IMG/VR virus record: IMGVR_UViG_3300013137_000017
Location: 1 to 64,000 of that record
DNA: 64,000 nt
From: a virus
Strand: one strand, 5' to 3'
How positions within the stretch are numbered: position 1 is the first letter of the stretch; each line of letters starts with the position of its first letter. Both the position numbers and the translations under genes were made by a program. Positions 1-64,000 of this stretch are shown here, piece by piece. The notes beneath the pieces were generated by a model. It saw only the letters and a program-made list of their open reading frames with translations. It was not told the DNA's origin and searched no databases.

Positions 1-1
1 C

Positions 2-154
2 GGAAATTTGGTAGAAGGACACGCTGTGTATTGCCACAATGAAAGTCCCGAAGCACCAAGAAAATGTAGGCATACTTGGTATTACGGAAAAGACAAGAAA
101 GGATGTCAAGATGAAGATTGCCCGTTATTCGAGGTTAATCCAAATTACCGCTAA
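2..154 (+). CDS. C-terminal part of a Cys/His-rich protein (cut by window edge)
   Basis: An open frame enters from the left edge and ends at TAA 152-154, giving about 50 residues. It contains a run of cysteines and histidines (CHNE, CRHTW, GCQDEDC) spaced like a small zinc-binding fold. No start is visible because the gene begins outside the window. The function is unknown. The zinc-binding idea is inferred from residue spacing only. Confidence 0.5.
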   Translation, partial: GNLVEGHAVYCHNESPEAPRKCRHTWYYGKDKKGCQDEDCPLFEVNPNYR

Positions 155-216
155 CATCCGGGCAGCATCAATATTAGTGTTGCCTAAAAAATAGAAAATA
201 ACTTAAAACTATTCAT

Positions 217-417
217 ATGTGGAAATTTATAGTTACATGGTGTGTGTTAAATGAAATAATGCTGCCAAATCAAGGAAGAATAGACGAGTTCGGAAGAGCA
301 TCAATGGCTGTAACACTCGAATATCGCTGTAAAATTGAGCAAGATTGTGATCACTCAAAAGAGTTTTTCAATCGGGAAGACGCTTTTAAATTTTACAGAG
401 AAGCCTATAAACTTTAA
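217..417 (+). CDS. Small hypothetical protein ending at an in-frame TAA
   Basis: This is a 66-residue product starting at ATG 217, with a hydrophobic N-terminus (FIVTWCVLNEI) and an acidic, aromatic C-terminus (EFFNREDAFKFYREAYKL). No family is recognised. The same frame stays open after the TAA at 415-417 and runs to 876, with protein-like sequence directly after the stop. The functional gene may therefore once have been longer, with the TAA as a nonsense change. Alternatively this is a complete short gene and the next one starts at GTG 649. Confidence 0.55.
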   Translation: MWKFIVTWCVLNEIMLPNQGRIDEFGRASMAVTLEYRCKIEQDCDHSKEFFNREDAFKFYREAYKL

Positions 418-648
418 GCTGATACTGTATGGTTCGATTCAACTTACTGCACAATTATTGACCAGAATCGGAATTTAAGAAGTGTAAAAATAGATTCAGT
501 ACGCTTAACAAATCTTACTGGACGATTACGAACCCAAATCGATACTGTTAATGGTGATTGCGATTCACTATTATCGCGAATAGAACCGGGGTATCTACGA
601 TGGGATACATGTTTTCACTATGCAATTAAACCTTCACGCGTTTCTGAG

Positions 649-876
649 GTGAATTTTATTGAGATCATTGCTTCATTTGATACGCTGATTAATCAATTAA
701 ATGAAAGTTCATTGATGATAAAAAGCAAATTAGAGACGCTTTCAGAGCCTATTGATAATTTTATAAAATTACCTCAATCAACCGTATCAGACACGAACAT
801 GATAGAAGCCCTAACTGACATAAATAAAAGATTGATGATTATTCTTGAAAACTATAATACTATAAACAAACATTAA
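649..876 (+). CDS. Small helical protein, first of a tandem pair (start uncertain)
   Basis: This is a 75-residue product if started at GTG 649. The frame is open upstream to the TAA at 415 and has no ATG, GTG or TTG codon before 649, so the true start is uncertain. The protein is helical and resembles its downstream neighbour at 889-1161. Both have an S-L-x-x-K segment, then E-x-x-S-x-P, N-F-x-x-L-P-x-S and a MIE-rich helix. The pair looks like an old tandem duplication. The function is unknown. Confidence 0.5.
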   Translation: MNFIEIIASFDTLINQLNESSLMIKSKLETLSEPIDNFIKLPQSTVSDTNMIEALTDINKRLMIILENYNTINKH

Positions 877-888
877 AACAAAAACAAC

Positions 889-1161
889 ATGGAACCACAA
901 AACACTGTACAAGTGAAAGAAATTGGACTTAGAGAATGTATTGAAGAACTTAGAAAAGTAATGATACAATTACACAAAGATTCTCTTGTTTTGAAAGACA
1001 CAACAGAAAAAATCTCCGGCCCACTATGCAATTTTAGTGAATTGCCTGAATCAAAACCATGCGCATACATGATAGAAGAAATTAAAGATGAAATAACAAT
1101 GTTAAATTGTATTAGTAGTAATTATTTCTTGATAAATAATCGTTTACTTTCAATAACTTGA
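889..1161 (+). CDS. Small helical protein, second of a tandem pair
   Basis: This is a 90-residue helical protein starting at ATG 889, 12 bases after the previous stop. Its middle (DSLVLK, EKISGPL, NFSELPES, MIEEI) aligns with the matching blocks of the 649-876 product, so the two genes appear to be diverged paralogues. There is no signal peptide, membrane segment or catalytic motif. The function is unknown. Confidence 0.65.
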   Translation: MEPQNTVQVKEIGLRECIEELRKVMIQLHKDSLVLKDTTEKISGPLCNFSELPESKPCAYMIEEIKDEITMLNCISSNYFLINNRLLSIT

Positions 1162-1188
1162 GTTGCTCTTTTACAAAAATAGTAATAC

Positions 1189-1461
1189 ATGAAGTATACG
1201 GAATCAAATTACAAAGATGTACTTAAAATCATTTCGAAGCACAGAAGTATTTTCAAAAGATGGAGTGAACTTTCAGAAAAAGGTTATGAAATAAAACACT
1301 GCGATGTAGGCACAGGCGGAGTGGGCCATATTCATAAATTAAAAAAAGAGTGGAGAGTTCAGATATCTTATGCAAAGGGTAAAAAGTGGGGAAACTATGC
1401 TGATGCTGTAATCTTTGAACCACCTACAAGAAAAGTTAAGATATTATCTAACATTAATTAA
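1189..1461 (+). CDS. Hypothetical protein, 90 aa
   Basis: This is a basic 90-residue product starting at ATG 1189. It has a glycine-rich turn (GTGGVGHIHK) followed by a strand-like segment (EWRVQISYAKGKKWGNY) and a basic C-terminus. The size and charge fit a small early phage protein that binds nucleic acid or a host protein. No family is recognised, so this is only a reading of composition. Confidence 0.6.
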   Translation: MKYTESNYKDVLKIISKHRSIFKRWSELSEKGYEIKHCDVGTGGVGHIHKLKKEWRVQISYAKGKKWGNYADAVIFEPPTRKVKILSNIN

Positions 1462-1495
1462 AAACAACCCGCCGAAAGGCATAAAACAAAAAATC

Positions 1496-1972
1496 ATGAA
1501 AACCGTTGAACAGAAGCCAAATATAGAAGGTTTCGAAGTTAAAGGATTTTACAAGAAAGACACAGTACTTGCCTTATTTAATAAGCCAATGGTGTCCTTC
1601 TTAGTCTACTATGCTGACATTCTTGGCTATTGGGCAATACCAACAGATCCTGGAGAAACAGCAACAGCTATAAAGATACGTAGCAAAGAAAATCCAAACA
1701 AGTTTGGTTTTTTAAAACAACTGATCCAAAGAACAGATGAAGGTTGGAAGCCAATCGTTATGTATGGATACTATCGTGGAAAAACATTTATTGGAAGGTT
1801 CCCAATCAACACACAAATTATGGCATTCAACGAATACATGTATAAAAAATCTCATTTTAAAAACCCAAAAGGATTAAACATCCTGGAAAACCTAATGCGT
1901 ATTCCAGATCTCGAAAGTGATACACTGCGCGATACATTACGTATACTTCACTCGGAAAGAAGTAAACCATGA
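1496..1972 (+). CDS. Hypothetical protein, 158 aa
   Basis: ATG 1496 is preferred because it follows the stop of the previous gene and a purine-rich leader. An upstream in-frame start would overlap that gene. The product has a mixed alpha/beta composition with many aromatic residues (LVYYADILGYW, IVMYGYYRGKTF) and no motif I recognise. Its stop overlaps the start of the DnaA-like gene (ATGA at 1969-1972), so the two are probably translated together in the replication operon. Confidence 0.65.
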   Translation: MKTVEQKPNIEGFEVKGFYKKDTVLALFNKPMVSFLVYYADILGYWAIPTDPGETATAIKIRSKENPNKFGFLKQLIQRTDEGWKPIVMYGYYRGKTFIGRFPINTQIMAFNEYMYKKSHFKNPKGLNILENLMRIPDLESDTLRDTLRILHSERSKP

Positions 1973-2496
1973 TACTTAATAATAACAACACTGATCTTAT
2001 CCGCAAATACGTAAATGAAATTTATATCGCTTTAGCAAATATTAATAAGATTCTCGTTTTTGATCTCGATGATATAAATTATATACTCATAATCATATCG
2101 AATCATTTTAATATTCGACCTGAGGATATCGGAGAAAGAACACGAGTGTTAGGATATGTCTCAGCAAGGAGATTTTTCTTTGTATTCACCAGAGCATTAT
2201 TTGAAAATCTATCGCTGTCGGTAATTTCTACTTACGTTCAAAGAGATCATTCAACAGTAATACACGGAATAAGAGAATTCTTTAATCTCATCGAATCAAG
2301 AAACAAAGAGGAAATAAAGCATTTTAACATCCTTGCAGATCAGTTAATTCGTACAGACGAAGAAAAGCAAAAAGTAATATCGTTTTTTCGTGAAGAACTT
2401 AACAAAAGAAGAAAAAATTATGACAAATACTTTGGATCATCAGAATCTCAGCGAATATTTGCGAGAACGAACGATACAAGACAGAATAGACCATGA
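1969..2496 (+). CDS. Free-standing DnaA domain IV-like DNA-binding protein
   Basis: This 175-residue protein carries the C-terminal origin-binding signature of DnaA: an arginine-rich helix (SARRFFFVFTRALF, about 66-79), a helix-turn-helix and RDHSTVIHG at 92-100. That matches the RDHTTVLHA-type motif DnaA uses to contact its 9-bp boxes. There is no Walker motif, so the AAA+ part of DnaA is absent. Position just upstream of the helicase suggests a role in phage replication initiation or in recognising host DnaA boxes. The domain call is strong. The role is inferred. The last 77 bases overlap the next frame. Confidence 0.8.
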   Translation: MILNNNNTDLIRKYVNEIYIALANINKILVFDLDDINYILIIISNHFNIRPEDIGERTRVLGYVSARRFFFVFTRALFENLSLSVISTYVQRDHSTVIHGIREFFNLIESRNKEEIKHFNILADQLIRTDEEKQKVISFFREELNKRRKNYDKYFGSSESQRIFARTNDTRQNRP

Positions 2497-2605
2497 TATA
2501 GAAATCCTTATGGAGCATAGAAAATTAGTAGAGGAGAAATTAAAAACTACAAATGATGGAACTCACCACAAAAAAACCGATAAGCCTCATAATACTTCAA
2601 GGTAA
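2420..2605 (+). CDS. Small charged protein in an overlapping frame
   Basis: This 61-residue product starts at ATG 2420, just after a purine-rich GAAGAAAAAATT leader. The frame overlaps the DnaA-like gene by 77 bases and the kinase gene by 53 bases. The product is very charged and helical. It could be a translated spacer-overlap gene or a chance frame, and the heavy overlap on both sides lowers confidence. No function is suggested. Confidence 0.35.
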   Translation: MTNTLDHQNLSEYLRERTIQDRIDHDIEILMEHRKLVEEKLKTTNDGTHHKKTDKPHNTSR

Positions 2606-3101
2606 TCTTTTCTCCGGAAAGACAACATTTGCTAAACAATTTAAAACAGCATTTTCATATAGTACAATTTATTCTATCGACGACTATCGCATTTTATATG
2701 GCAATGATGAATTAGATGGAGAAGGTATGGCATGGGATATGATGTTTACAGATGTTTTAGACTGCAATAATCCTATTGCCGTTTGTGATACAACAGGTAT
2801 AAGTAAAAATATGTCCAGACTATGGGCAATTAACAAACTTTCAATAAAGATCTACTGCCCTGTTTCAGAATGTCTCAGGCGATATTCAACAGAACCGAAT
2901 AGCCGAAATCACATTCCATACCCCTATAAAGATAAGATAAACAATACTATTAAGAGAATGTCTGTATTGCTTATGGACATAAAAAGTGACGTAATATTGT
3001 CATCTTTAGATACACCAGATAAAATGATCGAAAACCTAATTAACGAAGAAGAATTCCAAACATTTATCTCACATGTTCAAAAATCTATCGCAAATACTTG
3101 A
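2553..3101 (+). CDS. P-loop kinase of the polynucleotide kinase type
   Basis: This 182-residue protein has a Walker A motif GNLFSGKT at 17-24. Next come a YSIDDYR segment and a VCDTTG strand, the order seen in AAA_33/Pnkp-type kinases that phosphorylate 5'-hydroxyl ends of RNA or DNA. No phosphatase domain is attached, unlike T4 Pnkp. ATG 2553 and ATG 2556 are both possible starts behind a GAGGAG leader. It lies in the early operon, where such enzymes usually repair nicked tRNA or DNA ends. Substrate preference cannot be read from the sequence. Confidence 0.75.
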   Translation: MMELTTKKPISLIILQGNLFSGKTTFAKQFKTAFSYSTIYSIDDYRILYGNDELDGEGMAWDMMFTDVLDCNNPIAVCDTTGISKNMSRLWAINKLSIKIYCPVSECLRRYSTEPNSRNHIPYPYKDKINNTIKRMSVLLMDIKSDVILSSLDTPDKMIENLINEEEFQTFISHVQKSIANT

Positions 3102-3140
3102 CCATAACGCAGAAACATTGCAATTAGCAACAAATACATT

Positions 3141-3470
3141 ATGACAGAAGAAGAAGAAAAACACGAAAATGCCTTGATGTTAAAAGCAGACGATGATATC
3201 AAAAGGAAGAAAGAATCAGAGATTCCATTTATGCTCCACGAGCATCATAACGTAGCTAAGTTATTTCGCTTTTATTTTAAAACAAACTTCGCTTTTTATG
3301 ACCCAATCATTTCTTCATCAACAAAAAAAGTATCAATAGATTTACTTAAATTTGACGATTGGCTTCATTCGATACATGGAGAATACGAAGATAAAGGATA
3401 CTCTATGGAAACTTTCATTAAAGAAGAATATGGCAATGAAGCCTGTCTATTTTTCAAACGTTTGATATAA
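3141..3470 (+). CDS. Hypothetical acidic protein, 109 aa
   Basis: This 109-residue protein has a very acidic N-terminus (TEEEEKHENA) followed by a histidine-containing stretch and several aromatic residues. No family is recognised. Its TAA and the next start share a base (TAATG at 3468-3472), so it is translationally coupled to the downstream gene. Confidence 0.6.
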   Translation: MTEEEEKHENALMLKADDDIKRKKESEIPFMLHEHHNVAKLFRFYFKTNFAFYDPIISSSTKKVSIDLLKFDDWLHSIHGEYEDKGYSMETFIKEEYGNEACLFFKRLI

Positions 3471-3859
3471 TGGAGATTCTCAAATTAAATAAAGGAAACA
3501 CAAGCACTTTTCCGGAAGACGCAAGACCACTAATAAGTATTACTAAAAATTCCGTAGTATTCAACTTCGCAGCAAGTGAGACACTTCACCTGAAATTAGG
3601 ATCAGAAGTATTACTTGGCAGAATGAATGATGAATATTATATATCTGACGTTTCTATGAAAGATTATCGTAAAGGTTATGTACTGTATAAAATTAAAAAA
3701 AAGCAGAGTTCTAATGCAAATTGTCTTAGATTTTGTACAAAAATAATATTACGCAAATCTATTCCATTAGGATACTATGTTGTCACTGAAGAGATAATAT
3801 GGAATGCTGAAACTAACTTAGATTGGTGTAAAATTAAACTTATAAATCCTAAATTATGA
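3470..3859 (+). CDS. Hypothetical beta-rich protein, 129 aa
   Basis: This 129-residue product is made of alternating hydrophobic strands (LISITKNSVVFNF, LHLKLGSEVLLGR, YVLYKIKKK) and looks like a small beta-barrel or sandwich. No catalytic motif is seen. The start overlaps the previous stop (TAATG) and the stop overlaps the next start (ATGA), so it sits firmly inside the early operon. The function is unknown. Confidence 0.65.
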   Translation: MEILKLNKGNTSTFPEDARPLISITKNSVVFNFAASETLHLKLGSEVLLGRMNDEYYISDVSMKDYRKGYVLYKIKKKQSSNANCLRFCTKIILRKSIPLGYYVVTEEIIWNAETNLDWCKIKLINPKL

Positions 3860-4173
3860 TTGATAAAACACAAAACAAATTAAAAGAAGCTATTCAGCTC
3901 TCCAGGACACGCAAAGACCAGTCCCTCATTCGTTGTTTAATCGAATTACGCAACATCGAACGTCAAATCGCAAGTCGAGGTTCGAAATGTGAAATGTTCA
4001 TCTATACTGATTTCACTCCATACTCATTTTACTTCGAACATTTTGTCAACGACATCTTTTCAGGCAATGGAGGAATCATATTTCATGGAAAGCATGATGG
4101 CTTTGGAAACGGATCAGCCCCAACATTTTCTGTGACTCTTTCGCCAACAGATGGATGGTGTATACACACATAA
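3856..4173 (+). CDS. Hypothetical protein with glycine-rich C-terminal half
   Basis: This 105-residue protein has a helical N-terminal half (about 1-50) and a glycine- and aromatic-rich second half containing GNGGIIFHGKHDGFGNG and FSVTLSPTDGWCIHT. The second half looks like a compact beta unit. I have seen this general layout in small phage proteins but cannot name a family. It overlaps the upstream stop by four bases (ATGA). Confidence 0.6.
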   Translation: MIDKTQNKLKEAIQLSRTRKDQSLIRCLIELRNIERQIASRGSKCEMFIYTDFTPYSFYFEHFVNDIFSGNGGIIFHGKHDGFGNGSAPTFSVTLSPTDGWCIHT

Positions 4174-4182
4174 GTCTGTATT

Positions 4183-4635
4183 ATGAAACATAAAATACCG
4201 CCAATAGAAAAGTTTAAAGAAGATATTGTTGCAATCAATAGCGATGGAGATCTTGTAAAAGCATATAATCTTCTTCTTTGGCACTTGGATAATGAAACAG
4301 AAGATGGTATTCCGGAAATAAGAGGTGGTAAGAAGCTCACATACGATTTCATAATTACAAAATATCGCCAACACATAGATCAGTGGAACTATCTCTACCA
4401 AAAGAAACTTGGCACAAAATACTTTCGTGATACAAGATTAGATGAAAAGAAAAACTTTCAAGACTTTCTCCAGGAGAGATACTACCGAAGGGAATTTGTT
4501 ATACAAAAAGGATCTTCGGAAAGAAACAGATATATCTTTGGGCAACTAAAAATCGATATCCTAAAAAAACAACTTGATGAATTCAGAAAATTATGGGAAA
4601 AGAAAGAAGACACAGAATCAACTAACTTTATTTGA
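4183..4635 (+). CDS. Hypothetical helical protein, 150 aa
   Basis: This charged, mainly helical 150-residue protein starts at ATG 4183, nine bases after the previous stop. Its 3' end overlaps the start of the DnaB-like helicase by 59 bases in another frame. The position directly before the helicase could suit a loader or accessory factor, but no loader motif (Walker A, zinc site) is present, so that role is only a positional guess. Confidence 0.6.
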   Translation: MKHKIPPIEKFKEDIVAINSDGDLVKAYNLLLWHLDNETEDGIPEIRGGKKLTYDFIITKYRQHIDQWNYLYQKKLGTKYFRDTRLDEKKNFQDFLQERYYRREFVIQKGSSERNRYIFGQLKIDILKKQLDEFRKLWEKKEDTESTNFI

Positions 4636-6097
4636 TCATGGAAAAATTCTGCCGCAAGCATTAGATCTGGAAAAAGGAGTAATTGGCTCATTGATTCTTG
4701 AAGCACAAACATCAAACTGCAAGCATATATTGAATACTATGCGACCGGAGATATTTTATGCAGAACAGAATCAGATCATTGCATCTACATTATTAAACAT
4801 GCACGAAAATGATATTCCGATAGACCTTTTAACATTAGTCGAAGAATTAAGAAAAAAAGAGGTTTTAGACTTGGTGGGAGGAGCATATTTTATCGAATCG
4901 CTTACGGATAAGGTTATCAGCTCTACAAATATTCAGTATCACTATTTTCTTATCTATCAAAAATACATAAATAGAGAACTAATACGAATATCCTCAGAAG
5001 TAACAAGTAGTGCATATAATGACACATCCGATGTTTTTGAACTTATAGATGAATATATCAATCAGATAAGCCATCTTCACATAAACATCAAAAATCTATC
5101 CAACTTAACCGCTGCAGATATTGCAGGAACATTTATCGAACAGGTACTTACACCAAAAACAGATAACTTCACTAAAAACATCATTTTAACATATGAAACA
5201 GGACACAGGCGATTTGATGAATCCGTAACTATCTCCAGGAATAAGTTTATTCTCATTGGTGGCGGCCCAAAACACGGAAAAAGCAAGTTTCTCACAGATA
5301 TCATGATTCGTTTGTTTGAAAGATATGATGACATCGCAGCTTATTGGTGTACTCTTGAAGATAGTGCTATAGACATAATGCGTTCCTACTTGGCTCAGAA
5401 AGTTCTTATAAAACCAAAGCATATTTTACTGAGGAGATTTCCCGATGATTTAACGAAGACACTTATTCACTATACTAATATTTTTAGAAAGTGGGACATT
5501 CTGTTCAGAGATACACCCATAAAAATACAAGAAGCTGTAAGTACTTTTAGGAAATTCTGTGATAGCAGACCAGACAAGTTTAACATATTCATATTTGATA
5601 ATATCATGGCTGCGTCTGATAGAGATGACTTTAAACAGAACTTGAATTCAATGTACGATCATATACTGGCAAAACTATCTCAGGCAAAATCCAGTACTAA
5701 ATCTCTCGTTATCGGAGTTCATCACTTCAACGATGCCCAACAAGATAAAGAACGACTTGTCGATGCTTATCGCCCTGTATCTAAAGACTTGAAAGGAAGC
5801 GAAGCATCTAAACGGGTACCAAATCAAGTTGTACTGGTAAATTTCCTCCGCAAGTATAAAGATCTTCTTGGAGAATACGAAGGCGATGAGAAAGAAATAC
5901 TCAAATATCTTTACATTATAGATGTCGCAGAAAACAGAGAAGATACAGACTCCGACGAAACTTCCTTGATCCATTTCTTCGCAAACCTTGACTTCACTCT
6001 ATTTAAAGAAATTGAACTTAATATTCAAAAAACTGAAGAAAAACCATATGTTGAAGAAAGCGTAAAAGATTTTATAACTAAATTTCACCCAATATGA
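4577..6097 (+). CDS. dnaB: DnaB-type replicative helicase with clamp-binding motif
   Basis: This 506-residue helicase has the DnaB N-terminal helical domain (PQALDLEKGVIGSLILE, from about residue 25) and a RecA-type motor. Walker A reads GGGPKHGKSK at 228-237. A hydrophobic strand ending in aspartate (FNIFIFDN) serves as Walker B, and GVHHFND is an H4-like segment. It should unwind DNA at the phage fork. ATG 4577 is chosen; TTG 4574 is also possible. The unusual part is residues 15-19, QLTLF, a close match to the bacterial sliding-clamp-binding consensus QL(S/D)LF, placed before the N-terminal domain where it could be free to dock. Confidence 0.88.
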   Translation: MNSENYGKRKKTQNQLTLFDHGKILPQALDLEKGVIGSLILEAQTSNCKHILNTMRPEIFYAEQNQIIASTLLNMHENDIPIDLLTLVEELRKKEVLDLVGGAYFIESLTDKVISSTNIQYHYFLIYQKYINRELIRISSEVTSSAYNDTSDVFELIDEYINQISHLHINIKNLSNLTAADIAGTFIEQVLTPKTDNFTKNIILTYETGHRRFDESVTISRNKFILIGGGPKHGKSKFLTDIMIRLFERYDDIAAYWCTLEDSAIDIMRSYLAQKVLIKPKHILLRRFPDDLTKTLIHYTNIFRKWDILFRDTPIKIQEAVSTFRKFCDSRPDKFNIFIFDNIMAASDRDDFKQNLNSMYDHILAKLSQAKSSTKSLVIGVHHFNDAQQDKERLVDAYRPVSKDLKGSEASKRVPNQVVLVNFLRKYKDLLGEYEGDEKEILKYLYIIDVAENREDTDSDETSLIHFFANLDFTLFKEIELNIQKTEEKPYVEESVKDFITKFHPI

Positions 6098-6291
6098 CAG
6101 AATCTGAAAAAATAGAAGAACAAGCAAAACAAGACTTTGATTCAGCGTTTATAGAAAGTAAAGGAATAACTATTGATGATAAATTGTACATAACAGTCCG
6201 TAGTTATGTTGGATTTATCGCAAGGATCAATTTTTTACAAGGAAGAACAGCAGTAATCAATAAATTATTGGAAAAAGAATCGAATAAATGA
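6094..6291 (+). CDS. Small hypothetical protein, 65 aa
   Basis: This 65-residue, mostly helical acidic product starts at ATG 6094, overlapping the helicase stop by four bases (ATGA). No motif is recognised. Coupling to the helicase suggests a replication accessory protein, but only by position. Confidence 0.6.
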   Translation: MTESEKIEEQAKQDFDSAFIESKGITIDDKLYITVRSYVGFIARINFLQGRTAVINKLLEKESNK

Positions 6292-6299
6292 TTATATTT
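6265..6299 (+). promoter_or_regulatory. Possible Bacteroidota-type promoter inside the early operon
   Basis: TATATTTG at 6292-6299 matches the -7 consensus TAnnTTTG. A TTG lies about 22 bases upstream, near the expected -33 position. Initiation about seven bases downstream would begin at or very near ATG 6307 and give a leaderless message. Support is weak because AT-rich DNA yields such matches by chance. Confidence 0.25.
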
Positions 6300-6306
6300 G
6301 TATCAT

Positions 6307-6570
6307 ATGAACGAACATGAATTACTAAAAGAAAGCCTGCAGCTGAGTAAGGAAATACTTCAGCATTACACAAGAGAAGGCTATGAACTTACGAAAAGAT
6401 TTCACGCCCTTGAAGAACGAGCAGAACAACTGGGCAAAGAAGAAAAGAAACCATCACCGAAAGAACCTGTATCTAATACAGAGACAGAACCAGCAATTAT
6501 CGCTAAACCTCCATCGAAACCGATACCTCAGGGAACTACGAAAAAGCCAATAGATGATCTTCCGTTTTAA
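6307..6570 (+). CDS. Small coiled-coil protein with an SSB-like acidic tail
   Basis: This 87-residue product starts at ATG 6307, preferred over TTG 6298. It has a helical, coiled-coil-like N-terminal half (about 1-45), then a proline-rich flexible linker, and ends in PIDDLPF. That tip matches the conserved acidic tail of bacterial single-stranded DNA-binding protein (DDDIPF type), which recruits host repair and replication enzymes. No OB fold is attached. It may act as an adaptor that carries the tail for another protein, or as a competitor for SSB partners. The tail is seen directly and the role is inferred. Confidence 0.65.
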   Translation: MNEHELLKESLQLSKEILQHYTREGYELTKRFHALEERAEQLGKEEKKPSPKEPVSNTETEPAIIAKPPSKPIPQGTTKKPIDDLPF

Positions 6571-6752
6571 TGAGTAAACTATCGGAATACATTGATTTTC
6601 TCAACAGAGATGATTTGCCATCAAAACATGAATGGTCGTTTATCTATAATTGCATCAGTAGAACAGAACAACTATTAAAAGCACGCGAAAATTACAGAAC
6701 CGCTATCAGAAAACAATTAACTGACCAACAACAATTAACATTTGATTTATGA
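6570..6752 (+). CDS. Small helical protein ending in a clamp-motif-like tail
   Basis: This 60-residue product starts at ATG 6570, sharing a base with the previous stop (TAATG). It is helical with a glutamine-rich end. The last residues, QQQLTFDL, resemble the six-residue form of the sliding-clamp-binding motif (QLxLxF/L), less exactly than QLTLF in the helicase. The function is unknown. The tail could dock on a clamp. Confidence 0.6.
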   Translation: MSKLSEYIDFLNRDDLPSKHEWSFIYNCISRTEQLLKARENYRTAIRKQLTDQQQLTFDL

Positions 6753-7132
6753 ATAAAAAAGAACAGCTATTAAAACGAAACGAAAACTTTGAAAAGAGTA
6801 GCAGAGAACGTAACATAATGCCATTACGGTACGAAGTAGAGGAGCTTGAACTAATCTTAAGGAGAGTTAAAGCAGAAACAGAGCTTCGGGGATATTCTAT
6901 TGAATACCTTCGCGATGGGATGGTTAAAGCTCTCATTCAGTTAGAAGATATTGTAATCAAGAAAAAAGAGATATCCCTATCTGAAGCGTTTGTTACTATA
7001 AAGACAGAGATTCTTGGTGACATTAAGATAACAGACAAAGAATACGATGAAGCAAAAACTGAGTATAACAAAATAAGAAGAAAACCAAATGATAATCAAA
7101 CTAAACCCCCTGCAGATATCAGTACTGAATAA
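6749..7132 (+). CDS. Hypothetical coiled-coil protein, 127 aa
   Basis: This highly charged 127-residue protein is almost all helix, with heptad-like runs (EVEELELILRRVKAE and later segments) and a proline-rich C-terminal tail. It starts four bases inside the previous stop (ATGA) and overlaps the next frame by 44 bases. No enzymatic motif is present. A structural or adaptor role is possible. Confidence 0.6.
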   Translation: MNKKEQLLKRNENFEKSSRERNIMPLRYEVEELELILRRVKAETELRGYSIEYLRDGMVKALIQLEDIVIKKKEISLSEAFVTIKTEILGDIKITDKEYDEAKTEYNKIRRKPNDNQTKPPADISTE

Positions 7133-7406
7133 CGACGAAGGCTCAAAAACAAAGCCATACATGTTGCATATAGGAAATGCAAAACGAATAACCAGTTATT
7201 TATATCGAGACCTTGACGGCACATTGCTTATCCTATATGATTCAAAATGGTACGAAGTCTTTAAACCAAGCCTTTCCGAATTGCTTGAGATATGTCCGCA
7301 TCTGAAAGGAAGCCTATGGAAAAGATTTTGGGGATTTTTCAGGAAAGACAATGAATCAAAACGAGTTAAACAGAAAATATTCATGAACAAAATAATTCAA
7401 AACTGA
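7089..7406 (+). CDS. Hypothetical basic protein, 105 aa
   Basis: This 105-residue product has a beta-rich N-terminal half (SYLYRDLDGTLLILYDSKWY) followed by a helix and a very basic C-terminus (WKRFWGFFRKD and lysine-rich end). The strand-strand-helix order faintly recalls LytTR-type DNA-binding units, but I cannot confirm it. The basic tail fits nucleic-acid binding. It ends one base before the next start. Confidence 0.55.
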   Translation: MIIKLNPLQISVLNNDEGSKTKPYMLHIGNAKRITSYLYRDLDGTLLILYDSKWYEVFKPSLSELLEICPHLKGSLWKRFWGFFRKDNESKRVKQKIFMNKIIQN

Positions 7407-7407
7407 G

Positions 7408-7974
7408 ATGGCAGAAAGTAAAATTGTACTTATCAAAGCAAATAATTCAAGTTACGAAGGGAAAAGCGGTAAAACCTACTGGAGATATTCCTTGATACTT
7501 GAAGATGGCACTGAAGGAGAATGTTCAGGCCTTACAAAAGAACCGATACATGAAGTCGGAGACATGGTAGAATATACGTCAAAAAAGACAACCTACGGAT
7601 TATGGCTGACAATAAACAACCTTACAAGAAAGGATAAGAGGTCGGCTGGAAAATCTACTGACTCCTGGAACGATCCGGTATTAATACGAAAGACAGCATT
7701 GGCATTTGGATTCTCTTCCGCTGCAGATGCTTACGAAGCAATAGGCAGAGCACCAAAATCAACCGCAGACTTCATTGCCCAGGCAAAACTTTTTGGAGAG
7801 TGGTTATCTATGAATGTCGATAGGAAAGATATCATTTATCAACGTCGGGAAATACTGAAAGCATCCATCAAACTCATGGGAGAGCAATTTACCGATACAG
7901 ACAAACCATATAAAGACACCTTAAGCGGTACAATAATATCTATTGCAACAGAATTCTGGAATAGTTTCGAATGA
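7408..7974 (+). CDS. Possible OB-fold single-strand DNA-binding protein
   Basis: The N-terminal 70 residues of this 188-residue protein alternate strands and glycine turns (KTYWRYSLILEDGTEG, DMVEYTSKKTTYGLWLTINN) in a way that fits an OB fold of the SSB type. The rest is helical. It lacks the usual DDxPF tail, while a separate upstream gene (6307-6570) has that tail. The two may together replace a normal SSB. The OB call rests on strand pattern and operon position, not on a diagnostic motif. Confidence 0.5.
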   Translation: MAESKIVLIKANNSSYEGKSGKTYWRYSLILEDGTEGECSGLTKEPIHEVGDMVEYTSKKTTYGLWLTINNLTRKDKRSAGKSTDSWNDPVLIRKTALAFGFSSAADAYEAIGRAPKSTADFIAQAKLFGEWLSMNVDRKDIIYQRREILKASIKLMGEQFTDTDKPYKDTLSGTIISIATEFWNSFE

Positions 7975-7975
7975 C

Positions 7976-8971
7976 ATGGACAAGGATTATGTTGACGATT
8001 TCATAAATCATACCGGCGCATTGTTTGGTGAGACAAGAAACCATCCATCTACCTTATTACAAAGAGATAATTCTTCTCGTCGTCCCGTAGCAATTATCGA
8101 CAACGGAGAATTAACAGAGATCAACATATCTTCTACTTACATAAAGAAACTCTTATATAAAGGAGAAGAACGACCGGATATTTGTCCATCCAATATATAT
8201 TTTCTTGACGTAAAGCAAGAGTACAAATTTGAGCCAACGGTGTCAATGCTTTATGGATTATATGCAGAGACAAAGCTACTTGGCAAGAGCGCATATGGAA
8301 TGGTGATGGATCTGAAAAGAGATTCGAGAACAGGAAGAAAGACAGCAGATCATCTGAGGATAGATGACATGATTGATCGCATTAAACTCGTTTTCAATCG
8401 GACTAAAATGATTGTGACTCCATCAAATACCCAGATAGAAAAGCGCATATCATGGCAAGACCCAGAAACAGACCGTACATGGCCGGGAATAAAAATATAC
8501 CTGAATATAATAACGGATATCATCTCTCCCTACGAAGATGAAAAGTATTCTGTTTTCTTTGACAAACCTATTTGTATAGACTTTAAATTGGCAAAAGACA
8601 GGCATGAGTGTTTTATAAACAGATATATGCCTTGGGTATCATTTTCATGGGGTTGTCCGGAAAAGATGGATCATCTGCAAGCCATACTCTATTCCTACGT
8701 TCTCGATCTCCCGTTTATGTATCTCGTAGGGGACTACAATCCGAAAAATGCCGAGCCGGGATATAAGCCAATACCTATAAAGACAGTATCATCAATGCCG
8801 GACGACATAGAATCAAGAACACGTCTGCGTGAATTATTCCAATCAATCCGCTGGACTATTAACAAAACTGTTGAAATGAACGAACAGGGATGGCCAGCAA
8901 TCCAGGGAGAAACGTGTAAGAAATGCCCTGTAATCTCTTGTAATTATAAATATAACACTAAACCAATATGA
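7976..8971 (+). CDS. Cas4/AddB-like Fe-S nuclease (PD-(D/E)XK fold)
   Basis: This protein has 331 residues from ATG 7976, one base after the previous stop. The nuclease core shows a metal aspartate in ITDII (D181), the D-x-K motif in CIDFKLAKD (D202, K204) and a QAxxY motif (Q235). Cysteines at 70, 314, 317 and 322 give one upstream Cys plus C-x2-C-x4-C at the end, the layout of the iron-sulphur staple in Cas4 and AddB nucleases. It probably processes DNA ends in recombination or replication, acting with the RecF/SbcC-like ATPase nearby. No cas1 or cas2 gene is present, so a CRISPR role is unlikely. Confidence 0.78.
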   Translation: MDKDYVDDFINHTGALFGETRNHPSTLLQRDNSSRRPVAIIDNGELTEINISSTYIKKLLYKGEERPDICPSNIYFLDVKQEYKFEPTVSMLYGLYAETKLLGKSAYGMVMDLKRDSRTGRKTADHLRIDDMIDRIKLVFNRTKMIVTPSNTQIEKRISWQDPETDRTWPGIKIYLNIITDIISPYEDEKYSVFFDKPICIDFKLAKDRHECFINRYMPWVSFSWGCPEKMDHLQAILYSYVLDLPFMYLVGDYNPKNAEPGYKPIPIKTVSSMPDDIESRTRLRELFQSIRWTINKTVEMNEQGWPAIQGETCKKCPVISCNYKYNTKPI

Positions 8972-9273
8972 AAAAAGAGACATTTGAAAAAGCAAAAGAA
9001 TTGATCAAAAGAATCGACTTAATAAAGAAAACGCCTTTCTATTCAGAGTCGAAAGATGAAAGCAAAACGCTTTTCCCGCGTATAATGATAGATATACAGC
9101 CTACGAAACCTTATACAAGATTCTCAATCGATGATGACTTCACAGAAGATTTAAACCCAGTCAAAGAATTCGTTAGAGATCAACTTGCGATTATTATTTC
9201 AATGGCTGAAATGAAAATCGATCAGATAGTAACGAAATTGGAACATGAATTTGAAAATATCAGTGAACAATGA
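8968..9273 (+). CDS. Hypothetical protein, 101 aa
   Basis: This 101-residue protein has helical ends and a beta-containing middle (TRFSIDDDFTEDLNP). It overlaps the nuclease stop by four bases (ATGA) and the next start by four bases, so it is translated within the recombination gene group. No family is recognised. Confidence 0.62.
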   Translation: MKKETFEKAKELIKRIDLIKKTPFYSESKDESKTLFPRIMIDIQPTKPYTRFSIDDDFTEDLNPVKEFVRDQLAIIISMAEMKIDQIVTKLEHEFENISEQ

Positions 9274-10253
9274 GTCACGATCTTCATTATAACGAACAGA
9301 CGCAGAGACACAGTTTTGTCTCCGCCAAAGAAGTTCCCTGGCATAAGTTAGGGCAGATTGTAGATCACACTATGACAGCTGAAGAAGCCATATGTGAGGC
9401 AGATTTATGTTTTGACGTAGAAAAGCGTCCGATTCTTCGGGATGATAATATACCACTTGAAAACTGGATGGAAACAAGACGTATGGATACCGGCACCACA
9501 CTCGGCCTTGTAGGGAAGAACTATATGGTCATTCAAAATAAAGATTGTTTTACCTTTTTTGATCAAATCGTTGGTGAAGGTAAGGCAATATTTGAAACGG
9601 CTGGCGCACTCAAGAAAGGAGAACAAGTATTTATAACTGCAAAACTTCCGGATGAAATTGTTGTTGCAAAAGATGATATCATACAAAACTATATCGCATT
9701 GGTTACATCCCATGATATGAGTCTTGCATTGACAGCATTCTTCACTCCGGTAAGAATAGTATGCAATAATACTCTGAACGCAGCACTCAGAGATAATTTA
9801 AACCGCGTATATCTACGACATACAAGTGGTATAAAAGAACAGATGTGGGAAGCAGCAAGAATCATGGGATTAAACTCTAAATATCTTGATAATCTCGGTC
9901 TGACTTTTAATGAACTTGCAGAAAAACCGATCACCGACAAAGAGATGGAAAAAATGATAGGAGAAGTGTTTCTTAATAATGAAGAAAAAAAGGCAATGCT
10001 CATGGACGGTGATGCGGAAATATCCACAAGGAAAGCAAATACCATACGATCTGTCATAGAATACTATCTTGGAGATCCTACAATGGATACCATCCGTGGC
10101 ACAAAATATGGAGTGTACAATGCAATAACAGGATATTTTCAGAACGTTAAAGAATATTCGTCTGATGATCTAAAAATGAAAAATATCGTGTTGCACGGAA
10201 CCGCCTACAAATATGCACAAAAAGCATTTAATATGCTGATAAAACAAAATTAG
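9270..10253 (+). CDS. DUF932 phage/plasmid-like protein
   Basis: This 327-residue protein matches the DUF932 (TIGR03299-like) family. It has an N-terminal PWHKLG motif, a central TGTTLGLVGKNYMVIQN segment and the VTSHDMSLALTAFFTPVRIVCNNTLN block, which is typical of the family. Members are common in phages and plasmids near recombination genes, and their biochemical role is unresolved. Here it sits between an Fe-S nuclease and a RecF/SbcC-like ATPase, which supports a DNA recombination or replication context. Confidence 0.85.
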   Translation: MSHDLHYNEQTQRHSFVSAKEVPWHKLGQIVDHTMTAEEAICEADLCFDVEKRPILRDDNIPLENWMETRRMDTGTTLGLVGKNYMVIQNKDCFTFFDQIVGEGKAIFETAGALKKGEQVFITAKLPDEIVVAKDDIIQNYIALVTSHDMSLALTAFFTPVRIVCNNTLNAALRDNLNRVYLRHTSGIKEQMWEAARIMGLNSKYLDNLGLTFNELAEKPITDKEMEKMIGEVFLNNEEKKAMLMDGDAEISTRKANTIRSVIEYYLGDPTMDTIRGTKYGVYNAITGYFQNVKEYSSDDLKMKNIVLHGTAYKYAQKAFNMLIKQN

Positions 10254-10258
10254 ATCCT

Positions 10259-11563
10259 ATGACAAAAATAAAATCATTAACAATCGAAAATTTTGCTGGC
10301 TTAGAAAAAGTATCAGTATCATTCGATGACAACTTAACTTATCTTGTTGGCCCTAACGGTAGTGGAAAAACTTCAATAATGAATGCCATATGGTTTATGT
10401 TTCAGGGAGTAGCTGAACGACCTGCAGAAAAGTCTATGGCACCACTTCTCGGAGAACGGTTCAGGTTCTTAAAAGAAGGAGAAACAACAAGAGGTTTTAT
10501 GGTGATACATGATTCTGATCTCTGTTGTGATATTACAGTTAAGCGGAAGATGACAAAAGATGAAACAAAGGTATCTTTTGAAGCTGAGCGGGATACTGTT
10601 TCGTTAAATCAGAAGTGGCTGACAGACCTATTTAACGTAATGATGATCTCTCCTGACAGATTCACTGAACTAACAAGCAAACAACAGACAGAAGTAATCG
10701 GAATTGATCTCAGCGAAGAAGACAAAAAAATCAAAGATCTCAAAGAGGAATACACAATCATTAACCGTAAATTAAAAGATATTGGTACGCCTGTTCAGGT
10801 AGAAAAGGTTGAAAGAGTCAACTTATCTCAAATTATTGAGTTAAAAGATGAATACATTGATTTTAACAATATACAGACAGAAAAGCAAGCTAATATTGAT
10901 ACTTACAAGAAAGAGATTGATAAAATCAATGAGACCATTGAAGAAAATAATAAAAAGATTCGAGAGTTATCGGAAATAAATCAACAACAAGAGAAACGAA
11001 GAGTAAAAGGAGAAGAATTGCTGAATTCTTTGCCTATTCCTGAACAATTAAAAAATATCAGTGTACTCGATCAGCAAATTGCCGCTGCCGCAGAAATAAA
11101 TGAAAAGGCAAAAGAGTATGAAAACTATATTAAAGAACTTGGCCTGGAAGAAACCCTCAAAAATGAACTGAAAGAGAATAAACAACAACAAGAGGGAGTA
11201 TTGAAAATGAGAATCAATAAGATAAAATCTATGGAACTTCCATTTGACAACTTATCCATTAATGAAGAAGGAGAACTTCTATTAAACGAAAGGCCGATAA
11301 AGAAACCGTATTTCTCAAAAGGACAACTCTTAAAAATTGTCCCTGCCTTACTATCGAAAAATGCAGGAAAGATGAAATGGGTATTCATTGAGGATGGAAA
11401 CCTTCTTGATAAAGACATGATGAGATCAACTATCGAATACCTGGAAGAAAGAGGATTTCAGATAGTCATGGAACTCGTCGATCATGCACCTGAACTTCAA
11501 GCACACATAATTGAAATGAAAGAATGTCGCGTTGTAAATGAATATGACAATAAAGTTAAGTGA
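10259..11563 (+). CDS. RecF/SbcC-like ATPase with coiled coil
   Basis: This 434-residue protein starts with IENFAGLEKVSVSF and Walker A GPNGSGKTS at 31-39, the usual opening of RecF, SbcC and Rad50-type ABC ATPases. A charged coiled coil fills roughly residues 190-330. An ABC-signature-like FSKGQLLKI lies near 355 and a Walker B-like KWVFIEDGNLLD near 375. It probably binds DNA ends or single-stranded gaps and may work with the nuclease encoded two genes upstream, as SbcC works with SbcD. It is short for SbcC, closer to RecF in length. Confidence 0.82.
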   Translation: MTKIKSLTIENFAGLEKVSVSFDDNLTYLVGPNGSGKTSIMNAIWFMFQGVAERPAEKSMAPLLGERFRFLKEGETTRGFMVIHDSDLCCDITVKRKMTKDETKVSFEAERDTVSLNQKWLTDLFNVMMISPDRFTELTSKQQTEVIGIDLSEEDKKIKDLKEEYTIINRKLKDIGTPVQVEKVERVNLSQIIELKDEYIDFNNIQTEKQANIDTYKKEIDKINETIEENNKKIRELSEINQQQEKRRVKGEELLNSLPIPEQLKNISVLDQQIAAAAEINEKAKEYENYIKELGLEETLKNELKENKQQQEGVLKMRINKIKSMELPFDNLSINEEGELLLNERPIKKPYFSKGQLLKIVPALLSKNAGKMKWVFIEDGNLLDKDMMRSTIEYLEERGFQIVMELVDHAPELQAHIIEMKECRVVNEYDNKVK

Positions 11564-11777
11564 GCAAAAATTTCGGGAACTGTTAGAAACTATTTATAAC
11601 CTCCCAATAGATCAATATGTCATAGTAATGGATTCTGTCATGTCGTATGATCGCCACAAAATATTATTCCCAGACAATCTTTTAGATGTTTTAAAAATTG
11701 CAGAATTAAGAAAATTATTCGATAAACTATCACCTGAACAAATAGAAAAAATAACAAAAGAATGGAAATTAGATTAA
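11538..11777 (+). CDS. Small hypothetical protein, 79 aa
   Basis: This 79-residue helical protein overlaps the end of the ATPase gene by 26 bases; ATG 11538 and ATG 11544 are both possible. The C-terminal part (KLSPEQIEKITKEWKLD) looks like a small helical bundle. No family is recognised. Its 3' end overlaps the start of the broken sliding-clamp gene. Confidence 0.55.
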   Translation: MNMTIKLSEQKFRELLETIYNLPIDQYVIVMDSVMSYDRHKILFPDNLLDVLKIAELRKLFDKLSPEQIEKITKEWKLD

Positions 11778-12106
11778 ACAGAACAAAACTATTACACCAT
11801 CTTACCTTCTTGAAAAAACACATATGAAGATCTACTATACCTATCTGTAGTTCTACGTTAATAACTCTGATAAACGGAAATATTTCCCTCAGACGCACGG
11901 ACACAGAAATAGATATTGAAGCAAGGATGAAAACGTGCTTGGAAGAACTTGGAGGTGTCGATATTCATATATTTGTCTTGGATTTTAATAAACCAACGAT
12001 TTATCGACAAACAGCTGATGAAAACATGGATTTTTATCTATTGCAGATGCCTGTGATGATTGTTAATAAAAATTCTGATATTCCTAAGAAAAAGGATAAA
12101 ATATAG
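11762..12106 (+). pseudogene. dnaN: Sliding clamp (DnaN) remnant: both ends fused, in-frame TGA
   Basis: From ATG 11762 the frame encodes MEIRLNRTKLLHHL, then a TGA at 11825-11827, and continues unbroken to TAG 12104-12106. After the TGA it reads RSTIPICSSTLIT, NGNISLRRTDTEIDIEAR, the hallmark N-terminal part of the beta clamp (TLPILSNVLLE, TDLEIEIRAR). Next come CLEELGGVDIHIF and NKPTIY, then DFYLLQMPVMI, matching the C-terminal end of domain 3 (YLYLLMPMRI). About 260 codons between these parts are missing, joined in frame. The product cannot form a clamp ring. An internal ATG (11927) could still give a 59-residue peptide. Confidence 0.75.
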
Positions 12107-12139
12107 CTTATATTTATATTTCTTTTGTTTTAAGGGTTG

Positions 12140-12177
12140 CCAGCGGGGAAGAGAATATTTCTTTCCTGCTGGTTTTT
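12140..12177 (+). terminator. Rho-independent terminator
   Basis: A 12-pair stem (CCAGCGGGGAAG with CTTTCCTGCTGG, two G-T pairs) with a nine-base loop is followed by five T residues. It lies after the broken clamp gene and just before the gene at 12188. It would end the early transcript that contains the helicase and recombination genes. Confidence 0.75.
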
Positions 12178-12187
12178 ACAAAAACAT

Positions 12188-12427
12188 ATGTTTAACCAAG
12201 AACACTCATTAGAAATTCTCAACAAGATACGGCCTGTTGAACGAGCTGACTTTCTTGATGAGAAAGGACAAGCGATATGGCCTACAATATTCTTTATCCA
12301 CACATTCCATAGTAATATGATTGAAGAACATCACAAACATAAAGGATTTGATGCAACACGATGGTATCCGTGGGCTAAGTCAGGAAGGATGTATGTTAAA
12401 AAACGCATTCAAGGAGAGACATTATGA
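12188..12427 (+). CDS. Hypothetical protein, 79 aa
   Basis: ATG 12188 is chosen because the upstream in-frame start lies inside the terminator hairpin. The 79-residue product is rich in histidine and tryptophan (FFIHTFHSNMIEEHHKHKGF, TRWYPWAKSGRMY) and basic at the end. No family is recognised. The histidines could bind a metal. It overlaps the next start by four bases (ATGA). Confidence 0.55.
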   Translation: MFNQEHSLEILNKIRPVERADFLDEKGQAIWPTIFFIHTFHSNMIEEHHKHKGFDATRWYPWAKSGRMYVKKRIQGETL

Positions 12428-12747
12428 TGCTACTATCAAGAATCAACAAGAATATCTTCTATCTTATTATTCCTAAGAGATACAGAAAAAAACACGAAAA
12501 AGAACTTGAAAAATTCATCTGTAACAGAAAAGAAAATGTTCCAATCAGTGTTTGCAAAATCACTGAAGGATATACAGATGAAGTTAGCATTGCACCAGGA
12601 TATAAAATCCTCATCGAAGAAATTACACAAAAAGAACGAAAGAAAGGATTCGAATTCAAAACCCACGACTTCTACCTCATCGTTACAGATCCCCTTTCGG
12701 ATAACACACTATTCGTTAAAAATACCAGAAGATCTGGAAAAGATTGA
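12424..12747 (+). CDS. Hypothetical basic protein, 107 aa
   Basis: This 107-residue product is lysine-rich with a beta-like centre (PISVCKITEGY, GYKILIEEI). The start overlaps the previous stop. A second frame (+1) is open over the same DNA and continues beyond this stop to 12847 with convincing protein sequence. The 3' part of this gene may therefore be displaced by a frameshift, or there may be a second overlapping gene. No function is recognised. Confidence 0.5.
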   Translation: MMLLSRINKNIFYLIIPKRYRKKHEKELEKFICNRKENVPISVCKITEGYTDEVSIAPGYKILIEEITQKERKKGFEFKTHDFYLIVTDPLSDNTLFVKNTRRSGKD

Positions 12748-12847
12748 ATTAATAAATGACCACCGAATGAAGTTCAACCTTACAATTGAGATATCACCAG
12801 ATTATATCAACATCGTAGATCCTAATCAACTAAATTTGTTCGAATAA
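12506..12847 (+). CDS. Overlapping frame ending in a QLNLF clamp-binding motif
   Basis: This frame is open from ATG 12506 to TAA 12847. Its first two thirds overlap the 12424-12747 gene and are serine- and lysine-rich, so they may be non-coding. The last third (SLKIPEDLEKIELIND, then MKFNLTIEISPDYINI) looks like real protein and could start at ATG 12767, or be reached by a +1 shift from the overlapping gene. It ends DPNQLNLFE, and QLNLF is a near-perfect sliding-clamp-binding pentapeptide at a free C-terminus. Confidence 0.4.
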   Translation: MKNSSVTEKKMFQSVFAKSLKDIQMKLALHQDIKSSSKKLHKKNERKDSNSKPTTSTSSLQIPFRITHYSLKIPEDLEKIELINDHRMKFNLTIEISPDYINIVDPNQLNLFE

Positions 12848-12854
12848 TATAATT

Positions 12855-12956
12855 TGCGCCATAGTGTCAAAGGTTAACACACCGGTGTCGAAAGACAAGG
12901 TTTTGTAAAAAGTACCTCATAGACTGGAAATACGGGTTCGAATCCCGATGGCGCTA
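12855..12956 (+). tRNA. tRNA(CAU) gene with a 29-base insertion in the anticodon loop
   Basis: The acceptor arm pairs GCGCCA with TGGCGC. The D arm is GTGT/ACAC with a loop containing GG and A21, and the T arm is CGGGTTCGAATCCCG. The anticodon stem is CCGGT (12882-12886) with ACTGG (12923-12927), enclosing 36 bases instead of 7. Removing 29 bases (for example 12887-12915) leaves the loop CTCATAG, with T33, anticodon CAT and A37, and a total of exactly 73 bases, the normal length without CCA. Defects are a T1-T72 mismatch and an A49-A65 mismatch. It is either an intron-bearing tRNA or a disrupted one. Identity (Met or Ile2) is undecided. Confidence 0.65.
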
Positions 12957-12983
12957 CGAAACAAATATTATTTAAAAGTCAAC

Positions 12984-13334
12984 ATGAATTACGAAGAACT
13001 AACTGGTCACACAATCAGAGAAGGATTCATGAAATTTCACAAAGAGAATCCTTACGTATACAAAGCATTTGAAAAACAAGCGCTTAAAGCAATCTCCAAC
13101 GGTAGGACGAAAATCAGCGCAAAACTAATCATAAATTGGATTCGTTGGAATGAATTTCTCGAAACAAACGACACTAATTTTAAAATCAATGATGCCTTTC
13201 ACTCTTATTACGCCCGATTGTTTGTTGAAAAGAATCCGTCACTTAAAGATTGTTTTGAATTCAGAAAATTAAGAAACGAATACTCCGGGCCATATATGGA
13301 TTTTGATGAAAACGGTCAGCTCAAATTTTTATAA
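12984..13334 (+). CDS. Hypothetical protein, 116 aa
   Basis: ATG 12984 is preferred over an upstream start that would lie inside the tRNA. The 116-residue product is helical and rich in aromatic and basic residues (IINWIRWNEFLETND, SYYARLFVEKNPSLKDCFEF). The helices and spacing would suit a small DNA-binding domain, but no known signature is clear. A 14-base AT-rich palindrome (13334-13347) follows the stop. Confidence 0.6.
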   Translation: MNYEELTGHTIREGFMKFHKENPYVYKAFEKQALKAISNGRTKISAKLIINWIRWNEFLETNDTNFKINDAFHSYYARLFVEKNPSLKDCFEFRKLRNEYSGPYMDFDENGQLKFL

Positions 13335-13347
13335 TATTTTAAAATAT
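13334..13347. repeat. 14-base AT-rich palindrome
   Basis: ATATTTTAAAATAT is a perfect palindrome directly after a stop codon and six bases before ATG 13353. It contains no G or C, so it is a poor terminator. It could be a protein-binding site or a chance AT-rich repeat. Confidence 0.4.
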
Positions 13348-13352
13348 CATTT

Positions 13353-13637
13353 ATGTATAAAATTGGAATTTACAAAGCTGGTCAGCAAATAGCCAAAGAA
13401 GTATTTGCAAGTGAGAATCTGGAAGAGGTTAAAGCCGAATTCTGCCGTATGTGGAATGCTACCGAATTCGATCCGGATGGAATTGACAATCAGTCAGACA
13501 GTGCAGAAGATGCATGGAACGAACGAAAGCATTTCAGCGAAGACACAAACAACGTAAGTGTGTTTGACATACAGAACGGAGATCTCTTACGCACAGAGTG
13601 GACATATACTGGATGGAAGTCAAACATTTTGAATTAA
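13353..13637 (+). CDS. Hypothetical acidic protein, 94 aa
   Basis: This 94-residue acidic protein opens with a beta strand (YKIGIYKAGQQIAKEVF), has a helix, and then a low-complexity acidic stretch (DPDGIDNQSDSAEDAW). Its small size and acidity could suit a host-protein inhibitor or DNA mimic, but this rests only on charge. No family is recognised. Confidence 0.55.
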   Translation: MYKIGIYKAGQQIAKEVFASENLEEVKAEFCRMWNATEFDPDGIDNQSDSAEDAWNERKHFSEDTNNVSVFDIQNGDLLRTEWTYTGWKSNILN

Positions 13638-13649
13638 AACTATTGAAAT

Positions 13650-14159
13650 ATGGCAAAGAAATGTAGTTACAGCGGATGTACAGATAATGTCTGGGGAAAA
13701 GGATTTTGCAGGTATCATCAATGGTGCAGGGACGATATACAGAAAAAGATGAAAGATAAATACATCGGGCCACGAACTCCGATTCAAAGAACATCTCCTC
13801 AAAAGAAGTCAGAGATCATTGCCCAGGCAACAGAAGACAACGCTTTCTTTCTTTCTGTCTGGAATTCAAGAAATCATACCTGTGCTTACTGTAATACAAA
13901 ATTGGGAGATATTCCGTTAAAATACTTCTTCGATCACATCCTTGAAAAATCATCATTTGAATCATTGAGATACGAGACCGAGAATATAGCGTTGGCCTGT
14001 TTTACTTGTCATCAGGTAAAGACATCAAAGAAATACACAGATATAATGCGAGTAATTATTTATCGGACTGTACTATTCTTCATAGAAAACGAAAAGCTCG
14101 TACAAATAGGAAACATAAATATTGATCGCTTAAAGGATTGGATCAAAGAACCTACATAA
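13650..14159 (+). CDS. HNH endonuclease with an added N-terminal zinc site
   Basis: This 169-residue protein has two zinc-binding parts. Residues 5-23 have the pattern C-x4-C-x9-C-x2-H. Residues 78-121 form an HNH nuclease core: CAYC at 78-81, the catalytic DH at 95-96, N112, and C117-x2-C120-H121. HNH enzymes cut DNA using one metal ion. The position at the end of the early operon would suit a recombination, packaging or free-standing homing nuclease. No target site is visible. Confidence 0.8.
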   Translation: MAKKCSYSGCTDNVWGKGFCRYHQWCRDDIQKKMKDKYIGPRTPIQRTSPQKKSEIIAQATEDNAFFLSVWNSRNHTCAYCNTKLGDIPLKYFFDHILEKSSFESLRYETENIALACFTCHQVKTSKKYTDIMRVIIYRTVLFFIENEKLVQIGNINIDRLKDWIKEPT

Positions 14160-14160
14160 G

Positions 14161-14379
14161 ATGAAACAGAAAACATTGGAACCATCAGATATCGAAGGAA
14201 TATTTAGACAGATGCAAAAGATGAAGGCGACAATTGGATTTATTTACCTTTATCCAAAAGATTTAGCACATATACGAGCCTGCATGCCTACATACGTAGA
14301 TTATTTTGCTGAGGGCGGAGAGATAGAGTCTATCGATTATGATGATGGAATGAAACTTTATCTCATGAAGAAGCCTTAA
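14161..14379 (+). CDS. Small hypothetical protein, last plus-strand gene
   Basis: This 72-residue product starts at ATG 14161, directly after the HNH stop. It contains an alpha/beta segment (ATIGFIYLYPKDLAHIRACM) and an acidic end. Its stop overlaps the stop of the convergent tail-fibre gene at TTAA 14376-14379. No function is recognised. Confidence 0.55.
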   Translation: MKQKTLEPSDIEGIFRQMQKMKATIGFIYLYPKDLAHIRACMPTYVDYFAEGGEIESIDYDDGMKLYLMKKP

Positions 14380-15974
14380 GTGATAAGGATCTCCTGGATC
14401 ACTTCCCAGTACCCGTCTGTCTTTTTTATAATGGTCACACTGCTTCCCGTCAATGAACCGACACCGGCGGTCATTACATATGTTGTCGTCTCAGCCAGGT
14501 CGTTATTTATTATAGCATCGCCCCCGCCTGTAACGCTAAGCGTAAGAGTATTTGTACCGGAAGAATATTTGATGATGAATGTAAACTTCAACCCATCTTC
14601 AATTGTTGCCGTATCGGGAAGGTCAACAGCTATGTTTCCACTTGTTATATTACAGCTATAGTTTGATGCTTCCGTTTCATCTGCAGTGAAGTCAATTGTC
14701 TTATATGCTATTCCACCCCCTCCGGCTTTATATTGCAGGTTATTTATCTTGGTCATGATATTTTCATCTAATCCGGAGAGATAGCCGATCACGGTTGCTG
14801 CAGCGAGTTTCGATGTTGCGATTGCTGCACTTGCGTGAACGTCAGCATTTACTATTGCTGCGGCACCCGCGGTTATCTTTGTATCTATCTGAGTCTGGGC
14901 ATCAGAGGTCAGGCCGGCAATATACTGTAATTTTGCTCCTACGTTAGCTTCGGAAGTCCAGGCAGCTCCATCAAAATAAGGAACTGCGTCTGCAGCAAGG
15001 GTTGATCCAACAACGTGATCCATAAATTCTTTTCCTGTCTTAATCAGAAGCTCTCCATCAGTATTCAACATCGCTGCATGGGTGATAGCTCCTGTTCCCG
15101 TAGTGCCTACCTTGCATTTTCCGGTAGCCCATACTCCTCCATATACTTTAACAAAATAAGTACTATCTACAGCTCCTCCTATGCCAACTTTTCCTATCAA
15201 TGTAGACCCACTCCATGCTATCAACGTATCGCCCGAAACACCTCCTCCTCCGGCAATACCTCCGTAGAGAAGAAGGTCTCCTCCGTCATTGGCTCCTCCG
15301 CCATATCCTCCCCCCGCATGAATACTTAAATTATCTCCAGCCCCTGCATCATCAGTTTCGACATATAAAGCCCTGGCAGCACCTGTCGCAAAATAGACAT
15401 CTGCCGGGAACTTTAACGTATATGTGGAAAGTATCGGCGTTACTTCAGTACCGTCAATTGTCCAATATGGTTCAAGAAGCGATGAGATGTTACTAACAAG
15501 CACCTTTTTAGGAAGGTCGTCTGCGCTATCGACGATGACAAAATAATCAGCATTTACCGGCGATCCTTTAGCACTGAGGTTATCCGGATCAAATTCGACC
15601 TGATAGTTAAGTCTCGTCCCTCCCGTAGCTGTTTTACTCAGGGCAGTGAGCTTCAGTCCACCGTAGGTTTGGGCACCAAGTGCAATTGTAGCCTCTGTAG
15701 CATCACCTAACTGCATCATTGGTAGTTGATGTGGTCGAACAACTGTTTGCATCCCTGAAGAAGCGCTTGTGCGTAATTTGACATTCGCATCCGTTGCCAA
15801 TTTCACCAGGCCCTGAGATCCTTCAGCTGCAGTATCATCAGTTTCAAGTTTAAATGTAACAGAATCAAATAGCGATCTATATGTTGCCTCAGATGGCTTA
15901 TTATTCTTTGAAAACCTGTCGTAAGTTGACGCTTTCGGGGTATCGAAAAACCACTTTCTTAATTGTGTTGCCAT
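14376..15974 (-). CDS. Tail fibre or receptor-binding structural protein
   Basis: This 532-residue protein contains collagen-like and glycine-rich repeats (GGGYGGGANDGGD, GGIAGGGG), many alanine, threonine and serine residues and long beta-rich stretches, the usual make-up of trimeric tail fibres. Its N-terminal 60 residues are basic and could attach to the baseplate or tail hub. The C-terminal part (SGNIAVDLPDT onwards) resembles a beta-helical tip domain. It is the last late gene and convergent with the early operon. The fibre role is inferred from composition and position. Confidence 0.65.
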   Translation of the reverse strand: MATQLRKWFFDTPKASTYDRFSKNNKPSEATYRSLFDSVTFKLETDDTAAEGSQGLVKLATDANVKLRTSASSGMQTVVRPHQLPMMQLGDATEATIALGAQTYGGLKLTALSKTATGGTRLNYQVEFDPDNLSAKGSPVNADYFVIVDSADDLPKKVLVSNISSLLEPYWTIDGTEVTPILSTYTLKFPADVYFATGAARALYVETDDAGAGDNLSIHAGGGYGGGANDGGDLLLYGGIAGGGGVSGDTLIAWSGSTLIGKVGIGGAVDSTYFVKVYGGVWATGKCKVGTTGTGAITHAAMLNTDGELLIKTGKEFMDHVVGSTLAADAVPYFDGAAWTSEANVGAKLQYIAGLTSDAQTQIDTKITAGAAAIVNADVHASAAIATSKLAAATVIGYLSGLDENIMTKINNLQYKAGGGGIAYKTIDFTADETEASNYSCNITSGNIAVDLPDTATIEDGLKFTFIIKYSSGTNTLTLSVTGGGDAIINNDLAETTTYVMTAGVGSLTGSSVTIIKKTDGYWEVIQEILIT

Positions 15975-15980
15975 TGCTGT

Positions 15981-16418
15981 TTAATTTACTGTTATTATTG
16001 GAGATGTATTTTCTACATGATCATATCCGACTCCTTCACCTTCAAGATCAGTATTCAAATCATACACATCAAACATTTTGTGAATTAAATTGGAAGAGAT
16101 ACCACTACATAACAGTGCCTTTTTAATTCTGTCAATACAGTAGTATTCCCTGTAATATTCATTTCCCTGATCTCCTCCGTTATCCGCATCAAGATCTCTA
16201 TGGTCTTGAATGATATCAAGATAGAAAGCAACCCTATGGTACATCTTTAGAATACATACCTTATTGGTTTTTTTCCCAAACAGTTGAGAAGATATAATAG
16301 ATGAATACAATTCATTGGTGGTGGAACTTACAATATACCAAAACTCCATAGATTTCTGTTCGCGAACAGTTGGAGCCGGAAGTCCACAACAACTTGTTAT
16401 AAGATCAAATGCACTCAT
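15981..16418 (-). CDS. Hypothetical virion-region protein, 145 aa
   Basis: This 145-residue protein has several cysteines (ITSCCGLP, KVCILK, YYCIDR) and a mostly helical pattern. It lies between the tail fibre and a 362-residue structural protein, so it is probably a tail-associated or fibre-assembly component. No family is recognised. Confidence 0.55.
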   Translation of the reverse strand: MSAFDLITSCCGLPAPTVREQKSMEFWYIVSSTTNELYSSIISSQLFGKKTNKVCILKMYHRVAFYLDIIQDHRDLDADNGGDQGNEYYREYYCIDRIKKALLCSGISSNLIHKMFDVYDLNTDLEGEGVGYDHVENTSPIITVN

Positions 16419-16419
16419 A

Positions 16420-17508
16420 TTAACAATCTATAATATTTGTATCAAGTTCATCACAAAGCCCACAGCGGTCAGTGATTATCTTCAGTTTATCAACCATAGT
16501 TCCGACTTCTTCTATGAAGTCTTCCCGTTCAATACTCACGTCATATACTCCCAGATACCTATACTTGTCAAGAAATACCATCTTCTCGATTTGAGAAATA
16601 AGCATCCTTATCGTATCTTCATCATACTTGCGTGCCATAAGATCTTCATCACAATCATCACATGGATCATCGCAAGCACAAAGATTATACTTAAAAAGTG
16701 CAGTGTAACAGTCATAAGCGTCACACATATCATAAATGGGTTCTTCAATTTCATAATCTATAGCGCTATATGTGTATTCAATGTGAAAAACATAAACTCC
16801 ATCACCATAAGTAGTAAGATCAATATCGAGCGTTGTTTCGGAGATTGAATAAGACTCAAGAGTGTTCCCTGAATAGTCTTGCAATATCGCTGAAGTAACC
16901 GTTACGTCATCAGCTACCGTAATAGTATATAGATGGCATCCGGTCTTTGTGATTGTGACAGGCGGACAGTCTATCTCTATCACGCCTGTTGTATAATCCA
17001 TCTGCTCTGTGGCAGTATCTATCGAATAGACACACAGATCATGAATGTCCTCTTCCGTGAGAGCTGCATATACAGAGCCGCCAATAGCCGTTAAATCAAG
17101 GGCTTCATCAATAACAAGGATTCCCCAGTCGGTTCTGTTAAGATGTGGAGCCGCAGGCGATGCAACAGTAGGATTAATTGTCCCAGCGGTTTGTTTTATA
17201 AAATAATACCCGTTAGAATGAACTATCGCAAACGGCCCAAAGTCGATATTCACCGACGAATCCCATTCGAAAAACCAGAACAGTTTTACGTTATATATTC
17301 TTAAGTTGACTGCCGGGATTATCCATATCCCAGGGTCAGGATCCGTCTGATCAATATTAAAGTCCGCAACAAAGTCATCTGTGCTCCACGTAGCAAGGAT
17401 AGACAGATAGCTACGAGCGTATGTATTTAACGGATACGTAGTGATGTCCGTAATGGTTAGATAGCCACATTGACTGTCTTTATCCAATGAAATAACTGGT
17501 ACTGCCAT
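16420..17508 (-). CDS. Tail-region structural protein with a Cys-rich cluster
   Basis: This 362-residue protein is beta-rich for most of its length (alternating strands and turns such as VTITKTGCHLYTITVADDVTV). Between about residues 268 and 300 it has a cysteine cluster (CDAYDC, CACDDPCDDCDED) likely to bind metal or form disulphides, then a helical C-terminus. It is the first gene of the promoter at 17525-17556, and the fibre gene follows. A fibre-anchor or appendage role fits its position, without a recognised family. Confidence 0.55.
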   Translation of the reverse strand: MAVPVISLDKDSQCGYLTITDITTYPLNTYARSYLSILATWSTDDFVADFNIDQTDPDPGIWIIPAVNLRIYNVKLFWFFEWDSSVNIDFGPFAIVHSNGYYFIKQTAGTINPTVASPAAPHLNRTDWGILVIDEALDLTAIGGSVYAALTEEDIHDLCVYSIDTATEQMDYTTGVIEIDCPPVTITKTGCHLYTITVADDVTVTSAILQDYSGNTLESYSISETTLDIDLTTYGDGVYVFHIEYTYSAIDYEIEEPIYDMCDAYDCYTALFKYNLCACDDPCDDCDEDLMARKYDEDTIRMLISQIEKMVFLDKYRYLGVYDVSIEREDFIEEVGTMVDKLKIITDRCGLCDELDTNIIDC

Positions 17509-17524
17509 AACTAAGATCTTTTAG

Positions 17525-17556
17525 CAAAGATACAACAATCAAAAAGTAGATGTCAA
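17525..17556 (-). promoter_or_regulatory. Late promoter, Bacteroidota type
   Basis: On the minus strand TTGACA (17556-17551) is followed after 18 bases by TATCTTTG (17532-17525), matching TAnnTTTG. Transcription would start about ten bases before the ATG at 17508. It serves the tail-fibre genes. The same TTGACA-N18 layout is found at 55329-55360. Confidence 0.6.
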
Positions 17557-17565
17557 GATAAGATA

Positions 17566-20500
17566 CTACTCTTGTTCATCAATAAGTGGTTCTATCAAGT
17601 CATATCCCTGGTTTGCAAACGGAGCATTTTTAAGTTTGAAATTCCCAAACATATCCTGCCAAAACCCAGCCAGAATATCTACTGCAGGGAAAGGACGTGT
17701 TACACCTTCAATCATCATAGGCCATACGAGCAACGACTGGTACGCATACCGGAAGTTTTTTACTATCCTCCAGTTAGGAATTGGCTTGTCTTTATCTTCG
17801 TCTTCACCCTGATCCACAAGCTGAGCAAATAAGAAGTACATAAACGTATACATCGCAAGATTCATCGTGGCTTTTGTCATCGCGTATTTCTTTGATGCGG
17901 AGAGATTCTTCAGTGAGAGGGGTTTCTTTGCAAGTATGGAATCTCTTATATATCCATATACAGTACTTACCGTTCCATCAACCATCACACGTTCCCACTG
18001 AGCTGTCCATTCACCATTTTCGTCTTTTATCATTTCGACCTTGCCTCCCTCATCCAGCGTCTTTTCTACCGCAAAAGCATTTTCAAACCTCGTTATCATC
18101 CACTGTTTAAACATCAGAAACATCTTTCCAATCATATAGTTAGCCCAAAGAGATCTCGTCTTATTATCATACGCTCCGATAATATATTTGTCTGAGAGGA
18201 CTTTAAACAACCTTGCCTCTTCAAGAGTATATCCCTTTACCGGGCCAACGGTATTCTCATAGGCAGCTCGTTTTTTCTGCCATTCCATATATGCTTTACC
18301 GGCTTCAGAGAAATCTTTCCCATTCCAACCAAGCCTTTTATCTTTTTTCGGATCATACGTAACGGTACCTGTCTTTTCATCATAATCATACGCATCCCAA
18401 GATCCATCATGCATCATCTGCGCTCCCATTGCTACGCATCTGGCAAATACATCAGTAGCCCAGTTACCCCAGTTCACATAGAACCTTGTGAAAATGCTCT
18501 TTTTCGTTTTCTGATGGATAGGAAGATTAATCAACTCATAATCATTGGAAGAAACTAACTGAAAATCATGCATAGCAAGTTGTGTCATTTTCTTGAATCC
18601 ATTCTTTGTAAGAAACGCTGCCGTTGATTTCAATAAATGTTGCGATCCAAAATATTTCTTATCAAATCCTCCTTTTTTCGCAATATTACTTGTGATTCCT
18701 TCAACAAATGCATACATCCCGTTTGTGACAAGACTTATAATTGGAATGTTTATATTAAAAGCCATGACCAGTGGAGCCGCAACAGACGATAATATCTGAA
18801 GCGTCGTATCAACTTCTTTTGGTGTTATCTTCTTTCGCTTCCCACGAATAGCCTGTTCATCAAACAACTCAAGAAATTGACTGACACCGAGATTTTTATA
18901 ATCTTTGTTCACTCTGTCATTGAGAGCAACGATCTTCATTGCATTAATAGTTGGCAATAGATTCTCTTCAATTTCACCATTGCGAATAGAGGACATAACG
19001 AAATAATTCATAAGCATTTCAAGATTCTTCGAGATATTTTTGTTGACTTCTTCATCTTTTAAGACATACTTATCTACGTTAACTCCGTTTTCAACTACTG
19101 TCTCTACTCCAAGTCCAAGAAGTCCATAACTACGGCGCGTATTCCCATACTTTTCTTTTTGGCTGTTAGTAATACCAAACTGCCAGAAAAACATATCTCT
19201 CATTTTATTGAGATCATCAATCTCGTCTATCTCCGCACGAGAAGATTCACTATACTGCGAATATACGTCTGTTAACTCCATCACACGTGCTTTCATGCCA
19301 GCATAGATCTTCCCCTGGCTAAATTTCTCTCCTGCAGACTGGGGAAGAATAGGAATCATCCCACGAACATAAGTGCTTTCTTCAGAAAACAACATCGCTT
19401 TTGCATCGTCTTCTGTAAATTCAAGCTGATCTTTAGCCATCAGATATCCGGATGGTTCGTTTTGATAGTGTTTGGTCAGGTTGTATATAAGCGCCTGTTC
19501 AATAACATTTACTATCTTTCTGCCAGCAGCCAACAATTCTTTACTGAGTCCAAGCTCTTTGGCTTTTTTTGCCATCTCTCTTTCCCACGCCGTCCTAATA
19601 TGCGGGTCATTTACGTCGTCTGTCCAATATATATGTCCGGTATAATGCATCTTTCCGTCAAGTCCCTTTTCCTGTACATATAACCGATCAAATAAATGAT
19701 CACTTATGTTGAGAACCCTTCCAGTAAGAAGCGGAGCAAACTCTTTATAGATATAATCAAACACTCCATCTTTTTCTTTGAGAGGCAACATCATCTGGTT
19801 ATAATTATTGATAACTCTGCCGAAGATATCAAGCCCAAACCTACGGATCTTCTGAACATCTTCTTGTCCTATACTTGATGTATCTGTTACAAATAACCGA
19901 AGCTGGTCTAAGTCCATGTACTGATTTATGTTGTAATCCATTACAGGAATCCCTCGAATCTGAAATATAGTACCAATTATCATTCGCATCTCTTCTATAT
20001 CATCAATGGAATAATGTTGAGTTCCAATAGAGATATCTGAAATTTTCTTCTGTAGCCTACGCAGTTGTCGGCTGAGGACAGAAATCTTTTCAGCATCAGA
20101 TATTCTTGTATTTACAGTAATCCCCCTGAGACCTACTCCCTCCTTGTCTTTCTTTGCTTTCAGAGAGGCAATATAATCCTGGGTAATATGACGTATGTTC
20201 TTTTGATCAAATCGTTCTGACAACGGAGATCCTTTTAAAATTTCCATTATCTCAGGAACTTTTCCAATATTAAGCATCGTTTTTCCAAGGGCGACATTAT
20301 CAATTTGTTCGAAACTAACACCGCCACCTGTACGATCTTCACCGTGTTTACCAGCATATAATTGTACTACGCCCATATCATTTATGACAACTTTTTTATC
20401 CTCTACAAACTTCTGAGCAAGCATCATCAAATATAATTTATGAAACTCTATCTCTTTATTGTCAATATTTATCCCCTTACGGACAGCAGTACGCTTATCA

Positions 20501-23500
20501 ATGATATAGTGAAACATCTTTGAATTTTTCGGTGTTAACGTATCGTATGCGCCAAGACTACCGCTTTGTACATCATAAATAGAGAGACCAATACCTTTAT
20601 CTGAAGTATAGTCTATAGAAACTATCGGGTCGAAACCAGGAAACACGTAATTTTCATCATAAAGATGTTTCAGATTCTTATTGTCTTTAAGTTTGCTATA
20701 CCTCATATATTTCGAATGTCTACTGAATCCAATAGATCTTTTAAACTTCATCGTTGTCTGATCTGTATACCTTGAAACAGTGTCACCCATATCATTTACA
20801 AAAGTATCTATCTCTTTGCGACCTCCCATAAGATATTCGATAACTTTATCCCCGAAATTATTTTTATAGGCTTCATACTGGTCAAATAAATTTTCCAAAA
20901 CAGGTTGGTTCTTTGGATCATCAAGATCACCAAATTTTCCATATCCAGGAGAGATAAATATAGGAACATCATTTTTGTTGTTGCGGATAACATCTTTGAG
21001 CCACCTGATTTGCAATTTTCTTCGTGTCTCAACATTCGCTTCTCCAAGATATATTACATCATGAAAATTTTTCAGGCTGACTACCGGGTTAACACTCTTA
21101 GATGAAAGCATCACTCCGGATTGAAGTTGCATTAACTTCTCAGAATTTAAGGAAGATATTGATTTCCCTGAAAACACAGCATCCGTAAGTACTTTTGCAA
21201 ACTGCTCAAGAGTTTGCATTTCCGGACTTATGTTTAGATTCAACTTCGGATCAAGACCAAAGATCGTATAGAAGAAGTTACGCAATGCATTCCAAAGCGA
21301 TGTTATAAAATCTTTAACGCTATTCCATATCTCCATCTTTCTATCAGCCTGTCGGCTCTTCCACGAATTGAGAAAGTCAGCGACATCCGATTCGCTTTTC
21401 CAGCCAGCGATGTTACTTATTACTTCATCTACGAGATCCTCACCAGAAAGATACGGATAAGCGGCTTTAATAAGTTTTGCTTCTTCATTGTTGGAATTTA
21501 TAATTCTAAGCGCTTCACTCCGCAGAGATTCGTATGATGGATGACTGATAGACTTCATTATAAGAATGACAATATGAGCTATTTCATGTATAGGAGTATC
21601 CTTCTGAATGCGATCAGTATTAATATACACTTTCCCATTATAAATGAATGCTATATCAGATCGGTTCGGATTCGTCGGATCGCTGTTTGATGTCAAGATA
21701 AATTTTATATTCGGAAATGCTTTATTGATAAAATAAATAAGTCCATCAATCATTTCAGAAGCCAACCGATTATCTTTACGAAGTCGCGAAGAGAGAGTAT
21801 CATTCTTTTTCTCTTTGACATAATCGATATTGTATTTATCATGCCATACAACTCTTGCATGAGAACTATCAGAAAGGACTACTGTATCTCCACCTTTTAC
21901 CTGGAATCCCATCGTTTTTGCTTCAGGGGCAAAGACACCGTGTTCATAATCAAAACTCAGCTTTATAATTCCATCACGATGAAATTTTACAATCTTATCT
22001 GATCCAATGGGTTTTCCAGTCAAATAAGGAACATTTGAACTGGATGAAAAATATGGATTTACAGTAAACGGGTATGGATTTACAGACTTTTTTACCTCTC
22101 CCATAGAGTCAGTCTCCATAAGCATCATTCTTATTCTAAGATCTTTATTTCTCCTTGTAAACTTTGCTCCGGACTTATTAGTACGGTCATATTTTGTTAA
22201 TATTCCATTCTTTCGAATAATTTCATCAGAGAGATAATCCATATCTGGATTGTATAATGTACCAGCACTACCTCTGTCCTTACGTACAAATTCACCGTAC
22301 TGTCGTTCGATATTATTATCGATCATGGAATTAAATGAACCGTTCCGTACTTCAAATCCAAAGTTCAACGCAGAATATAATCGGAAAAACTGTTGATGTT
22401 TCGGATTTAATTTCCTGAAGTCAATAATCATAACATTTCTTCTGTGATCATCTATTGACAAAGATCCGGAAAACTGAATTTGCTCAGACAAATTTACATT
22501 TGAAGTTCGTTCTATCTCTTGCACAAACAGATTGTTCTTATATGCATCATATTGTTTAAGATAACTAAGATATTGCGGTGCAAGTGCCATAAAGAGTCCT
22601 CGTCCATACTCAGACTGATCCATTGTAAAAACACCATTCTTTAAGCCAAGTTCATTCATAAAATCATCTTCAAAGCTAAATGTCTCGTTTTCCATTACAT
22701 TCCCAATGATGAATTTCTCAAAGTCATCTACTAATGGATTAAACTCATCTTCTCCCCAAAGTTCATTTCTCTGCGTTTTCTCCCGCACTAAATCCGTTAA
22801 AATATCAATATTCTGATCAACTAAAAACACTCTTTTAATTGACTTCTCAAGTTGGTTCATTAGGTCAAGATAAGAAATACTCCTCGGAATGTTCGCTATA
22901 ACTTCAGCTATATTGAATGTATTCCTGATATTTATTTCATTACCCATCTTATTCTTCGCCGACTTATCAGATGAATATTGATAAAAGTTTTCAATAAAAT
23001 ATTCGGCTTGTTGCTTTGGAGTTTTTACATATTTAGTATTCTTTTTACGAATAGCATCAATGTTTGACAGAAACACGGATAAGTCCATGCCAAGCCACTT
23101 CTCAACATTTTTAATATTTCCGGTAAGTTCGAATATATTTCCACCAATACTTTTTTCTATAGCTATAAAGTTAATAAGCCTGCGTACTTGTTCTCCTTTT
23201 AATGCTATATTCTTTAATTCTTGCATTGAATATCCTTCGACAGTTTCAACTCCTGTAAGGTATTTCCATATCTTTGACGTAAATTCTGACGTTGCCCGAT
23301 TTGCATTTATTGTCTTTGCGGTAGCTTTTACAACAGCAGGACTTGTGAGTATCTTATATATTCTCTCCTCGAAATATTTCTGTTTTTCTTCTACAGTTTC
23401 AAACTTATCCATCTCTGCCTGTTCACTTGAATTTAACCCGCTGAATAACAATCCTGCAATAAGAGGAGAAGTATATACGTTGATATTTAATCTCCCAAGC

Positions 23501-26500
23501 GCTCCACCAAGACCGGCATTTACCGTTGCAGCCTGTACTAACTTTGCAATCATCGCAAACGTCTCAGGGATAGCAACATCTTTTCCAAGAAAGGTAGATG
23601 ATCCGAAAAGTTCGGTTCTCTTTCCTTTTGGAATCGTAAACAGTGTTGTAAAAAAGTTGTTGAGATTAGCGAAATGACCTACAAGAACTTTTCCATCATA
23701 TATTATACGATCATTCTCGACTATCTTTCCAAAATTACTAAATGGCCATAACAGATCCTGGGGCTTGTCTTCCGAAAGACTTTCGGCGAAATTTTCAAGA
23801 GTATCTGTTTCTAATGCTGTCAAGATAAAAGGATGGTTTTTATAGTTATTGTAGTATTCCTGTATCCCCCGAAAGAACATTATCTGATCTATATTTTCAG
23901 TGTCTATACTGGCATCATCTTTTATTGGATGATAGATAATATTTACGGAATCCCCATCATAATCTGAATTGTCAAGTTGGTTTCTTTCCGGAGAAAGATA
24001 TATCAGATTTTCTGCATCATTGGCAAATGCAACAATCCTCCCCAATGATCCCATATTGCTATTCGTCGTAGGAATACGTACTATAAAAACATTTAATGCT
24101 TCATTGAATGCAAAATAATACCGTGACAAGTATGAAATTATGTGCTTTTTATTCAGCAACTTTCCTGACATTTCCAGAGTTCCTTCTTTGGCAGGATCTT
24201 TTTCCAATATATATTCTTCATATTTTCTTCTTAAAACACTTGCCATTTTTGAACCAAACGCCATATAAATATCATCGACAGAGATATCCGGATCTGCAAA
24301 TGCCTTGGATAATTCCTGATATATTTCGTCTGATGATGAACGTTGTGTTTTCAATCCACTGTCATAAAGAGAATAAACATCTTCCCCGATAACATAAGTC
24401 ATCGCTTCTTTAAGAGTAATATCTGGAGTAAGTCCGAATTTATCCATATGGTGAAAGGGAGCGATAACTTCTGCGGGCCGATATATTGCTTTTGGATTTT
24501 TATCAAGTTCATCTCTTGATGTTATCTCACTTCCATCCTCTGTAACATATCCGTGAGGCATTATCATCCTATATCCTTCTACACTATCATTCTCCAAGTT
24601 TTCATCACTATTGGAAAGAACAGGTATAGATCTTCCGTTTTTTGTTTGAACCATCTTTATCTTTGTAAACGAAGGTGCCTGCACGTGAAATGCTCCTGGC
24701 AATTTAAATCTCAAAGCACTTTCAGCATCATTATAAAACATTTGGATAGCAAAACTTCTTATCGCATTGATATCTACAGATGGATCATTGAGAAGTGACA
24801 GATGTTTGCCAGCATAAGAAACATTCCTTCCCCGCCTTAAAGCATTTTTTCTTATATAATCAATAAGTTCTCCGCGCTTCATGGATTGAATCTTTGTAAT
24901 CCACTTGTCTATATTCAATCTAATAGCATCAGTATATCGCTCGTTAATATCTTTATTATGATCAAATGTGCCAGTAACATGGATTACCTGTAAAGGCAAA
25001 GATGTCTCTTCGCCAAAAGGATTTTGCCGCATCTTTGTCTGATGGCGCAAAGTATCATTACGAACCCATACGATATTCTCATCACTATTAAGCTCCATAG
25101 GAACTGTTACATTGTCAAGCGTTACATTCTCTCCTGTTCTGCTTTTTAAATCATTAACTTTTGTAACACCTGTTTTTACCGCAGAAGAAAACACTACATA
25201 ACCGACCATTTTTTTATTCCATCCCTCTGAATCTTGCTGAACATATCTGACAAGATTATCTATTGCCTGATAATATGGGACATTGTTAGCAAGCATCGTT
25301 TTGAGCATACTATAAAGCTCATCCCCAATCATCATACGAGTCATCTCCTGATAAAAAGAACTATTTTTAAATTGGGATTCAGGAATAGGATATTGATTAT
25401 ATTTGTGAAATATTTCTGTTTCGTATCTATGTGAATAATAGTTGTTGACATTCTTTTTACTTCCAATACCTAATGTTCCGGCAGAAGCGGCAGAAGCAAG
25501 AAATAACATTCTATCGTATATCGGATTCATAATAGATAATCCATCTGTAAGTTTAATTTCCTTCTTGCCAAAAAGGGTGTTAAGACCGACAACATCCTTA
25601 AGATACACAACCCTCGATTCTTTAGGAAGTACATCGAGTATTGCTGAATACCTATCATCTTCATTTATCGTTGCATACTTATCTCCAGGTGCTACCGGCC
25701 CGGTTCCACGTTTTATAAAATCTATAAAATTCTTATAGCCATATACCGGCCCACGAACAAGTGGCGTAACCATTTCATTAATAAAATAATGATTCCAATA
25801 AATTGCTTCAAGCAAAGGATGATAGGTGGTATTTTCTTCTTTTACCTGTTTGTACCCATTATTTTTCATCTCTTTGCCTATCAAGAGGAAAAAGTCATCA
25901 CGTATCTCATTGGAAGCTGTAACTGCATTGCTAAGAGAATATATCTTACTCAGTAATTCTTTCGTTTCTTCTTCTTTTCCTAATTTTAAAAGTTTCTTCC
26001 TTTGTGCCTGTAACTCTTTTAATCTATCACGATAATTCTGAACATCCTGTTCATACTTCCTGAAAAACTCACCTAATGTTTTTGATGAATTTAGAGTTTC
26101 TTCTTCGATTCCTATCCTATCTTGCGGAGTAAGACTATTCTTAAATTTATCAGTTAACTCAAAAGTATCAAACAATGATACTTCAAACGCAGACAGGTTA
26201 TGTGCTGAATCTGCTATCTTTTGCAAGGAAAGATTAATATGTTGACTAAAGGCAGCATAAATTGCTTTATCTGCTTCAAGAGTGCTCATATCACGCAATT
26301 TCGTAATATTGATATCAGCTATAGGATTATCCGTTTGTGTGATAGCATTCCCAGGGAGTATTGTTCCATTCTTGATAATATAGTCACGATAAAGAACAAG
26401 ATCTTTCAATTCTTTCTTACCGCTTTTATAAGCATTCCAGTTCTCTTTAGAATACTTTTTAAGATCCTCATAATACCTTTTGATTATTTCGAGTTGATCA

Positions 26501-29500
26501 ATAAGAACGCTTGTACTTATCTGAAGTGTCCTTAACCGATTGAATGTTTCAAAATATTTTTTATCAACAAGGCTTACATCTTTTCCATTTTTCTGATAGA
26601 AGAATCTTGGAAAGTTTGGATATATAGCTCTGTCAGAGAATGTCTCAAGAATAGCGAACCCGGCAGACATCTCTTTGGTATACAGAATCTCTTCCAATGA
26701 CTTTTCAATAAGAACCTGATACTTATCTGCATCGGACATATTTTCAAATTTAACACCTTTCAGCGGGGCAGTGATACCGTCTATTGTAGACATTATCCGG
26801 TCGAACTTAATATTATTCGCCAAAAGCATATTATTTTTGTTATTCAATAAAACACCGCCTTCTTCTTGTATCTTCTTGAGTATTCTTTTGACAATGATAT
26901 TTGAACCATCATAATTCATTTGTCCTACAGTCGCAAAAAGATCGAACAATGTCGAAGAACGATTTACTTTAAAAGAGATATTGTTTTCGACATTACGTGT
27001 TGCGTCTGTTGAATTCTTGCTGTAATTATATTCCGTAGCATCCGCAATTTTACCGAGAAATTTAAACTGATCCGGAGGAGATGGATATGCAACTCTCTCT
27101 GTGGTATTATCTATGTTATAGATCGTATTAATACTATATGTAGGATGATCTGAATTATCTTTATAGTAATTCATCAATATTGTCCACAAGCCATTTGTTA
27201 TCTTATCCTCATTTAATTTTTGATGTATCAACTCTTTGTTAAGTTCATCTGTTACCATTTTATCAACAGCATCAGATAACATTATGTTGACCTTTACGGA
27301 AAGCATCATGTAATATAATCCCTGTCCTATCTCTTTATAACTGCCTAATAGATTTTCATCATGCAGAGTTTTTATCTGCTCAGGATATATGAAAATTCCA
27401 AGAAAGTCAAAAAGATCCTTCGCATTAGTCACTGTAATATCGAAAACTCCTTTTTCAAGAATCTGTTTTCCGGTACGTGTATTGACAATTCCATCAGCAC
27501 TGACTTCAAACCATTGTCTTTCGCCTGGATTCAACTTCTGCCTGACGAGATCATTTATCCTTGTTCCACTTGCATCCATAAGTTTTATACCAATGGAATT
27601 CTTTATATTACTTCTTGCCCCGCTTCTATGCAGATCCTTATATTCCGTAGTCTCGATCCTTCCCATAGTGGACACTGTGAATTTAAGTGCCTCTTTTTCA
27701 TACAGAGATTCATAATGATTCATCAGCGCATTCAACAAATTCCAGAAACTAAAAATCTTTTCCATATAATCCGCCTCATCCATACCTGTTTTATCGATAT
27801 AGGCACGCATATAATTTCGTTTGATAGGATCAATAAAATCATCGACCAGTTTAAGCATTCCGATTCCTTCAAACATCCATGATGTCCTGTTATTGATCTT
27901 ATTCTTTGCTATAAGACTATCCGCATTGGTATATATTGCTTCATCGCCTATCTCAAACAAGAAACTCTGCAAGAGATTTTTTTCGTTTCCAGTAGGTAAG
28001 GATTTTTTCAACATTCGAAGTTCATTCATCCATGCATCGAAAGTAAGTTCTTCTCCTCTATTCAGTATTTTCTGAACGCTGCGCAAGAGCATTTTATCAA
28101 GTACTGCCGTTTCGCAAAAGCCATGCTTAAGTCTTTTATTTTCATCGTATTTCTTCCATATACCATCTGCAGATACTTTCCATTTTGGGATTGTATTCAA
28201 TACGATATTTACTATAAAACTCCTATTCCCAACATGGTTCGTATCATTGAAATCTCCAGCCTGAAGTTTAAATATAGTCTTTGTATATTCGTCAAACGTA
28301 AGTCCTTCACTTTTTATTAACTTGTCCAGACGGATATTTCCGAAGATATCCTGCATCATTGAAAAGAACAACGTCTTGTTAGAGACCATATGAATAATCT
28401 CGTATTGACGAAGGATCTTTTCATTTGAGATTCTGAATTCTCCCGATTTCGTTCTGGCCATCTGCATAAGATCATATTGCTCAGGAGTAATATGTGAAAT
28501 AAATACATCTTCAGTTCGTATTCCGTCAACACTATTTGGATCAAAAAGATATATTGTTTTACGGTTTTTTTCATTATATACTATGTCCGTAAGTCTTTCA
28601 CCCTGTTCATCAGCAACTACATTTGCTGACTGTATCTTTCCTTCATTTAATATTTTCTCCCTGATAACAAGGAGATCTTCATACATCTTTGTGACTGTAA
28701 TCCATGCAGGATCTACTCCCTGAGCCATATCTTTACTCCATTCAGAATAATGCTTTATAAACATAGGAGCAAGTAATTCTCCTTTAATCCTGTTAATATT
28801 TTCCTGCGTCTTAAATATCTCTGTAAGTTTTTCATGTACCTCAGGAGAATTATATTCATTTTCTATTGGCATAAGATATTCAGAAGTAAAATTGCTTAAG
28901 TTCTGAAACTGGTGATCTCTGAATACACCTCTGTCCGCGTCATAAAGAACATTAACCATTGAATATTCTTTTCCACGAATCCTATTTATAACCATTGTAA
29001 TCCAGTCAAGGATTCTTTTTACAAATCCAGAAATCCCTCTTCCCCGATATGATTTATCCTGGAAGATAGATGCTATATATTCTATGGCCTGTTTATCCGT
29101 TATTTCAGTTACATCAACAGCACGTCCAATTTTTACAATATGTTGTTTTATATCGGCTAATAATTGTTCACGTGCTTCCGCAGTAATAACATATTCCGTG
29201 ATGATATGCATGGATTCATGCCGACCTGCGTATGGATTTACCATTCCATTATGCTCTGAAAGACTTATAAAGGCTTGTAACACCATTCCGTAAAATTGTC
29301 TCGAAGCCGGCATTTCCATAATTCGATTCATATCAACAAAATCAACATTCTTAAAACTTACGCCAAGAATATCTCTTATCTGATCCAAAGCAACTTCCTT
29401 ATCAACAAAATTATCTGTTAAGACTCCATCACTTCCAACAGGCATAAGCCATGAATCTTTTTCTTCGTCAACAGACGCAACTCCAGGTCTTTCATCGGGA

Positions 29501-32500
29501 ATTGAAAGATAAAATGACTTTTGACTCAATCCGTAGGTCTTTGTAACAATGTTCTCCGTTATGAACTGTCCTTTATGTCCAGTCCATGCAGCTTTTCGCA
29601 TCGGTTGGTTTTTAAGATTAAGAGTATCTTTCATCTTAAGGATCTCTTTCAACACGAATAGTATTGCTTTTGATTTAGCTTCAACAGTAGTGATAGGATT
29701 CCCACTTTTATCTGTTAATGATCCGTATGTTGAAATGTTCAAGAATCCTTTCTGGTTAAAATATATCAATTTTGAGAATTCAGGATATCTTTTAAAAAAC
29801 GCTTCATTAATCGTGATGAAGTTATACGCCTGGGTTTCTTCGTAAATAGCATATGCCTGTTTCAATGCTTCATCCAACTCTTTTTCTGAACGTTCTTCTT
29901 CCGGAAGCATCAGTAACTTCTCGGCAACAGATAGTTTTTGACGAAACTCCAACGAATTTATAGTTTCTTCAAATTCACGAATTATGTCCGTGACATAACC
30001 TGACAGACTTTCAGCATCAAATAACGGAGCGGCATCAAGAAGTATCTCAGAACCATTCTTTTCATTATTCCACGATAACTTTGCTATAAATCTTTTTCTT
30101 CCATTTATCTTTGGAATTTTTACAAGCCTTGACTCAATTGGATGAACACGAAACCCATAACGTTCAGCGTTACTTAATAGTTGATCCCATGTAATGGCTT
30201 CATCATCTGAAAATTTATTAAGAGCATTACCTTCTGTTATCTTCTTTATCTCAACAAATACTTCCTCACCACCTATCAATTGGCGCAATAATTTCAATCG
30301 ATACACATTAAGGTCAATCAATATATCCCTGAATTTCTTATCAGAGATAAAAGCTCCGTTATTACGGAAAAATGCTTCCAATTCATCCGTGGTATAATTC
30401 TTTTTTCCATCAACATAATCTCTCAATTCAGAAAATTTATCTAATGCCCGAACAGTTTTTCCTTTATCTTCTTTTGAACTGAAATCAAATTCAGGTTCTG
30501 AATCGATGGATATATAGTGTAGTCCTTGTGCTTCCATCCATTCTTTTGTAACAGCCTTTGCTGCTTGTTCGCCAGAGACTCTTTTGATCTCTTTTTTGAC
30601 ATCTTTCATAATACCCTCAAAAAAAGCATCCATTTTATCTTGAGGAATCATATTGATGATTACATTGCTAAATTTTGTTTCATTTCTATTAACGACACCG
30701 GTAACTGGATTAACAACAATCGCGTTTATTGATTCAAAATACTTTTTTTGAAGTATAGTGCCTGGCATAAGCCGTCTATTGATTATCTTTCTTACGTTTA
30801 CAAGTGCACTATCCTTAGCATAGAAATCATTTTCGTTATATGGAATTCCATATTTCGTTGTTGTCAATGGAAACAGATATACCGCGCCAGAACTATAAAG
30901 TATGTTGTTATTTGAAAATTCATGTGCTGTCTCCACAAACTTATTGAATAATCTGAATTTCGACTGGTAGAAATATTGGTTTTGGAATTCTTCAACTGTC
31001 AGTGGATCTTCATATCCATCAAGATATACATGATAAATCATTTTCGATTCTTCATAGATAGCTGTAACATTTTTTATGATTGCCATCTGACCGGTATTCA
31101 TATTCACCCATGTAGTGTTATAATACATATCAGATCCCGGAAACAATTCATCAACATTCTCATCAGGGATAATTCTTTCATTTTGATAAAATTCTTCTTC
31201 ACTTACAAGAGGAGTTGTCGCTTCTGTCCCAATCCGTTCAAATCCATCTTTTATGTATTTCGTTTTCATATCATCAGAAAGAGTCATAGGCACTCCCCAT
31301 GAAAAGGCAAATCCAGGTTTTGACTCATAATTAAAAACATTGATATTATTAATCTTATATCCCTGTTCAAGTAAAATAGCGGCATATGTTCCAAGTTTTC
31401 TTGCATCAAGATCAAGAATAGTATTCTTTCTATTATTTATTTCGAGATCATAGATATCCACTATTGGTGAGACTTTCCCATCCTGGTATGTATATCCGAC
31501 GATATTAATTAAAAACGGATGCCCATATGTCCCATCTTTTGATTTTATCTCTGGCAGAAGTACAGATAATTTTGACTTTACAAGACTTATCATCTGTGGA
31601 TCAGTAGTAATTGATTTAATCATCGATTTAGCAAAAGCTATCGGATTATCAATTCGCATTTTTTCAGATACAATGACTTTATTTAATTCTTCAACCGCGC
31701 TAACGACTTCTTCTAATGGGTGATTTTTGTTATCAATAATGGATAAAATCGCTTTTTGAAATACTTGCGAAAATCTGGCATTATAGTTCATCCTATCAGT
31801 TTCATCTTCAGGAAGTATTCCTTCCTCAACTGCTTCCTGATGTATGATCGCTGTAACTCTGGATTCTTGTTCTTCGCCAGTGTGTGGTTTTTTTAAACTA
31901 TCCAGAAATTCTTTGGTCTTTTGATATACATCTTTTTCATTATTGACATTTGTATTACGATTAAAATCATAGTTCTCCTCTCCTTTTGGAACTTTTAAAA
32001 GATATTCATCTCCAGGAGCAACTTCACGAAGAGTTGCTATATAATTCATCATATCGTTAAGATTCATCGTAGGTTCAATTTCGCTGAATCTTTGTATATT
32101 TCCAGCTATAGATTTCACCGTTGAGACAATAGCCACATACGCATTAGATCCTTGTGCTCTTCCCAAAGTAGTTATAAGTATTCTTTTAGCACTACTATTT
32201 CCTACACGATTTCCAGGATAGATTTTTTTATTTCCTTCATCGAAGACATTTGTATAAAGAAATACACTCTCATGTCCTTCTCCTGAAAACCATCGTTTGC
32301 TATCAGAAGGATCTTTCACGCATGTCCTTATGCTGGATTCATAATCTTTCACTTCAGGATATTTCTCTAATACGTACTCCATCTCTTCCTTGTCAAATAC
32401 TACAAGTATAGAATCCTGAGGCCCCTGACCAGGAAGTTTTTTCCTATCCAGAAAGTCAGCAATAAGCTCTTGTTGACTTTGATGTGAATATATTCCAAAG

Positions 32501-35500
32501 CGTACTCCATCTTCTGTGTCATAAATTAATTCACCAACATCAATCATTTCGTTTGAATTACTCGACCTGATTTTTGCCAGTGTAGAATGCATTGTACGGA
32601 TGCCGCTACGAAATATCGTTACCATCGGAAGCAACCTCATTCCCAATTGATCTATATATGATCCAAAAGCATCTGAATCTTCAAAATTTGGAAGTTGTTC
32701 TGAATCTCCGATCATAAAAAATGTCATGCCCTTATTTTCTGAGACAGCTTTTGAAATTCTTCTATTAATGATTTGCTGTTCTTTTATACTCCATGCTGAT
32801 GCTTCTTCAACGACGACATAATCATACTTTTCTTTTATATTATTTTTGATAAAATCACTTTCTTTTATTATCGTGAATTTGCTATCACTAAGCAAACCAC
32901 CCATACTTTTAGATAGGCTTTCATAATTATCTTGATAAAATTGATTTGGAACTACCACAAGTACATTCTGAAATTTTCCAGTAAGTTCTTTTCTTGTTCC
33001 TGCAATATCGATTGCTGCCTGTGTTGACTTTCCCACACCGGTATATCCACGGATAACAACAGTATTTGGCATAAGTGTTTTACTTACATCTTTCCGTGTT
33101 TTTGCGATAAATTCATTACCAGGAGATAAACTATATATTACAGCTTGAATAATTATTTCCTGTTGTTCATAGGAAGAAGGAAATATAAATGGAAGACCTA
33201 TCTTTCCTAATTTGTGTTTTTGATAGAAATCTCTATATGCTTGTCTTACTTCTTTGTACGAAAACTTCGTTCCTTTTCCTGTTTCTCCCAATGTATTAAT
33301 CAGATGAAGCATATTAAGTGTATAGTAAAAGAACAGTTGCCTGGAGGTTGTAAGTGGGGCATTTTTTATTCCATATGTTGCTTTGCCTTCTTCATAATTC
33401 TCCACTGTAAGGACTCCTCCAAATCCATCAGAGGTATTCATATCAACAATAAGTTTGTCAGTAAATTCGGAGAACCATGCATACCCGGTCATAGGCCAGT
33501 TTTTAATCACTTCTTCTTCGATATCTTTCAGCTTGCCAGATAATGTATCTGTTGTCGCCACAAGATGTTTTTCAAGCTCCGTGATGATTTTTAATTCCAT
33601 CTCGTCTCTTGTAGTCTTTGTTGCATTTTGATACTTCATCCATATCTGACGGATATGTGTTGCTGCATCGTCCTTTTCTACATTTTTAGCAAGAAATGAC
33701 TGAAGATCTGTTATTGCTTTTGCAAATTCCGGGATATCTTTATCCTTTTCAAAGATAAACCGCAGAAAAGAATACTGCATTTCCATATGTTGCAGTTTAA
33801 CCCTTATCTTTTCCATAGAACGGATCCGTTCGTCATTCTCTGCAGCAATAATAATTGATCTTAATTGAGATTTTATTTCAGTTATATTGTTATTAATCCT
33901 ATTAATTTCTATATCAGTAAGGCGGAATTCATTATTCCATAGCTTTGTGTGTTCAATAGCCTGAGGGTTAGATTCTACATTATCCTGGAAAAATGTCTTA
34001 TTCATATTTATAGCAAGTTCTACGGCACGAACCCTTTTATAGAACTCATTAGCTTTTTTAAGAACATCAACTGGATTATTGAGAACAGTTGTTCCAATTA
34101 TCTCATTATCCGAAAGAAATTTCCAAAGCATATCTTCCGAAACCTTTGTATTTGTACGAATTCCGAGTCTATCTACAATACTTTTTATGATATCTACTCG
34201 TACATTTGGATCTTGTCCAAGCAATTCAGTGACAGTTGTAATCTTATTTTTCTTTCCTGTTTCAACATTCAAAATAGAACCAATACTTTCCTGTATTTTA
34301 CGAAGTTCTACAAGAGATGCACCTGATTCCACTGCAGATATTTCATCACCATCTTTTATCTGTTCTTTAAAGGCTATTCTTTGATTATTTATTGCTTCTA
34401 TGTGACGTTCTATTCTATCTTTTAGAGTCTTCTGTTGGTCAGTAGTAAAACTCTCGGATGTAGTATTATTAAGACTTTCACTAAGTTGTGAAATTAAACC
34501 TGAAATGTTTTCTTTAGTACTGCTTAATGACTTCTTATTTGTTAGCATGTCAGGAATTAAGCCAATCGCCTCATCAATATGTTGCATAACACGTTCAAAT
34601 CCTACTGGCCCACTTTCAGATAAAATATCAAATGACCTATCTTCCATAGGTTTTGTAATCTCTTGATTATACTTATCTATCTTTGCCTTGAAATTTCTAT
34701 CAAGATGATTAATAAATGAGTTTCTATCTTCAAAGTCGTAAAGTTTTAAGGCATCTATTACGTGAGAAAATATACCAGTTGCTTCTCCCAGTGTAAGGCT
34801 TTTATTAAATTTTTCAAGATATTCATTGGTGATTTTTTTAACTTCATCACCATAATTTTCATCATCTATTCTCATTTTCGTGCGTACATCAAGGATCGCC
34901 TGATCTTCTGCCTGGCGACTCATAGCATCTTTTATCGCTTCAAATTGCAAGAACAGATTTGTATAAGCAAGACTTTTCTTTGGATGTAAAAGGCTTCCAT
35001 TCTTGTCATAAATAACATCCGTCTTTGGCTCGATGATATCTCTCATCTTTTTTACATACTCTTCTCTTTCTTCTTTAAGCTCTTCTTTTGTTTCGGTGCC
35101 ATCAACAACAGGTTCTTTCGAAAATGAAACAGATTTTGGAGTAACCTTTTTTCCATTCGCCAATTCTTCAAGAGAAGCATCAATATGATCTATTACTTCC
35201 CCGCTTTTAACAGCACTATCTATCAAAGATGGTATTCCATCTGTTGCCAATGCGACCTGTGGACTATTTAACCCATATTTCTGTATTACGCCAACACGTA
35301 TGTCGAGATCATCAAGAAACATAGATACAAGTTCTCCGGCTTGTGAATTAGCTACGGTACCATCCTTTATCACCTCACCAGCAGTAGTCATATAATTCTT
35401 TCCAATCTCTCCTTTTTGTACCATGGTAGTAAGTTCCTTCTCTACACTTACACGAAGTGCCGGATTATCCGCTACCATTCTTGCGAACATACTAAATTGC

Positions 35501-37323
35501 ATATCCGCTGATGGATCTGATGAAGACTTATTGCCAATCATTGGACTGACAACGCCCATTGTAATAAGTGTAGAAAAGAATGCAGCCCATCCCTGATCCC
35601 AGTCAAAGTCATCTTCTATAACCTTTTTCCCTGAGAGTATACTATTGGCGAGTTCCTGTTTTCTTTCAAACTGATTACGTTCAGAAAGACTAATAGGCTT
35701 AAATTCATTCGCATCATATCTGTTAACAAGCATATACGGAGCGCCTGTATTTCCACGAGTAATACCATTACTGTCTTCCCATAAACCATTGTCTGGATTT
35801 TTTACTATATCATAACTACCAAAAGTATTCGCAAACCTATCAGCCCAGTTGCCATAATATCCATTTGCAAGAGAACTCAAGCCAGTGTGCATTAAACCCT
35901 CAACATCTTCTTCAACCATCTCAACGACTGATCCTATGCCAACTCTGTAAGCCCAGTGGCTATCCATAAGTTTAATAAGTTCACCGGGGCCTTTTGTAAG
36001 TGAGTTATAAACCTTATTAGCAATGGCTATCTTTGACGACTTTGCCAGTTCGGTTTGTGTTTTCCCGGTAAGGTTTACTTTTTCTCCATATTTCTGCTGA
36101 AATATCTTTTTAAAATCCTGAGAAGTAAGTTTTTTTGCTCCTCCTTTTGAAGCAAGTTTATTTACAAGCTGTCCTCCAAGACGTTCATCCACAGGAATTA
36201 TCATTTCTGATAAATGTGTAGCAATACCATACGGTATTGAATTTCTTGCAGCTTCCATATAGTCAAGACCACCTTCCTGAAACTGTTCTTGAAACATACT
36301 CATTGATTGTAGATCACCTGCAAATAACGATGCCTGTGTCGCAAGCCGTTGTGTCCATATAGCTCCAGCACCAAGAGCCCTGACACCCGCACCAACAGCT
36401 CCACCAGTAAGTATCATCCCTGCTAACTGGCCAACACCATTAAAAACCTGCGCAAGAAATGATGATGTATTATCAAACAAGCGTTTCTTCTCGTCTATAT
36501 TTTGTGTAGATACGGAATTCGCCCAGTTTGTCATATTAACATATGACTGATACCAGTCTAATTCTTTATATGCTTCATCTGTTGAATCATGGCTAAGGCG
36601 ATATGTAAGAGATCCTATTGTCCCATATCCAGCGGCAATTCCTTTTACCATCAGCGGGCCAAAGCCATACCACATATTTCTTGACATCGTAGTAAGAGGA
36701 TTGTCCGATCTTATTTTTCTATCAAACCATCCTTTTATCGTTTCAGAAGAGACAAGGGTTCCTTGTGGAGCTTCTTGCCAGAAGAATGAATTTCCGTCAG
36801 GAGCCAGTTTGCGATACAAGTATCCTTTTGCCATTGCAGCTTCTGCAAGTGGACGCATATTTCCATCTGCAGAGATATACACATTTTTCATTGAGGCAGA
36901 AGCATCTCCAGGGTCTGTCTGCAAAAATCCGGTAGCCGGGTCAAATATCCCGAATTCAGGGCCGCTTTTTTTTGTATCATGAACACTGTAATTCGATACT
37001 TTCAGACCATACTCTTTTGCAAATATCCTTCCCCATGGATTATTATCGGCATATACAGTACTGGTCTCATATGGATTCCAGTCCTGATTTTTATAGACAT
37101 GCATCATGCCATCAAGTTCTCCGATAAGTCTATCAACTTCTTCTGGTTTATCTTTAAGTTCAGGATAGTTCGTAACAAGTTCATCTTTCGATGGTGGACG
37201 CACCTGTAATCCAGTCTCTTTTTCCGCTTCAAACAGATCACGATATGTTGCTCCTTTATGGATTGCATCGAATAAGTCGATATATTGTTTCGGTTTGTTT
37301 TCTGGTAATATTGGCTCTGCCAT
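17566..37323 (-). CDS. Giant virion polyprotein: helicase, peptidases and RNA polymerase
   Basis: This is a 6585-residue uninterrupted frame. The N-terminal 600 residues have hydrophobic stretches (near residues 300-330 and 580). A superfamily 1 helicase follows: Walker A GYTGVGKST 1426-1434, VVVEEAS near 1505, GDSEQLP near 1539, FRSG, and TLGRAQGS near 1725. A possible RecB-like nuclease lies near 1790-1960. HESMH is at 2702-2706 and HEIAH at 5246-5250, both HExxH zinc sites. RIPTTNSNMG and DYDGD (4454-4458) mark a two-barrel RNA polymerase. The C-terminus has a hydrophobic helix (YTFMYFLFAQL). In crAss-like phages such proteins are packaged and injected to transcribe early genes. This one fuses parts usually split among several genes. 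Confidence 0.85.
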   Translation of the reverse strand: MAEPILPENKPKQYIDLFDAIHKGATYRDLFEAEKETGLQVRPPSKDELVTNYPELKDKPEEVDRLIGELDGMMHVYKNQDWNPYETSTVYADNNPWGRIFAKEYGLKVSNYSVHDTKKSGPEFGIFDPATGFLQTDPGDASASMKNVYISADGNMRPLAEAAMAKGYLYRKLAPDGNSFFWQEAPQGTLVSSETIKGWFDRKIRSDNPLTTMSRNMWYGFGPLMVKGIAAGYGTIGSLTYRLSHDSTDEAYKELDWYQSYVNMTNWANSVSTQNIDEKKRLFDNTSSFLAQVFNGVGQLAGMILTGGAVGAGVRALGAGAIWTQRLATQASLFAGDLQSMSMFQEQFQEGGLDYMEAARNSIPYGIATHLSEMIIPVDERLGGQLVNKLASKGGAKKLTSQDFKKIFQQKYGEKVNLTGKTQTELAKSSKIAIANKVYNSLTKGPGELIKLMDSHWAYRVGIGSVVEMVEEDVEGLMHTGLSSLANGYYGNWADRFANTFGSYDIVKNPDNGLWEDSNGITRGNTGAPYMLVNRYDANEFKPISLSERNQFERKQELANSILSGKKVIEDDFDWDQGWAAFFSTLITMGVVSPMIGNKSSSDPSADMQFSMFARMVADNPALRVSVEKELTTMVQKGEIGKNYMTTAGEVIKDGTVANSQAGELVSMFLDDLDIRVGVIQKYGLNSPQVALATDGIPSLIDSAVKSGEVIDHIDASLEELANGKKVTPKSVSFSKEPVVDGTETKEELKEEREEYVKKMRDIIEPKTDVIYDKNGSLLHPKKSLAYTNLFLQFEAIKDAMSRQAEDQAILDVRTKMRIDDENYGDEVKKITNEYLEKFNKSLTLGEATGIFSHVIDALKLYDFEDRNSFINHLDRNFKAKIDKYNQEITKPMEDRSFDILSESGPVGFERVMQHIDEAIGLIPDMLTNKKSLSSTKENISGLISQLSESLNNTTSESFTTDQQKTLKDRIERHIEAINNQRIAFKEQIKDGDEISAVESGASLVELRKIQESIGSILNVETGKKNKITTVTELLGQDPNVRVDIIKSIVDRLGIRTNTKVSEDMLWKFLSDNEIIGTTVLNNPVDVLKKANEFYKRVRAVELAINMNKTFFQDNVESNPQAIEHTKLWNNEFRLTDIEINRINNNITEIKSQLRSIIIAAENDERIRSMEKIRVKLQHMEMQYSFLRFIFEKDKDIPEFAKAITDLQSFLAKNVEKDDAATHIRQIWMKYQNATKTTRDEMELKIITELEKHLVATTDTLSGKLKDIEEEVIKNWPMTGYAWFSEFTDKLIVDMNTSDGFGGVLTVENYEEGKATYGIKNAPLTTSRQLFFYYTLNMLHLINTLGETGKGTKFSYKEVRQAYRDFYQKHKLGKIGLPFIFPSSYEQQEIIIQAVIYSLSPGNEFIAKTRKDVSKTLMPNTVVIRGYTGVGKSTQAAIDIAGTRKELTGKFQNVLVVVPNQFYQDNYESLSKSMGGLLSDSKFTIIKESDFIKNNIKEKYDYVVVEEASAWSIKEQQIINRRISKAVSENKGMTFFMIGDSEQLPNFEDSDAFGSYIDQLGMRLLPMVTIFRSGIRTMHSTLAKIRSSNSNEMIDVGELIYDTEDGVRFGIYSHQSQQELIADFLDRKKLPGQGPQDSILVVFDKEEMEYVLEKYPEVKDYESSIRTCVKDPSDSKRWFSGEGHESVFLYTNVFDEGNKKIYPGNRVGNSSAKRILITTLGRAQGSNAYVAIVSTVKSIAGNIQRFSEIEPTMNLNDMMNYIATLREVAPGDEYLLKVPKGEENYDFNRNTNVNNEKDVYQKTKEFLDSLKKPHTGEEQESRVTAIIHQEAVEEGILPEDETDRMNYNARFSQVFQKAILSIIDNKNHPLEEVVSAVEELNKVIVSEKMRIDNPIAFAKSMIKSITTDPQMISLVKSKLSVLLPEIKSKDGTYGHPFLINIVGYTYQDGKVSPIVDIYDLEINNRKNTILDLDARKLGTYAAILLEQGYKINNINVFNYESKPGFAFSWGVPMTLSDDMKTKYIKDGFERIGTEATTPLVSEEEFYQNERIIPDENVDELFPGSDMYYNTTWVNMNTGQMAIIKNVTAIYEESKMIYHVYLDGYEDPLTVEEFQNQYFYQSKFRLFNKFVETAHEFSNNNILYSSGAVYLFPLTTTKYGIPYNENDFYAKDSALVNVRKIINRRLMPGTILQKKYFESINAIVVNPVTGVVNRNETKFSNVIINMIPQDKMDAFFEGIMKDVKKEIKRVSGEQAAKAVTKEWMEAQGLHYISIDSEPEFDFSSKEDKGKTVRALDKFSELRDYVDGKKNYTTDELEAFFRNNGAFISDKKFRDILIDLNVYRLKLLRQLIGGEEVFVEIKKITEGNALNKFSDDEAITWDQLLSNAERYGFRVHPIESRLVKIPKINGRKRFIAKLSWNNEKNGSEILLDAAPLFDAESLSGYVTDIIREFEETINSLEFRQKLSVAEKLLMLPEEERSEKELDEALKQAYAIYEETQAYNFITINEAFFKRYPEFSKLIYFNQKGFLNISTYGSLTDKSGNPITTVEAKSKAILFVLKEILKMKDTLNLKNQPMRKAAWTGHKGQFITENIVTKTYGLSQKSFYLSIPDERPGVASVDEEKDSWLMPVGSDGVLTDNFVDKEVALDQIRDILGVSFKNVDFVDMNRIMEMPASRQFYGMVLQAFISLSEHNGMVNPYAGRHESMHIITEYVITAEAREQLLADIKQHIVKIGRAVDVTEITDKQAIEYIASIFQDKSYRGRGISGFVKRILDWITMVINRIRGKEYSMVNVLYDADRGVFRDHQFQNLSNFTSEYLMPIENEYNSPEVHEKLTEIFKTQENINRIKGELLAPMFIKHYSEWSKDMAQGVDPAWITVTKMYEDLLVIREKILNEGKIQSANVVADEQGERLTDIVYNEKNRKTIYLFDPNSVDGIRTEDVFISHITPEQYDLMQMARTKSGEFRISNEKILRQYEIIHMVSNKTLFFSMMQDIFGNIRLDKLIKSEGLTFDEYTKTIFKLQAGDFNDTNHVGNRSFIVNIVLNTIPKWKVSADGIWKKYDENKRLKHGFCETAVLDKMLLRSVQKILNRGEELTFDAWMNELRMLKKSLPTGNEKNLLQSFLFEIGDEAIYTNADSLIAKNKINNRTSWMFEGIGMLKLVDDFIDPIKRNYMRAYIDKTGMDEADYMEKIFSFWNLLNALMNHYESLYEKEALKFTVSTMGRIETTEYKDLHRSGARSNIKNSIGIKLMDASGTRINDLVRQKLNPGERQWFEVSADGIVNTRTGKQILEKGVFDITVTNAKDLFDFLGIFIYPEQIKTLHDENLLGSYKEIGQGLYYMMLSVKVNIMLSDAVDKMVTDELNKELIHQKLNEDKITNGLWTILMNYYKDNSDHPTYSINTIYNIDNTTERVAYPSPPDQFKFLGKIADATEYNYSKNSTDATRNVENNISFKVNRSSTLFDLFATVGQMNYDGSNIIVKRILKKIQEEGGVLLNNKNNMLLANNIKFDRIMSTIDGITAPLKGVKFENMSDADKYQVLIEKSLEEILYTKEMSAGFAILETFSDRAIYPNFPRFFYQKNGKDVSLVDKKYFETFNRLRTLQISTSVLIDQLEIIKRYYEDLKKYSKENWNAYKSGKKELKDLVLYRDYIIKNGTILPGNAITQTDNPIADINITKLRDMSTLEADKAIYAAFSQHINLSLQKIADSAHNLSAFEVSLFDTFELTDKFKNSLTPQDRIGIEEETLNSSKTLGEFFRKYEQDVQNYRDRLKELQAQRKKLLKLGKEEETKELLSKIYSLSNAVTASNEIRDDFFLLIGKEMKNNGYKQVKEENTTYHPLLEAIYWNHYFINEMVTPLVRGPVYGYKNFIDFIKRGTGPVAPGDKYATINEDDRYSAILDVLPKESRVVYLKDVVGLNTLFGKKEIKLTDGLSIMNPIYDRMLFLASAASAGTLGIGSKKNVNNYYSHRYETEIFHKYNQYPIPESQFKNSSFYQEMTRMMIGDELYSMLKTMLANNVPYYQAIDNLVRYVQQDSEGWNKKMVGYVVFSSAVKTGVTKVNDLKSRTGENVTLDNVTVPMELNSDENIVWVRNDTLRHQTKMRQNPFGEETSLPLQVIHVTGTFDHNKDINERYTDAIRLNIDKWITKIQSMKRGELIDYIRKNALRRGRNVSYAGKHLSLLNDPSVDINAIRSFAIQMFYNDAESALRFKLPGAFHVQAPSFTKIKMVQTKNGRSIPVLSNSDENLENDSVEGYRMIMPHGYVTEDGSEITSRDELDKNPKAIYRPAEVIAPFHHMDKFGLTPDITLKEAMTYVIGEDVYSLYDSGLKTQRSSSDEIYQELSKAFADPDISVDDIYMAFGSKMASVLRRKYEEYILEKDPAKEGTLEMSGKLLNKKHIISYLSRYYFAFNEALNVFIVRIPTTNSNMGSLGRIVAFANDAENLIYLSPERNQLDNSDYDGDSVNIIYHPIKDDASIDTENIDQIMFFRGIQEYYNNYKNHPFILTALETDTLENFAESLSEDKPQDLLWPFSNFGKIVENDRIIYDGKVLVGHFANLNNFFTTLFTIPKGKRTELFGSSTFLGKDVAIPETFAMIAKLVQAATVNAGLGGALGRLNINVYTSPLIAGLLFSGLNSSEQAEMDKFETVEEKQKYFEERIYKILTSPAVVKATAKTINANRATSEFTSKIWKYLTGVETVEGYSMQELKNIALKGEQVRRLINFIAIEKSIGGNIFELTGNIKNVEKWLGMDLSVFLSNIDAIRKKNTKYVKTPKQQAEYFIENFYQYSSDKSAKNKMGNEINIRNTFNIAEVIANIPRSISYLDLMNQLEKSIKRVFLVDQNIDILTDLVREKTQRNELWGEDEFNPLVDDFEKFIIGNVMENETFSFEDDFMNELGLKNGVFTMDQSEYGRGLFMALAPQYLSYLKQYDAYKNNLFVQEIERTSNVNLSEQIQFSGSLSIDDHRRNVMIIDFRKLNPKHQQFFRLYSALNFGFEVRNGSFNSMIDNNIERQYGEFVRKDRGSAGTLYNPDMDYLSDEIIRKNGILTKYDRTNKSGAKFTRRNKDLRIRMMLMETDSMGEVKKSVNPYPFTVNPYFSSSSNVPYLTGKPIGSDKIVKFHRDGIIKLSFDYEHGVFAPEAKTMGFQVKGGDTVVLSDSSHARVVWHDKYNIDYVKEKKNDTLSSRLRKDNRLASEMIDGLIYFINKAFPNIKFILTSNSDPTNPNRSDIAFIYNGKVYINTDRIQKDTPIHEIAHIVILIMKSISHPSYESLRSEALRIINSNNEEAKLIKAAYPYLSGEDLVDEVISNIAGWKSESDVADFLNSWKSRQADRKMEIWNSVKDFITSLWNALRNFFYTIFGLDPKLNLNISPEMQTLEQFAKVLTDAVFSGKSISSLNSEKLMQLQSGVMLSSKSVNPVVSLKNFHDVIYLGEANVETRRKLQIRWLKDVIRNNKNDVPIFISPGYGKFGDLDDPKNQPVLENLFDQYEAYKNNFGDKVIEYLMGGRKEIDTFVNDMGDTVSRYTDQTTMKFKRSIGFSRHSKYMRYSKLKDNKNLKHLYDENYVFPGFDPIVSIDYTSDKGIGLSIYDVQSGSLGAYDTLTPKNSKMFHYIIDKRTAVRKGINIDNKEIEFHKLYLMMLAQKFVEDKKVVINDMGVVQLYAGKHGEDRTGGGVSFEQIDNVALGKTMLNIGKVPEIMEILKGSPLSERFDQKNIRHITQDYIASLKAKKDKEGVGLRGITVNTRISDAEKISVLSRQLRRLQKKISDISIGTQHYSIDDIEEMRMIIGTIFQIRGIPVMDYNINQYMDLDQLRLFVTDTSSIGQEDVQKIRRFGLDIFGRVINNYNQMMLPLKEKDGVFDYIYKEFAPLLTGRVLNISDHLFDRLYVQEKGLDGKMHYTGHIYWTDDVNDPHIRTAWEREMAKKAKELGLSKELLAAGRKIVNVIEQALIYNLTKHYQNEPSGYLMAKDQLEFTEDDAKAMLFSEESTYVRGMIPILPQSAGEKFSQGKIYAGMKARVMELTDVYSQYSESSRAEIDEIDDLNKMRDMFFWQFGITNSQKEKYGNTRRSYGLLGLGVETVVENGVNVDKYVLKDEEVNKNISKNLEMLMNYFVMSSIRNGEIEENLLPTINAMKIVALNDRVNKDYKNLGVSQFLELFDEQAIRGKRKKITPKEVDTTLQILSSVAAPLVMAFNINIPIISLVTNGMYAFVEGITSNIAKKGGFDKKYFGSQHLLKSTAAFLTKNGFKKMTQLAMHDFQLVSSNDYELINLPIHQKTKKSIFTRFYVNWGNWATDVFARCVAMGAQMMHDGSWDAYDYDEKTGTVTYDPKKDKRLGWNGKDFSEAGKAYMEWQKKRAAYENTVGPVKGYTLEEARLFKVLSDKYIIGAYDNKTRSLWANYMIGKMFLMFKQWMITRFENAFAVEKTLDEGGKVEMIKDENGEWTAQWERVMVDGTVSTVYGYIRDSILAKKPLSLKNLSASKKYAMTKATMNLAMYTFMYFLFAQLVDQGEDEDKDKPIPNWRIVKNFRYAYQSLLVWPMMIEGVTRPFPAVDILAGFWQDMFGNFKLKNAPFANQGYDLIEPLIDEQE

Positions 37324-37329
37324 GGCTTA

Positions 37330-39348
37330 CTAATTTAAAGATGAACGAATAGAAGAATAAACTGGATTAGTTGTCATTGCTTCTTTTTGAAACTTATTTT
37401 TGGATTCTTCCTGATGTGCCTGGATAATCATTGAATCATTCGCCAAAAGAAGTCGAACAACATAATAGTCTTTTGGATTATCAAGGATATCTTTTTCCAT
37501 ATTTGCTGAATATACATCATCAAGAAGTTTTCTATTTCTTATATACATTGGATCACTTGTTTTAAATCCGCTGATATAATCCTGTGCAAAATCGTAATCC
37601 AGCAATTCTTTATAGGTAAGTTCTTTTATTTCGTCTCCTATCGGAATACGGATTCTCAGGTTTTCTGCATCATCTTTGTTTATGAGAAATAGACCATCCT
37701 GCAATGACTGGTGCGCTGGCCCAAACAACTGATCGCCTTTATAAATTGCATTTACATTTAATAGTGTTGCTGATCCCTGCAGGTCGAGTTTTGAAAGTTT
37801 ATCTTCTCCAATAAACAAGACGAGATTATTTGCAAGATCCTGTCCGGCATACCCATGGTCTTTAAGAAAACTTTGTCTATCTACCGGATATACTCTTAGG
37901 TCAAACATATTTTTATAATAAGAAGATACTTTCGCCATAATTTCAGGTCTATGACTATACATTGTTTTTAAAGTATTTTCTTTTGCTGTTTTTAACATTT
38001 CATTTTTTTCTGCTGGTGTTGCTTTCTTGTATTCTTCAGATGCTTCTATCTCTTTCATACGTCCAAGCCAAACCTGACTAAAATTATTATAAACACTCAT
38101 TCCCTCTACATCTTGGGGAACAAGCATTGATATATTTATTGTTTCTTCTGCCGGATGATTTAATACTGCATTTGTAAACGTACCATAAGGAACAGTCCCT
38201 TTTCCTGTAGGATCAGTCCCTTTTCCATCAGAAAAATCTTTTATTTTATAACTATCCAGTTGATCTACATCTTTTATCATTCCTTCCATTTTTGTGTAGA
38301 TCCTGTTTTTAACATATTTTCTCTGGATATCTGAAAATATTGACGTTTCTTTAGGTGTCAGTTGTTGGTTATTCACATATTTGTTTACTATATCTGTTTC
38401 TTTTTTATCCATGATAAACCATGCTTGCTCATTCATCCGGATTGCAATATTCTGGTTATTATTTTCATCTTTCATTATGGAAGCTGCGTTAAGATCTTCA
38501 AAAAAACCACTCATAAGATCACTTACAACATCCATAGGAAGATTATCAATGAGACTATTTGCTGCCTTTTCTTTTCCATATCTATCTGTCTTAGTCCTGA
38601 TCTCATTAAGATACGTAACGTTCTCATCTCCTGTAATATCTTGCATTCTTTCTGTTCCAAGAAATTTTCCTTTATCATCAAAAACCGGTTTAAATATCAA
38701 TGATTCATTAATTAGGTTTTCACGTATGAACTTATCATAACTACCGGTATATTTTGTCATAACCGGATACTGGTATCTATTTGGACTACCTGTACTGGTG
38801 AAAGTAGTATGCTGTTCAGGATTAAGTAAGTCATTTTGATTAAGCCAGACCAGTTTCTCTCCATCATTTGTCTGGACAGACTGTGTTACGACATCCCAAC
38901 TTCCGCTTTTTCCAGGTTTTACTGCTACACGCATTCCATTTGCAGGATCTTCTCTTAAATCTTTTTGTGCCTGCTCCCAACTTTCAAAGTTGTTTAAAAA
39001 GACGCTTTTCATAGATTTATTATTTACTTCATGAAGCATATCCCGATAAAGAGCCTGGTTATATTTCTTCTGTATAGAAGGATCAAAGATCGCCTTTCGG
39101 TTTTTCATTATTGCATTGGAATATTCTTGTTTGGCTTGCATAAGAATTGCCTTTCGATTTACTTCCTGCATTTGGTATGCCATAAAATCACCTGGGAGCA
39201 TCTGTGCAGCAAGATCTTTATCTTCTGCGACTTCTTCTCTATTCTGCTCCCTATAACTCTGCGACATCATTCCTGATGGAATATTGGCAGATTGTCCTTG
39301 TGTCGTACCAAACAGTTTTGCTTGTTGTACACCCCATCCTATAGCCAT
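37330..39348 (-). CDS. Probable virion cargo protein, 672 aa
   Basis: This 672-residue protein from ATG 39348 (an upstream TTG at 39372 overlaps a terminator hairpin) is mainly helical and rich in Q, K and M, with no enzyme motif. It sits between a 620-residue cargo candidate and the giant polyprotein, the place where crAss-like phages keep proteins packed in the capsid and ejected with the RNA polymerase. The cargo role is inferred from position and composition. Confidence 0.6.
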   Translation of the reverse strand: MAIGWGVQQAKLFGTTQGQSANIPSGMMSQSYREQNREEVAEDKDLAAQMLPGDFMAYQMQEVNRKAILMQAKQEYSNAIMKNRKAIFDPSIQKKYNQALYRDMLHEVNNKSMKSVFLNNFESWEQAQKDLREDPANGMRVAVKPGKSGSWDVVTQSVQTNDGEKLVWLNQNDLLNPEQHTTFTSTGSPNRYQYPVMTKYTGSYDKFIRENLINESLIFKPVFDDKGKFLGTERMQDITGDENVTYLNEIRTKTDRYGKEKAANSLIDNLPMDVVSDLMSGFFEDLNAASIMKDENNNQNIAIRMNEQAWFIMDKKETDIVNKYVNNQQLTPKETSIFSDIQRKYVKNRIYTKMEGMIKDVDQLDSYKIKDFSDGKGTDPTGKGTVPYGTFTNAVLNHPAEETINISMLVPQDVEGMSVYNNFSQVWLGRMKEIEASEEYKKATPAEKNEMLKTAKENTLKTMYSHRPEIMAKVSSYYKNMFDLRVYPVDRQSFLKDHGYAGQDLANNLVLFIGEDKLSKLDLQGSATLLNVNAIYKGDQLFGPAHQSLQDGLFLINKDDAENLRIRIPIGDEIKELTYKELLDYDFAQDYISGFKTSDPMYIRNRKLLDDVYSANMEKDILDNPKDYYVVRLLLANDSMIIQAHQEESKNKFQKEAMTTNPVYSSIRSSLN

Positions 39349-39370
39349 AATACGATATTTTACAAATACC

Positions 39371-39395
39371 AAAACCCCGCATCATCTGACCGGGG
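39371..39395 (-). terminator. Terminator-like hairpin
   Basis: On the minus strand CCCCG and CGGGG form a five-pair GC-rich stem around an 11-base loop, followed by TTTTGG. It lies between the GroES-like gene and the next cargo gene. The stem is short and the T run brief, so it may only partly stop transcription. Confidence 0.5.
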
Positions 39396-39417
39396 AATAG
39401 CATTCTGTGTTAATAAA

Positions 39418-39813
39418 TCAGTTAACTTGTTTCTCATCCATCTCACGAAAGAATTTCATTTTTTCTCTTTCTTCTTCGGATGGACGGTAATGGAATTTTG
39501 CTTCTGAGAAATGGATCATAAAATATGTGATGCCTTCAATGACAACCATATTGTCTGGCTTTGGTTCGACTGGGTAGTTTAGCAAAATCACATCGCCGGC
39601 CTTTATATCCGACTTATATTTCGCATCACCAAAGTAGAAAAATTCTGGAGCAATGATCACAAGCGCTCTGAGCGGATGATCATAATAAGAACTTTTCCCT
39701 CCCATTTCGAGTAAGGTTCGCGGATCAATTATTCCCGATTCTTTTTTTGGTTTGGTATAGATCGGATCCACCAATAAAACATTGTTCCCTGCTTTAATTT
39801 CATTTAGATTCAT
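39418..39813 (-). CDS. GroES-like co-chaperonin domain protein
   Basis: This 131-residue protein follows the GroES layout: an N-terminal strand NVLLVDPIY, a short loop KKESGIIDPRTL resembling the GroES segment KTSGGIILPD, a central strand, the KAGDVILLNYP motif (GroES: VKVGDKVLY) and a final VIEGITYFMIHFSEAKF strand. GroES partners GroEL in folding. Phage versions such as T4 gp31 help fold the capsid protein. Its place between two cargo genes could mean it folds large virion proteins. Similarity is by pattern only. Confidence 0.55.
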   Translation of the reverse strand: MNLNEIKAGNNVLLVDPIYTKPKKESGIIDPRTLLEMGGKSSYYDHPLRALVIIAPEFFYFGDAKYKSDIKAGDVILLNYPVEPKPDNMVVIEGITYFMIHFSEAKFHYRPSEEEREKMKFFREMDEKQVN

Positions 39814-39824
39814 ATACTTTTTTT

Positions 39825-40133
39825 TTATCCTGACATTTCAATAATTTGCTCCAGAAATTGTTCCTTCATTATCTTTTTCAATAAGTCTCTTAATATTGGA
39901 TAAGGCATATTAATATCAAACTCTTTTCCATTCCTACAATATATTCTGGCATATCTTAGCTTTTTTATATCTTTCATATCAATATCCGGCCCTGGAGATT
40001 GTGATATAGAACTTATATCTGTCACTTTAACAAAAAATTTCATGGGAATACTGATAACATGTATCTCCCTTTCTCCTGTAACGGTGAATATTTCTTCATC
40101 CTGGTAAGAAAATCCTTCTAATTCAATGTTCAT
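39825..40133 (-). CDS. Hypothetical protein, 102 aa
   Basis: This 102-residue protein has a beta-rich first half (EEIFTVTGEREIHVISIPMKFFVKV) and a helical C-terminus. Its start shares a base with the stop of the upstream 52-residue zinc-ribbon gene (TGATG), a sign of coupled translation. No family is recognised. It lies in the cargo gene group. Confidence 0.6.
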   Translation of the reverse strand: MNIELEGFSYQDEEIFTVTGEREIHVISIPMKFFVKVTDISSISQSPGPDIDMKDIKKLRYARIYCRNGKEFDINMPYPILRDLLKKIMKEQFLEQIIEMSG

Positions 40134-40291
40134 CAGTAAAATATTTTACCATCACGACGAATTAAAACGGAAGAACCTTTTTTTCCACACTTAGGACATA
40201 TGGCGCGACAGACGCATCCCATATGTGTGTATTCTGTTCCATCTTCAACACATTTAACTTTCTTCGATACTCTTTTTGGTTTTCGATTCAT
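40133..40291 (-). CDS. Short zinc-ribbon protein, 52 aa
   Basis: This short gene, start ATG 40291 and stop TGA 40133-40135, encodes 52 residues with a basic N-terminus (MNRKPKRVSKKVK), cysteines in GCVCRAICPKCGKK that look like a zinc ribbon, and a C-terminal strand. A promoter lies just upstream and the stop overlaps the next start (TGATG). Together these make it a convincing gene despite its size. It may bind nucleic acid or another virion protein. Confidence 0.7.
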   Translation of the reverse strand: MNRKPKRVSKKVKCVEDGTEYTHMGCVCRAICPKCGKKGSSVLIRRDGKIFY

Positions 40292-40307
40292 GACAGTGAT
40301 TCAATTT

Positions 40308-40339
40308 CAAAGATATATCTATATCAATTCCTTTCCAAA
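40308..40339 (-). promoter_or_regulatory. Late promoter, Bacteroidota type
   Basis: On the minus strand TTTG (40339-40336) is followed after 20 bases by TATCTTTG (40315-40308), a very good match to TTTG-N19/20-TAnnTTTG. Transcription would start about ten bases before ATG 40291 and cover the zinc-ribbon, GroES-like and cargo genes. Confidence 0.65.
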
Positions 40340-40362
40340 TATTGTTAATAAAATTCAAAGTA

Positions 40363-42225
40363 TTACATCTTACTAAGCATCAGTGCCTGAATCTTCTTAT
40401 TCCATAATGCATCCTCATATTGCTTATAATTCATGAACTGATTAGCCAACGCTTCATTTCTTGCTACATTCTGAGCAAACCTCATATTAGATTCTTTTTC
40501 TTCCAATGCTGTATTTATCTGATTTACACGAGCTGCTTCTGCCTGATTTCGTATAATAGATTCCATAGCATATTGAGCATTTGTCTTTTGTGTATCGGAC
40601 GCAACTTTCATATTTTCCATTCCGGCAGCCAATGAGACTTTCTCTTTTGATTCAAGAAACTTCGCAATCATTTCTCTTGGATCAATACCACGTTCCTGAA
40701 ACTCACTCATGACGGTTTTAAGATCCTGGCTTAAGGAATTTTGAATAGATGCTTCATTAAAAAATCTCGGAGTGATTTGCGTAGGAGTAATATAACTCGG
40801 TGACATTCGTATTTTTTCAGGTCGTGGTTGAAGCATTGTACTTAGGTTATATAAGAGATTTCCTACAAACGCTGCTTCGTCTCCACCAAAACTGAATTCT
40901 TCACCAGATTTTTTTATCTCTGAAGGGAATTCTCCTAATGGCCTTTTCGATATTTTATTTTTCCCACGAGCTAAAAGGTTTTCATCCAGTGTTTTTTTAT
41001 ACGAGAATCCATCTGCATCTAAAGTTGGAATTTTTGTCAAAGGATATATTTTTCTTGTTATAGCAAGATCAGCATATCCAGGTGAATTTGAAGGAGCTTC
41101 TTTTGTAGTATTTGAAGGAGTTTCTTCTATATTATCTGTCTCTGGCGGGTATGGAAGAAACTGTGGATTAGGAGGAGAATATGGCTTAGCAAGTTTTTTC
41201 CTAACTTGTTTCATAGATTGTTCCTTCAAATAGTCATAATGTCCTTCTGTTGGAGATCTATATTCGGAATCAAACATTCTATAAATAGGAGCATTTATAT
41301 CACCCCAAAAATCTTTCATGTTTTGAGTTTGTTCTTTTTGTATTCTTGTATTTCTATCTTTCATATTTTCTCCTTGCCTGAGTGTCCAATAAGGGGGATC
41401 ATCTTCAACCAATCCATATTGAGCCATATTGCCAACATCAGGAACATCATCAAGCACTGAAACAAGAGGTTCTCCAGATGCAAGTCTTTGCTGTTGTTCT
41501 TTATTAAGTATAGCTTCTCCTGGAGCAAGTTTAGCATTTACACCACCACCTTCATGCGAAGGCCCAACTACAGGTCTGACGTTATTAATCTGGTATATCC
41601 CAGGAGTAAACGATATTTTTATCTCTCCTCCTTCAGCTTCAACATTTTTTCCTCCACCACGAAGTGTTGTTTTCATATCAGAATTAAACAGATTATCTCC
41701 TTTTAACGGCCCTTGACCCATACCACCAATATCAATGAAATTTATATTTGTAGATTCTGGCATAGATATAGGTAATTCTGGAGCATCTGTAGATTTTGAC
41801 ATAGATACAGGTAATTCTGGAGCATCATTAAAATCAGCTTTAAAAGGAACAGAAGATTTTGCTAACTTATCTACTTCTTTATTGATTTTTTGATATGCTT
41901 TATCTAATTTCTTGTTATCTTCTGTCATCTCTGGAAAGACTCCACTTGATCCGAGAACTGATGCTGATGTAGCGTTCAATGCCTGGGCGACATCTGCCAT
42001 CTCACCAAATTGGTTCTTGCGTTTATATGCCGGCGTAATCATCCTACGAGACATATCTAACGAACCTCCAGATAGAGATCCTGTCATTCCTGTAATACCA
42101 GAGTTAAATACACCTTCCTTCATAGGTATATCATCATATCCGTATTCATCTCCAAGATACTTCCATAACTCACTTATCCCACCGGCTAATCCGCCAAGCA
42201 TTGATAATCCCGCTGTTGCTGACAT
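40363..42225 (-). CDS. Probable virion cargo protein with tandem repeat, 620 aa
   Basis: This 620-residue protein has a glycine-rich N-terminus (LSMLGGLAGGISELW), a disordered middle rich in P, S, T and E, and a helical C-terminal quarter rich in Q, N and M. Residues 134-146 and 147-159 are a 13-residue tandem repeat (DAPELPVSMSKST, then DAPELPISMPEST). Size, order after the muzzle-like gene and low complexity fit the cargo proteins of crAss-like phages, which are ejected through the tail. No enzyme motif is seen. Confidence 0.6.
   Translation of the reverse strand: MSATAGLSMLGGLAGGISELWKYLGDEYGYDDIPMKEGVFNSGITGMTGSLSGGSLDMSRRMITPAYKRKNQFGEMADVAQALNATSASVLGSSGVFPEMTEDNKKLDKAYQKINKEVDKLAKSSVPFKADFNDAPELPVSMSKSTDAPELPISMPESTNINFIDIGGMGQGPLKGDNLFNSDMKTTLRGGGKNVEAEGGEIKISFTPGIYQINNVRPVVGPSHEGGGVNAKLAPGEAILNKEQQQRLASGEPLVSVLDDVPDVGNMAQYGLVEDDPPYWTLRQGENMKDRNTRIQKEQTQNMKDFWGDINAPIYRMFDSEYRSPTEGHYDYLKEQSMKQVRKKLAKPYSPPNPQFLPYPPETDNIEETPSNTTKEAPSNSPGYADLAITRKIYPLTKIPTLDADGFSYKKTLDENLLARGKNKISKRPLGEFPSEIKKSGEEFSFGGDEAAFVGNLLYNLSTMLQPRPEKIRMSPSYITPTQITPRFFNEASIQNSLSQDLKTVMSEFQERGIDPREMIAKFLESKEKVSLAAGMENMKVASDTQKTNAQYAMESIIRNQAEAARVNQINTALEEKESNMRFAQNVARNEALANQFMNYKQYEDALWNKKIQALMLSKM
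41749..41826 (-). repeat. 39-base tandem repeat, two copies, in the cargo gene
   Basis: Two adjacent in-frame 39-base units encode DAPELPVSMSKST and DAPELPISMPEST. They differ at a few positions and lie in the disordered part of the cargo protein. This points to slippage or recombination that changes linker length without a frameshift. Confidence 0.8.
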
Positions 42226-42236
42226 AATATTTTATT

Positions 42237-45200
42237 TTAAACGTGAGAAATATCAAAATTAGTAATTATTGACCGTATTTCAGGATCATTTGATCCCTTA
42301 TACTCAATTGTTATTTTTATCCATAATCCACTGATCGCTGAATCTTCTTCAAAATCACCACCTTCAGAAGATTCTGTCGTTGTTTGTACCATAATAGGAA
42401 TCTCCCATTCTCTTTCAAGATATTCAGGAGCCATCCAGAAACGCGTATTATCAGGATCAAATTCAAATAATCCTGTTTGATATAGGGTTGTATATATGAT
42501 GCGGAACAATTCATCCTTTTTAGATTCAATTGTAAGACCATTAAAAATCTTTCTGATATCAGATGCATTCATCTCTTTCTCCTGACTTAATCCATTGACA
42601 ATGATAGTCAGTTTTGCTGTTTGCTGAATGCCTTTAAATGTATTGTATCCGGAAACAGAGTTATATTTCCATATCTCGTTTGTCTGGATATACTCCTGTC
42701 CGAAAGATCTGGGCATCTGTAATTCATGTCTTGAAGAAAGAAGTTGTTTTCCAAGATTCATGTACATGCTCTCATAAAATGTATAGTCTCCTTTATAACC
42801 CTCTTTTATCTCTCCATACACAAGTGTTCTTCCAATATAACCACTCTCTCCGTGCAATAAAAACGAGAATAACACTTCTTTGTTATCCGGATCATAACCA
42901 GACACTATTCCAATACCGCTCAATGGGGTATCCGGTATTCTTGAAGTTCTATCCATACTGGTAGAATACAGGTCAAATGTTGTTTCTATCTCATGTTGGA
43001 ACATTTTCCCAGTACCAATATCGGTTACTCCAAGAAAAAATCCACCGCCCTGGGATTGAAACATATTCACGCGCCATAGTATTCGTTTTGACGCATCAAC
43101 ACCATAGCCACCAAGTTCTCCCATCATAAGTGAGGATTTATGTTGTGATCCAAACTTAGCTATGTTTCGAAATCTCTCACTTAGAAATGACGCAGCACCT
43201 CCAAGAACATTAACTCCAAATTCATTTTCCTGAACAGCTCTTTCGTTGATATATATCTGATTGATGCCTCTTTCATGAACAAGATATACATAGTCAAGAA
43301 TTTTCATCACACCTGTTATCGGCCCATTTTCTATTCCATAATCTTTAAACGATTCGGGTTCTATAATTCGATAAGCATCCAGAAAACTTCCTTCTATATG
43401 TTTGTTTGAGACATAGACACGATTTGATTTTTCAAGGACTTCTTCCGGTTCGGTTACTTCAAAACCCTGTTTGACTTTATCAGATAATATTTTACGATAT
43501 CCTTCATTTACCTGAGTAGCTTCCGCAATATACGATCCTGCAGCAGTAAGCGCCCATTCCTTAGCTGTTGCTCCATTAGTTCTTGCATGAGGCCAGAATG
43601 TATAATTCACAAATTCCCCTCCGCTGTCTTTTCCAACAACATCGTTACGAAGTTCCGTATTATATTTATTCTCTGTAACAATACCAATCATCATACCATG
43701 CTGGTATGCTATTCCGCAATAATCTCCCCAGGTTGCTCCATAGATGGATGGATTGCCTATAACGCCATCCTCACCATGATCTTCCATTGCATACCAACGA
43801 TGTGTCCTAAACCATGTCTTTTGAAGAAAACAATCTCCGCAATACAGTTCAATCTCATTTGAAAAGTCGGCAGTAAGAGCATAATGCTGAGATATGTTTG
43901 AATATAATGTTGTACTTGGATTAAAAGCTGTTCTGGTATCTGAAAAAAACGTATCGTTGTTTTCGTATTTATAGAGATTTACGATATTTATCTTGCTGGC
44001 ATAGGGAGAATTCAGGTCAAAGTGAAGTTCCCGCAGATCCTTATCATCGCTAAGGTCTTCCAATCCTATGTATCTTGAAGTTCCTATATTGCGATTTTTC
44101 ATAGATCCATCCCATATGGTAAATGCTCTGTCATCTCCACCGGAAAAATATGATGAAAAGTTAAGGAGTCCTCTACGTTGTCCTTTTTCAACAAACGAAG
44201 ATGCAACGGGAATAAAAGATTCTGATTTAAGCGTTATATATGTATTTGCTCCACTTATTATCGCAGGAAGTCTATAGTTAAGATCCAGACAATAGTTCTG
44301 TGGTCGGAATGCGCCAGGATCTTCTGTTAACCAGGAAGCAAGTCCTTGCGTCGGGTGATGGAACTCAAACAAAGGCGTGATATATGCATCGAGAGGTATC
44401 TCTGTATCTCTTGCAAATAAGATATCAGGAGAGAAAAGCCCATGTTTATTATCATAAGCATTGTTAGTACCGGAAATATAGTCTGTCTTTTTTGGCAAGG
44501 TAAGTGGTGCGGTGATCCATCCGGGAGAATGGCAAGAATCAGTATATGATCCTGTTTCGTCTGCAAGTCCATAAGTATAGACATCCCCACTTAGATCTCT
44601 AACCATCATAAAAGGCATCTGACCAAACAATAAAGGGATGATAGCTGCATTAGACGGGTCATACGAAGTCCCAGGTGGTTCGGCAGTAGTGTCGTATTCT
44701 CCAAAGAACGAATACTTGCCATACGCGCCATCATTAAATACAGGGCCTCCGGGATCAGACGTGATTTCTAATCCATTAAATCCACGCATCAAAGCTCCCT
44801 GGCAAATGAGATTATCAATTTTGTCAGCTCTTACAAAATAAAATCCTGTTGTGTTCCCAAAATTCGTAAGTTTATCTTCTGCAGACATACCATCATAATA
44901 TGCCTGAGCTACGGAACAATCGAAGTTGACACCAAGAATCTTATTTTGTTTGGTAGATTCAATGGTATCACTCCAATCGGGGAAACGATAGAGTCCGGTA
45001 CAAGTATCTGGATCACCAAGTATATCGGATGCGTGATTTCCTTTTACCGGAAACACTTCACTCTCTGTACCGTTATCAAAACGAAACTTTATCCCGAATG
45101 GATATATTTCTTTACGGAAATAACCGACATATTTTCTTACATTATTTCCATTTTGGTATCCCTGAAGTTCTGTCACGCTTCCGGAATCCGTCTCAGAGAG

Positions 45201-46349
45201 TGTAGGATAATCAGTAGGAATTATGCCAGATTTATAGAAATGTCCTACTTCGATTTTGGATGCAAATGTCCGGAGTGATTCTCTTTCATATATTGTTGAA
45301 GATTTTTTCCAATTCACTCCAATATATCTGTCTTGAATTTGAAAATGATCTTTGCAGATATTATATTCTGATGTAGGAACAATTATTTCCGAGAAGGTAA
45401 GTGTAAGTTTTGATTCAAATCCTGTAAGATAAATTTCATCATTTATGAACTCAATAGGATATAGTTTGTCAACGAGATAGATATCTTTAGTAGCAACGGC
45501 ATTTTCCTGCATGGAAGAATACCGCGTAACGCCAATTTCGATATAACTATAATTTTTATCAATATTGCTAACAGCCAACCGGATTTTTTTATCTGTAACG
45601 GATTTTACATTACGTGTCCATTGCATTTCCTGCAGTCCATTAGCAGAAGAAAATGTATTGTTATCCATCACTGAAAACGGGCCTATTTCAAAGAGAAACG
45701 GAGTTCTTGCATAATCGGAAGTAACGTATCGCAGATATATAAAGTAGTTTCCTGGATCAAGGATTCCTCCTTTTATGACATCTGTTCTATCAAGTATATG
45801 GATAAACTTATTGGAATTTGGGAGATGATCTATTGATCCTTCAAAACTGCCTTCAGAATATATCCTGGAATTTTGTTCATAAGTGCTGTAATTAAATCCA
45901 CTATTGATAACTTTATTTGGATTATTATCATCGCAGAGATAAAGATCAATACTTCCATCATATGAGTCTTTCCCTATTATAGTAACCGGATAGTCTGTAT
46001 TGAAATTAAAGAGTGTGGTACGAAACACTCCTCCTGTAAAGTTAGGAAGAGGTTTATACTGTTGCAAACCGTCATAAGAAGGATATGATCCTATTTCCCC
46101 TTGCAGTGTAGCAGAATTATATAATGCGAGAAAAAGAATCCCATCATGCTCATATGATCCCATTGGTTGAAAACCAGGCGTCACCTCGAAATATAATTCA
46201 TCGGAAGGAATTACAGAAGCAATGAATCCTTTTCCATCTTTATTGAAAAACCGAAAGTTTTGTGTTGGAGATGTCCAGTGCATAGATGAGATCAACGAAG
46301 GATCGATATCCGTAACAAGAGATTCAAGAAATTTATTCTTCGCATTCAT
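42237..46349 (-). CDS. Muzzle-like / tail-stabilisation structural protein, 1370 aa
   Basis: This 1370-residue beta-rich protein with many aromatic and glycine residues and repeated short strands looks like a beta-propeller or beta-barrel structural protein. In crAss-like phages a protein of about this size forms the muzzle at the end of the neck, next to the cargo genes. Here it follows a lytic transglycosylase and neck candidates and precedes two cargo-like genes. The N-terminus (NKFLESLVTDIDPSLISS) is helical. The name rests on size, position and composition. Confidence 0.65.
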   Translation of the reverse strand: MNAKNKFLESLVTDIDPSLISSMHWTSPTQNFRFFNKDGKGFIASVIPSDELYFEVTPGFQPMGSYEHDGILFLALYNSATLQGEIGSYPSYDGLQQYKPLPNFTGGVFRTTLFNFNTDYPVTIIGKDSYDGSIDLYLCDDNNPNKVINSGFNYSTYEQNSRIYSEGSFEGSIDHLPNSNKFIHILDRTDVIKGGILDPGNYFIYLRYVTSDYARTPFLFEIGPFSVMDNNTFSSANGLQEMQWTRNVKSVTDKKIRLAVSNIDKNYSYIEIGVTRYSSMQENAVATKDIYLVDKLYPIEFINDEIYLTGFESKLTLTFSEIIVPTSEYNICKDHFQIQDRYIGVNWKKSSTIYERESLRTFASKIEVGHFYKSGIIPTDYPTLSETDSGSVTELQGYQNGNNVRKYVGYFRKEIYPFGIKFRFDNGTESEVFPVKGNHASDILGDPDTCTGLYRFPDWSDTIESTKQNKILGVNFDCSVAQAYYDGMSAEDKLTNFGNTTGFYFVRADKIDNLICQGALMRGFNGLEITSDPGGPVFNDGAYGKYSFFGEYDTTAEPPGTSYDPSNAAIIPLLFGQMPFMMVRDLSGDVYTYGLADETGSYTDSCHSPGWITAPLTLPKKTDYISGTNNAYDNKHGLFSPDILFARDTEIPLDAYITPLFEFHHPTQGLASWLTEDPGAFRPQNYCLDLNYRLPAIISGANTYITLKSESFIPVASSFVEKGQRRGLLNFSSYFSGGDDRAFTIWDGSMKNRNIGTSRYIGLEDLSDDKDLRELHFDLNSPYASKINIVNLYKYENNDTFFSDTRTAFNPSTTLYSNISQHYALTADFSNEIELYCGDCFLQKTWFRTHRWYAMEDHGEDGVIGNPSIYGATWGDYCGIAYQHGMMIGIVTENKYNTELRNDVVGKDSGGEFVNYTFWPHARTNGATAKEWALTAAGSYIAEATQVNEGYRKILSDKVKQGFEVTEPEEVLEKSNRVYVSNKHIEGSFLDAYRIIEPESFKDYGIENGPITGVMKILDYVYLVHERGINQIYINERAVQENEFGVNVLGGAASFLSERFRNIAKFGSQHKSSLMMGELGGYGVDASKRILWRVNMFQSQGGGFFLGVTDIGTGKMFQHEIETTFDLYSTSMDRTSRIPDTPLSGIGIVSGYDPDNKEVLFSFLLHGESGYIGRTLVYGEIKEGYKGDYTFYESMYMNLGKQLLSSRHELQMPRSFGQEYIQTNEIWKYNSVSGYNTFKGIQQTAKLTIIVNGLSQEKEMNASDIRKIFNGLTIESKKDELFRIIYTTLYQTGLFEFDPDNTRFWMAPEYLEREWEIPIMVQTTTESSEGGDFEEDSAISGLWIKITIEYKGSNDPEIRSIITNFDISHV

Positions 46350-47209
46350 CGGGATTCAGTATATAGGTTCATCATAAAATTTATATCTGTCAGCATTGAA
46401 GGATCTTCATATGCTTGCATTAATAAAGTTCTGATATTTGGATTTTTTACATCTTCTTTTACGGATAATTCTGTCTTTAACAATGATCCTGGTTGTAACC
46501 CAATAGATGGGGTAATAAATTTATCAGTGGTAAGTTGAGGAACAATTGCGGTATTATCAGCAACCGATGGTTGTATTTCAGGAATATATTTCCTTGTATC
46601 AACAGGTCGTCTATGTGGATATCTTTCATAAAGATTACTTAGTACCTCTCCTCTTGTAAGTACTTCATCTTTATTTACATCATAACCTGAATTTTGAATT
46701 GCCACTATCCTCCTATTTTTTTCGCCTAAAACATAATCATCATCTTTCTTTATTGCTGATGGATAGAATACAGAGAAATAAGCATCTTCAAATGTATTGA
46801 TCCTTCCTTTATATGGTTTAAGATATTTATAAACATAGTCCAATTGCTGTACTGCCGACATTTTCCGAAGAGCATCTACATTTGTTCCATACTGTATTGC
46901 TGTTTCTGGCATAAACTGTATAAGTCCGGTGGCTTTTGTTTTAGGATTTCTTTTTGCCGGATCAAGAGTACTTTCTGCATGAAAGATATCCATCAATATG
47001 TCGGGAGAGGTATCAAGGCTTAATGCTATGTCTGCAAGTTTCTTTGTGAACTTCGGATCATCTTTAAGTCCTCCTTCCGCTTTTGGTTTCCAATCATGTG
47101 CAATGGCACGAAAATATGCCTTCTGTTTTTTGGTAAGTTTCTTATTATGAACTTTCCCGTCAGAAAGTATTTCTTGTGCTTTTTCTGCAGATAGTTTTGT
47201 ACTCATCAT
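46346..47209 (-). CDS. Lytic transglycosylase (SLT domain)
   Basis: This 287-residue protein has the soluble lytic transglycosylase signature: catalytic glutamate E79 in HAESTLDP, then TKATGLIQFMPETA (about 92-105). These enzymes cleave peptidoglycan to form anhydromuropeptides. Here the gene is among neck genes, not the lysis genes, so the enzyme is probably part of the virion and opens the wall at injection. The C-terminal 100 residues look disordered. Its start overlaps the previous stop by four bases. Confidence 0.85.
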   Translation of the reverse strand: MMSTKLSAEKAQEILSDGKVHNKKLTKKQKAYFRAIAHDWKPKAEGGLKDDPKFTKKLADIALSLDTSPDILMDIFHAESTLDPAKRNPKTKATGLIQFMPETAIQYGTNVDALRKMSAVQQLDYVYKYLKPYKGRINTFEDAYFSVFYPSAIKKDDDYVLGEKNRRIVAIQNSGYDVNKDEVLTRGEVLSNLYERYPHRRPVDTRKYIPEIQPSVADNTAIVPQLTTDKFITPSIGLQPGSLLKTELSVKEDVKNPNIRTLLMQAYEDPSMLTDINFMMNLYTESR

Positions 47210-47835
47210 ACGCCAGCTCCCAAGATTTCATATTTCGCAACTTCCGGAAGTTCGTCATACATTATTGCGTCATTCCGTTCAAGATCGCGTCTTGACTTAT
47301 TCTTTGCCTTGTAACTCATTGCCGCAAGTAGTTCGGCACCTCTATTGTACTCAAGTCTGTTTTTTGCATCCACGCTTATTCTGTCATGGAGAATATCTTC
47401 ATAATGCAGCATATAAAGACAGTAGTGCAGACAAGCGTTCTCATGACCTTTTATGATTAACGGAAGACCTGTTTCAAGATCCACCGGATGACCTTCGTAA
47501 TCGATATAAATCGTTGTCAATGTCATGTCAGATCGAAAGACAAGAAATTCTCCGGCATTATTATATTCTACTGCTGTTGCAGTATTGCCATTCTTGTCAT
47601 ATACGTCAAGGATACGATAGACATTACATGGCAACCATGCCCGGCTATTGGCAACGGTTAACGGGAATGCACGATAGTGATACATGTTATCGACATCGCC
47701 GAGAATCTCTTTTTCTACTTCCTGGCACCATCTTTTAACATCTCTCTCATTGATGGTTTTCCCAGAAGTCTTTAAAAGAGAGGTTAGTCTGACCAGAATG
47801 TTTTTGTGCGAGGTATATAAAGAATTTTCTGTCAT
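47206..47835 (-). CDS. Neck/ring protein candidate, 209 aa
   Basis: This 209-residue protein has a helical start (NILVRLTSLLKTSGK), a helix with a Trp-Cys pair (VKRWCQEVEKEI), a beta middle, and a helix-rich end (ACLHYCLYMLHYEDILHD). This alpha-beta-alpha layout is common in head-tail connector and ring proteins. It overlaps the next gene by 89 bases, which is long but both ends look coding. The ring assignment is from position. Confidence 0.5.
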   Translation of the reverse strand: MTENSLYTSHKNILVRLTSLLKTSGKTINERDVKRWCQEVEKEILGDVDNMYHYRAFPLTVANSRAWLPCNVYRILDVYDKNGNTATAVEYNNAGEFLVFRSDMTLTTIYIDYEGHPVDLETGLPLIIKGHENACLHYCLYMLHYEDILHDRISVDAKNRLEYNRGAELLAAMSYKAKNKSRRDLERNDAIMYDELPEVAKYEILGAGV

Positions 47836-48391
47836 GTTCTCTTTTTTTATCAGTTACAACCTGTTTTTTTCTCGGCTTATTTATCTTTGGTACTTTTTCA
47901 TAAACTTTGCCAGCTCTTTTGAGTCCTGTAAATATGCCTGATCCTTTCCTGTTTAAGACAAGTATCGGCCATAATTTGATTCTTGAACGAACACTATTTG
48001 GAAAGATAGCTGTTGGCCGATAGTTTTTTCCTCTGGTTTCCGGATCATATTCATAACCTTTTACTTCTCTGTTATCTGCGATCATGATATAGAGAAATGG
48101 CTTTTTAGATGTATTTCTCCTTGTCCTCTTTCTGAATACATAGCATACGCCATTATAAATTATATCTTTTGATATCTCCAACAAAAATATACGTATTATC
48201 CGCAGGGCTATTAACTTCCCGCTTTTTTTTGGATACTGATATGTCTTCCATTTTATCTTTCCTTTAAAAAATTCCGCCCATGTTTTCTTCCCGGCGATAG
48301 ATTCCATCTCACACCAGTCTTCATTCATTATTTCCGAATAGTCAACGGTAGCATTTTTTAGTAGTCTTGCTGCCTTAATTCTCTTGTTCAT
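47747..48391 (-). CDS. Neck/ring-region protein, 214 aa
   Basis: This basic 214-residue protein with many aromatic residues has a beta-rich centre (RIFLLEISKDIIYNGVCYVF, PFLYIMIADNREVKGYEY) and lysine-rich ends. It lies between two ring candidates, so a neck or tail-tube role is likely. The family is not recognised. It overlaps the upstream gene by 17 bases. Confidence 0.5.
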   Translation of the reverse strand: MNKRIKAARLLKNATVDYSEIMNEDWCEMESIAGKKTWAEFFKGKIKWKTYQYPKKSGKLIALRIIRIFLLEISKDIIYNGVCYVFRKRTRRNTSKKPFLYIMIADNREVKGYEYDPETRGKNYRPTAIFPNSVRSRIKLWPILVLNRKGSGIFTGLKRAGKVYEKVPKINKPRKKQVVTDKKREHDRKFFIYLAQKHSGQTNLSFKDFWENHQ

Positions 48392-48839
48392 TAATACCTA
48401 CATTCTTATATAACTCTCCCCTTGCTTCTTTTGCTTCGTTTAAAATTCGAAGCCGTCGCTGATTTACATCTCCTTTAAACACTCTTTTATCTTTTGCTTT
48501 AAGGTCTATATTCAAAAATTCATTGGTTGCCTTTACCATGTCGAATTTACCATATTTATCTGTTACCGGATCTTCCGTAAATTCATCGCTGAACTTTTCA
48601 TCAGGCCCACGCATATCGGCAGAGGCTGTCTCAGTTGGAAAATACGCACATACTATTTCAGGAACATAGTATTCCACATCATCCACTGTTACGACATAAT
48701 GTTTCATCACCTGTTTTGTAGGTGGATCTGTGCATACATTGCAAAACAACTCAACATATTCAGTTCTTTCGACATCATATTCCTGCCCGACGAGAAACCA
48801 TCGGTCAGTAATATATTGTAATGCTATCATCTTAATCAT
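48375..48839 (-). CDS. Neck-region protein, 154 aa
   Basis: This 154-residue protein has a beta-containing first half with three cysteines (ELFCNVCTDPP, EIVCAYF) and an acidic, helical second half. ATG 48839 and ATG 48830 are both possible starts. The first lies just before the stop of the previous gene and suggests coupled translation. It is probably a small neck or head-completion component. Confidence 0.5.
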   Translation of the reverse strand: MIKMIALQYITDRWFLVGQEYDVERTEYVELFCNVCTDPPTKQVMKHYVVTVDDVEYYVPEIVCAYFPTETASADMRGPDEKFSDEFTEDPVTDKYGKFDMVKATNEFLNIDLKAKDKRVFKGDVNQRRLRILNEAKEARGELYKNVGINEQEN

Positions 48840-49482
48840 CTGACTGTTGTTGTCTTTGTGGTGGTGTTATAGTTCTTTGTGCATCATGGATAAGATCTGG
48901 TTGCATTGAAGGCCATAGGATATCTTTCTTTACAAGCATCTTAAGTTTTAGATCTGACGGACAAGGAAAATCATTATCATCTGTCCAGTCACAGGCATCT
49001 GTAGGATCTTCAAGCAACAATGATCCGACAAGTCTTTGCGACAATAAAGGAAGGTTGCGGAATATGGCAACATCGCCGATTGTTGTGAACATAGGATCTT
49101 TATCCTCTGCGTAGATAAATTCATCCAGGCTTACCCTATCTATTTTTTTTACGAATCCGAATACACCAAGAAACTGTATGTTTCTCCATCCTATGCTTTT
49201 CATCAGTGGAGGTAATTCCGCAGAATAGTATATATCATCGTCTTCGAACACAACTCCTGCAATAGTACATGATCCTTTATGGCAATCGATTTCGATACAT
49301 TCTACGATCTGATAGTATCCATCCGGTGGTTGTTTTTCACTTATCAGTGCATCTTTAACAAGGGTCTTGTTAACGGATATGATCTGTGCACGGAGATACT
49401 CATATTCATATTTTGTATCATCTGTTATAGCATGAGAGTCCAGTTCTTCCCATATACTATATACAAGTTCGCGTAATGTCAT
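48832..49482 (-). CDS. Ring/neck protein candidate, 216 aa
   Basis: This 216-residue protein starts with a helix-turn segment (LRELVYSIWEELDSHAITDD) of the kind often seen in phage adaptor and ring proteins that contact the portal. A beta domain follows (YYQIVECIEIDCHKGS, WRNIQFLGVFGF), and the C-terminus is proline/glutamine-rich. It follows a terminator-like hairpin. The exact ring position cannot be assigned from sequence. Confidence 0.55.
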   Translation of the reverse strand: MTLRELVYSIWEELDSHAITDDTKYEYEYLRAQIISVNKTLVKDALISEKQPPDGYYQIVECIEIDCHKGSCTIAGVVFEDDDIYYSAELPPLMKSIGWRNIQFLGVFGFVKKIDRVSLDEFIYAEDKDPMFTTIGDVAIFRNLPLLSQRLVGSLLLEDPTDACDWTDDNDFPCPSDLKLKMLVKKDILWPSMQPDLIHDAQRTITPPQRQQQSDD

Positions 49483-49502
49483 GGCTTATGATTTTAAGAA
49501 AT

Positions 49503-49536
49503 AAGAGGGAGAGGGAAAAGTCTCCCGCCCCCTCTT
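49503..49536 (-). terminator. Terminator-like hairpin after the head genes
   Basis: On the minus strand AAGAGGG pairs with CCCTCTT (seven pairs), with further weaker GC-rich pairing inside and an ATTTCTT tail. It falls in the 74-base gap after the 490-residue structural gene and before the neck gene block. The T tract is interrupted, so termination may be partial. Confidence 0.5.
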
Positions 49537-49556
49537 TTATGTTACTCTAAGCCAGC

Positions 49557-51029
49557 CTATGATGGCCAGGAATATCCAAGATTACTTCCATACCACGCAT
49601 CGAGCAAGGCATCGAAAGCTGTATCGGCACTGAACCCTGTATCAGCAGCTTCAGCCATATACTGACCGCTGGTTGGATTATTTGCATCCCACAGGCTTGT
49701 CGCGAACAGGCCACTCTTAATATAAATATCGACCATGCTCTTATGGTTGTCTTCATGTGAAGCACCATGGATAGCACCTATTGAAGCGGTATATTCGATG
49801 TGTAGTTTGCAGTATGTTGCATCTTCAGTAGGCTGTACTATATACGTCATGTTGCTCAATGCACCAAGACCGGAATCATTAAGGAACAGGCGGAACACAT
49901 CATCGGCTGTAAGACGTGGAAACCGGCCAATAGGATGTCCCCATGTGGTATAGTTCAGCTTTACAATACCTGTCACGCCAAAACTTGCCCATGTAATATC
50001 AGTGATGTCGCCATTTCCATAGATCCATATTGTAGTAGCTGCAGTAAGACGCAGACAGGCATATGCTCCAAGAGAAGCTCCATCAGCATTGAATCCGGCA
50101 ACATACCCTGCAGGATCATGAGCGCCAGCCGTATAGCCATAAGCTGTACCATTGATATAGTATGTCAATGTACCTGCATCATTTGTAGCGGCGTCAAGAG
50201 CCTGAATGGTAAGTCCGCGGTTTGTAGCAAATCCACTGTCAAACTCAATCTCAAACTGACTGTTAACGTTTCTCGACGTAATCCATACTTCCCTTGTGAT
50301 ATTATCAATAGCATGTGCTCCGCCACCATCTTCAAGAGTAAAAATAAGTCCTGCATTGATAGATGTGATCAATACCTGTGTGGTAGATATCGCCATAGCA
50401 TAGAAATAATCATCAAAAGTAGTGTCTGCATTCAGGTCATTGACAGCCCCTGCAATAGTAGCATCATTTGTAAGTGTGACTGTCACGATTAGCGTTCCGG
50501 ATGAATTATAAAGCGAAACTGCTTCGTCTCCATTGGTTCCGGTTGTGAATGTATAGATCCTTCTTGCGTCCGCAAATCCACCTAACGCCGTTGTATCATC
50601 CATGATCTGGTTGATGATGTCGGTCTCGATGATAACTTTGTCTGAATCAGCAAGGAATCCACCTGAAGGAGTCTGTATGCTTTCTAAAACGCCACCATAC
50701 AACCGGCTGTCCGGATAATAGTCTGCGTTCATCACTCCCGGCTCACGAACAATCTCTTTCAGGGTAATGCCATATTCATAATTACAATCTTCGCATGGTG
50801 CAGGAGCAAGGATCGTCAATGCACGGCTTTTCAACTGACCTGCCTGTGTACAGGACTTCCTGATGGTTGTACTTCCGGAAACAAACGGAATATCAATGCC
50901 ATGTTTCTTTAAAGAAAGATGGCGTACCGTCGCAGAGGTATCAGGATCTGTATCTGTCCACATTGCGATCTCTGCTGCTGACAGCGTGTTTATTAGAATA
51001 CGCTGTGTAGGAAAATTTAAGTTTTGCAT
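49557..51029 (-). CDS. Structural virion protein, 490 aa
   Basis: This 490-residue beta-rich protein is high in T, S, A, D and G. A Cys pair (PCEDCNYEYGITL) near residue 80 and long strand-turn segments resemble capsid auxiliary, tail-tube or appendage proteins. It lies between a connector candidate and the terminator at 49503. The composition supports a virion component, and the exact role is unknown. Confidence 0.55.
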   Translation of the reverse strand: MQNLNFPTQRILINTLSAAEIAMWTDTDPDTSATVRHLSLKKHGIDIPFVSGSTTIRKSCTQAGQLKSRALTILAPAPCEDCNYEYGITLKEIVREPGVMNADYYPDSRLYGGVLESIQTPSGGFLADSDKVIIETDIINQIMDDTTALGGFADARRIYTFTTGTNGDEAVSLYNSSGTLIVTVTLTNDATIAGAVNDLNADTTFDDYFYAMAISTTQVLITSINAGLIFTLEDGGGAHAIDNITREVWITSRNVNSQFEIEFDSGFATNRGLTIQALDAATNDAGTLTYYINGTAYGYTAGAHDPAGYVAGFNADGASLGAYACLRLTAATTIWIYGNGDITDITWASFGVTGIVKLNYTTWGHPIGRFPRLTADDVFRLFLNDSGLGALSNMTYIVQPTEDATYCKLHIEYTASIGAIHGASHEDNHKSMVDIYIKSGLFATSLWDANNPTSGQYMAEAADTGFSADTAFDALLDAWYGSNLGYSWPS

Positions 51030-51052
51030 AATATTAGATTTTTAGGGTTAAA

Positions 51053-51820
51053 TTATATGTTTTGCGATCTTATCATAACTTCTTGCAAATACGACTTATA
51101 CCTGGGGTTTAAAACCCTTTCAAGATATATTCTGACCGCATTCTCAACTATTTCTTTATTTATTATCGGGTTAAATTCCGAATCCACACATTCTGCAGTA
51201 GTTTCAGAGAATGTGATAAGTTTTGGATACCGGATATATTCAAGTACCATACAAGTAACATCTGCTTCGGAATTAAGTTTTATCTTATCCTGCAGATATT
51301 CAAAGTACAGTTTGGCAGATGATGGTTTTCGGAATGGATTGCCAGAGAGCATGAGTTTTCTGTCGGTTCTCCATATCCTTGCCCAAGTAACCACGTTATC
51401 AACAATAAATCCAGCATTAAGTCCATGCATGTACAATGGATAGTTTGATGCAGATATTATTCCTGTTGTTGATCCGGAATCTGTTTCTTCAGATTCGTTA
51501 CAATTTGGAATACTGGATGCATACAGTATGGAATCGTTTCCTGTAATAGAATACAAGGATGGAACGATAAACATTCCATCCGTGCTTATTCGTATCATGT
51601 GAAGCAAAACTCCATCTGTTGTCACAACAAGTTTTTCCAGATCATCGATCCGTTTCTGATTGAATTCTTTTGTCGGAAGTTTTGACTTGACCATATCAAT
51701 ACAAGCATCATTGATGATCCTGTTAAAATAGGCTGGTTTAATCACCGTTGTTGAGGTTTTCCGGACTCCATCCAGAAACGCCTTAAACATATCTTCCGCT
51801 GAAAGAATTACAACACTCAT
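51053..51820 (-). CDS. Head-tail connector candidate, 255 aa
   Basis: This 255-residue protein opens with a long helical segment (FKAFLDGVRKTSTTVIKPAYFNRIINDACIDMV), which resembles portal-adaptor proteins of podoviruses. A beta region follows (GVLLHMIRISTDGMFIVPSLY), then a helical C-terminus. It overlaps the upstream gene by four bases (ATGA). The connector role is inferred from this layout and the place between capsid and neck genes. Confidence 0.55.
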   Translation of the reverse strand: MSVVILSAEDMFKAFLDGVRKTSTTVIKPAYFNRIINDACIDMVKSKLPTKEFNQKRIDDLEKLVVTTDGVLLHMIRISTDGMFIVPSLYSITGNDSILYASSIPNCNESEETDSGSTTGIISASNYPLYMHGLNAGFIVDNVVTWARIWRTDRKLMLSGNPFRKPSSAKLYFEYLQDKIKLNSEADVTCMVLEYIRYPKLITFSETTAECVDSEFNPIINKEIVENAVRIYLERVLNPRYKSYLQEVMIRSQNI

Positions 51821-52746
51821 ACAGGTTCAATTATTCTGGATTCTTGCTTTTCAATTTGTCTTCCCCAATTCGTTACAAGACTTGCGTTATTTGTATTCGA
51901 CACAAATGCTTTCACGGCTTCCAGGTTAGCACCGACAAAAGTATCTCCGGCATAGAATTCTGTTCCGTTAAGCCTCTCGATGATTTTATATTTCATGAGT
52001 TTCAGGCAAAACATTATAAGATCGGAATCTTTCTCCTTCAATTTCAGTACTGTCTTTGGATATTCGTGGCAAGCTGTAAGCACATTCTCTTTGAGACGTG
52101 TTTCAGTCAGGACATCAGGATCGACATCATATCCAGATTGCTCGAAGTTGAGCATCAGTATGACATCTTTCCATCTCTCCATGGAAGCACTGCTGCGTAC
52201 AAACTTTTCAGCTTCATATTGAAGGTCTAAAGAACTTACAAGTTCTGCCGCTTCCAATTCGCGATCTTCTATGTAAAAGAAATGCTTTCCTTTCATAAAC
52301 ACATCTTTTCTCGGAGCTACAATATCTTGTGCAGCCGTAGTGGAGAATAGGATAAAATCCGCAGCATCCTGCGGATTTAGATAGGTATAATCTGACGGGT
52401 CTGCAGTATTTACTTCACGATCAAGAACAAATGTTCGATTATGACGTATAGGGAAAAAATCAAACGGATTATGGATAATCGGATTATCTCCCATGTGCAG
52501 GGCTTTAAGGTCAGATGCAGAGAGCTCCTTCTTTCTTGTCATCTTTTCTTCTGACAGGACATGTTCCTGACCAGTGATGTATCTTTTGGAAGAAGCACTC
52601 TGCGGAATTGTATACAGATATGGTGTTAACACATACTTTGGGTCGATAGCAAGAATCTTCTTCTTCTCCCTTACTATCATTCTTGCCGGTTCTTTTGTCC
52701 TGACTCCAACTGTCTGGTCTTCCGGTACTTTTTTTACTGGAGGCAT
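51817..52746 (-). CDS. Capsid-proximal structural protein, 309 aa
   Basis: This 309-residue protein follows the major capsid gene. Its N-terminal 80 residues are lysine-rich and low in complexity, then a mixed alpha/beta middle includes the PFDFFPIRHNRTFVLDREVNT and FFYIEDRELEAAELV segments, and the last third is helical. Such proteins are often head-completion or capsid-decoration factors. No family is recognised. Confidence 0.5.
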   Translation of the reverse strand: MPPVKKVPEDQTVGVRTKEPARMIVREKKKILAIDPKYVLTPYLYTIPQSASSKRYITGQEHVLSEEKMTRKKELSASDLKALHMGDNPIIHNPFDFFPIRHNRTFVLDREVNTADPSDYTYLNPQDAADFILFSTTAAQDIVAPRKDVFMKGKHFFYIEDRELEAAELVSSLDLQYEAEKFVRSSASMERWKDVILMLNFEQSGYDVDPDVLTETRLKENVLTACHEYPKTVLKLKEKDSDLIMFCLKLMKYKIIERLNGTEFYAGDTFVGANLEAVKAFVSNTNNASLVTNWGRQIEKQESRIIEPV

Positions 52747-52774
52747 ACTGTTTTCTTTTTTATGTTAATACTAA

Positions 52775-54238
52775 TTAAGCTGCGTATGGCATAAAACAAC
52801 GATAGATCTGAGACCTTGTTATAATTCCATTCTGCCACAGATAATGTTTACTTGTTCCATCAACACTTGATGACATATCATCTCCACCTTCATCAATACC
52901 GGCGAGTGATCCCATACGAGGCGGGCGAAGTTGAACAAGTTCTACTGAAGGATCACCTGAGATAGACGGGCCAAGAGGCATCACGATAGTATCCCATGAT
53001 CCTTTGGGTTTACCATTTGTCAGGTATTTCTGCGGACGGTCTTTTGAACTCATCCAGCCATAGACTCGTGGGATCAGACGATAACCCATCCATTCAAAAT
53101 AGGCATAGTCCATATTCACTCCCTTATCGGATCCACTTCCTTCGACGTTATTGTTCATGGTCATAAATCCGTTTGTCTGCATCATCTTATAGAATGACAT
53201 GATAGAGGCCTTGCCACCGGCAATGATAGCTTCTTTCTTTCCATCTTTTCCAACACGGATATCGAGATCTTCTATCAGACTTTCTGTAAATTTCATCGTC
53301 CAGCCTTCCGTTGTAAATGGCCGTTCAATAGCTCCATCGCCACCATAGATAAGTCCTGAACCCATCATGATCTCCCTGTTATTACCATCGCGCATCAAAA
53401 CCTGTCCGTCAATGGTAACGGTGCTTTGTCCGAATACGATAGAATATTCATTATACTGAACTGCTCTTTTAAGCATTTCATCTTCAGCATAACTGATATA
53501 GCCACGTGCCGTACCACCACTGGAGTTGGCATATTGATACCAATTCTTTGTGGTGTTCATTGCTGCAGCCGTACCGGAATAGGACATCTTGACTCTTTGT
53601 AATGTCATATACGAATGTCCCCATCCGTCGAAAGCATATTTCTCCGAACCGGTCTCTGAGAAGTCGTGTTCGTATGGAGCCATGACTGGGGTAGCTTCTG
53701 CACCATCAGCCAGGAGAGCCGTATCAACATAGGCATCAAGGCTATTTGTGATCAGTTTTACTTCATAGCGATATAACCCTCCATATTCTTTTGGTTCTTC
53801 CTGTTTATAAGCATATAAGAGAGTTCTGTTGTCGTTCAACTCAAGTGCTTCTTTTGGTCGAAGCCAGTTGTTGTCAAGGTAGATATAAAACGGGGTCTGC
53901 CGTTTCCCAGGTAATGTAGGATATGCTGAACTTGAAAAGGCAACACCTGTTTCATTAAGGGCAAATTTACATTTCCTCTTATGCGAGGATTGAATAGCAT
54001 ACATTACGTGATTCGATCCGACGGTACGGAATTTTGAATTCCAGGTTCCTTCGCGTAGTCCTTTGGTAAAGTATCCTTTTTCTGCTAAGATTGAGGATAT
54101 TGGTGCGAAGTCTTCTTCATTATATGCCTGATATACACGTGGAAGGATATCGACATTTGCGATAGCGGCGCGCGTAAGCGAATAGGATGATAAACTTTCA
54201 CCTACGATATCCGCTGGTTGTCCGGGTAATAGTCTCAT
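52775..54238 (-). CDS. Major capsid protein
   Basis: This 487-residue protein lies directly after the scaffold candidate in the order portal, scaffold, capsid. It has the mixed alpha/beta sequence expected of HK97-fold capsid subunits, with conserved-looking blocks such as FVDTALLADGA-like and MKFTESLIEDLDIRVG. The length agrees with crAss-like capsid proteins (about 490 residues). No cleavage site is obvious. The ID is inferred from order, size and composition. Confidence 0.75.
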   Translation of the reverse strand: MRLLPGQPADIVGESLSSYSLTRAAIANVDILPRVYQAYNEEDFAPISSILAEKGYFTKGLREGTWNSKFRTVGSNHVMYAIQSSHKRKCKFALNETGVAFSSSAYPTLPGKRQTPFYIYLDNNWLRPKEALELNDNRTLLYAYKQEEPKEYGGLYRYEVKLITNSLDAYVDTALLADGAEATPVMAPYEHDFSETGSEKYAFDGWGHSYMTLQRVKMSYSGTAAAMNTTKNWYQYANSSGGTARGYISYAEDEMLKRAVQYNEYSIVFGQSTVTIDGQVLMRDGNNREIMMGSGLIYGGDGAIERPFTTEGWTMKFTESLIEDLDIRVGKDGKKEAIIAGGKASIMSFYKMMQTNGFMTMNNNVEGSGSDKGVNMDYAYFEWMGYRLIPRVYGWMSSKDRPQKYLTNGKPKGSWDTIVMPLGPSISGDPSVELVQLRPPRMGSLAGIDEGGDDMSSSVDGTSKHYLWQNGIITRSQIYRCFMPYAA

Positions 54239-54282
54239 GTTTTCTCTTTTTTGAGAGTTAATAATTTGTTTATCAGCCAGTA

Positions 54283-55308
54283 TTAAACCATATCGTCAAT
54301 ACTTTGTGCGACACTGAATACATGTCCACCTCTCTTGGGCTTTGAATTTAGATCTAATCCGTTAAGCAATTCTTCCTTAAAATCTTCCTTATAGGATGAA
54401 AGATGTGCTTTAACTTTCTCATTTCTCAACAGGCTATAAGCCAGGATAACATCGCGGAAATTGCTATCATCCTCATTTATGAAATCAATAAAATATGGTC
54501 TTCCGGTTTTTGGGTTCAATTGGCTCCATGCAGTAAACATTTTTGAGAATTCATCTTTTGTGTCTTGGTCAAGAGGCACTCCTCCAAACTCTTTCATCTC
54601 CTTTACTGCTTCGAGCATCGTATTTGCAGACTCTACTCTTGCTTTATTTGCTGCAACGATTTTGTCGGTATATTCTTTTGCACGATTATCCTGAAAAGAT
54701 TGCATCTTCGATGATTCCATTTGTTTTTTCTGAGTCTTTGCATTTCTCCACATCATCTCTTTTTCAATCTTGTTCAGTTTATTGAGATATTCATCAATAT
54801 CTGCATCTTCAAAGGTACGTTTTCCGGTTTCATCAACTTCTTCCTGGTACATTTTTTTTAATCCGGCATTGGCATCAAGGTTAAAATATCCCTGATCTTG
54901 TACAAAAGAGTTAAGTAGTTCCTGTCTTTTGTCGGCAGGTGTTAATAAATATTTCTGAATAAACGGATCATTCTCACCAGGAAATTCCGTATTATCAATG
55001 ATAAGTTTCCTGATGGCTTTAACTTCATCCATCTGATCACCGAATTTACCTGTCTTATACTCGGAAGGGATTTCAATACCATCCTTCTCAAATTGATCCC
55101 ATATCTTCTGGTATTCAAATTTGAATACGTCTGGAGTAGTTGCCGGCTTTGGTTCAGCCGCTGGTACAGTCGCTGGTGGTGGTTCCGTTTGTTGTACGGT
55201 TGGTTTTACACTTGCTCCTAATGCTTCTGCCATCGGACTATCCGGTGGAGGCACGACAGGCGATCCACTTCCATCGCCCGGACTTAACTTTAAGTTTTTT
55301 CTAAACAT
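54283..55308 (-). CDS. Scaffold-like capsid assembly protein
   Basis: This 341-residue protein begins with a proline- and alanine-rich disordered segment (residues about 10-55) and continues as a charged helical, coiled-coil-like body with many K, E, D and Q, the typical composition of phage scaffolding proteins. It is directly upstream of the major capsid gene and has its own promoter at 55329-55360, supporting a role in shell assembly. No protease motif is seen. Confidence 0.65.
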   Translation of the reverse strand: MFRKNLKLSPGDGSGSPVVPPPDSPMAEALGASVKPTVQQTEPPPATVPAAEPKPATTPDVFKFEYQKIWDQFEKDGIEIPSEYKTGKFGDQMDEVKAIRKLIIDNTEFPGENDPFIQKYLLTPADKRQELLNSFVQDQGYFNLDANAGLKKMYQEEVDETGKRTFEDADIDEYLNKLNKIEKEMMWRNAKTQKKQMESSKMQSFQDNRAKEYTDKIVAANKARVESANTMLEAVKEMKEFGGVPLDQDTKDEFSKMFTAWSQLNPKTGRPYFIDFINEDDSNFRDVILAYSLLRNEKVKAHLSSYKEDFKEELLNGLDLNSKPKRGGHVFSVAQSIDDMV

Positions 55309-55328
55309 AATTTTCTCTGTTTGATTAA

Positions 55329-55360
55329 CAAAAATACAATTATTTAATGGTTGTTGTCAA
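55329..55360 (-). promoter_or_regulatory. Late promoter before scaffold and capsid genes
   Basis: On the minus strand TTGACA (55360-55355) is followed after 18 bases by TATTTTTG (55336-55329), a TAnnTTTG match. The spacing equals that at 17525-17556. The -33 element lies inside the end of the 65-residue gene. Transcription would start about ten bases before ATG 55308. Confidence 0.6.
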
Positions 55361-55541
55361 TAGCTTTTGTTGAATAATCATCAAGTTTCAAAGCTCTGCG
55401 TCTTAATTTCTCCCTTTCTCTGTGTATTAATAACCTTCCTTGGCACAAAAGAGCTTTAATACATTCTTTTGATAATTCATTTTTTTTCCCTTCCAGAATG
55501 TCTATTAAATTTTCAAGATATTTATCATCTACTTCTATCAT
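55344..55541 (-). CDS. Small protein after portal, 65 aa
   Basis: This 65-residue helical, basic protein starts at ATG 55541, overlapping the portal stop by four bases (ATGA). It contains an ECIKALLCQGRLLIHREREKL helix with two cysteines. It is probably co-translated with portal and may be a small assembly factor. No family is recognised. Confidence 0.6.
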   Translation of the reverse strand: MIEVDDKYLENLIDILEGKKNELSKECIKALLCQGRLLIHREREKLRRRALKLDDYSTKAIDNNH

Positions 55542-58204
55542 CTATCAGAAGCATGTTCCTTTACCATTTTTTTTGCTTTTACTTCTTCGACTCCAATTTT
55601 CTTAAGTTCCACCTGATGTCCTTTATCCTCAGAATTTTTATTCAACCCAATCTGTATTGCTTGCAGTTGCGTCTGGATAAGTTGAAGTTTCGCATTAATA
55701 TTTGTCGCCCGTTCATTAGAACGTATTACATTATCCTCACTTTCTTTCTCATTTACAAGTTCCATTGTTCTCAGATAGTTATCTGACTGGAGTGTTGCCT
55801 GATCCAAAGCGAGTTTCTTTTCATCGATTTTCTTTTCCCATGTCTGGATATATTCGTCGAATTCATTTTTACGTTGTTCAAGTTTTGCGTTAAAGACTTC
55901 AAGTTCTTCTCTTTGTGCATTGATAGCTTTATCTATCTGTATCTGGAGTTCCGCTTTTTTCTGTTCAATGGCCATCAATTGTTCTCCTTTTGCATTTTCG
56001 GCTTCAGCGGCAAGGCGTTGTGCTTCACGTGCAAAATATTCATTCTCTTTTTCAAGTTCTTTCATTGTATCAAGAGAGTACAGCGACATGAAATCTCTGA
56101 ATGGCATCTGACCTGATTTATAATTTTGAAGAGCAATCTGTTTAATCTCCGAGATAGACCTGTCATGTTTTGTTGTTGTCAAAAGGTTGATTTGATAATC
56201 AGACATATCGATTGTATTTGCTGGTATGTTGATTACTTCTTCATCGCCTTTTTCATTCATATATGAAACGATGCTGTCCTGACTCCAAAGATATTGTCTG
56301 GCAATATTCGCTGCCATGCTCAATGCTCTGCGTTCAACTTCATCATGTTGTGCATACAGTATCTCGGTTATGAGTAAGGTGCTTTGCTGAGAAAGCTGGA
56401 ATGTTCCTACTTGGTCGGAATTTACTGTCTGTCCCATCGCCTGTCGTGTGATACCCATAATCAGTCCCATCTGTGTATCGAGATTCTCAAGGATTCTGTC
56501 AAAATACTGAACAGAAGAGGAGAGGCTTTCATCAAGCATCTGGAACTGGTTGAATGTAGGATTCACTGTTCCTATATTTGATTTACGTGTCTGTATCCAT
56601 GCAGTACCCATCTTCTTCATGTATCTCCATTCATCATCGGACATTCCTTCCGGTTTCTGAATTTTATCCATGAGGGTAACTTTTGTTCCGGCGACAGCAA
56701 GCATCAGCTCCCTGTGATAACTTACTATATTGATAAGACGTTGGATATCTCTTGTTGCCCAGATAAGAGAGTATGGTTGGTGTGTAATATTATTGTATGT
56801 CGGGCCGACGATAGGAAGAAATGTCTTTGATTTTCTATCAACAGGTCTGGGTTGAATAGGATCTTTTTCGGAAAGATATATTCTATCAGCAATGATAACG
56901 CCTTTATATCTGTCATAAATTATTCTTTTCTCCAGTCGACCGCCATTGCGTGAATCATATGTTATGGTATCATCTGAATTATATCTTTGTTTAGTATCAT
57001 CCCGATTGATCCAGTGACCGTTTTTATAGTAAAAGTTTTTTTCATCTATGGGTGTTTTTTCATCTTTGATAAAGTTTGTAAAATATTTTCCTGGTCTGTA
57101 CTTATTTGGAGTTTGGACAGCACGTACCGTTCGTTCAGCAACCCACCAAAGTCTTTTTACCACTACTCCTTCACCTTGTTCAATAGCTCCTGATGACACT
57201 GGAAAATTCCCTAAGTCAACAGCATTTCCGTCTTCATCCATGACAAAGTTATTCGGGCGATTTAATGATGATCCTCCGGAAGAACTCTCACGAATTATAT
57301 TCTTTTGATTTGCACTTAACTTATCATCAAATTCATAAATGATGTCTTCCGGTGTTTTACGTTCCATAAATCCTGCCCAGTCAAGATCTTGCACCCAGAG
57401 GACATCATCTGCAAGCTGATAGAAGACATTATGAGGTGGAATTGATTTATAGGTAAGGCATACATCTCCAGGACGATAGTCAACAAAATAGAACTCTTTG
57501 CCTGTAACGATCTTATTTATCATATTCTGCAAAGAGATGAGTTTCATGTCGAGTTCATCGTAATAGGCTTTCATCGTTTTCTGTGCCAGCTCTTCAACAA
57601 AATCGCGGGCGGTATAAAGCCGATATTTTTCAATATCGCGAATGTTATCCTGTGTATATATCTTCTGGCTTATCAAAGACTCCTGTATCGAATCCAACTG
57701 ATGTGTGATTTGCGGGATGATTGCCTTTGCCTGTTGTATCTGTGCAAGTTCCTGTTCATTTTGCGGATTACGTTGTGTCATCTCCATGATCTGCTGCTTC
57801 TGTTGTTCTATCTGTTGCACTTTAGCAAGAATAGAATGCGCTTTTGCCCGAAACCGTATCTCATGTTGATCAAGATAGAACTGTGTCGTATCTTCATACT
57901 TTCGTTTAAGAGATTTTTTATCAGTTGCTGTCATCGAGAACTGAAATGTTCTCTCGTATTGTCTTGATACAAGCCAGTCAACATATGGTCGTTGTTTCGG
58001 TATATGTCTGACTTTTGCAGGAAGGGTATATTTCCCGAATTTTCGCAGGTAATCATAATCTTTTTCGCTGAACATATTATTATATAAGTTCCAGCATGAA
58101 AGATCATTCTCCCTGTTTATTGAATTTGAAACTGCTGCCAGTTTCTCCAGGATTTTATTTCTTCCTTCGGCTGTTTTACTTAATGTGTTTATGTCAAGGT
58201 TCAT
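55538..58204 (-). CDS. Portal protein
   Basis: This 888-residue protein lies between large terminase and scaffold. Its middle contains the portal-like mixed core, including PGDVCLTYKSIPPHNVFYQLADDV and repeated hydrophobic strands. The last 200 residues are a long K/E/Q-rich coiled coil, as expected for the barrel. Size and order fit crAss-like portal proteins. Portals form the ring through which DNA enters and leaves the head. Confidence 0.8.
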   Translation of the reverse strand: MNLDINTLSKTAEGRNKILEKLAAVSNSINRENDLSCWNLYNNMFSEKDYDYLRKFGKYTLPAKVRHIPKQRPYVDWLVSRQYERTFQFSMTATDKKSLKRKYEDTTQFYLDQHEIRFRAKAHSILAKVQQIEQQKQQIMEMTQRNPQNEQELAQIQQAKAIIPQITHQLDSIQESLISQKIYTQDNIRDIEKYRLYTARDFVEELAQKTMKAYYDELDMKLISLQNMINKIVTGKEFYFVDYRPGDVCLTYKSIPPHNVFYQLADDVLWVQDLDWAGFMERKTPEDIIYEFDDKLSANQKNIIRESSSGGSSLNRPNNFVMDEDGNAVDLGNFPVSSGAIEQGEGVVVKRLWWVAERTVRAVQTPNKYRPGKYFTNFIKDEKTPIDEKNFYYKNGHWINRDDTKQRYNSDDTITYDSRNGGRLEKRIIYDRYKGVIIADRIYLSEKDPIQPRPVDRKSKTFLPIVGPTYNNITHQPYSLIWATRDIQRLINIVSYHRELMLAVAGTKVTLMDKIQKPEGMSDDEWRYMKKMGTAWIQTRKSNIGTVNPTFNQFQMLDESLSSSVQYFDRILENLDTQMGLIMGITRQAMGQTVNSDQVGTFQLSQQSTLLITEILYAQHDEVERRALSMAANIARQYLWSQDSIVSYMNEKGDEEVINIPANTIDMSDYQINLLTTTKHDRSISEIKQIALQNYKSGQMPFRDFMSLYSLDTMKELEKENEYFAREAQRLAAEAENAKGEQLMAIEQKKAELQIQIDKAINAQREELEVFNAKLEQRKNEFDEYIQTWEKKIDEKKLALDQATLQSDNYLRTMELVNEKESEDNVIRSNERATNINAKLQLIQTQLQAIQIGLNKNSEDKGHQVELKKIGVEEVKAKKMVKEHASDR

Positions 58205-58206
58205 CG

Positions 58207-60264
58207 TTAAATGTGGGTTGGAACTATAATACCGTTTCTTTCAACATAGCCCTTAAATTCTATTTCTGGCCGTCGTAATTCTACTGCTTTTTGCTCGATA
58301 GCCGTATTTTCAACCATGGCAATGCATAACATCGATGCAATGGTCAGGTCGCAATTATACTTTGGATCTCTGCGAAATTTTGCCCATGCCATTAAAAGTT
58401 CTTCAAATGGACAATTATATATATTTATTACATCAAGTAGATAGTCTTTCAGTCTGGTCAATCCGGAAGGAACAAGGCTTGCCGGGAATCCATATTTATT
58501 ACTTACCTGACTACGTTCTACATATTGTGCTATATACCAATCCGGTCGCGAATGCAGAAACCCTTCAAGTCCGTAAAGTTCATAATAGTCAAAGATAAGT
58601 ATTTTAGAATATTCAATCATATTATAGGTACGGTAATAGATTGATAGTTTTGCTGCATTTTCATATGCTGTTGTGCGTCCTCCCTGAGCTTCTCCAGGCC
58701 GGTCGAGATACATTGCAACAAATGTATTAAAAACCTGATTTTCTTTGACTGTAAGATTTTTATTATATCCTTTATAGACAAGTGATGCTAACTTTGAAGA
58801 TGATGTCATCGCTTCATCAAAGTCATATGAGTCTGTTCCTTGTCCATACAAGCCTTCGATAGTTTTATTATTATCATCAATCTGTGGATGTTCTGCAATG
58901 GCGATATCTCCTTTATCCATATTAAATTCCCATTCAACGCCTTCCCAGGGTTTACGACGATCTTTATAGTGGAGAAATCCTCTTTCAACACGTTGCAGTC
59001 TTTTATGTGTGACGATATTGCTTCTTGCCTGGGAACAGTGATAGGATATCTCTTCTCCAAAAAATCCGCCAAGAACGATGTTAAACATCTCTCTGGTATC
59101 TATTGGTTCCATAGCAATGAGAAGCGCCCTTTCGGATGGAGATTTTGACTTTCGTTCTCTGTCAATCAGTTCAAGAGCTTCTTTTTTGAGACTGTTACCA
59201 TCATCATCGATAAGTTTGAATTTCCATGCGGGAATAAAACAGGCTATTTCCATGTCCGGATCCGCATCGGTGTCGTAGATATTTTTTATCGAATACAGTT
59301 CATATTTTTCAGGAGTATAGATCATCTTCTCTATATCTGCAACCCCGTCAACATATTTTCCGGAAGTTCCTGTATAAACTATAAATCCAGTTCTTCTTCC
59401 CTGAGTTCTGATAGACGGATAGACAAACTGTGCTATCTCTCTGGAAAGGTTTTCTTTCATAATCCCGATCTCTTCCATATGTACCTTATATAACATATTG
59501 AGACCTGACAATACCTGGGAATTATTTTTTGCTGTTCTTGAATGTATCTCCGTACCTGTATTAGCTGCTTTGAGAACGTCAGGATTATCGAGTTTTATCT
59601 CTTTATAGAATTGTGTGTTATAAAGGTTGTATATGCCTCTTTTAACCATTGAGAAGGTATTTTGGTTATATTGGTCAAGTCCTCCGACGATAGCCACCTG
59701 CACATCGTTCATAAACAAGAATATCCATGCTGTATCTGCTGCTTCCTCTTCGCTTAATCCTTTCTGTCTGCATTTAAACCAGCCGATATCCTTATTTATC
59801 ATTTTCGATCTTTCACGGATCATCCAATTTTCCCATGATAAATCAGTAAAATATGGGTTGCCAAGTGTTTTTTTCTGCTGCATCCTATCTTCTCTCGATA
59901 TTGCCCAGAAATTAAGATAGAAGTAGTTTCTTCCGGTGATATATAGGTCTCCCTGCGGATTTATCGTTATGCCGAGATGAGGAAGATATCTCCCACCGTT
60001 TTCTGTATGAAAGACATTTACTCCATCAATAAATATCTCACCTCCGTCGAAAGATACTGCATTAGGTACTATATAGCCATTCTTACATCTTGTACGTTGG
60101 CGATCCCACCATGCTCTATCAATGACAAACTTCTTTAAGAATTTTTCATATTCGCGTTTTGTTGTAGGGATATTGGCAGGATCTTCCCAGTACATATCCA
60201 GATCATGAGGCACATCACCTTCATAAATAACAGGAGAAAGTCGTTTTGTGTTTATAAACTTCAT
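58207..60264 (-). CDS. terL: Terminase large subunit
   Basis: This 685-residue protein has a degenerate Walker A-like segment CRQKGLS (165-171), a Walker B-type hydrophobic strand ending in glutamates (LYKVHMEEIG, 258-267) and a C-terminal nuclease region with an acidic GTDSYDFDEA block near 475. It drives DNA packaging by ATP hydrolysis and cuts DNA. The length is typical of crAss-like TerL, and the portal gene follows immediately. The classical GKS-type Walker A is altered, as in many large terminases. Confidence 0.85.
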   Translation of the reverse strand: MKFINTKRLSPVIYEGDVPHDLDMYWEDPANIPTTKREYEKFLKKFVIDRAWWDRQRTRCKNGYIVPNAVSFDGGEIFIDGVNVFHTENGGRYLPHLGITINPQGDLYITGRNYFYLNFWAISREDRMQQKKTLGNPYFTDLSWENWMIRERSKMINKDIGWFKCRQKGLSEEEAADTAWIFLFMNDVQVAIVGGLDQYNQNTFSMVKRGIYNLYNTQFYKEIKLDNPDVLKAANTGTEIHSRTAKNNSQVLSGLNMLYKVHMEEIGIMKENLSREIAQFVYPSIRTQGRRTGFIVYTGTSGKYVDGVADIEKMIYTPEKYELYSIKNIYDTDADPDMEIACFIPAWKFKLIDDDGNSLKKEALELIDRERKSKSPSERALLIAMEPIDTREMFNIVLGGFFGEEISYHCSQARSNIVTHKRLQRVERGFLHYKDRRKPWEGVEWEFNMDKGDIAIAEHPQIDDNNKTIEGLYGQGTDSYDFDEAMTSSSKLASLVYKGYNKNLTVKENQVFNTFVAMYLDRPGEAQGGRTTAYENAAKLSIYYRTYNMIEYSKILIFDYYELYGLEGFLHSRPDWYIAQYVERSQVSNKYGFPASLVPSGLTRLKDYLLDVINIYNCPFEELLMAWAKFRRDPKYNCDLTIASMLCIAMVENTAIEQKAVELRRPEIEFKGYVERNGIIVPTHI

Positions 60265-60893
60265 TTTTCTTCCGTTTCATTAGCTGTTCTGGAGTCGTAC
60301 AATCTTTTTAATGCAGCTTCTTTTTCACGTTCATGTGCTTCTATCTTTAAATTTTCCTGAACTTTTTTGAGAATTTCAGAAAAGCTCTGTGCTGCATTAT
60401 ACATCTTTCTTTTTTCTTCAACATTAGGTAAGAGTATAGTCTGTTCGATAAGGATTCTTCGGTCTATATTTTCTTCATCTTTTATTATAGCACCTTCATT
60501 GAGTTTTACTTTGATAGTCATTGGAGTATTTATAAGAAGTTCTATAAGTTCGTCGGCATCGCTTTTCAGTTTATCTTCCATCTTATCATTTGTCGTATAG
60601 CAAATGTCGATATAAACTTTTATAAGTTCCTGAACATTCTCATTTCGTGCTATTTTTTCCCAGCGTTCTCCTTTCAAATAGTCTTTATTGACAATATCTG
60701 TTCTTTCCTCTATACTCTTATTCCAATATAGTGATCTCGGTGTGTATATAAAATAGACTCCTGTTATCACGTTATTAAAATATGTCTTTGCCTTGCCGGT
60801 CTTATCGTTATTATATACTTGCATCACGCATGGAATACTGAATGCATCGTCACGACATAAGACTTTTCCTTTTTCTGTATATAAAAAACTCAT
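60261..60893 (-). CDS. Terminase-proximal protein, 210 aa
   Basis: This 210-residue protein overlaps the terminase start by four bases. It has a beta-containing N-terminal part and a long helical, charged C-terminal region (KILKKVQENLKIEAHEREKEAALKRL). Its location would suit a small terminase or a packaging accessory protein, but no DNA-binding motif is recognisable. Confidence 0.55.
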   Translation of the reverse strand: MSFLYTEKGKVLCRDDAFSIPCVMQVYNNDKTGKAKTYFNNVITGVYFIYTPRSLYWNKSIEERTDIVNKDYLKGERWEKIARNENVQELIKVYIDICYTTNDKMEDKLKSDADELIELLINTPMTIKVKLNEGAIIKDEENIDRRILIEQTILLPNVEEKRKMYNAAQSFSEILKKVQENLKIEAHEREKEAALKRLYDSRTANETEEK

Positions 60894-61099
60894 TCTTTTT
60901 TTGTACTTTTCTTACTATCATTCTCTTGTCTTGGTGGATCTTTCTGAATCCTATCTTCATTTAAACTGACATTGGCGATGAATGTTATATCGAGCACTTT
61001 GCGCACGATGGGGAACACATTGATTCCGCCATACTGGAGTGTCAGGTGAATGAGGTCATTGTATATTTTCTGTGCTTCTTCGTCCACTACGATTTTCAT
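60890..61099 (-). CDS. Small protein, 69 aa
   Basis: This 69-residue protein has a short helix, a hydrophobic middle and a charged, lysine-rich tail (SKKSTKKE). Its stop overlaps the next start by four bases (ATGA). The function is unknown. It may belong to the packaging or lysis group. Confidence 0.55.
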   Translation of the reverse strand: MKIVVDEEAQKIYNDLIHLTLQYGGINVFPIVRKVLDITFIANVSLNEDRIQKDPPRQENDSKKSTKKE

Positions 61100-61105
61100 T
61101 GTTCT

Positions 61106-61279
61106 TTATTTTAAAAGGTTGATTAGTTCTGTTTTTGTCATTTTCATATCAGCCTCAATACCTTTATTTAAGAGGAAAGCTAATATTTCTTTTTTTGTCC
61201 ATTGTTCATCTGGAACATTTAGCTGTTGTACCACCTGTATCTTATCCAGGTCATGTACCTTTTCGATGATGATTCCCAT
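61106..61279 (-). CDS. Short HeH/SAP-like protein, 57 aa
   Basis: This short gene from ATG 61279 to TAA 61106-61108 encodes 57 residues. The second half, KKEILAFLLNKGIEADMK then MTKTELINLLK, is a helix-extended-helix (HeH/SAP/LEM-like) pattern, a small DNA-binding or protein-binding unit often attached to other phage proteins. It is free-standing here. It lies between packaging and lysis genes, with no frame overlap. Confidence 0.6.
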   Translation of the reverse strand: MGIIIEKVHDLDKIQVVQQLNVPDEQWTKKEILAFLLNKGIEADMKMTKTELINLLK

Positions 61280-61290
61280 AGTTAGTTGTT

Positions 61291-61944
61291 TTAATGTTTG
61301 AATAATTTATCAAGATATATTCCGGCCTGTATTTTGGCGTATAACTCATTATGGTAAGCATTATATTCTCCACCTGCTCCAACAAGAACATAATCTTTTA
61401 TAGTATAGTTTACGGTCATATCAAAATTAGGAAATTTTTTGAAACTATTTCCAATAATAGATGCCTGGAGTAACCAATGGTTTTTCGGTCTGTATGCAGG
61501 AATTTTATCAATGCATGTATCTACTGTTCTTCGTTCCAGAATGGTTTTCTCCGGTATGAAAATTTCAGATAACTCCATCCTTTCCACTTTACAATCCTTA
61601 ATAACCATGTTGATGTTAAACCTCCCGAAGACAGAATCGTTTGGTTGCCACCTGTACGGGAAGGTATATGTAGATTTACAGGGAGTGGCTTCAACTTCCT
61701 CAACTGCGGGCTTTGCTGGTTCATAATACATGGGTTTAGGTTCAACATAAAATGTATCAATAACAGGGATAGCTCTCCACATTACAATACGCTTTACAGG
61801 GGCATTCTCACAGGCAACCCTCCGGGTAATTTCAATATCTGTTTTCTTCCGCTGTCCGTTCCACATAAAGAACAAGACAATGATAGCGATAACAGCCACC
61901 GCTTCACCCGCCCATCTTAGGTAATCCATTAATTTATATTTCAT
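61291..61944 (-). CDS. Single-span membrane protein in the lysis region
   Basis: ATG 61944 is preferred (a TTG at 61950 is possible), giving 217 residues. An N-terminal transmembrane helix (AVAVIAIIVLFFMW) follows a short basic segment, then comes a proline-rich stretch (PKPMYYEPAKP) and a beta-rich outer part with cysteines. The arrangement could be a spanin-type or envelope-associated lysis protein, since it follows the lysozyme. A lipobox is not seen. The start overlaps the lysozyme stop. Confidence 0.55.
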   Translation of the reverse strand: MKYKLMDYLRWAGEAVAVIAIIVLFFMWNGQRKKTDIEITRRVACENAPVKRIVMWRAIPVIDTFYVEPKPMYYEPAKPAVEEVEATPCKSTYTFPYRWQPNDSVFGRFNINMVIKDCKVERMELSEIFIPEKTILERRTVDTCIDKIPAYRPKNHWLLQASIIGNSFKKFPNFDMTVNYTIKDYVLVGAGGEYNAYHNELYAKIQAGIYLDKLFKH

Positions 61945-62467
61945 CTTCAAAGAATTTTATTTCACCTGTTACATATAAGTGTGCTTCGCACTTCCTTCTC
62001 CGGATAAGTCCTGCCATTCTCTTCTTCTCTCCCGCCTCATCAATCAATCCATCCTCATCATCATCAATTCCATTCTTTGTCCCATCACCTGAATATCTGA
62101 ATCTCTGTATGTATTCAGGTATCCGTTTATCAAATGGATCAATACAGACCTTCTTGTATGCAGTAGAATCAAGAAATTGTGTCACGCCAATATTATACAT
62201 AAAGATGATCAATGCATCGAACTGATGTTGCAGCAATGGAACAAGGATATTCTTATTCAGATAAAACTCAAATTGATGAAGGTCATGATGCATCAACTCA
62301 TATGCTCTCTCCTTTATGATATGCTCCCCTTGTTTAACCTCTGCCCCTGACTCATACCGTGTAGTTCCTAATCCTATTGTCCAGATTCCCCGTGGACATA
62401 GATAACTGTCAAGAAAGCATCCTTCAAAATGCTCAATAGCTTTAATTACATTATCGCTACTTTTCAT
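61934..62467 (-). CDS. GH24 lysozyme (endolysin) with an EF-hand-like insert
   Basis: ATG 62467 is chosen over an upstream start at 62581 because it gives the usual short N-terminus of phage endolysins (MKSSDNVIKAIEHFEG). The 177 residues hold the catalytic triad as E15-x8-C24-x5-T30, with WTIGLGTT, as in GH24 lysozymes that hydrolyse peptidoglycan. An unusual insertion (residues about 128-148) contains DDDEDGLIDE at 135-144, which resembles a calcium-binding loop. No signal peptide is visible, so release would depend on the holin-like protein upstream. Confidence 0.8.
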   Translation of the reverse strand: MKSSDNVIKAIEHFEGCFLDSYLCPRGIWTIGLGTTRYESGAEVKQGEHIIKERAYELMHHDLHQFEFYLNKNILVPLLQHQFDALIIFMYNIGVTQFLDSTAYKKVCIDPFDKRIPEYIQRFRYSGDGTKNGIDDDEDGLIDEAGEKKRMAGLIRRRKCEAHLYVTGEIKFFEDEI

Positions 62468-62807
62468 CTGTTCTGGCACTTGTTTTTGTTTTGTCGTAAC
62501 TATTGATGATTTCGGTAATTTGTTTGCGATTAATCGGCTTATAAAATATATGATCCACTCTGGTATCTTCATAGTCGGCATATGCTGTTACGATTATTAT
62601 TTTTGCTATTGTTCTTCTTTTTAACGCTGTAATGTATTCTTTTCCAGCAAGCCCCGGAAACCCTATGTCTGTAAAGATTATATCTACTTTATCTCCCAAA
62701 CGCAGGGCTTCCGTGGAATGTTTTGCTTCGTTTATCCTATGCCCGCGGCATATAACTTTTAGCAATTCACGATCAGCATTCATCTGATCAGCGATTAGTA
62801 TTCTCAT
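62457..62807 (-). CDS. Single-domain response-regulator receiver (CheY-like)
   Basis: This 116-residue protein is a complete receiver domain: MRILIADQ with D7, the phosphoacceptor aspartate D47 in FTDIGFPG, T74 in VTAYA, and K90-P91 in FYKP. No output domain follows. The usual acidic pair is reduced to a single D7. It lies between the holin-like and lysozyme genes, overlapping the holin stop by four bases and the lysozyme start by 11. It could take phosphate from a host kinase and tune lysis or host signalling. The fold is clear and the role is inferred. Confidence 0.85.
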   Translation of the reverse strand: MRILIADQMNADRELLKVICRGHRINEAKHSTEALRLGDKVDIIFTDIGFPGLAGKEYITALKRRTIAKIIIVTAYADYEDTRVDHIFYKPINRKQITEIINSYDKTKTSARTDEK

Positions 62808-63148
62808 TTAACAGGTTTTTCGTATGTATCTGGTTTCGGAGGAGGAGCTACGGCAGACAGAACAGCGATTACAGTCAATATCACCAACTGTACCCAATCA
62901 ATTTTACCGCCATCCCATACCTGTATGAAAGTAGCACACAACGTACCGATGATGCCGGTAATTGTTAATCCTGCCCCACGCCATTTATTAGCAATATATG
63001 AGAGTATTGCCATCAAAACAGCAAATCCTATCACACTCCATTCAATTGTTTCTGCTCCTACAAACTGTTGCAGGGCAACGGCAATAGCCGCACCAAGGCC
63101 TGACAGAAAGACCTTGTTCTGTTTAAGAAATTCCCATACTTTTTTCAT
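62804..63148 (-). CDS. Holin-like membrane protein
   Basis: This 114-residue protein has about four hydrophobic helices (FLSGLGAAIAVAL, WSVIGFAVLMAILSY, TITGIIGTLCATF, LVILTVIAVLSAV) and a charged end. Holins form membrane pores at the end of infection and let the endolysin reach the wall. The lysozyme gene is two genes downstream, which supports this role. The family is not clear from motifs. Confidence 0.65.
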   Translation of the reverse strand: MKKVWEFLKQNKVFLSGLGAAIAVALQQFVGAETIEWSVIGFAVLMAILSYIANKWRGAGLTITGIIGTLCATFIQVWDGGKIDWVQLVILTVIAVLSAVAPPPKPDTYEKPVK

Positions 63149-63333
63149 GTTACTTTGTTTTTGTTGTACTTAATTTTCTCCCTTACAGTATTTTCTTTTG
63201 GGAGTTTATCGTATTCTTCTTTTGTAAGAAGTTTTCCTGTTCCGGCATGACGATACCTGTACTTTGGTTTTTTTTCTTTTGGTTCTTTTGGTTTCAATCC
63301 AAACGATACCAGTACTTTGTTCAATAAATTCAT
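63145..63333 (-). CDS. Small basic protein, 62 aa
   Basis: This lysine-rich 62-residue protein begins with a short hydrophobic start (NLLNKVLVSFGL), followed by a charged, proline-containing region (KPKEPKEKKPKYRYRHAG). Its stop overlaps the holin start by four bases. The function is unknown. It lies in the lysis cassette. Confidence 0.5.
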   Translation of the reverse strand: MNLLNKVLVSFGLKPKEPKEKKPKYRYRHAGTGKLLTKEEYDKLPKENTVREKIKYNKNKVT

Positions 63334-63339
63334 GGCTGT

Positions 63340-63570
63340 TTATTTTATATATGATATAGTAATCTGCACAAGTATTGTTACAACCAGTGCTGCCAAGGCG
63401 CCCCACATGACTGCTTTTGTTTCAAGGATAGTTACCTTTGTATTTAACTTATCCAGTTTCTCTTCAATCCTGCTTGTTTTTGCATCAAGACCATCAAGTT
63501 GTTTCAGAACGAGTTTTTTATATTCGTTCCAACCGTTTATTGGTATATTATTTTCCATCTGGGTATCCAT
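63340..63570 (-). CDS. XhlA-like membrane protein
   Basis: This 76-residue protein has an N-terminal coiled-coil part (LDGLDAKTSRIEEKLDKLNTKV) and one C-terminal transmembrane helix (AALVVTILVQITISYI). This is the layout of XhlA-type haemolysin proteins that accompany holins and lysozymes. ATG 63558 is an alternative start. It lies directly before the holin-like gene, supporting a lysis or membrane role. Confidence 0.55.
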   Translation of the reverse strand: MDTQMENNIPINGWNEYKKLVLKQLDGLDAKTSRIEEKLDKLNTKVTILETKAVMWGALAALVVTILVQITISYIK

Positions 63571-63955
63571 TTGAAGAAGGTATTGTTATTGCAATCATTT
63601 TACATCCATTATTGCTTTTCGCAACGTGAGGTTCGTTAGGACTTATTATAATAGGATCACCAATATATCCTTGTATAGAACCGTTTTTGAACTCGACTTC
63701 CAGATCACCTTCAAATGGAATAAGAATTTCAGATTCATCATGATCGTGGCATTTGAGTTCTGTTTTTCCTCCCATATACGCTATCTGTACAGCAACACTT
63801 TTTGTTTTGTATAGACCAAGACCGCCACATTCTCCTGTTTCAACGGAATACACAGCTTTATTTCCGGTGATATCTGCTATCATATGCAAAGGAGTAACGG
63901 TTTCAGTAAGTTCACGTATACGTTCAAGGTTTTGTTTTAAGTCAAAATCTGTCAT
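63548..63955 (-). CDS. Cupin-domain protein
   Basis: This 135-residue protein contains a cupin barrel. The first metal-binding motif is H70-x-H72-x3-E76 in CHDHDESE, followed by IPFEGDLEVEF and GDPIIISPNEPH with a second histidine (H110). Cupins are often metal-dependent enzymes or sugar-binding proteins; a single-domain phage cupin may act on a metabolite or decorate a virion part. It is the first gene in this minus-strand group within the window. The substrate is unknown. Confidence 0.8.
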   Translation of the reverse strand: MTDFDLKQNLERIRELTETVTPLHMIADITGNKAVYSVETGECGGLGLYKTKSVAVQIAYMGGKTELKCHDHDESEILIPFEGDLEVEFKNGSIQGYIGDPIIISPNEPHVAKSNNGCKMIAITIPSSNGYPDGK

Positions 63956-64000
63956 CGGTTTATCTATTTATGTTAATAGTCATTGTAGTTGTATCTCTTT

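Follow-up and report, generated by a model that had tools for sequence, protein, structure and literature searches.

Does a single gene of this virus encode in one chain what crAss-like phages usually distribute over several giant genes, and what might such a protein do? The question is raised by one open reading frame in the DNA analysed here (the window, 64,000 nucleotides), which is taken from a 66.8 kb metagenome contig without end repeats (IMG/VR record IMGVR_UViG_3300013137_000017) that is probably incomplete. A preliminary description, made from the letters, had called the product a virion polyprotein with RNA polymerase (RNAP), helicase and two peptidase sites.

The giant gene and its phage

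The frame starts with an ATG at 37323, six bases past the upstream gene, and is free of internal stops. It covers 30.9% of the window, in agreement with the uninterrupted frame of 6,585 residues and about 31% described before; that it lies on the minus strand had been left unstated. The chain contains exactly two HExxH motifs (HESMH at residue 2702, HEIAH at 5246), a single DxDGD motif (DYDGD at 4454-4458) and the Walker A motif GVGKS at residue 1429, the motifs being found at the residues named previously. The gene and its neighbours are the following.

17566..37323, minus strand: single giant gene (6,585 aa, 753 kDa, 3 Cys)
37330..39372, minus strand: 680-aa Cys-free protein directly upstream of the giant gene, likely cargo by position and Cys content
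40363..42225, minus strand: 620-aa Cys-free protein, likely cargo by position
42237..46349, minus strand: tail stabilization/muzzle-type protein of 1370 aa, assigned from its position and length
52775..54238, minus strand: major capsid protein (MCP), crAss-type (phrog_11589, E=7.5e-20)
55538..58204, minus strand: portal, crAss-type (phrog_6547, E=3.4e-38)
58207..60264, minus strand: terminase large subunit (TerL), crAss-type (phrog_6681, E=4.1e-49)

Pfam and PHROGs searches with the giant protein gave nothing beyond a weak AAA_30 match; weak matches to a PHROG 'transcriptional repressor' and to Pfam YopX and Spectrin are regarded as chance. A family search with the 680-aa protein gave no match.

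Separate genes could have been joined by assembly or gene prediction, and the window does come from a metagenome contig without end repeats. However, single frames of 6,102-6,810 aa with identical module order occur in eight other divergent viruses, and one of these frames (G008) was recovered again in two further assemblies, identically in G006 and with 100% match over the overlap in G017, which is cut by the contig end. The artefact, which the preliminary description had itself proposed as a check, is thus refuted by independent contigs and its probability is negligible. Uncultured relatives over a wide branch have retained the single gene, which is therefore a genuine and stable arrangement; a sequencing error does not account for it.

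The earlier assignment to crAss-like phages is supported by TerL, portal and MCP, which match crAss-type families, and by the gene layout typical of Crassvirales (structural block with TerL, portal and MCP, then the transcription block). These three proteins share no more than about 20-29% identity with named phages; for TerL the highest value is about 29% over a part of the protein, the sampling covering part of the diversity. Searches with individual window proteins revealed no relatives in viral contigs or among named phages, and relatives were reached through TerL alignments. In the TerL tree, which took in three named crAss phages, the window falls apart from these into a 19-row branch of uncultured phages (support 99/98); the deeper order is unsure because two long outgroup branches meet at that point. 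The muzzle-type protein is 23-30% identical to proteins at the same position in G014, G015 and G016. Judged by these genes, the phage is a deep-branching crAss-like phage.

A scan for Bacteroidota-type promoters gave no enrichment, so no host is claimed from it. One phage contig with a homologous giant of at least 5,562 aa (PWLM01000149.1, L236) belongs to a metagenome-assembled genome labelled Bacillus; as misbinning is likely, the label is not used as host evidence. Two further observations concern other genes. The TerL genes of G007 (5134-8388) and G008 (64384-67638) contain an in-frame insertion of about 390 aa, likely an intein, and an intein-like in-frame insertion is also found in TerL of Dulem virus 41 (L009:1-3360). 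In three phages the giant, itself nearly without Cys, is followed immediately downstream by the gene of a Cys-rich protein: in the window (16420-17508, 13 Cys in 362 residues, family search without match), in G036 (5805-7724, 41 in 639) and in G034 (47819-49879, 45 in 686).

Modules and domains of the chain

Comparison with the separate proteins of relatives divides the chain into three modules, the boundaries of which are approximate because they are drawn from where those separate proteins end.

28714..37323, minus strand: module A, gp47-like, residues ~1-2870
32044..33141, minus strand: putative SF1B (RecD/Pif1/Dda-type) helicase domain, residues 1395-1760
28834..29406, minus strand: HExxH domain 1, residues 2640-2830 (HESMH at 29206-29220)
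22114..28713, minus strand: module B, gp50/gp66-like RNAP, residues ~2871-5070
23332..24924, minus strand: RNAP catalytic region, residues 4134-4664 (DYDGD at 23950-23964)
17569..22113, minus strand: module C, gp49/gp65-like, residues ~5071-6585
21304..21936, minus strand: HExxH domain 2, residues 5130-5340 (HEIAH at 21574-21588)
17569..19371, minus strand: conserved C-terminal domain with a GSWDAY motif and hydrophobic segments

In module A the HE1 profile matches residues 2151-2293 of crAss001 gp47, near the C-terminus of that protein, and the N-terminal profile matches the giants of cr4_1 and cr55_1. The C-terminal profile matches phi14:2 gp65 (55 bits) and crAss001 gp49 (25 bits), and module C is a separate gene in G015, G023 and G026; the C-terminal domain gave no match to PDB sequences. 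In crAss001 gp47, gp50 and gp49 are packaged separately and are thought to be ejected. The modules match these separate crAss proteins in order, so that the fusion of normally separate parts noticed earlier can be specified: by homology the giant is a collinear fusion of three cargo proteins, a gp47-like protein, a gp50-like RNAP and a gp49-like protein.

The RNAP family profile was compared with the whole PDB and matched 6vr4_A, the virion RNAP of phi14:2, with E=1.2e-11 and the DxDxD aligned, all following matches having E-values of 0.039 or worse. Profiles from five divergent homologues match crAss001 gp50 (67 bits) and phi14:2 gp66 (49 bits) as well as proteins of cr111_1, Dulem 41 and cr4_1. 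RxP and DxDxD are invariant across nine homologues, and the DxDxD is aligned in all relatives retaining the RNAP; the RxP...DxDxD arrangement resembles the signature of the cellular beta-prime subunit. A structural model of residues 3600-4790 is of low overall confidence (mean pLDDT 56, pTM 0.47), and 6vr4_A was the sole significant PDB match that Foldseek found with it (E=5.4e-8, 1,143 columns, TMq 0.33); in the viral library the named significant matches are mostly crAss-like phage proteins. Profile and structure comparison thus both reach 6VR4, which bears out the polymerase proposed at residue 4454, and the check that a missing two-barrel match at this site would refute it ended with a match. 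The giant is therefore predicted to carry a Crassvirales-type RNAP homologous to phi14:2 gp66, with DxDxD preceded by RxP. An N4-type virion RNAP of the T7-like single-subunit fold was also considered and rejected, as the signature is of the two-barrel type.

The superfamily 1 helicase motifs mentioned in the preliminary description are indeed present at about residues 1,420-1,720. In each of the 15 relatives motifs I, II, III and VI can be aligned, and GxxGxGK[TS], DE[AS]S, GDxxQ and TAxxRA are recognisable with single-position variants; motif II of the window reads EEAS. The helicase profile matches RecD in the PDB (E=4.5e-8) and also Pif1 and Dda, and Pfam AAA_30, weak in the window, is above cut-off in G014. 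We assign residues 1395-1760 to the SF1B helicases, with a predicted unwinding activity.

Both HExxH sites reported before are followed by a conserved Glu, as is known for the ligands of gluzincin-type metallopeptidases. In domain 1 the HExxH and a Glu about 50 aa further on are conserved in 14 of 14 aligned sequences, crAss001 gp47 among them; domain 2 is found in 15 of 15 sequences, and in an alignment of eight no more than four columns are invariant, namely the H, E and H of the site and the Glu downstream. The model of domain 2 (pLDDT 71) consists of strands followed by the HExxH helix and the Glu helix. It has no significant fold match in the PDB, so that the term peptidase is based on the motif. 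They are likely two zinc-protease domains.

It was proposed earlier that the chain is a polyprotein which perhaps cleaves itself. Three separate virion proteins, as in other crAss phages, would then arise by cuts between A and B and between B and C, for which HExxH domain 2, present in every fused relative, may be responsible; moreover, in relatives (G015, G023, G026, cr4_1, crAss001) the parts are encoded separately and the breaks fall close to these junctions. However, the protease is not tied to the fused state. Domain 1 also occurs in unfused proteins such as crAss001 gp47, where there is nothing to cut, and is absent from the fully fused G021, G034 and G036, domain 2 is found in the separate phi14:2 gp65, and the giant RNAP-tape protein of phage P23-45 is full length in virions (PMC10770324). 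A self-cleaving viral polyprotein is therefore not supported; self-cleavage is possible and not favoured, and a chain cut into three virion proteins is considered unlikely, although it keeps some weight.

Fused and split chains, and a probable loss of the RNA polymerase

Helicase, RNAP, HExxH site 2 and C-terminal domain are contained in one frame in the window (6,585 aa) and in eight other phages: G008 (6,381 aa, identical in G006), G014 (6,102), G031 (6,605), G020 (6,810), G032 (6,685), G021 (6,369), G036 (6,690) and G034 (6,603). The chain is split after the RNAP in G026 (5,836+1,725 aa), G023 (5,301+2,695) and G015 (4,534+1,414), and G016 is split into 1,863+844+3,430 aa; G033 is cut by the contig end and counted neither as fused nor as split. 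In named crAss phages the parts are three genes, or A and B are fused. This distribution would be most simply explained if the parts were fused once, early in the branch, and came apart again at least twice. A human gut contig, MT835470.1 (32003-58747, L238), carries the same cargo set over five frames, and there the RNAP core itself is divided between two frames across a gap of about 1 kb, perhaps an intron.

The sister of the window in the TerL tree (99/96) is G019 (IMGVR_UViG_3300025316_000011; L227/L228). Its chain of 4,862 aa keeps the helicase, both HExxH sites and the C-terminus and lacks the RNAP core with the DxDxD. In the position of the RNAP, at residues ~2600-3430, it has a domain that matches part of a family of 2,564-residue phage proteins (phrog_7348, E=2.4e-9) and is common to other very large phage proteins. 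An RNAP profile search of the 81 kb contig found nothing elsewhere. Provided that the G019 contig is right, the loss of the core with retention of the rest indicates that the chain functions beyond transcription.

One could go further and regard the protein mainly as a DNA-entry and host-takeover protein of the polyvalent type, with the RNAP as an optional plug-in that G019 has exchanged for the phrog_7348-type domain. The preliminary description had already been reminded of multi-domain polyvalent proteins, a likeness that is an analogy only, as the Pfam search of the window chain revealed no polyvalent-associated domains. Furthermore, all other relatives with the core on their contig have intact catalytic residues in the RNAP, and G019 is one metagenome contig. 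We consider this explanation quite improbable.

Proposed role in the virion and known systems

Only three Cys are observed in the giant, while 54 are expected from the other genes of the window (Poisson P~1.5e-19). All fused homologues have 0-7 Cys, against 8-18 in the muzzle-type protein next to them wherever its frame was read. The giant gene follows stabilization and cargo genes, the same position as in crAss001, and the Cys-free proteins encoded at 37330-39372 and 40363-42225 occupy the place of the crAss001 cargo proteins gp45 and gp46. As controls, the ejected T7 proteins gp15 and gp16 are without Cys, while the T7 RNAP, which is not ejected, has 12; crAss001 gp46, gp47, gp49 and gp50 have 0-3 each, and crAss001 cargo has 0-2.4 per 1,000 residues. 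The lack of Cys in N4-like virion RNAPs was attributed to their passage through tail and periplasm (PMC3715699, PMC3915230). In crAss001 virions gp45, gp46, gp47, gp49 and gp50 were identified as cargo by mass spectrometry, and partial unfolding during ejection was proposed (PMC10172136). From homology, gene position and Cys depletion we infer that the giant is packaged in the virion and ejected.

We therefore regard it as quite probable that the giant is an all-in-one virion cargo of a crAss-like phage, in which the counterparts of gp47, the RNAP gp50 and gp49 would be packaged and ejected as one chain, the first part of which also contains an SF1B helicase. The sequences settle the integrity of the gene, the homology and order of its modules, the catalytic motifs, the clade-wide fusion and the Cys depletion, on which this reading builds; packaging, ejection, action as an intact chain, early transcription and the roles of helicase and HExxH domains are deduced from them. 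The low-confidence RNAP model (pLDDT 56) and G019, which lacks the RNAP core and keeps the rest, speak against it. In the virion the chain would lie close to the portal; it would leave through the tail in a partly unfolded state, either before the DNA or together with it, and refold in the cytoplasm, where the two-barrel RNAP would transcribe early genes from the incoming genome while the helicase may open or translocate the DNA. A function in envelope passage or on host targets may fall to the HExxH domains and the hydrophobic segments at the C-terminus, and a single chain would fix a 1:1:1 dose and the order of delivery. That the molecule is a self-contained genome-entry engine, whose helicase and RNAP together pull the DNA in while transcribing and whose RNAP is an exchangeable cartridge swapped in one lineage, is a speculative extension to which we give little credence.

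As an RNA polymerase in a single chain the protein is very large, with 6,585 residues here and as many as 6,810 in relatives, and how a protein of about 750 kDa would pass a tail and refold is a question common to all ejected virion RNAPs. The branch, in which the parts occur fused, separated behind the RNAP, separated at other points or without the RNAP, provides a natural comparison that could tell the parts needed for entry from those needed for transcription.

Among known systems, Thermus phage P23-45 gp96 (5,002 aa), a tape measure fused to the virion RNAP, is also a giant single virion chain with a two-barrel RNAP, metallopeptidase and membrane domains, and it is full length in the virion (PMC10770324). 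It differs as a siphovirus tape measure with an N-terminal RNAP and no homology shown to the other modules of the giant. The coliphage N4 virion RNAP gp50 (~3,500 aa; PMC12633501) is likewise an ejected giant single chain with an HExxH domain, and N4-like virion RNAPs are Cys-free; its polymerase is of the T7-like fold and unrelated, and it has about half the length of the giant.

The closest systems are crAss001 gp47+gp50+gp49 and phi14:2 gp67+gp66+gp65, which share homologous modules in the order gp47 - RNAP - gp49, a DxDxD RNAP, HExxH sites and few Cys. Unlike the giant, they are encoded by separate genes (combined 6,102 aa in crAss001 and 5,398 aa in phi14:2), and no SF1 helicase was detected in them by profile. 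In the Suoliviridae giants of cr4_1 (4,491+1,803 aa), cr10_1 (4,460), cr50_1 (4,774+1,386) and cr55_1 (4,551+2,007) A and B are already fused, while C, unlike in the window, is separate in cr4_1, cr50_1 and cr55_1. The cr4_1 giants (L011:28523-47411) contain 38 and 18 in-frame TAG codons, which fits TAG recoding. The cr50_1 giant (L239:16326-30650) carries an SF1 helicase after the RNAP (4249-4448), whereas that of the window precedes it (~1400), which suggests relocation of the domain or independent gain. Already known, then, are crAss RNAPs that are partly fused and reach ~6,000 aa (reviewed in PMC10136315) and a helicase on the A+B chain of cr50_1. As far as the literature consulted shows, and an earlier mention is possible, it is new that a broad branch has all three parts fused as a rule, that an SF1B helicase lies N-terminally in this fusion and that a sister lacks the RNAP.
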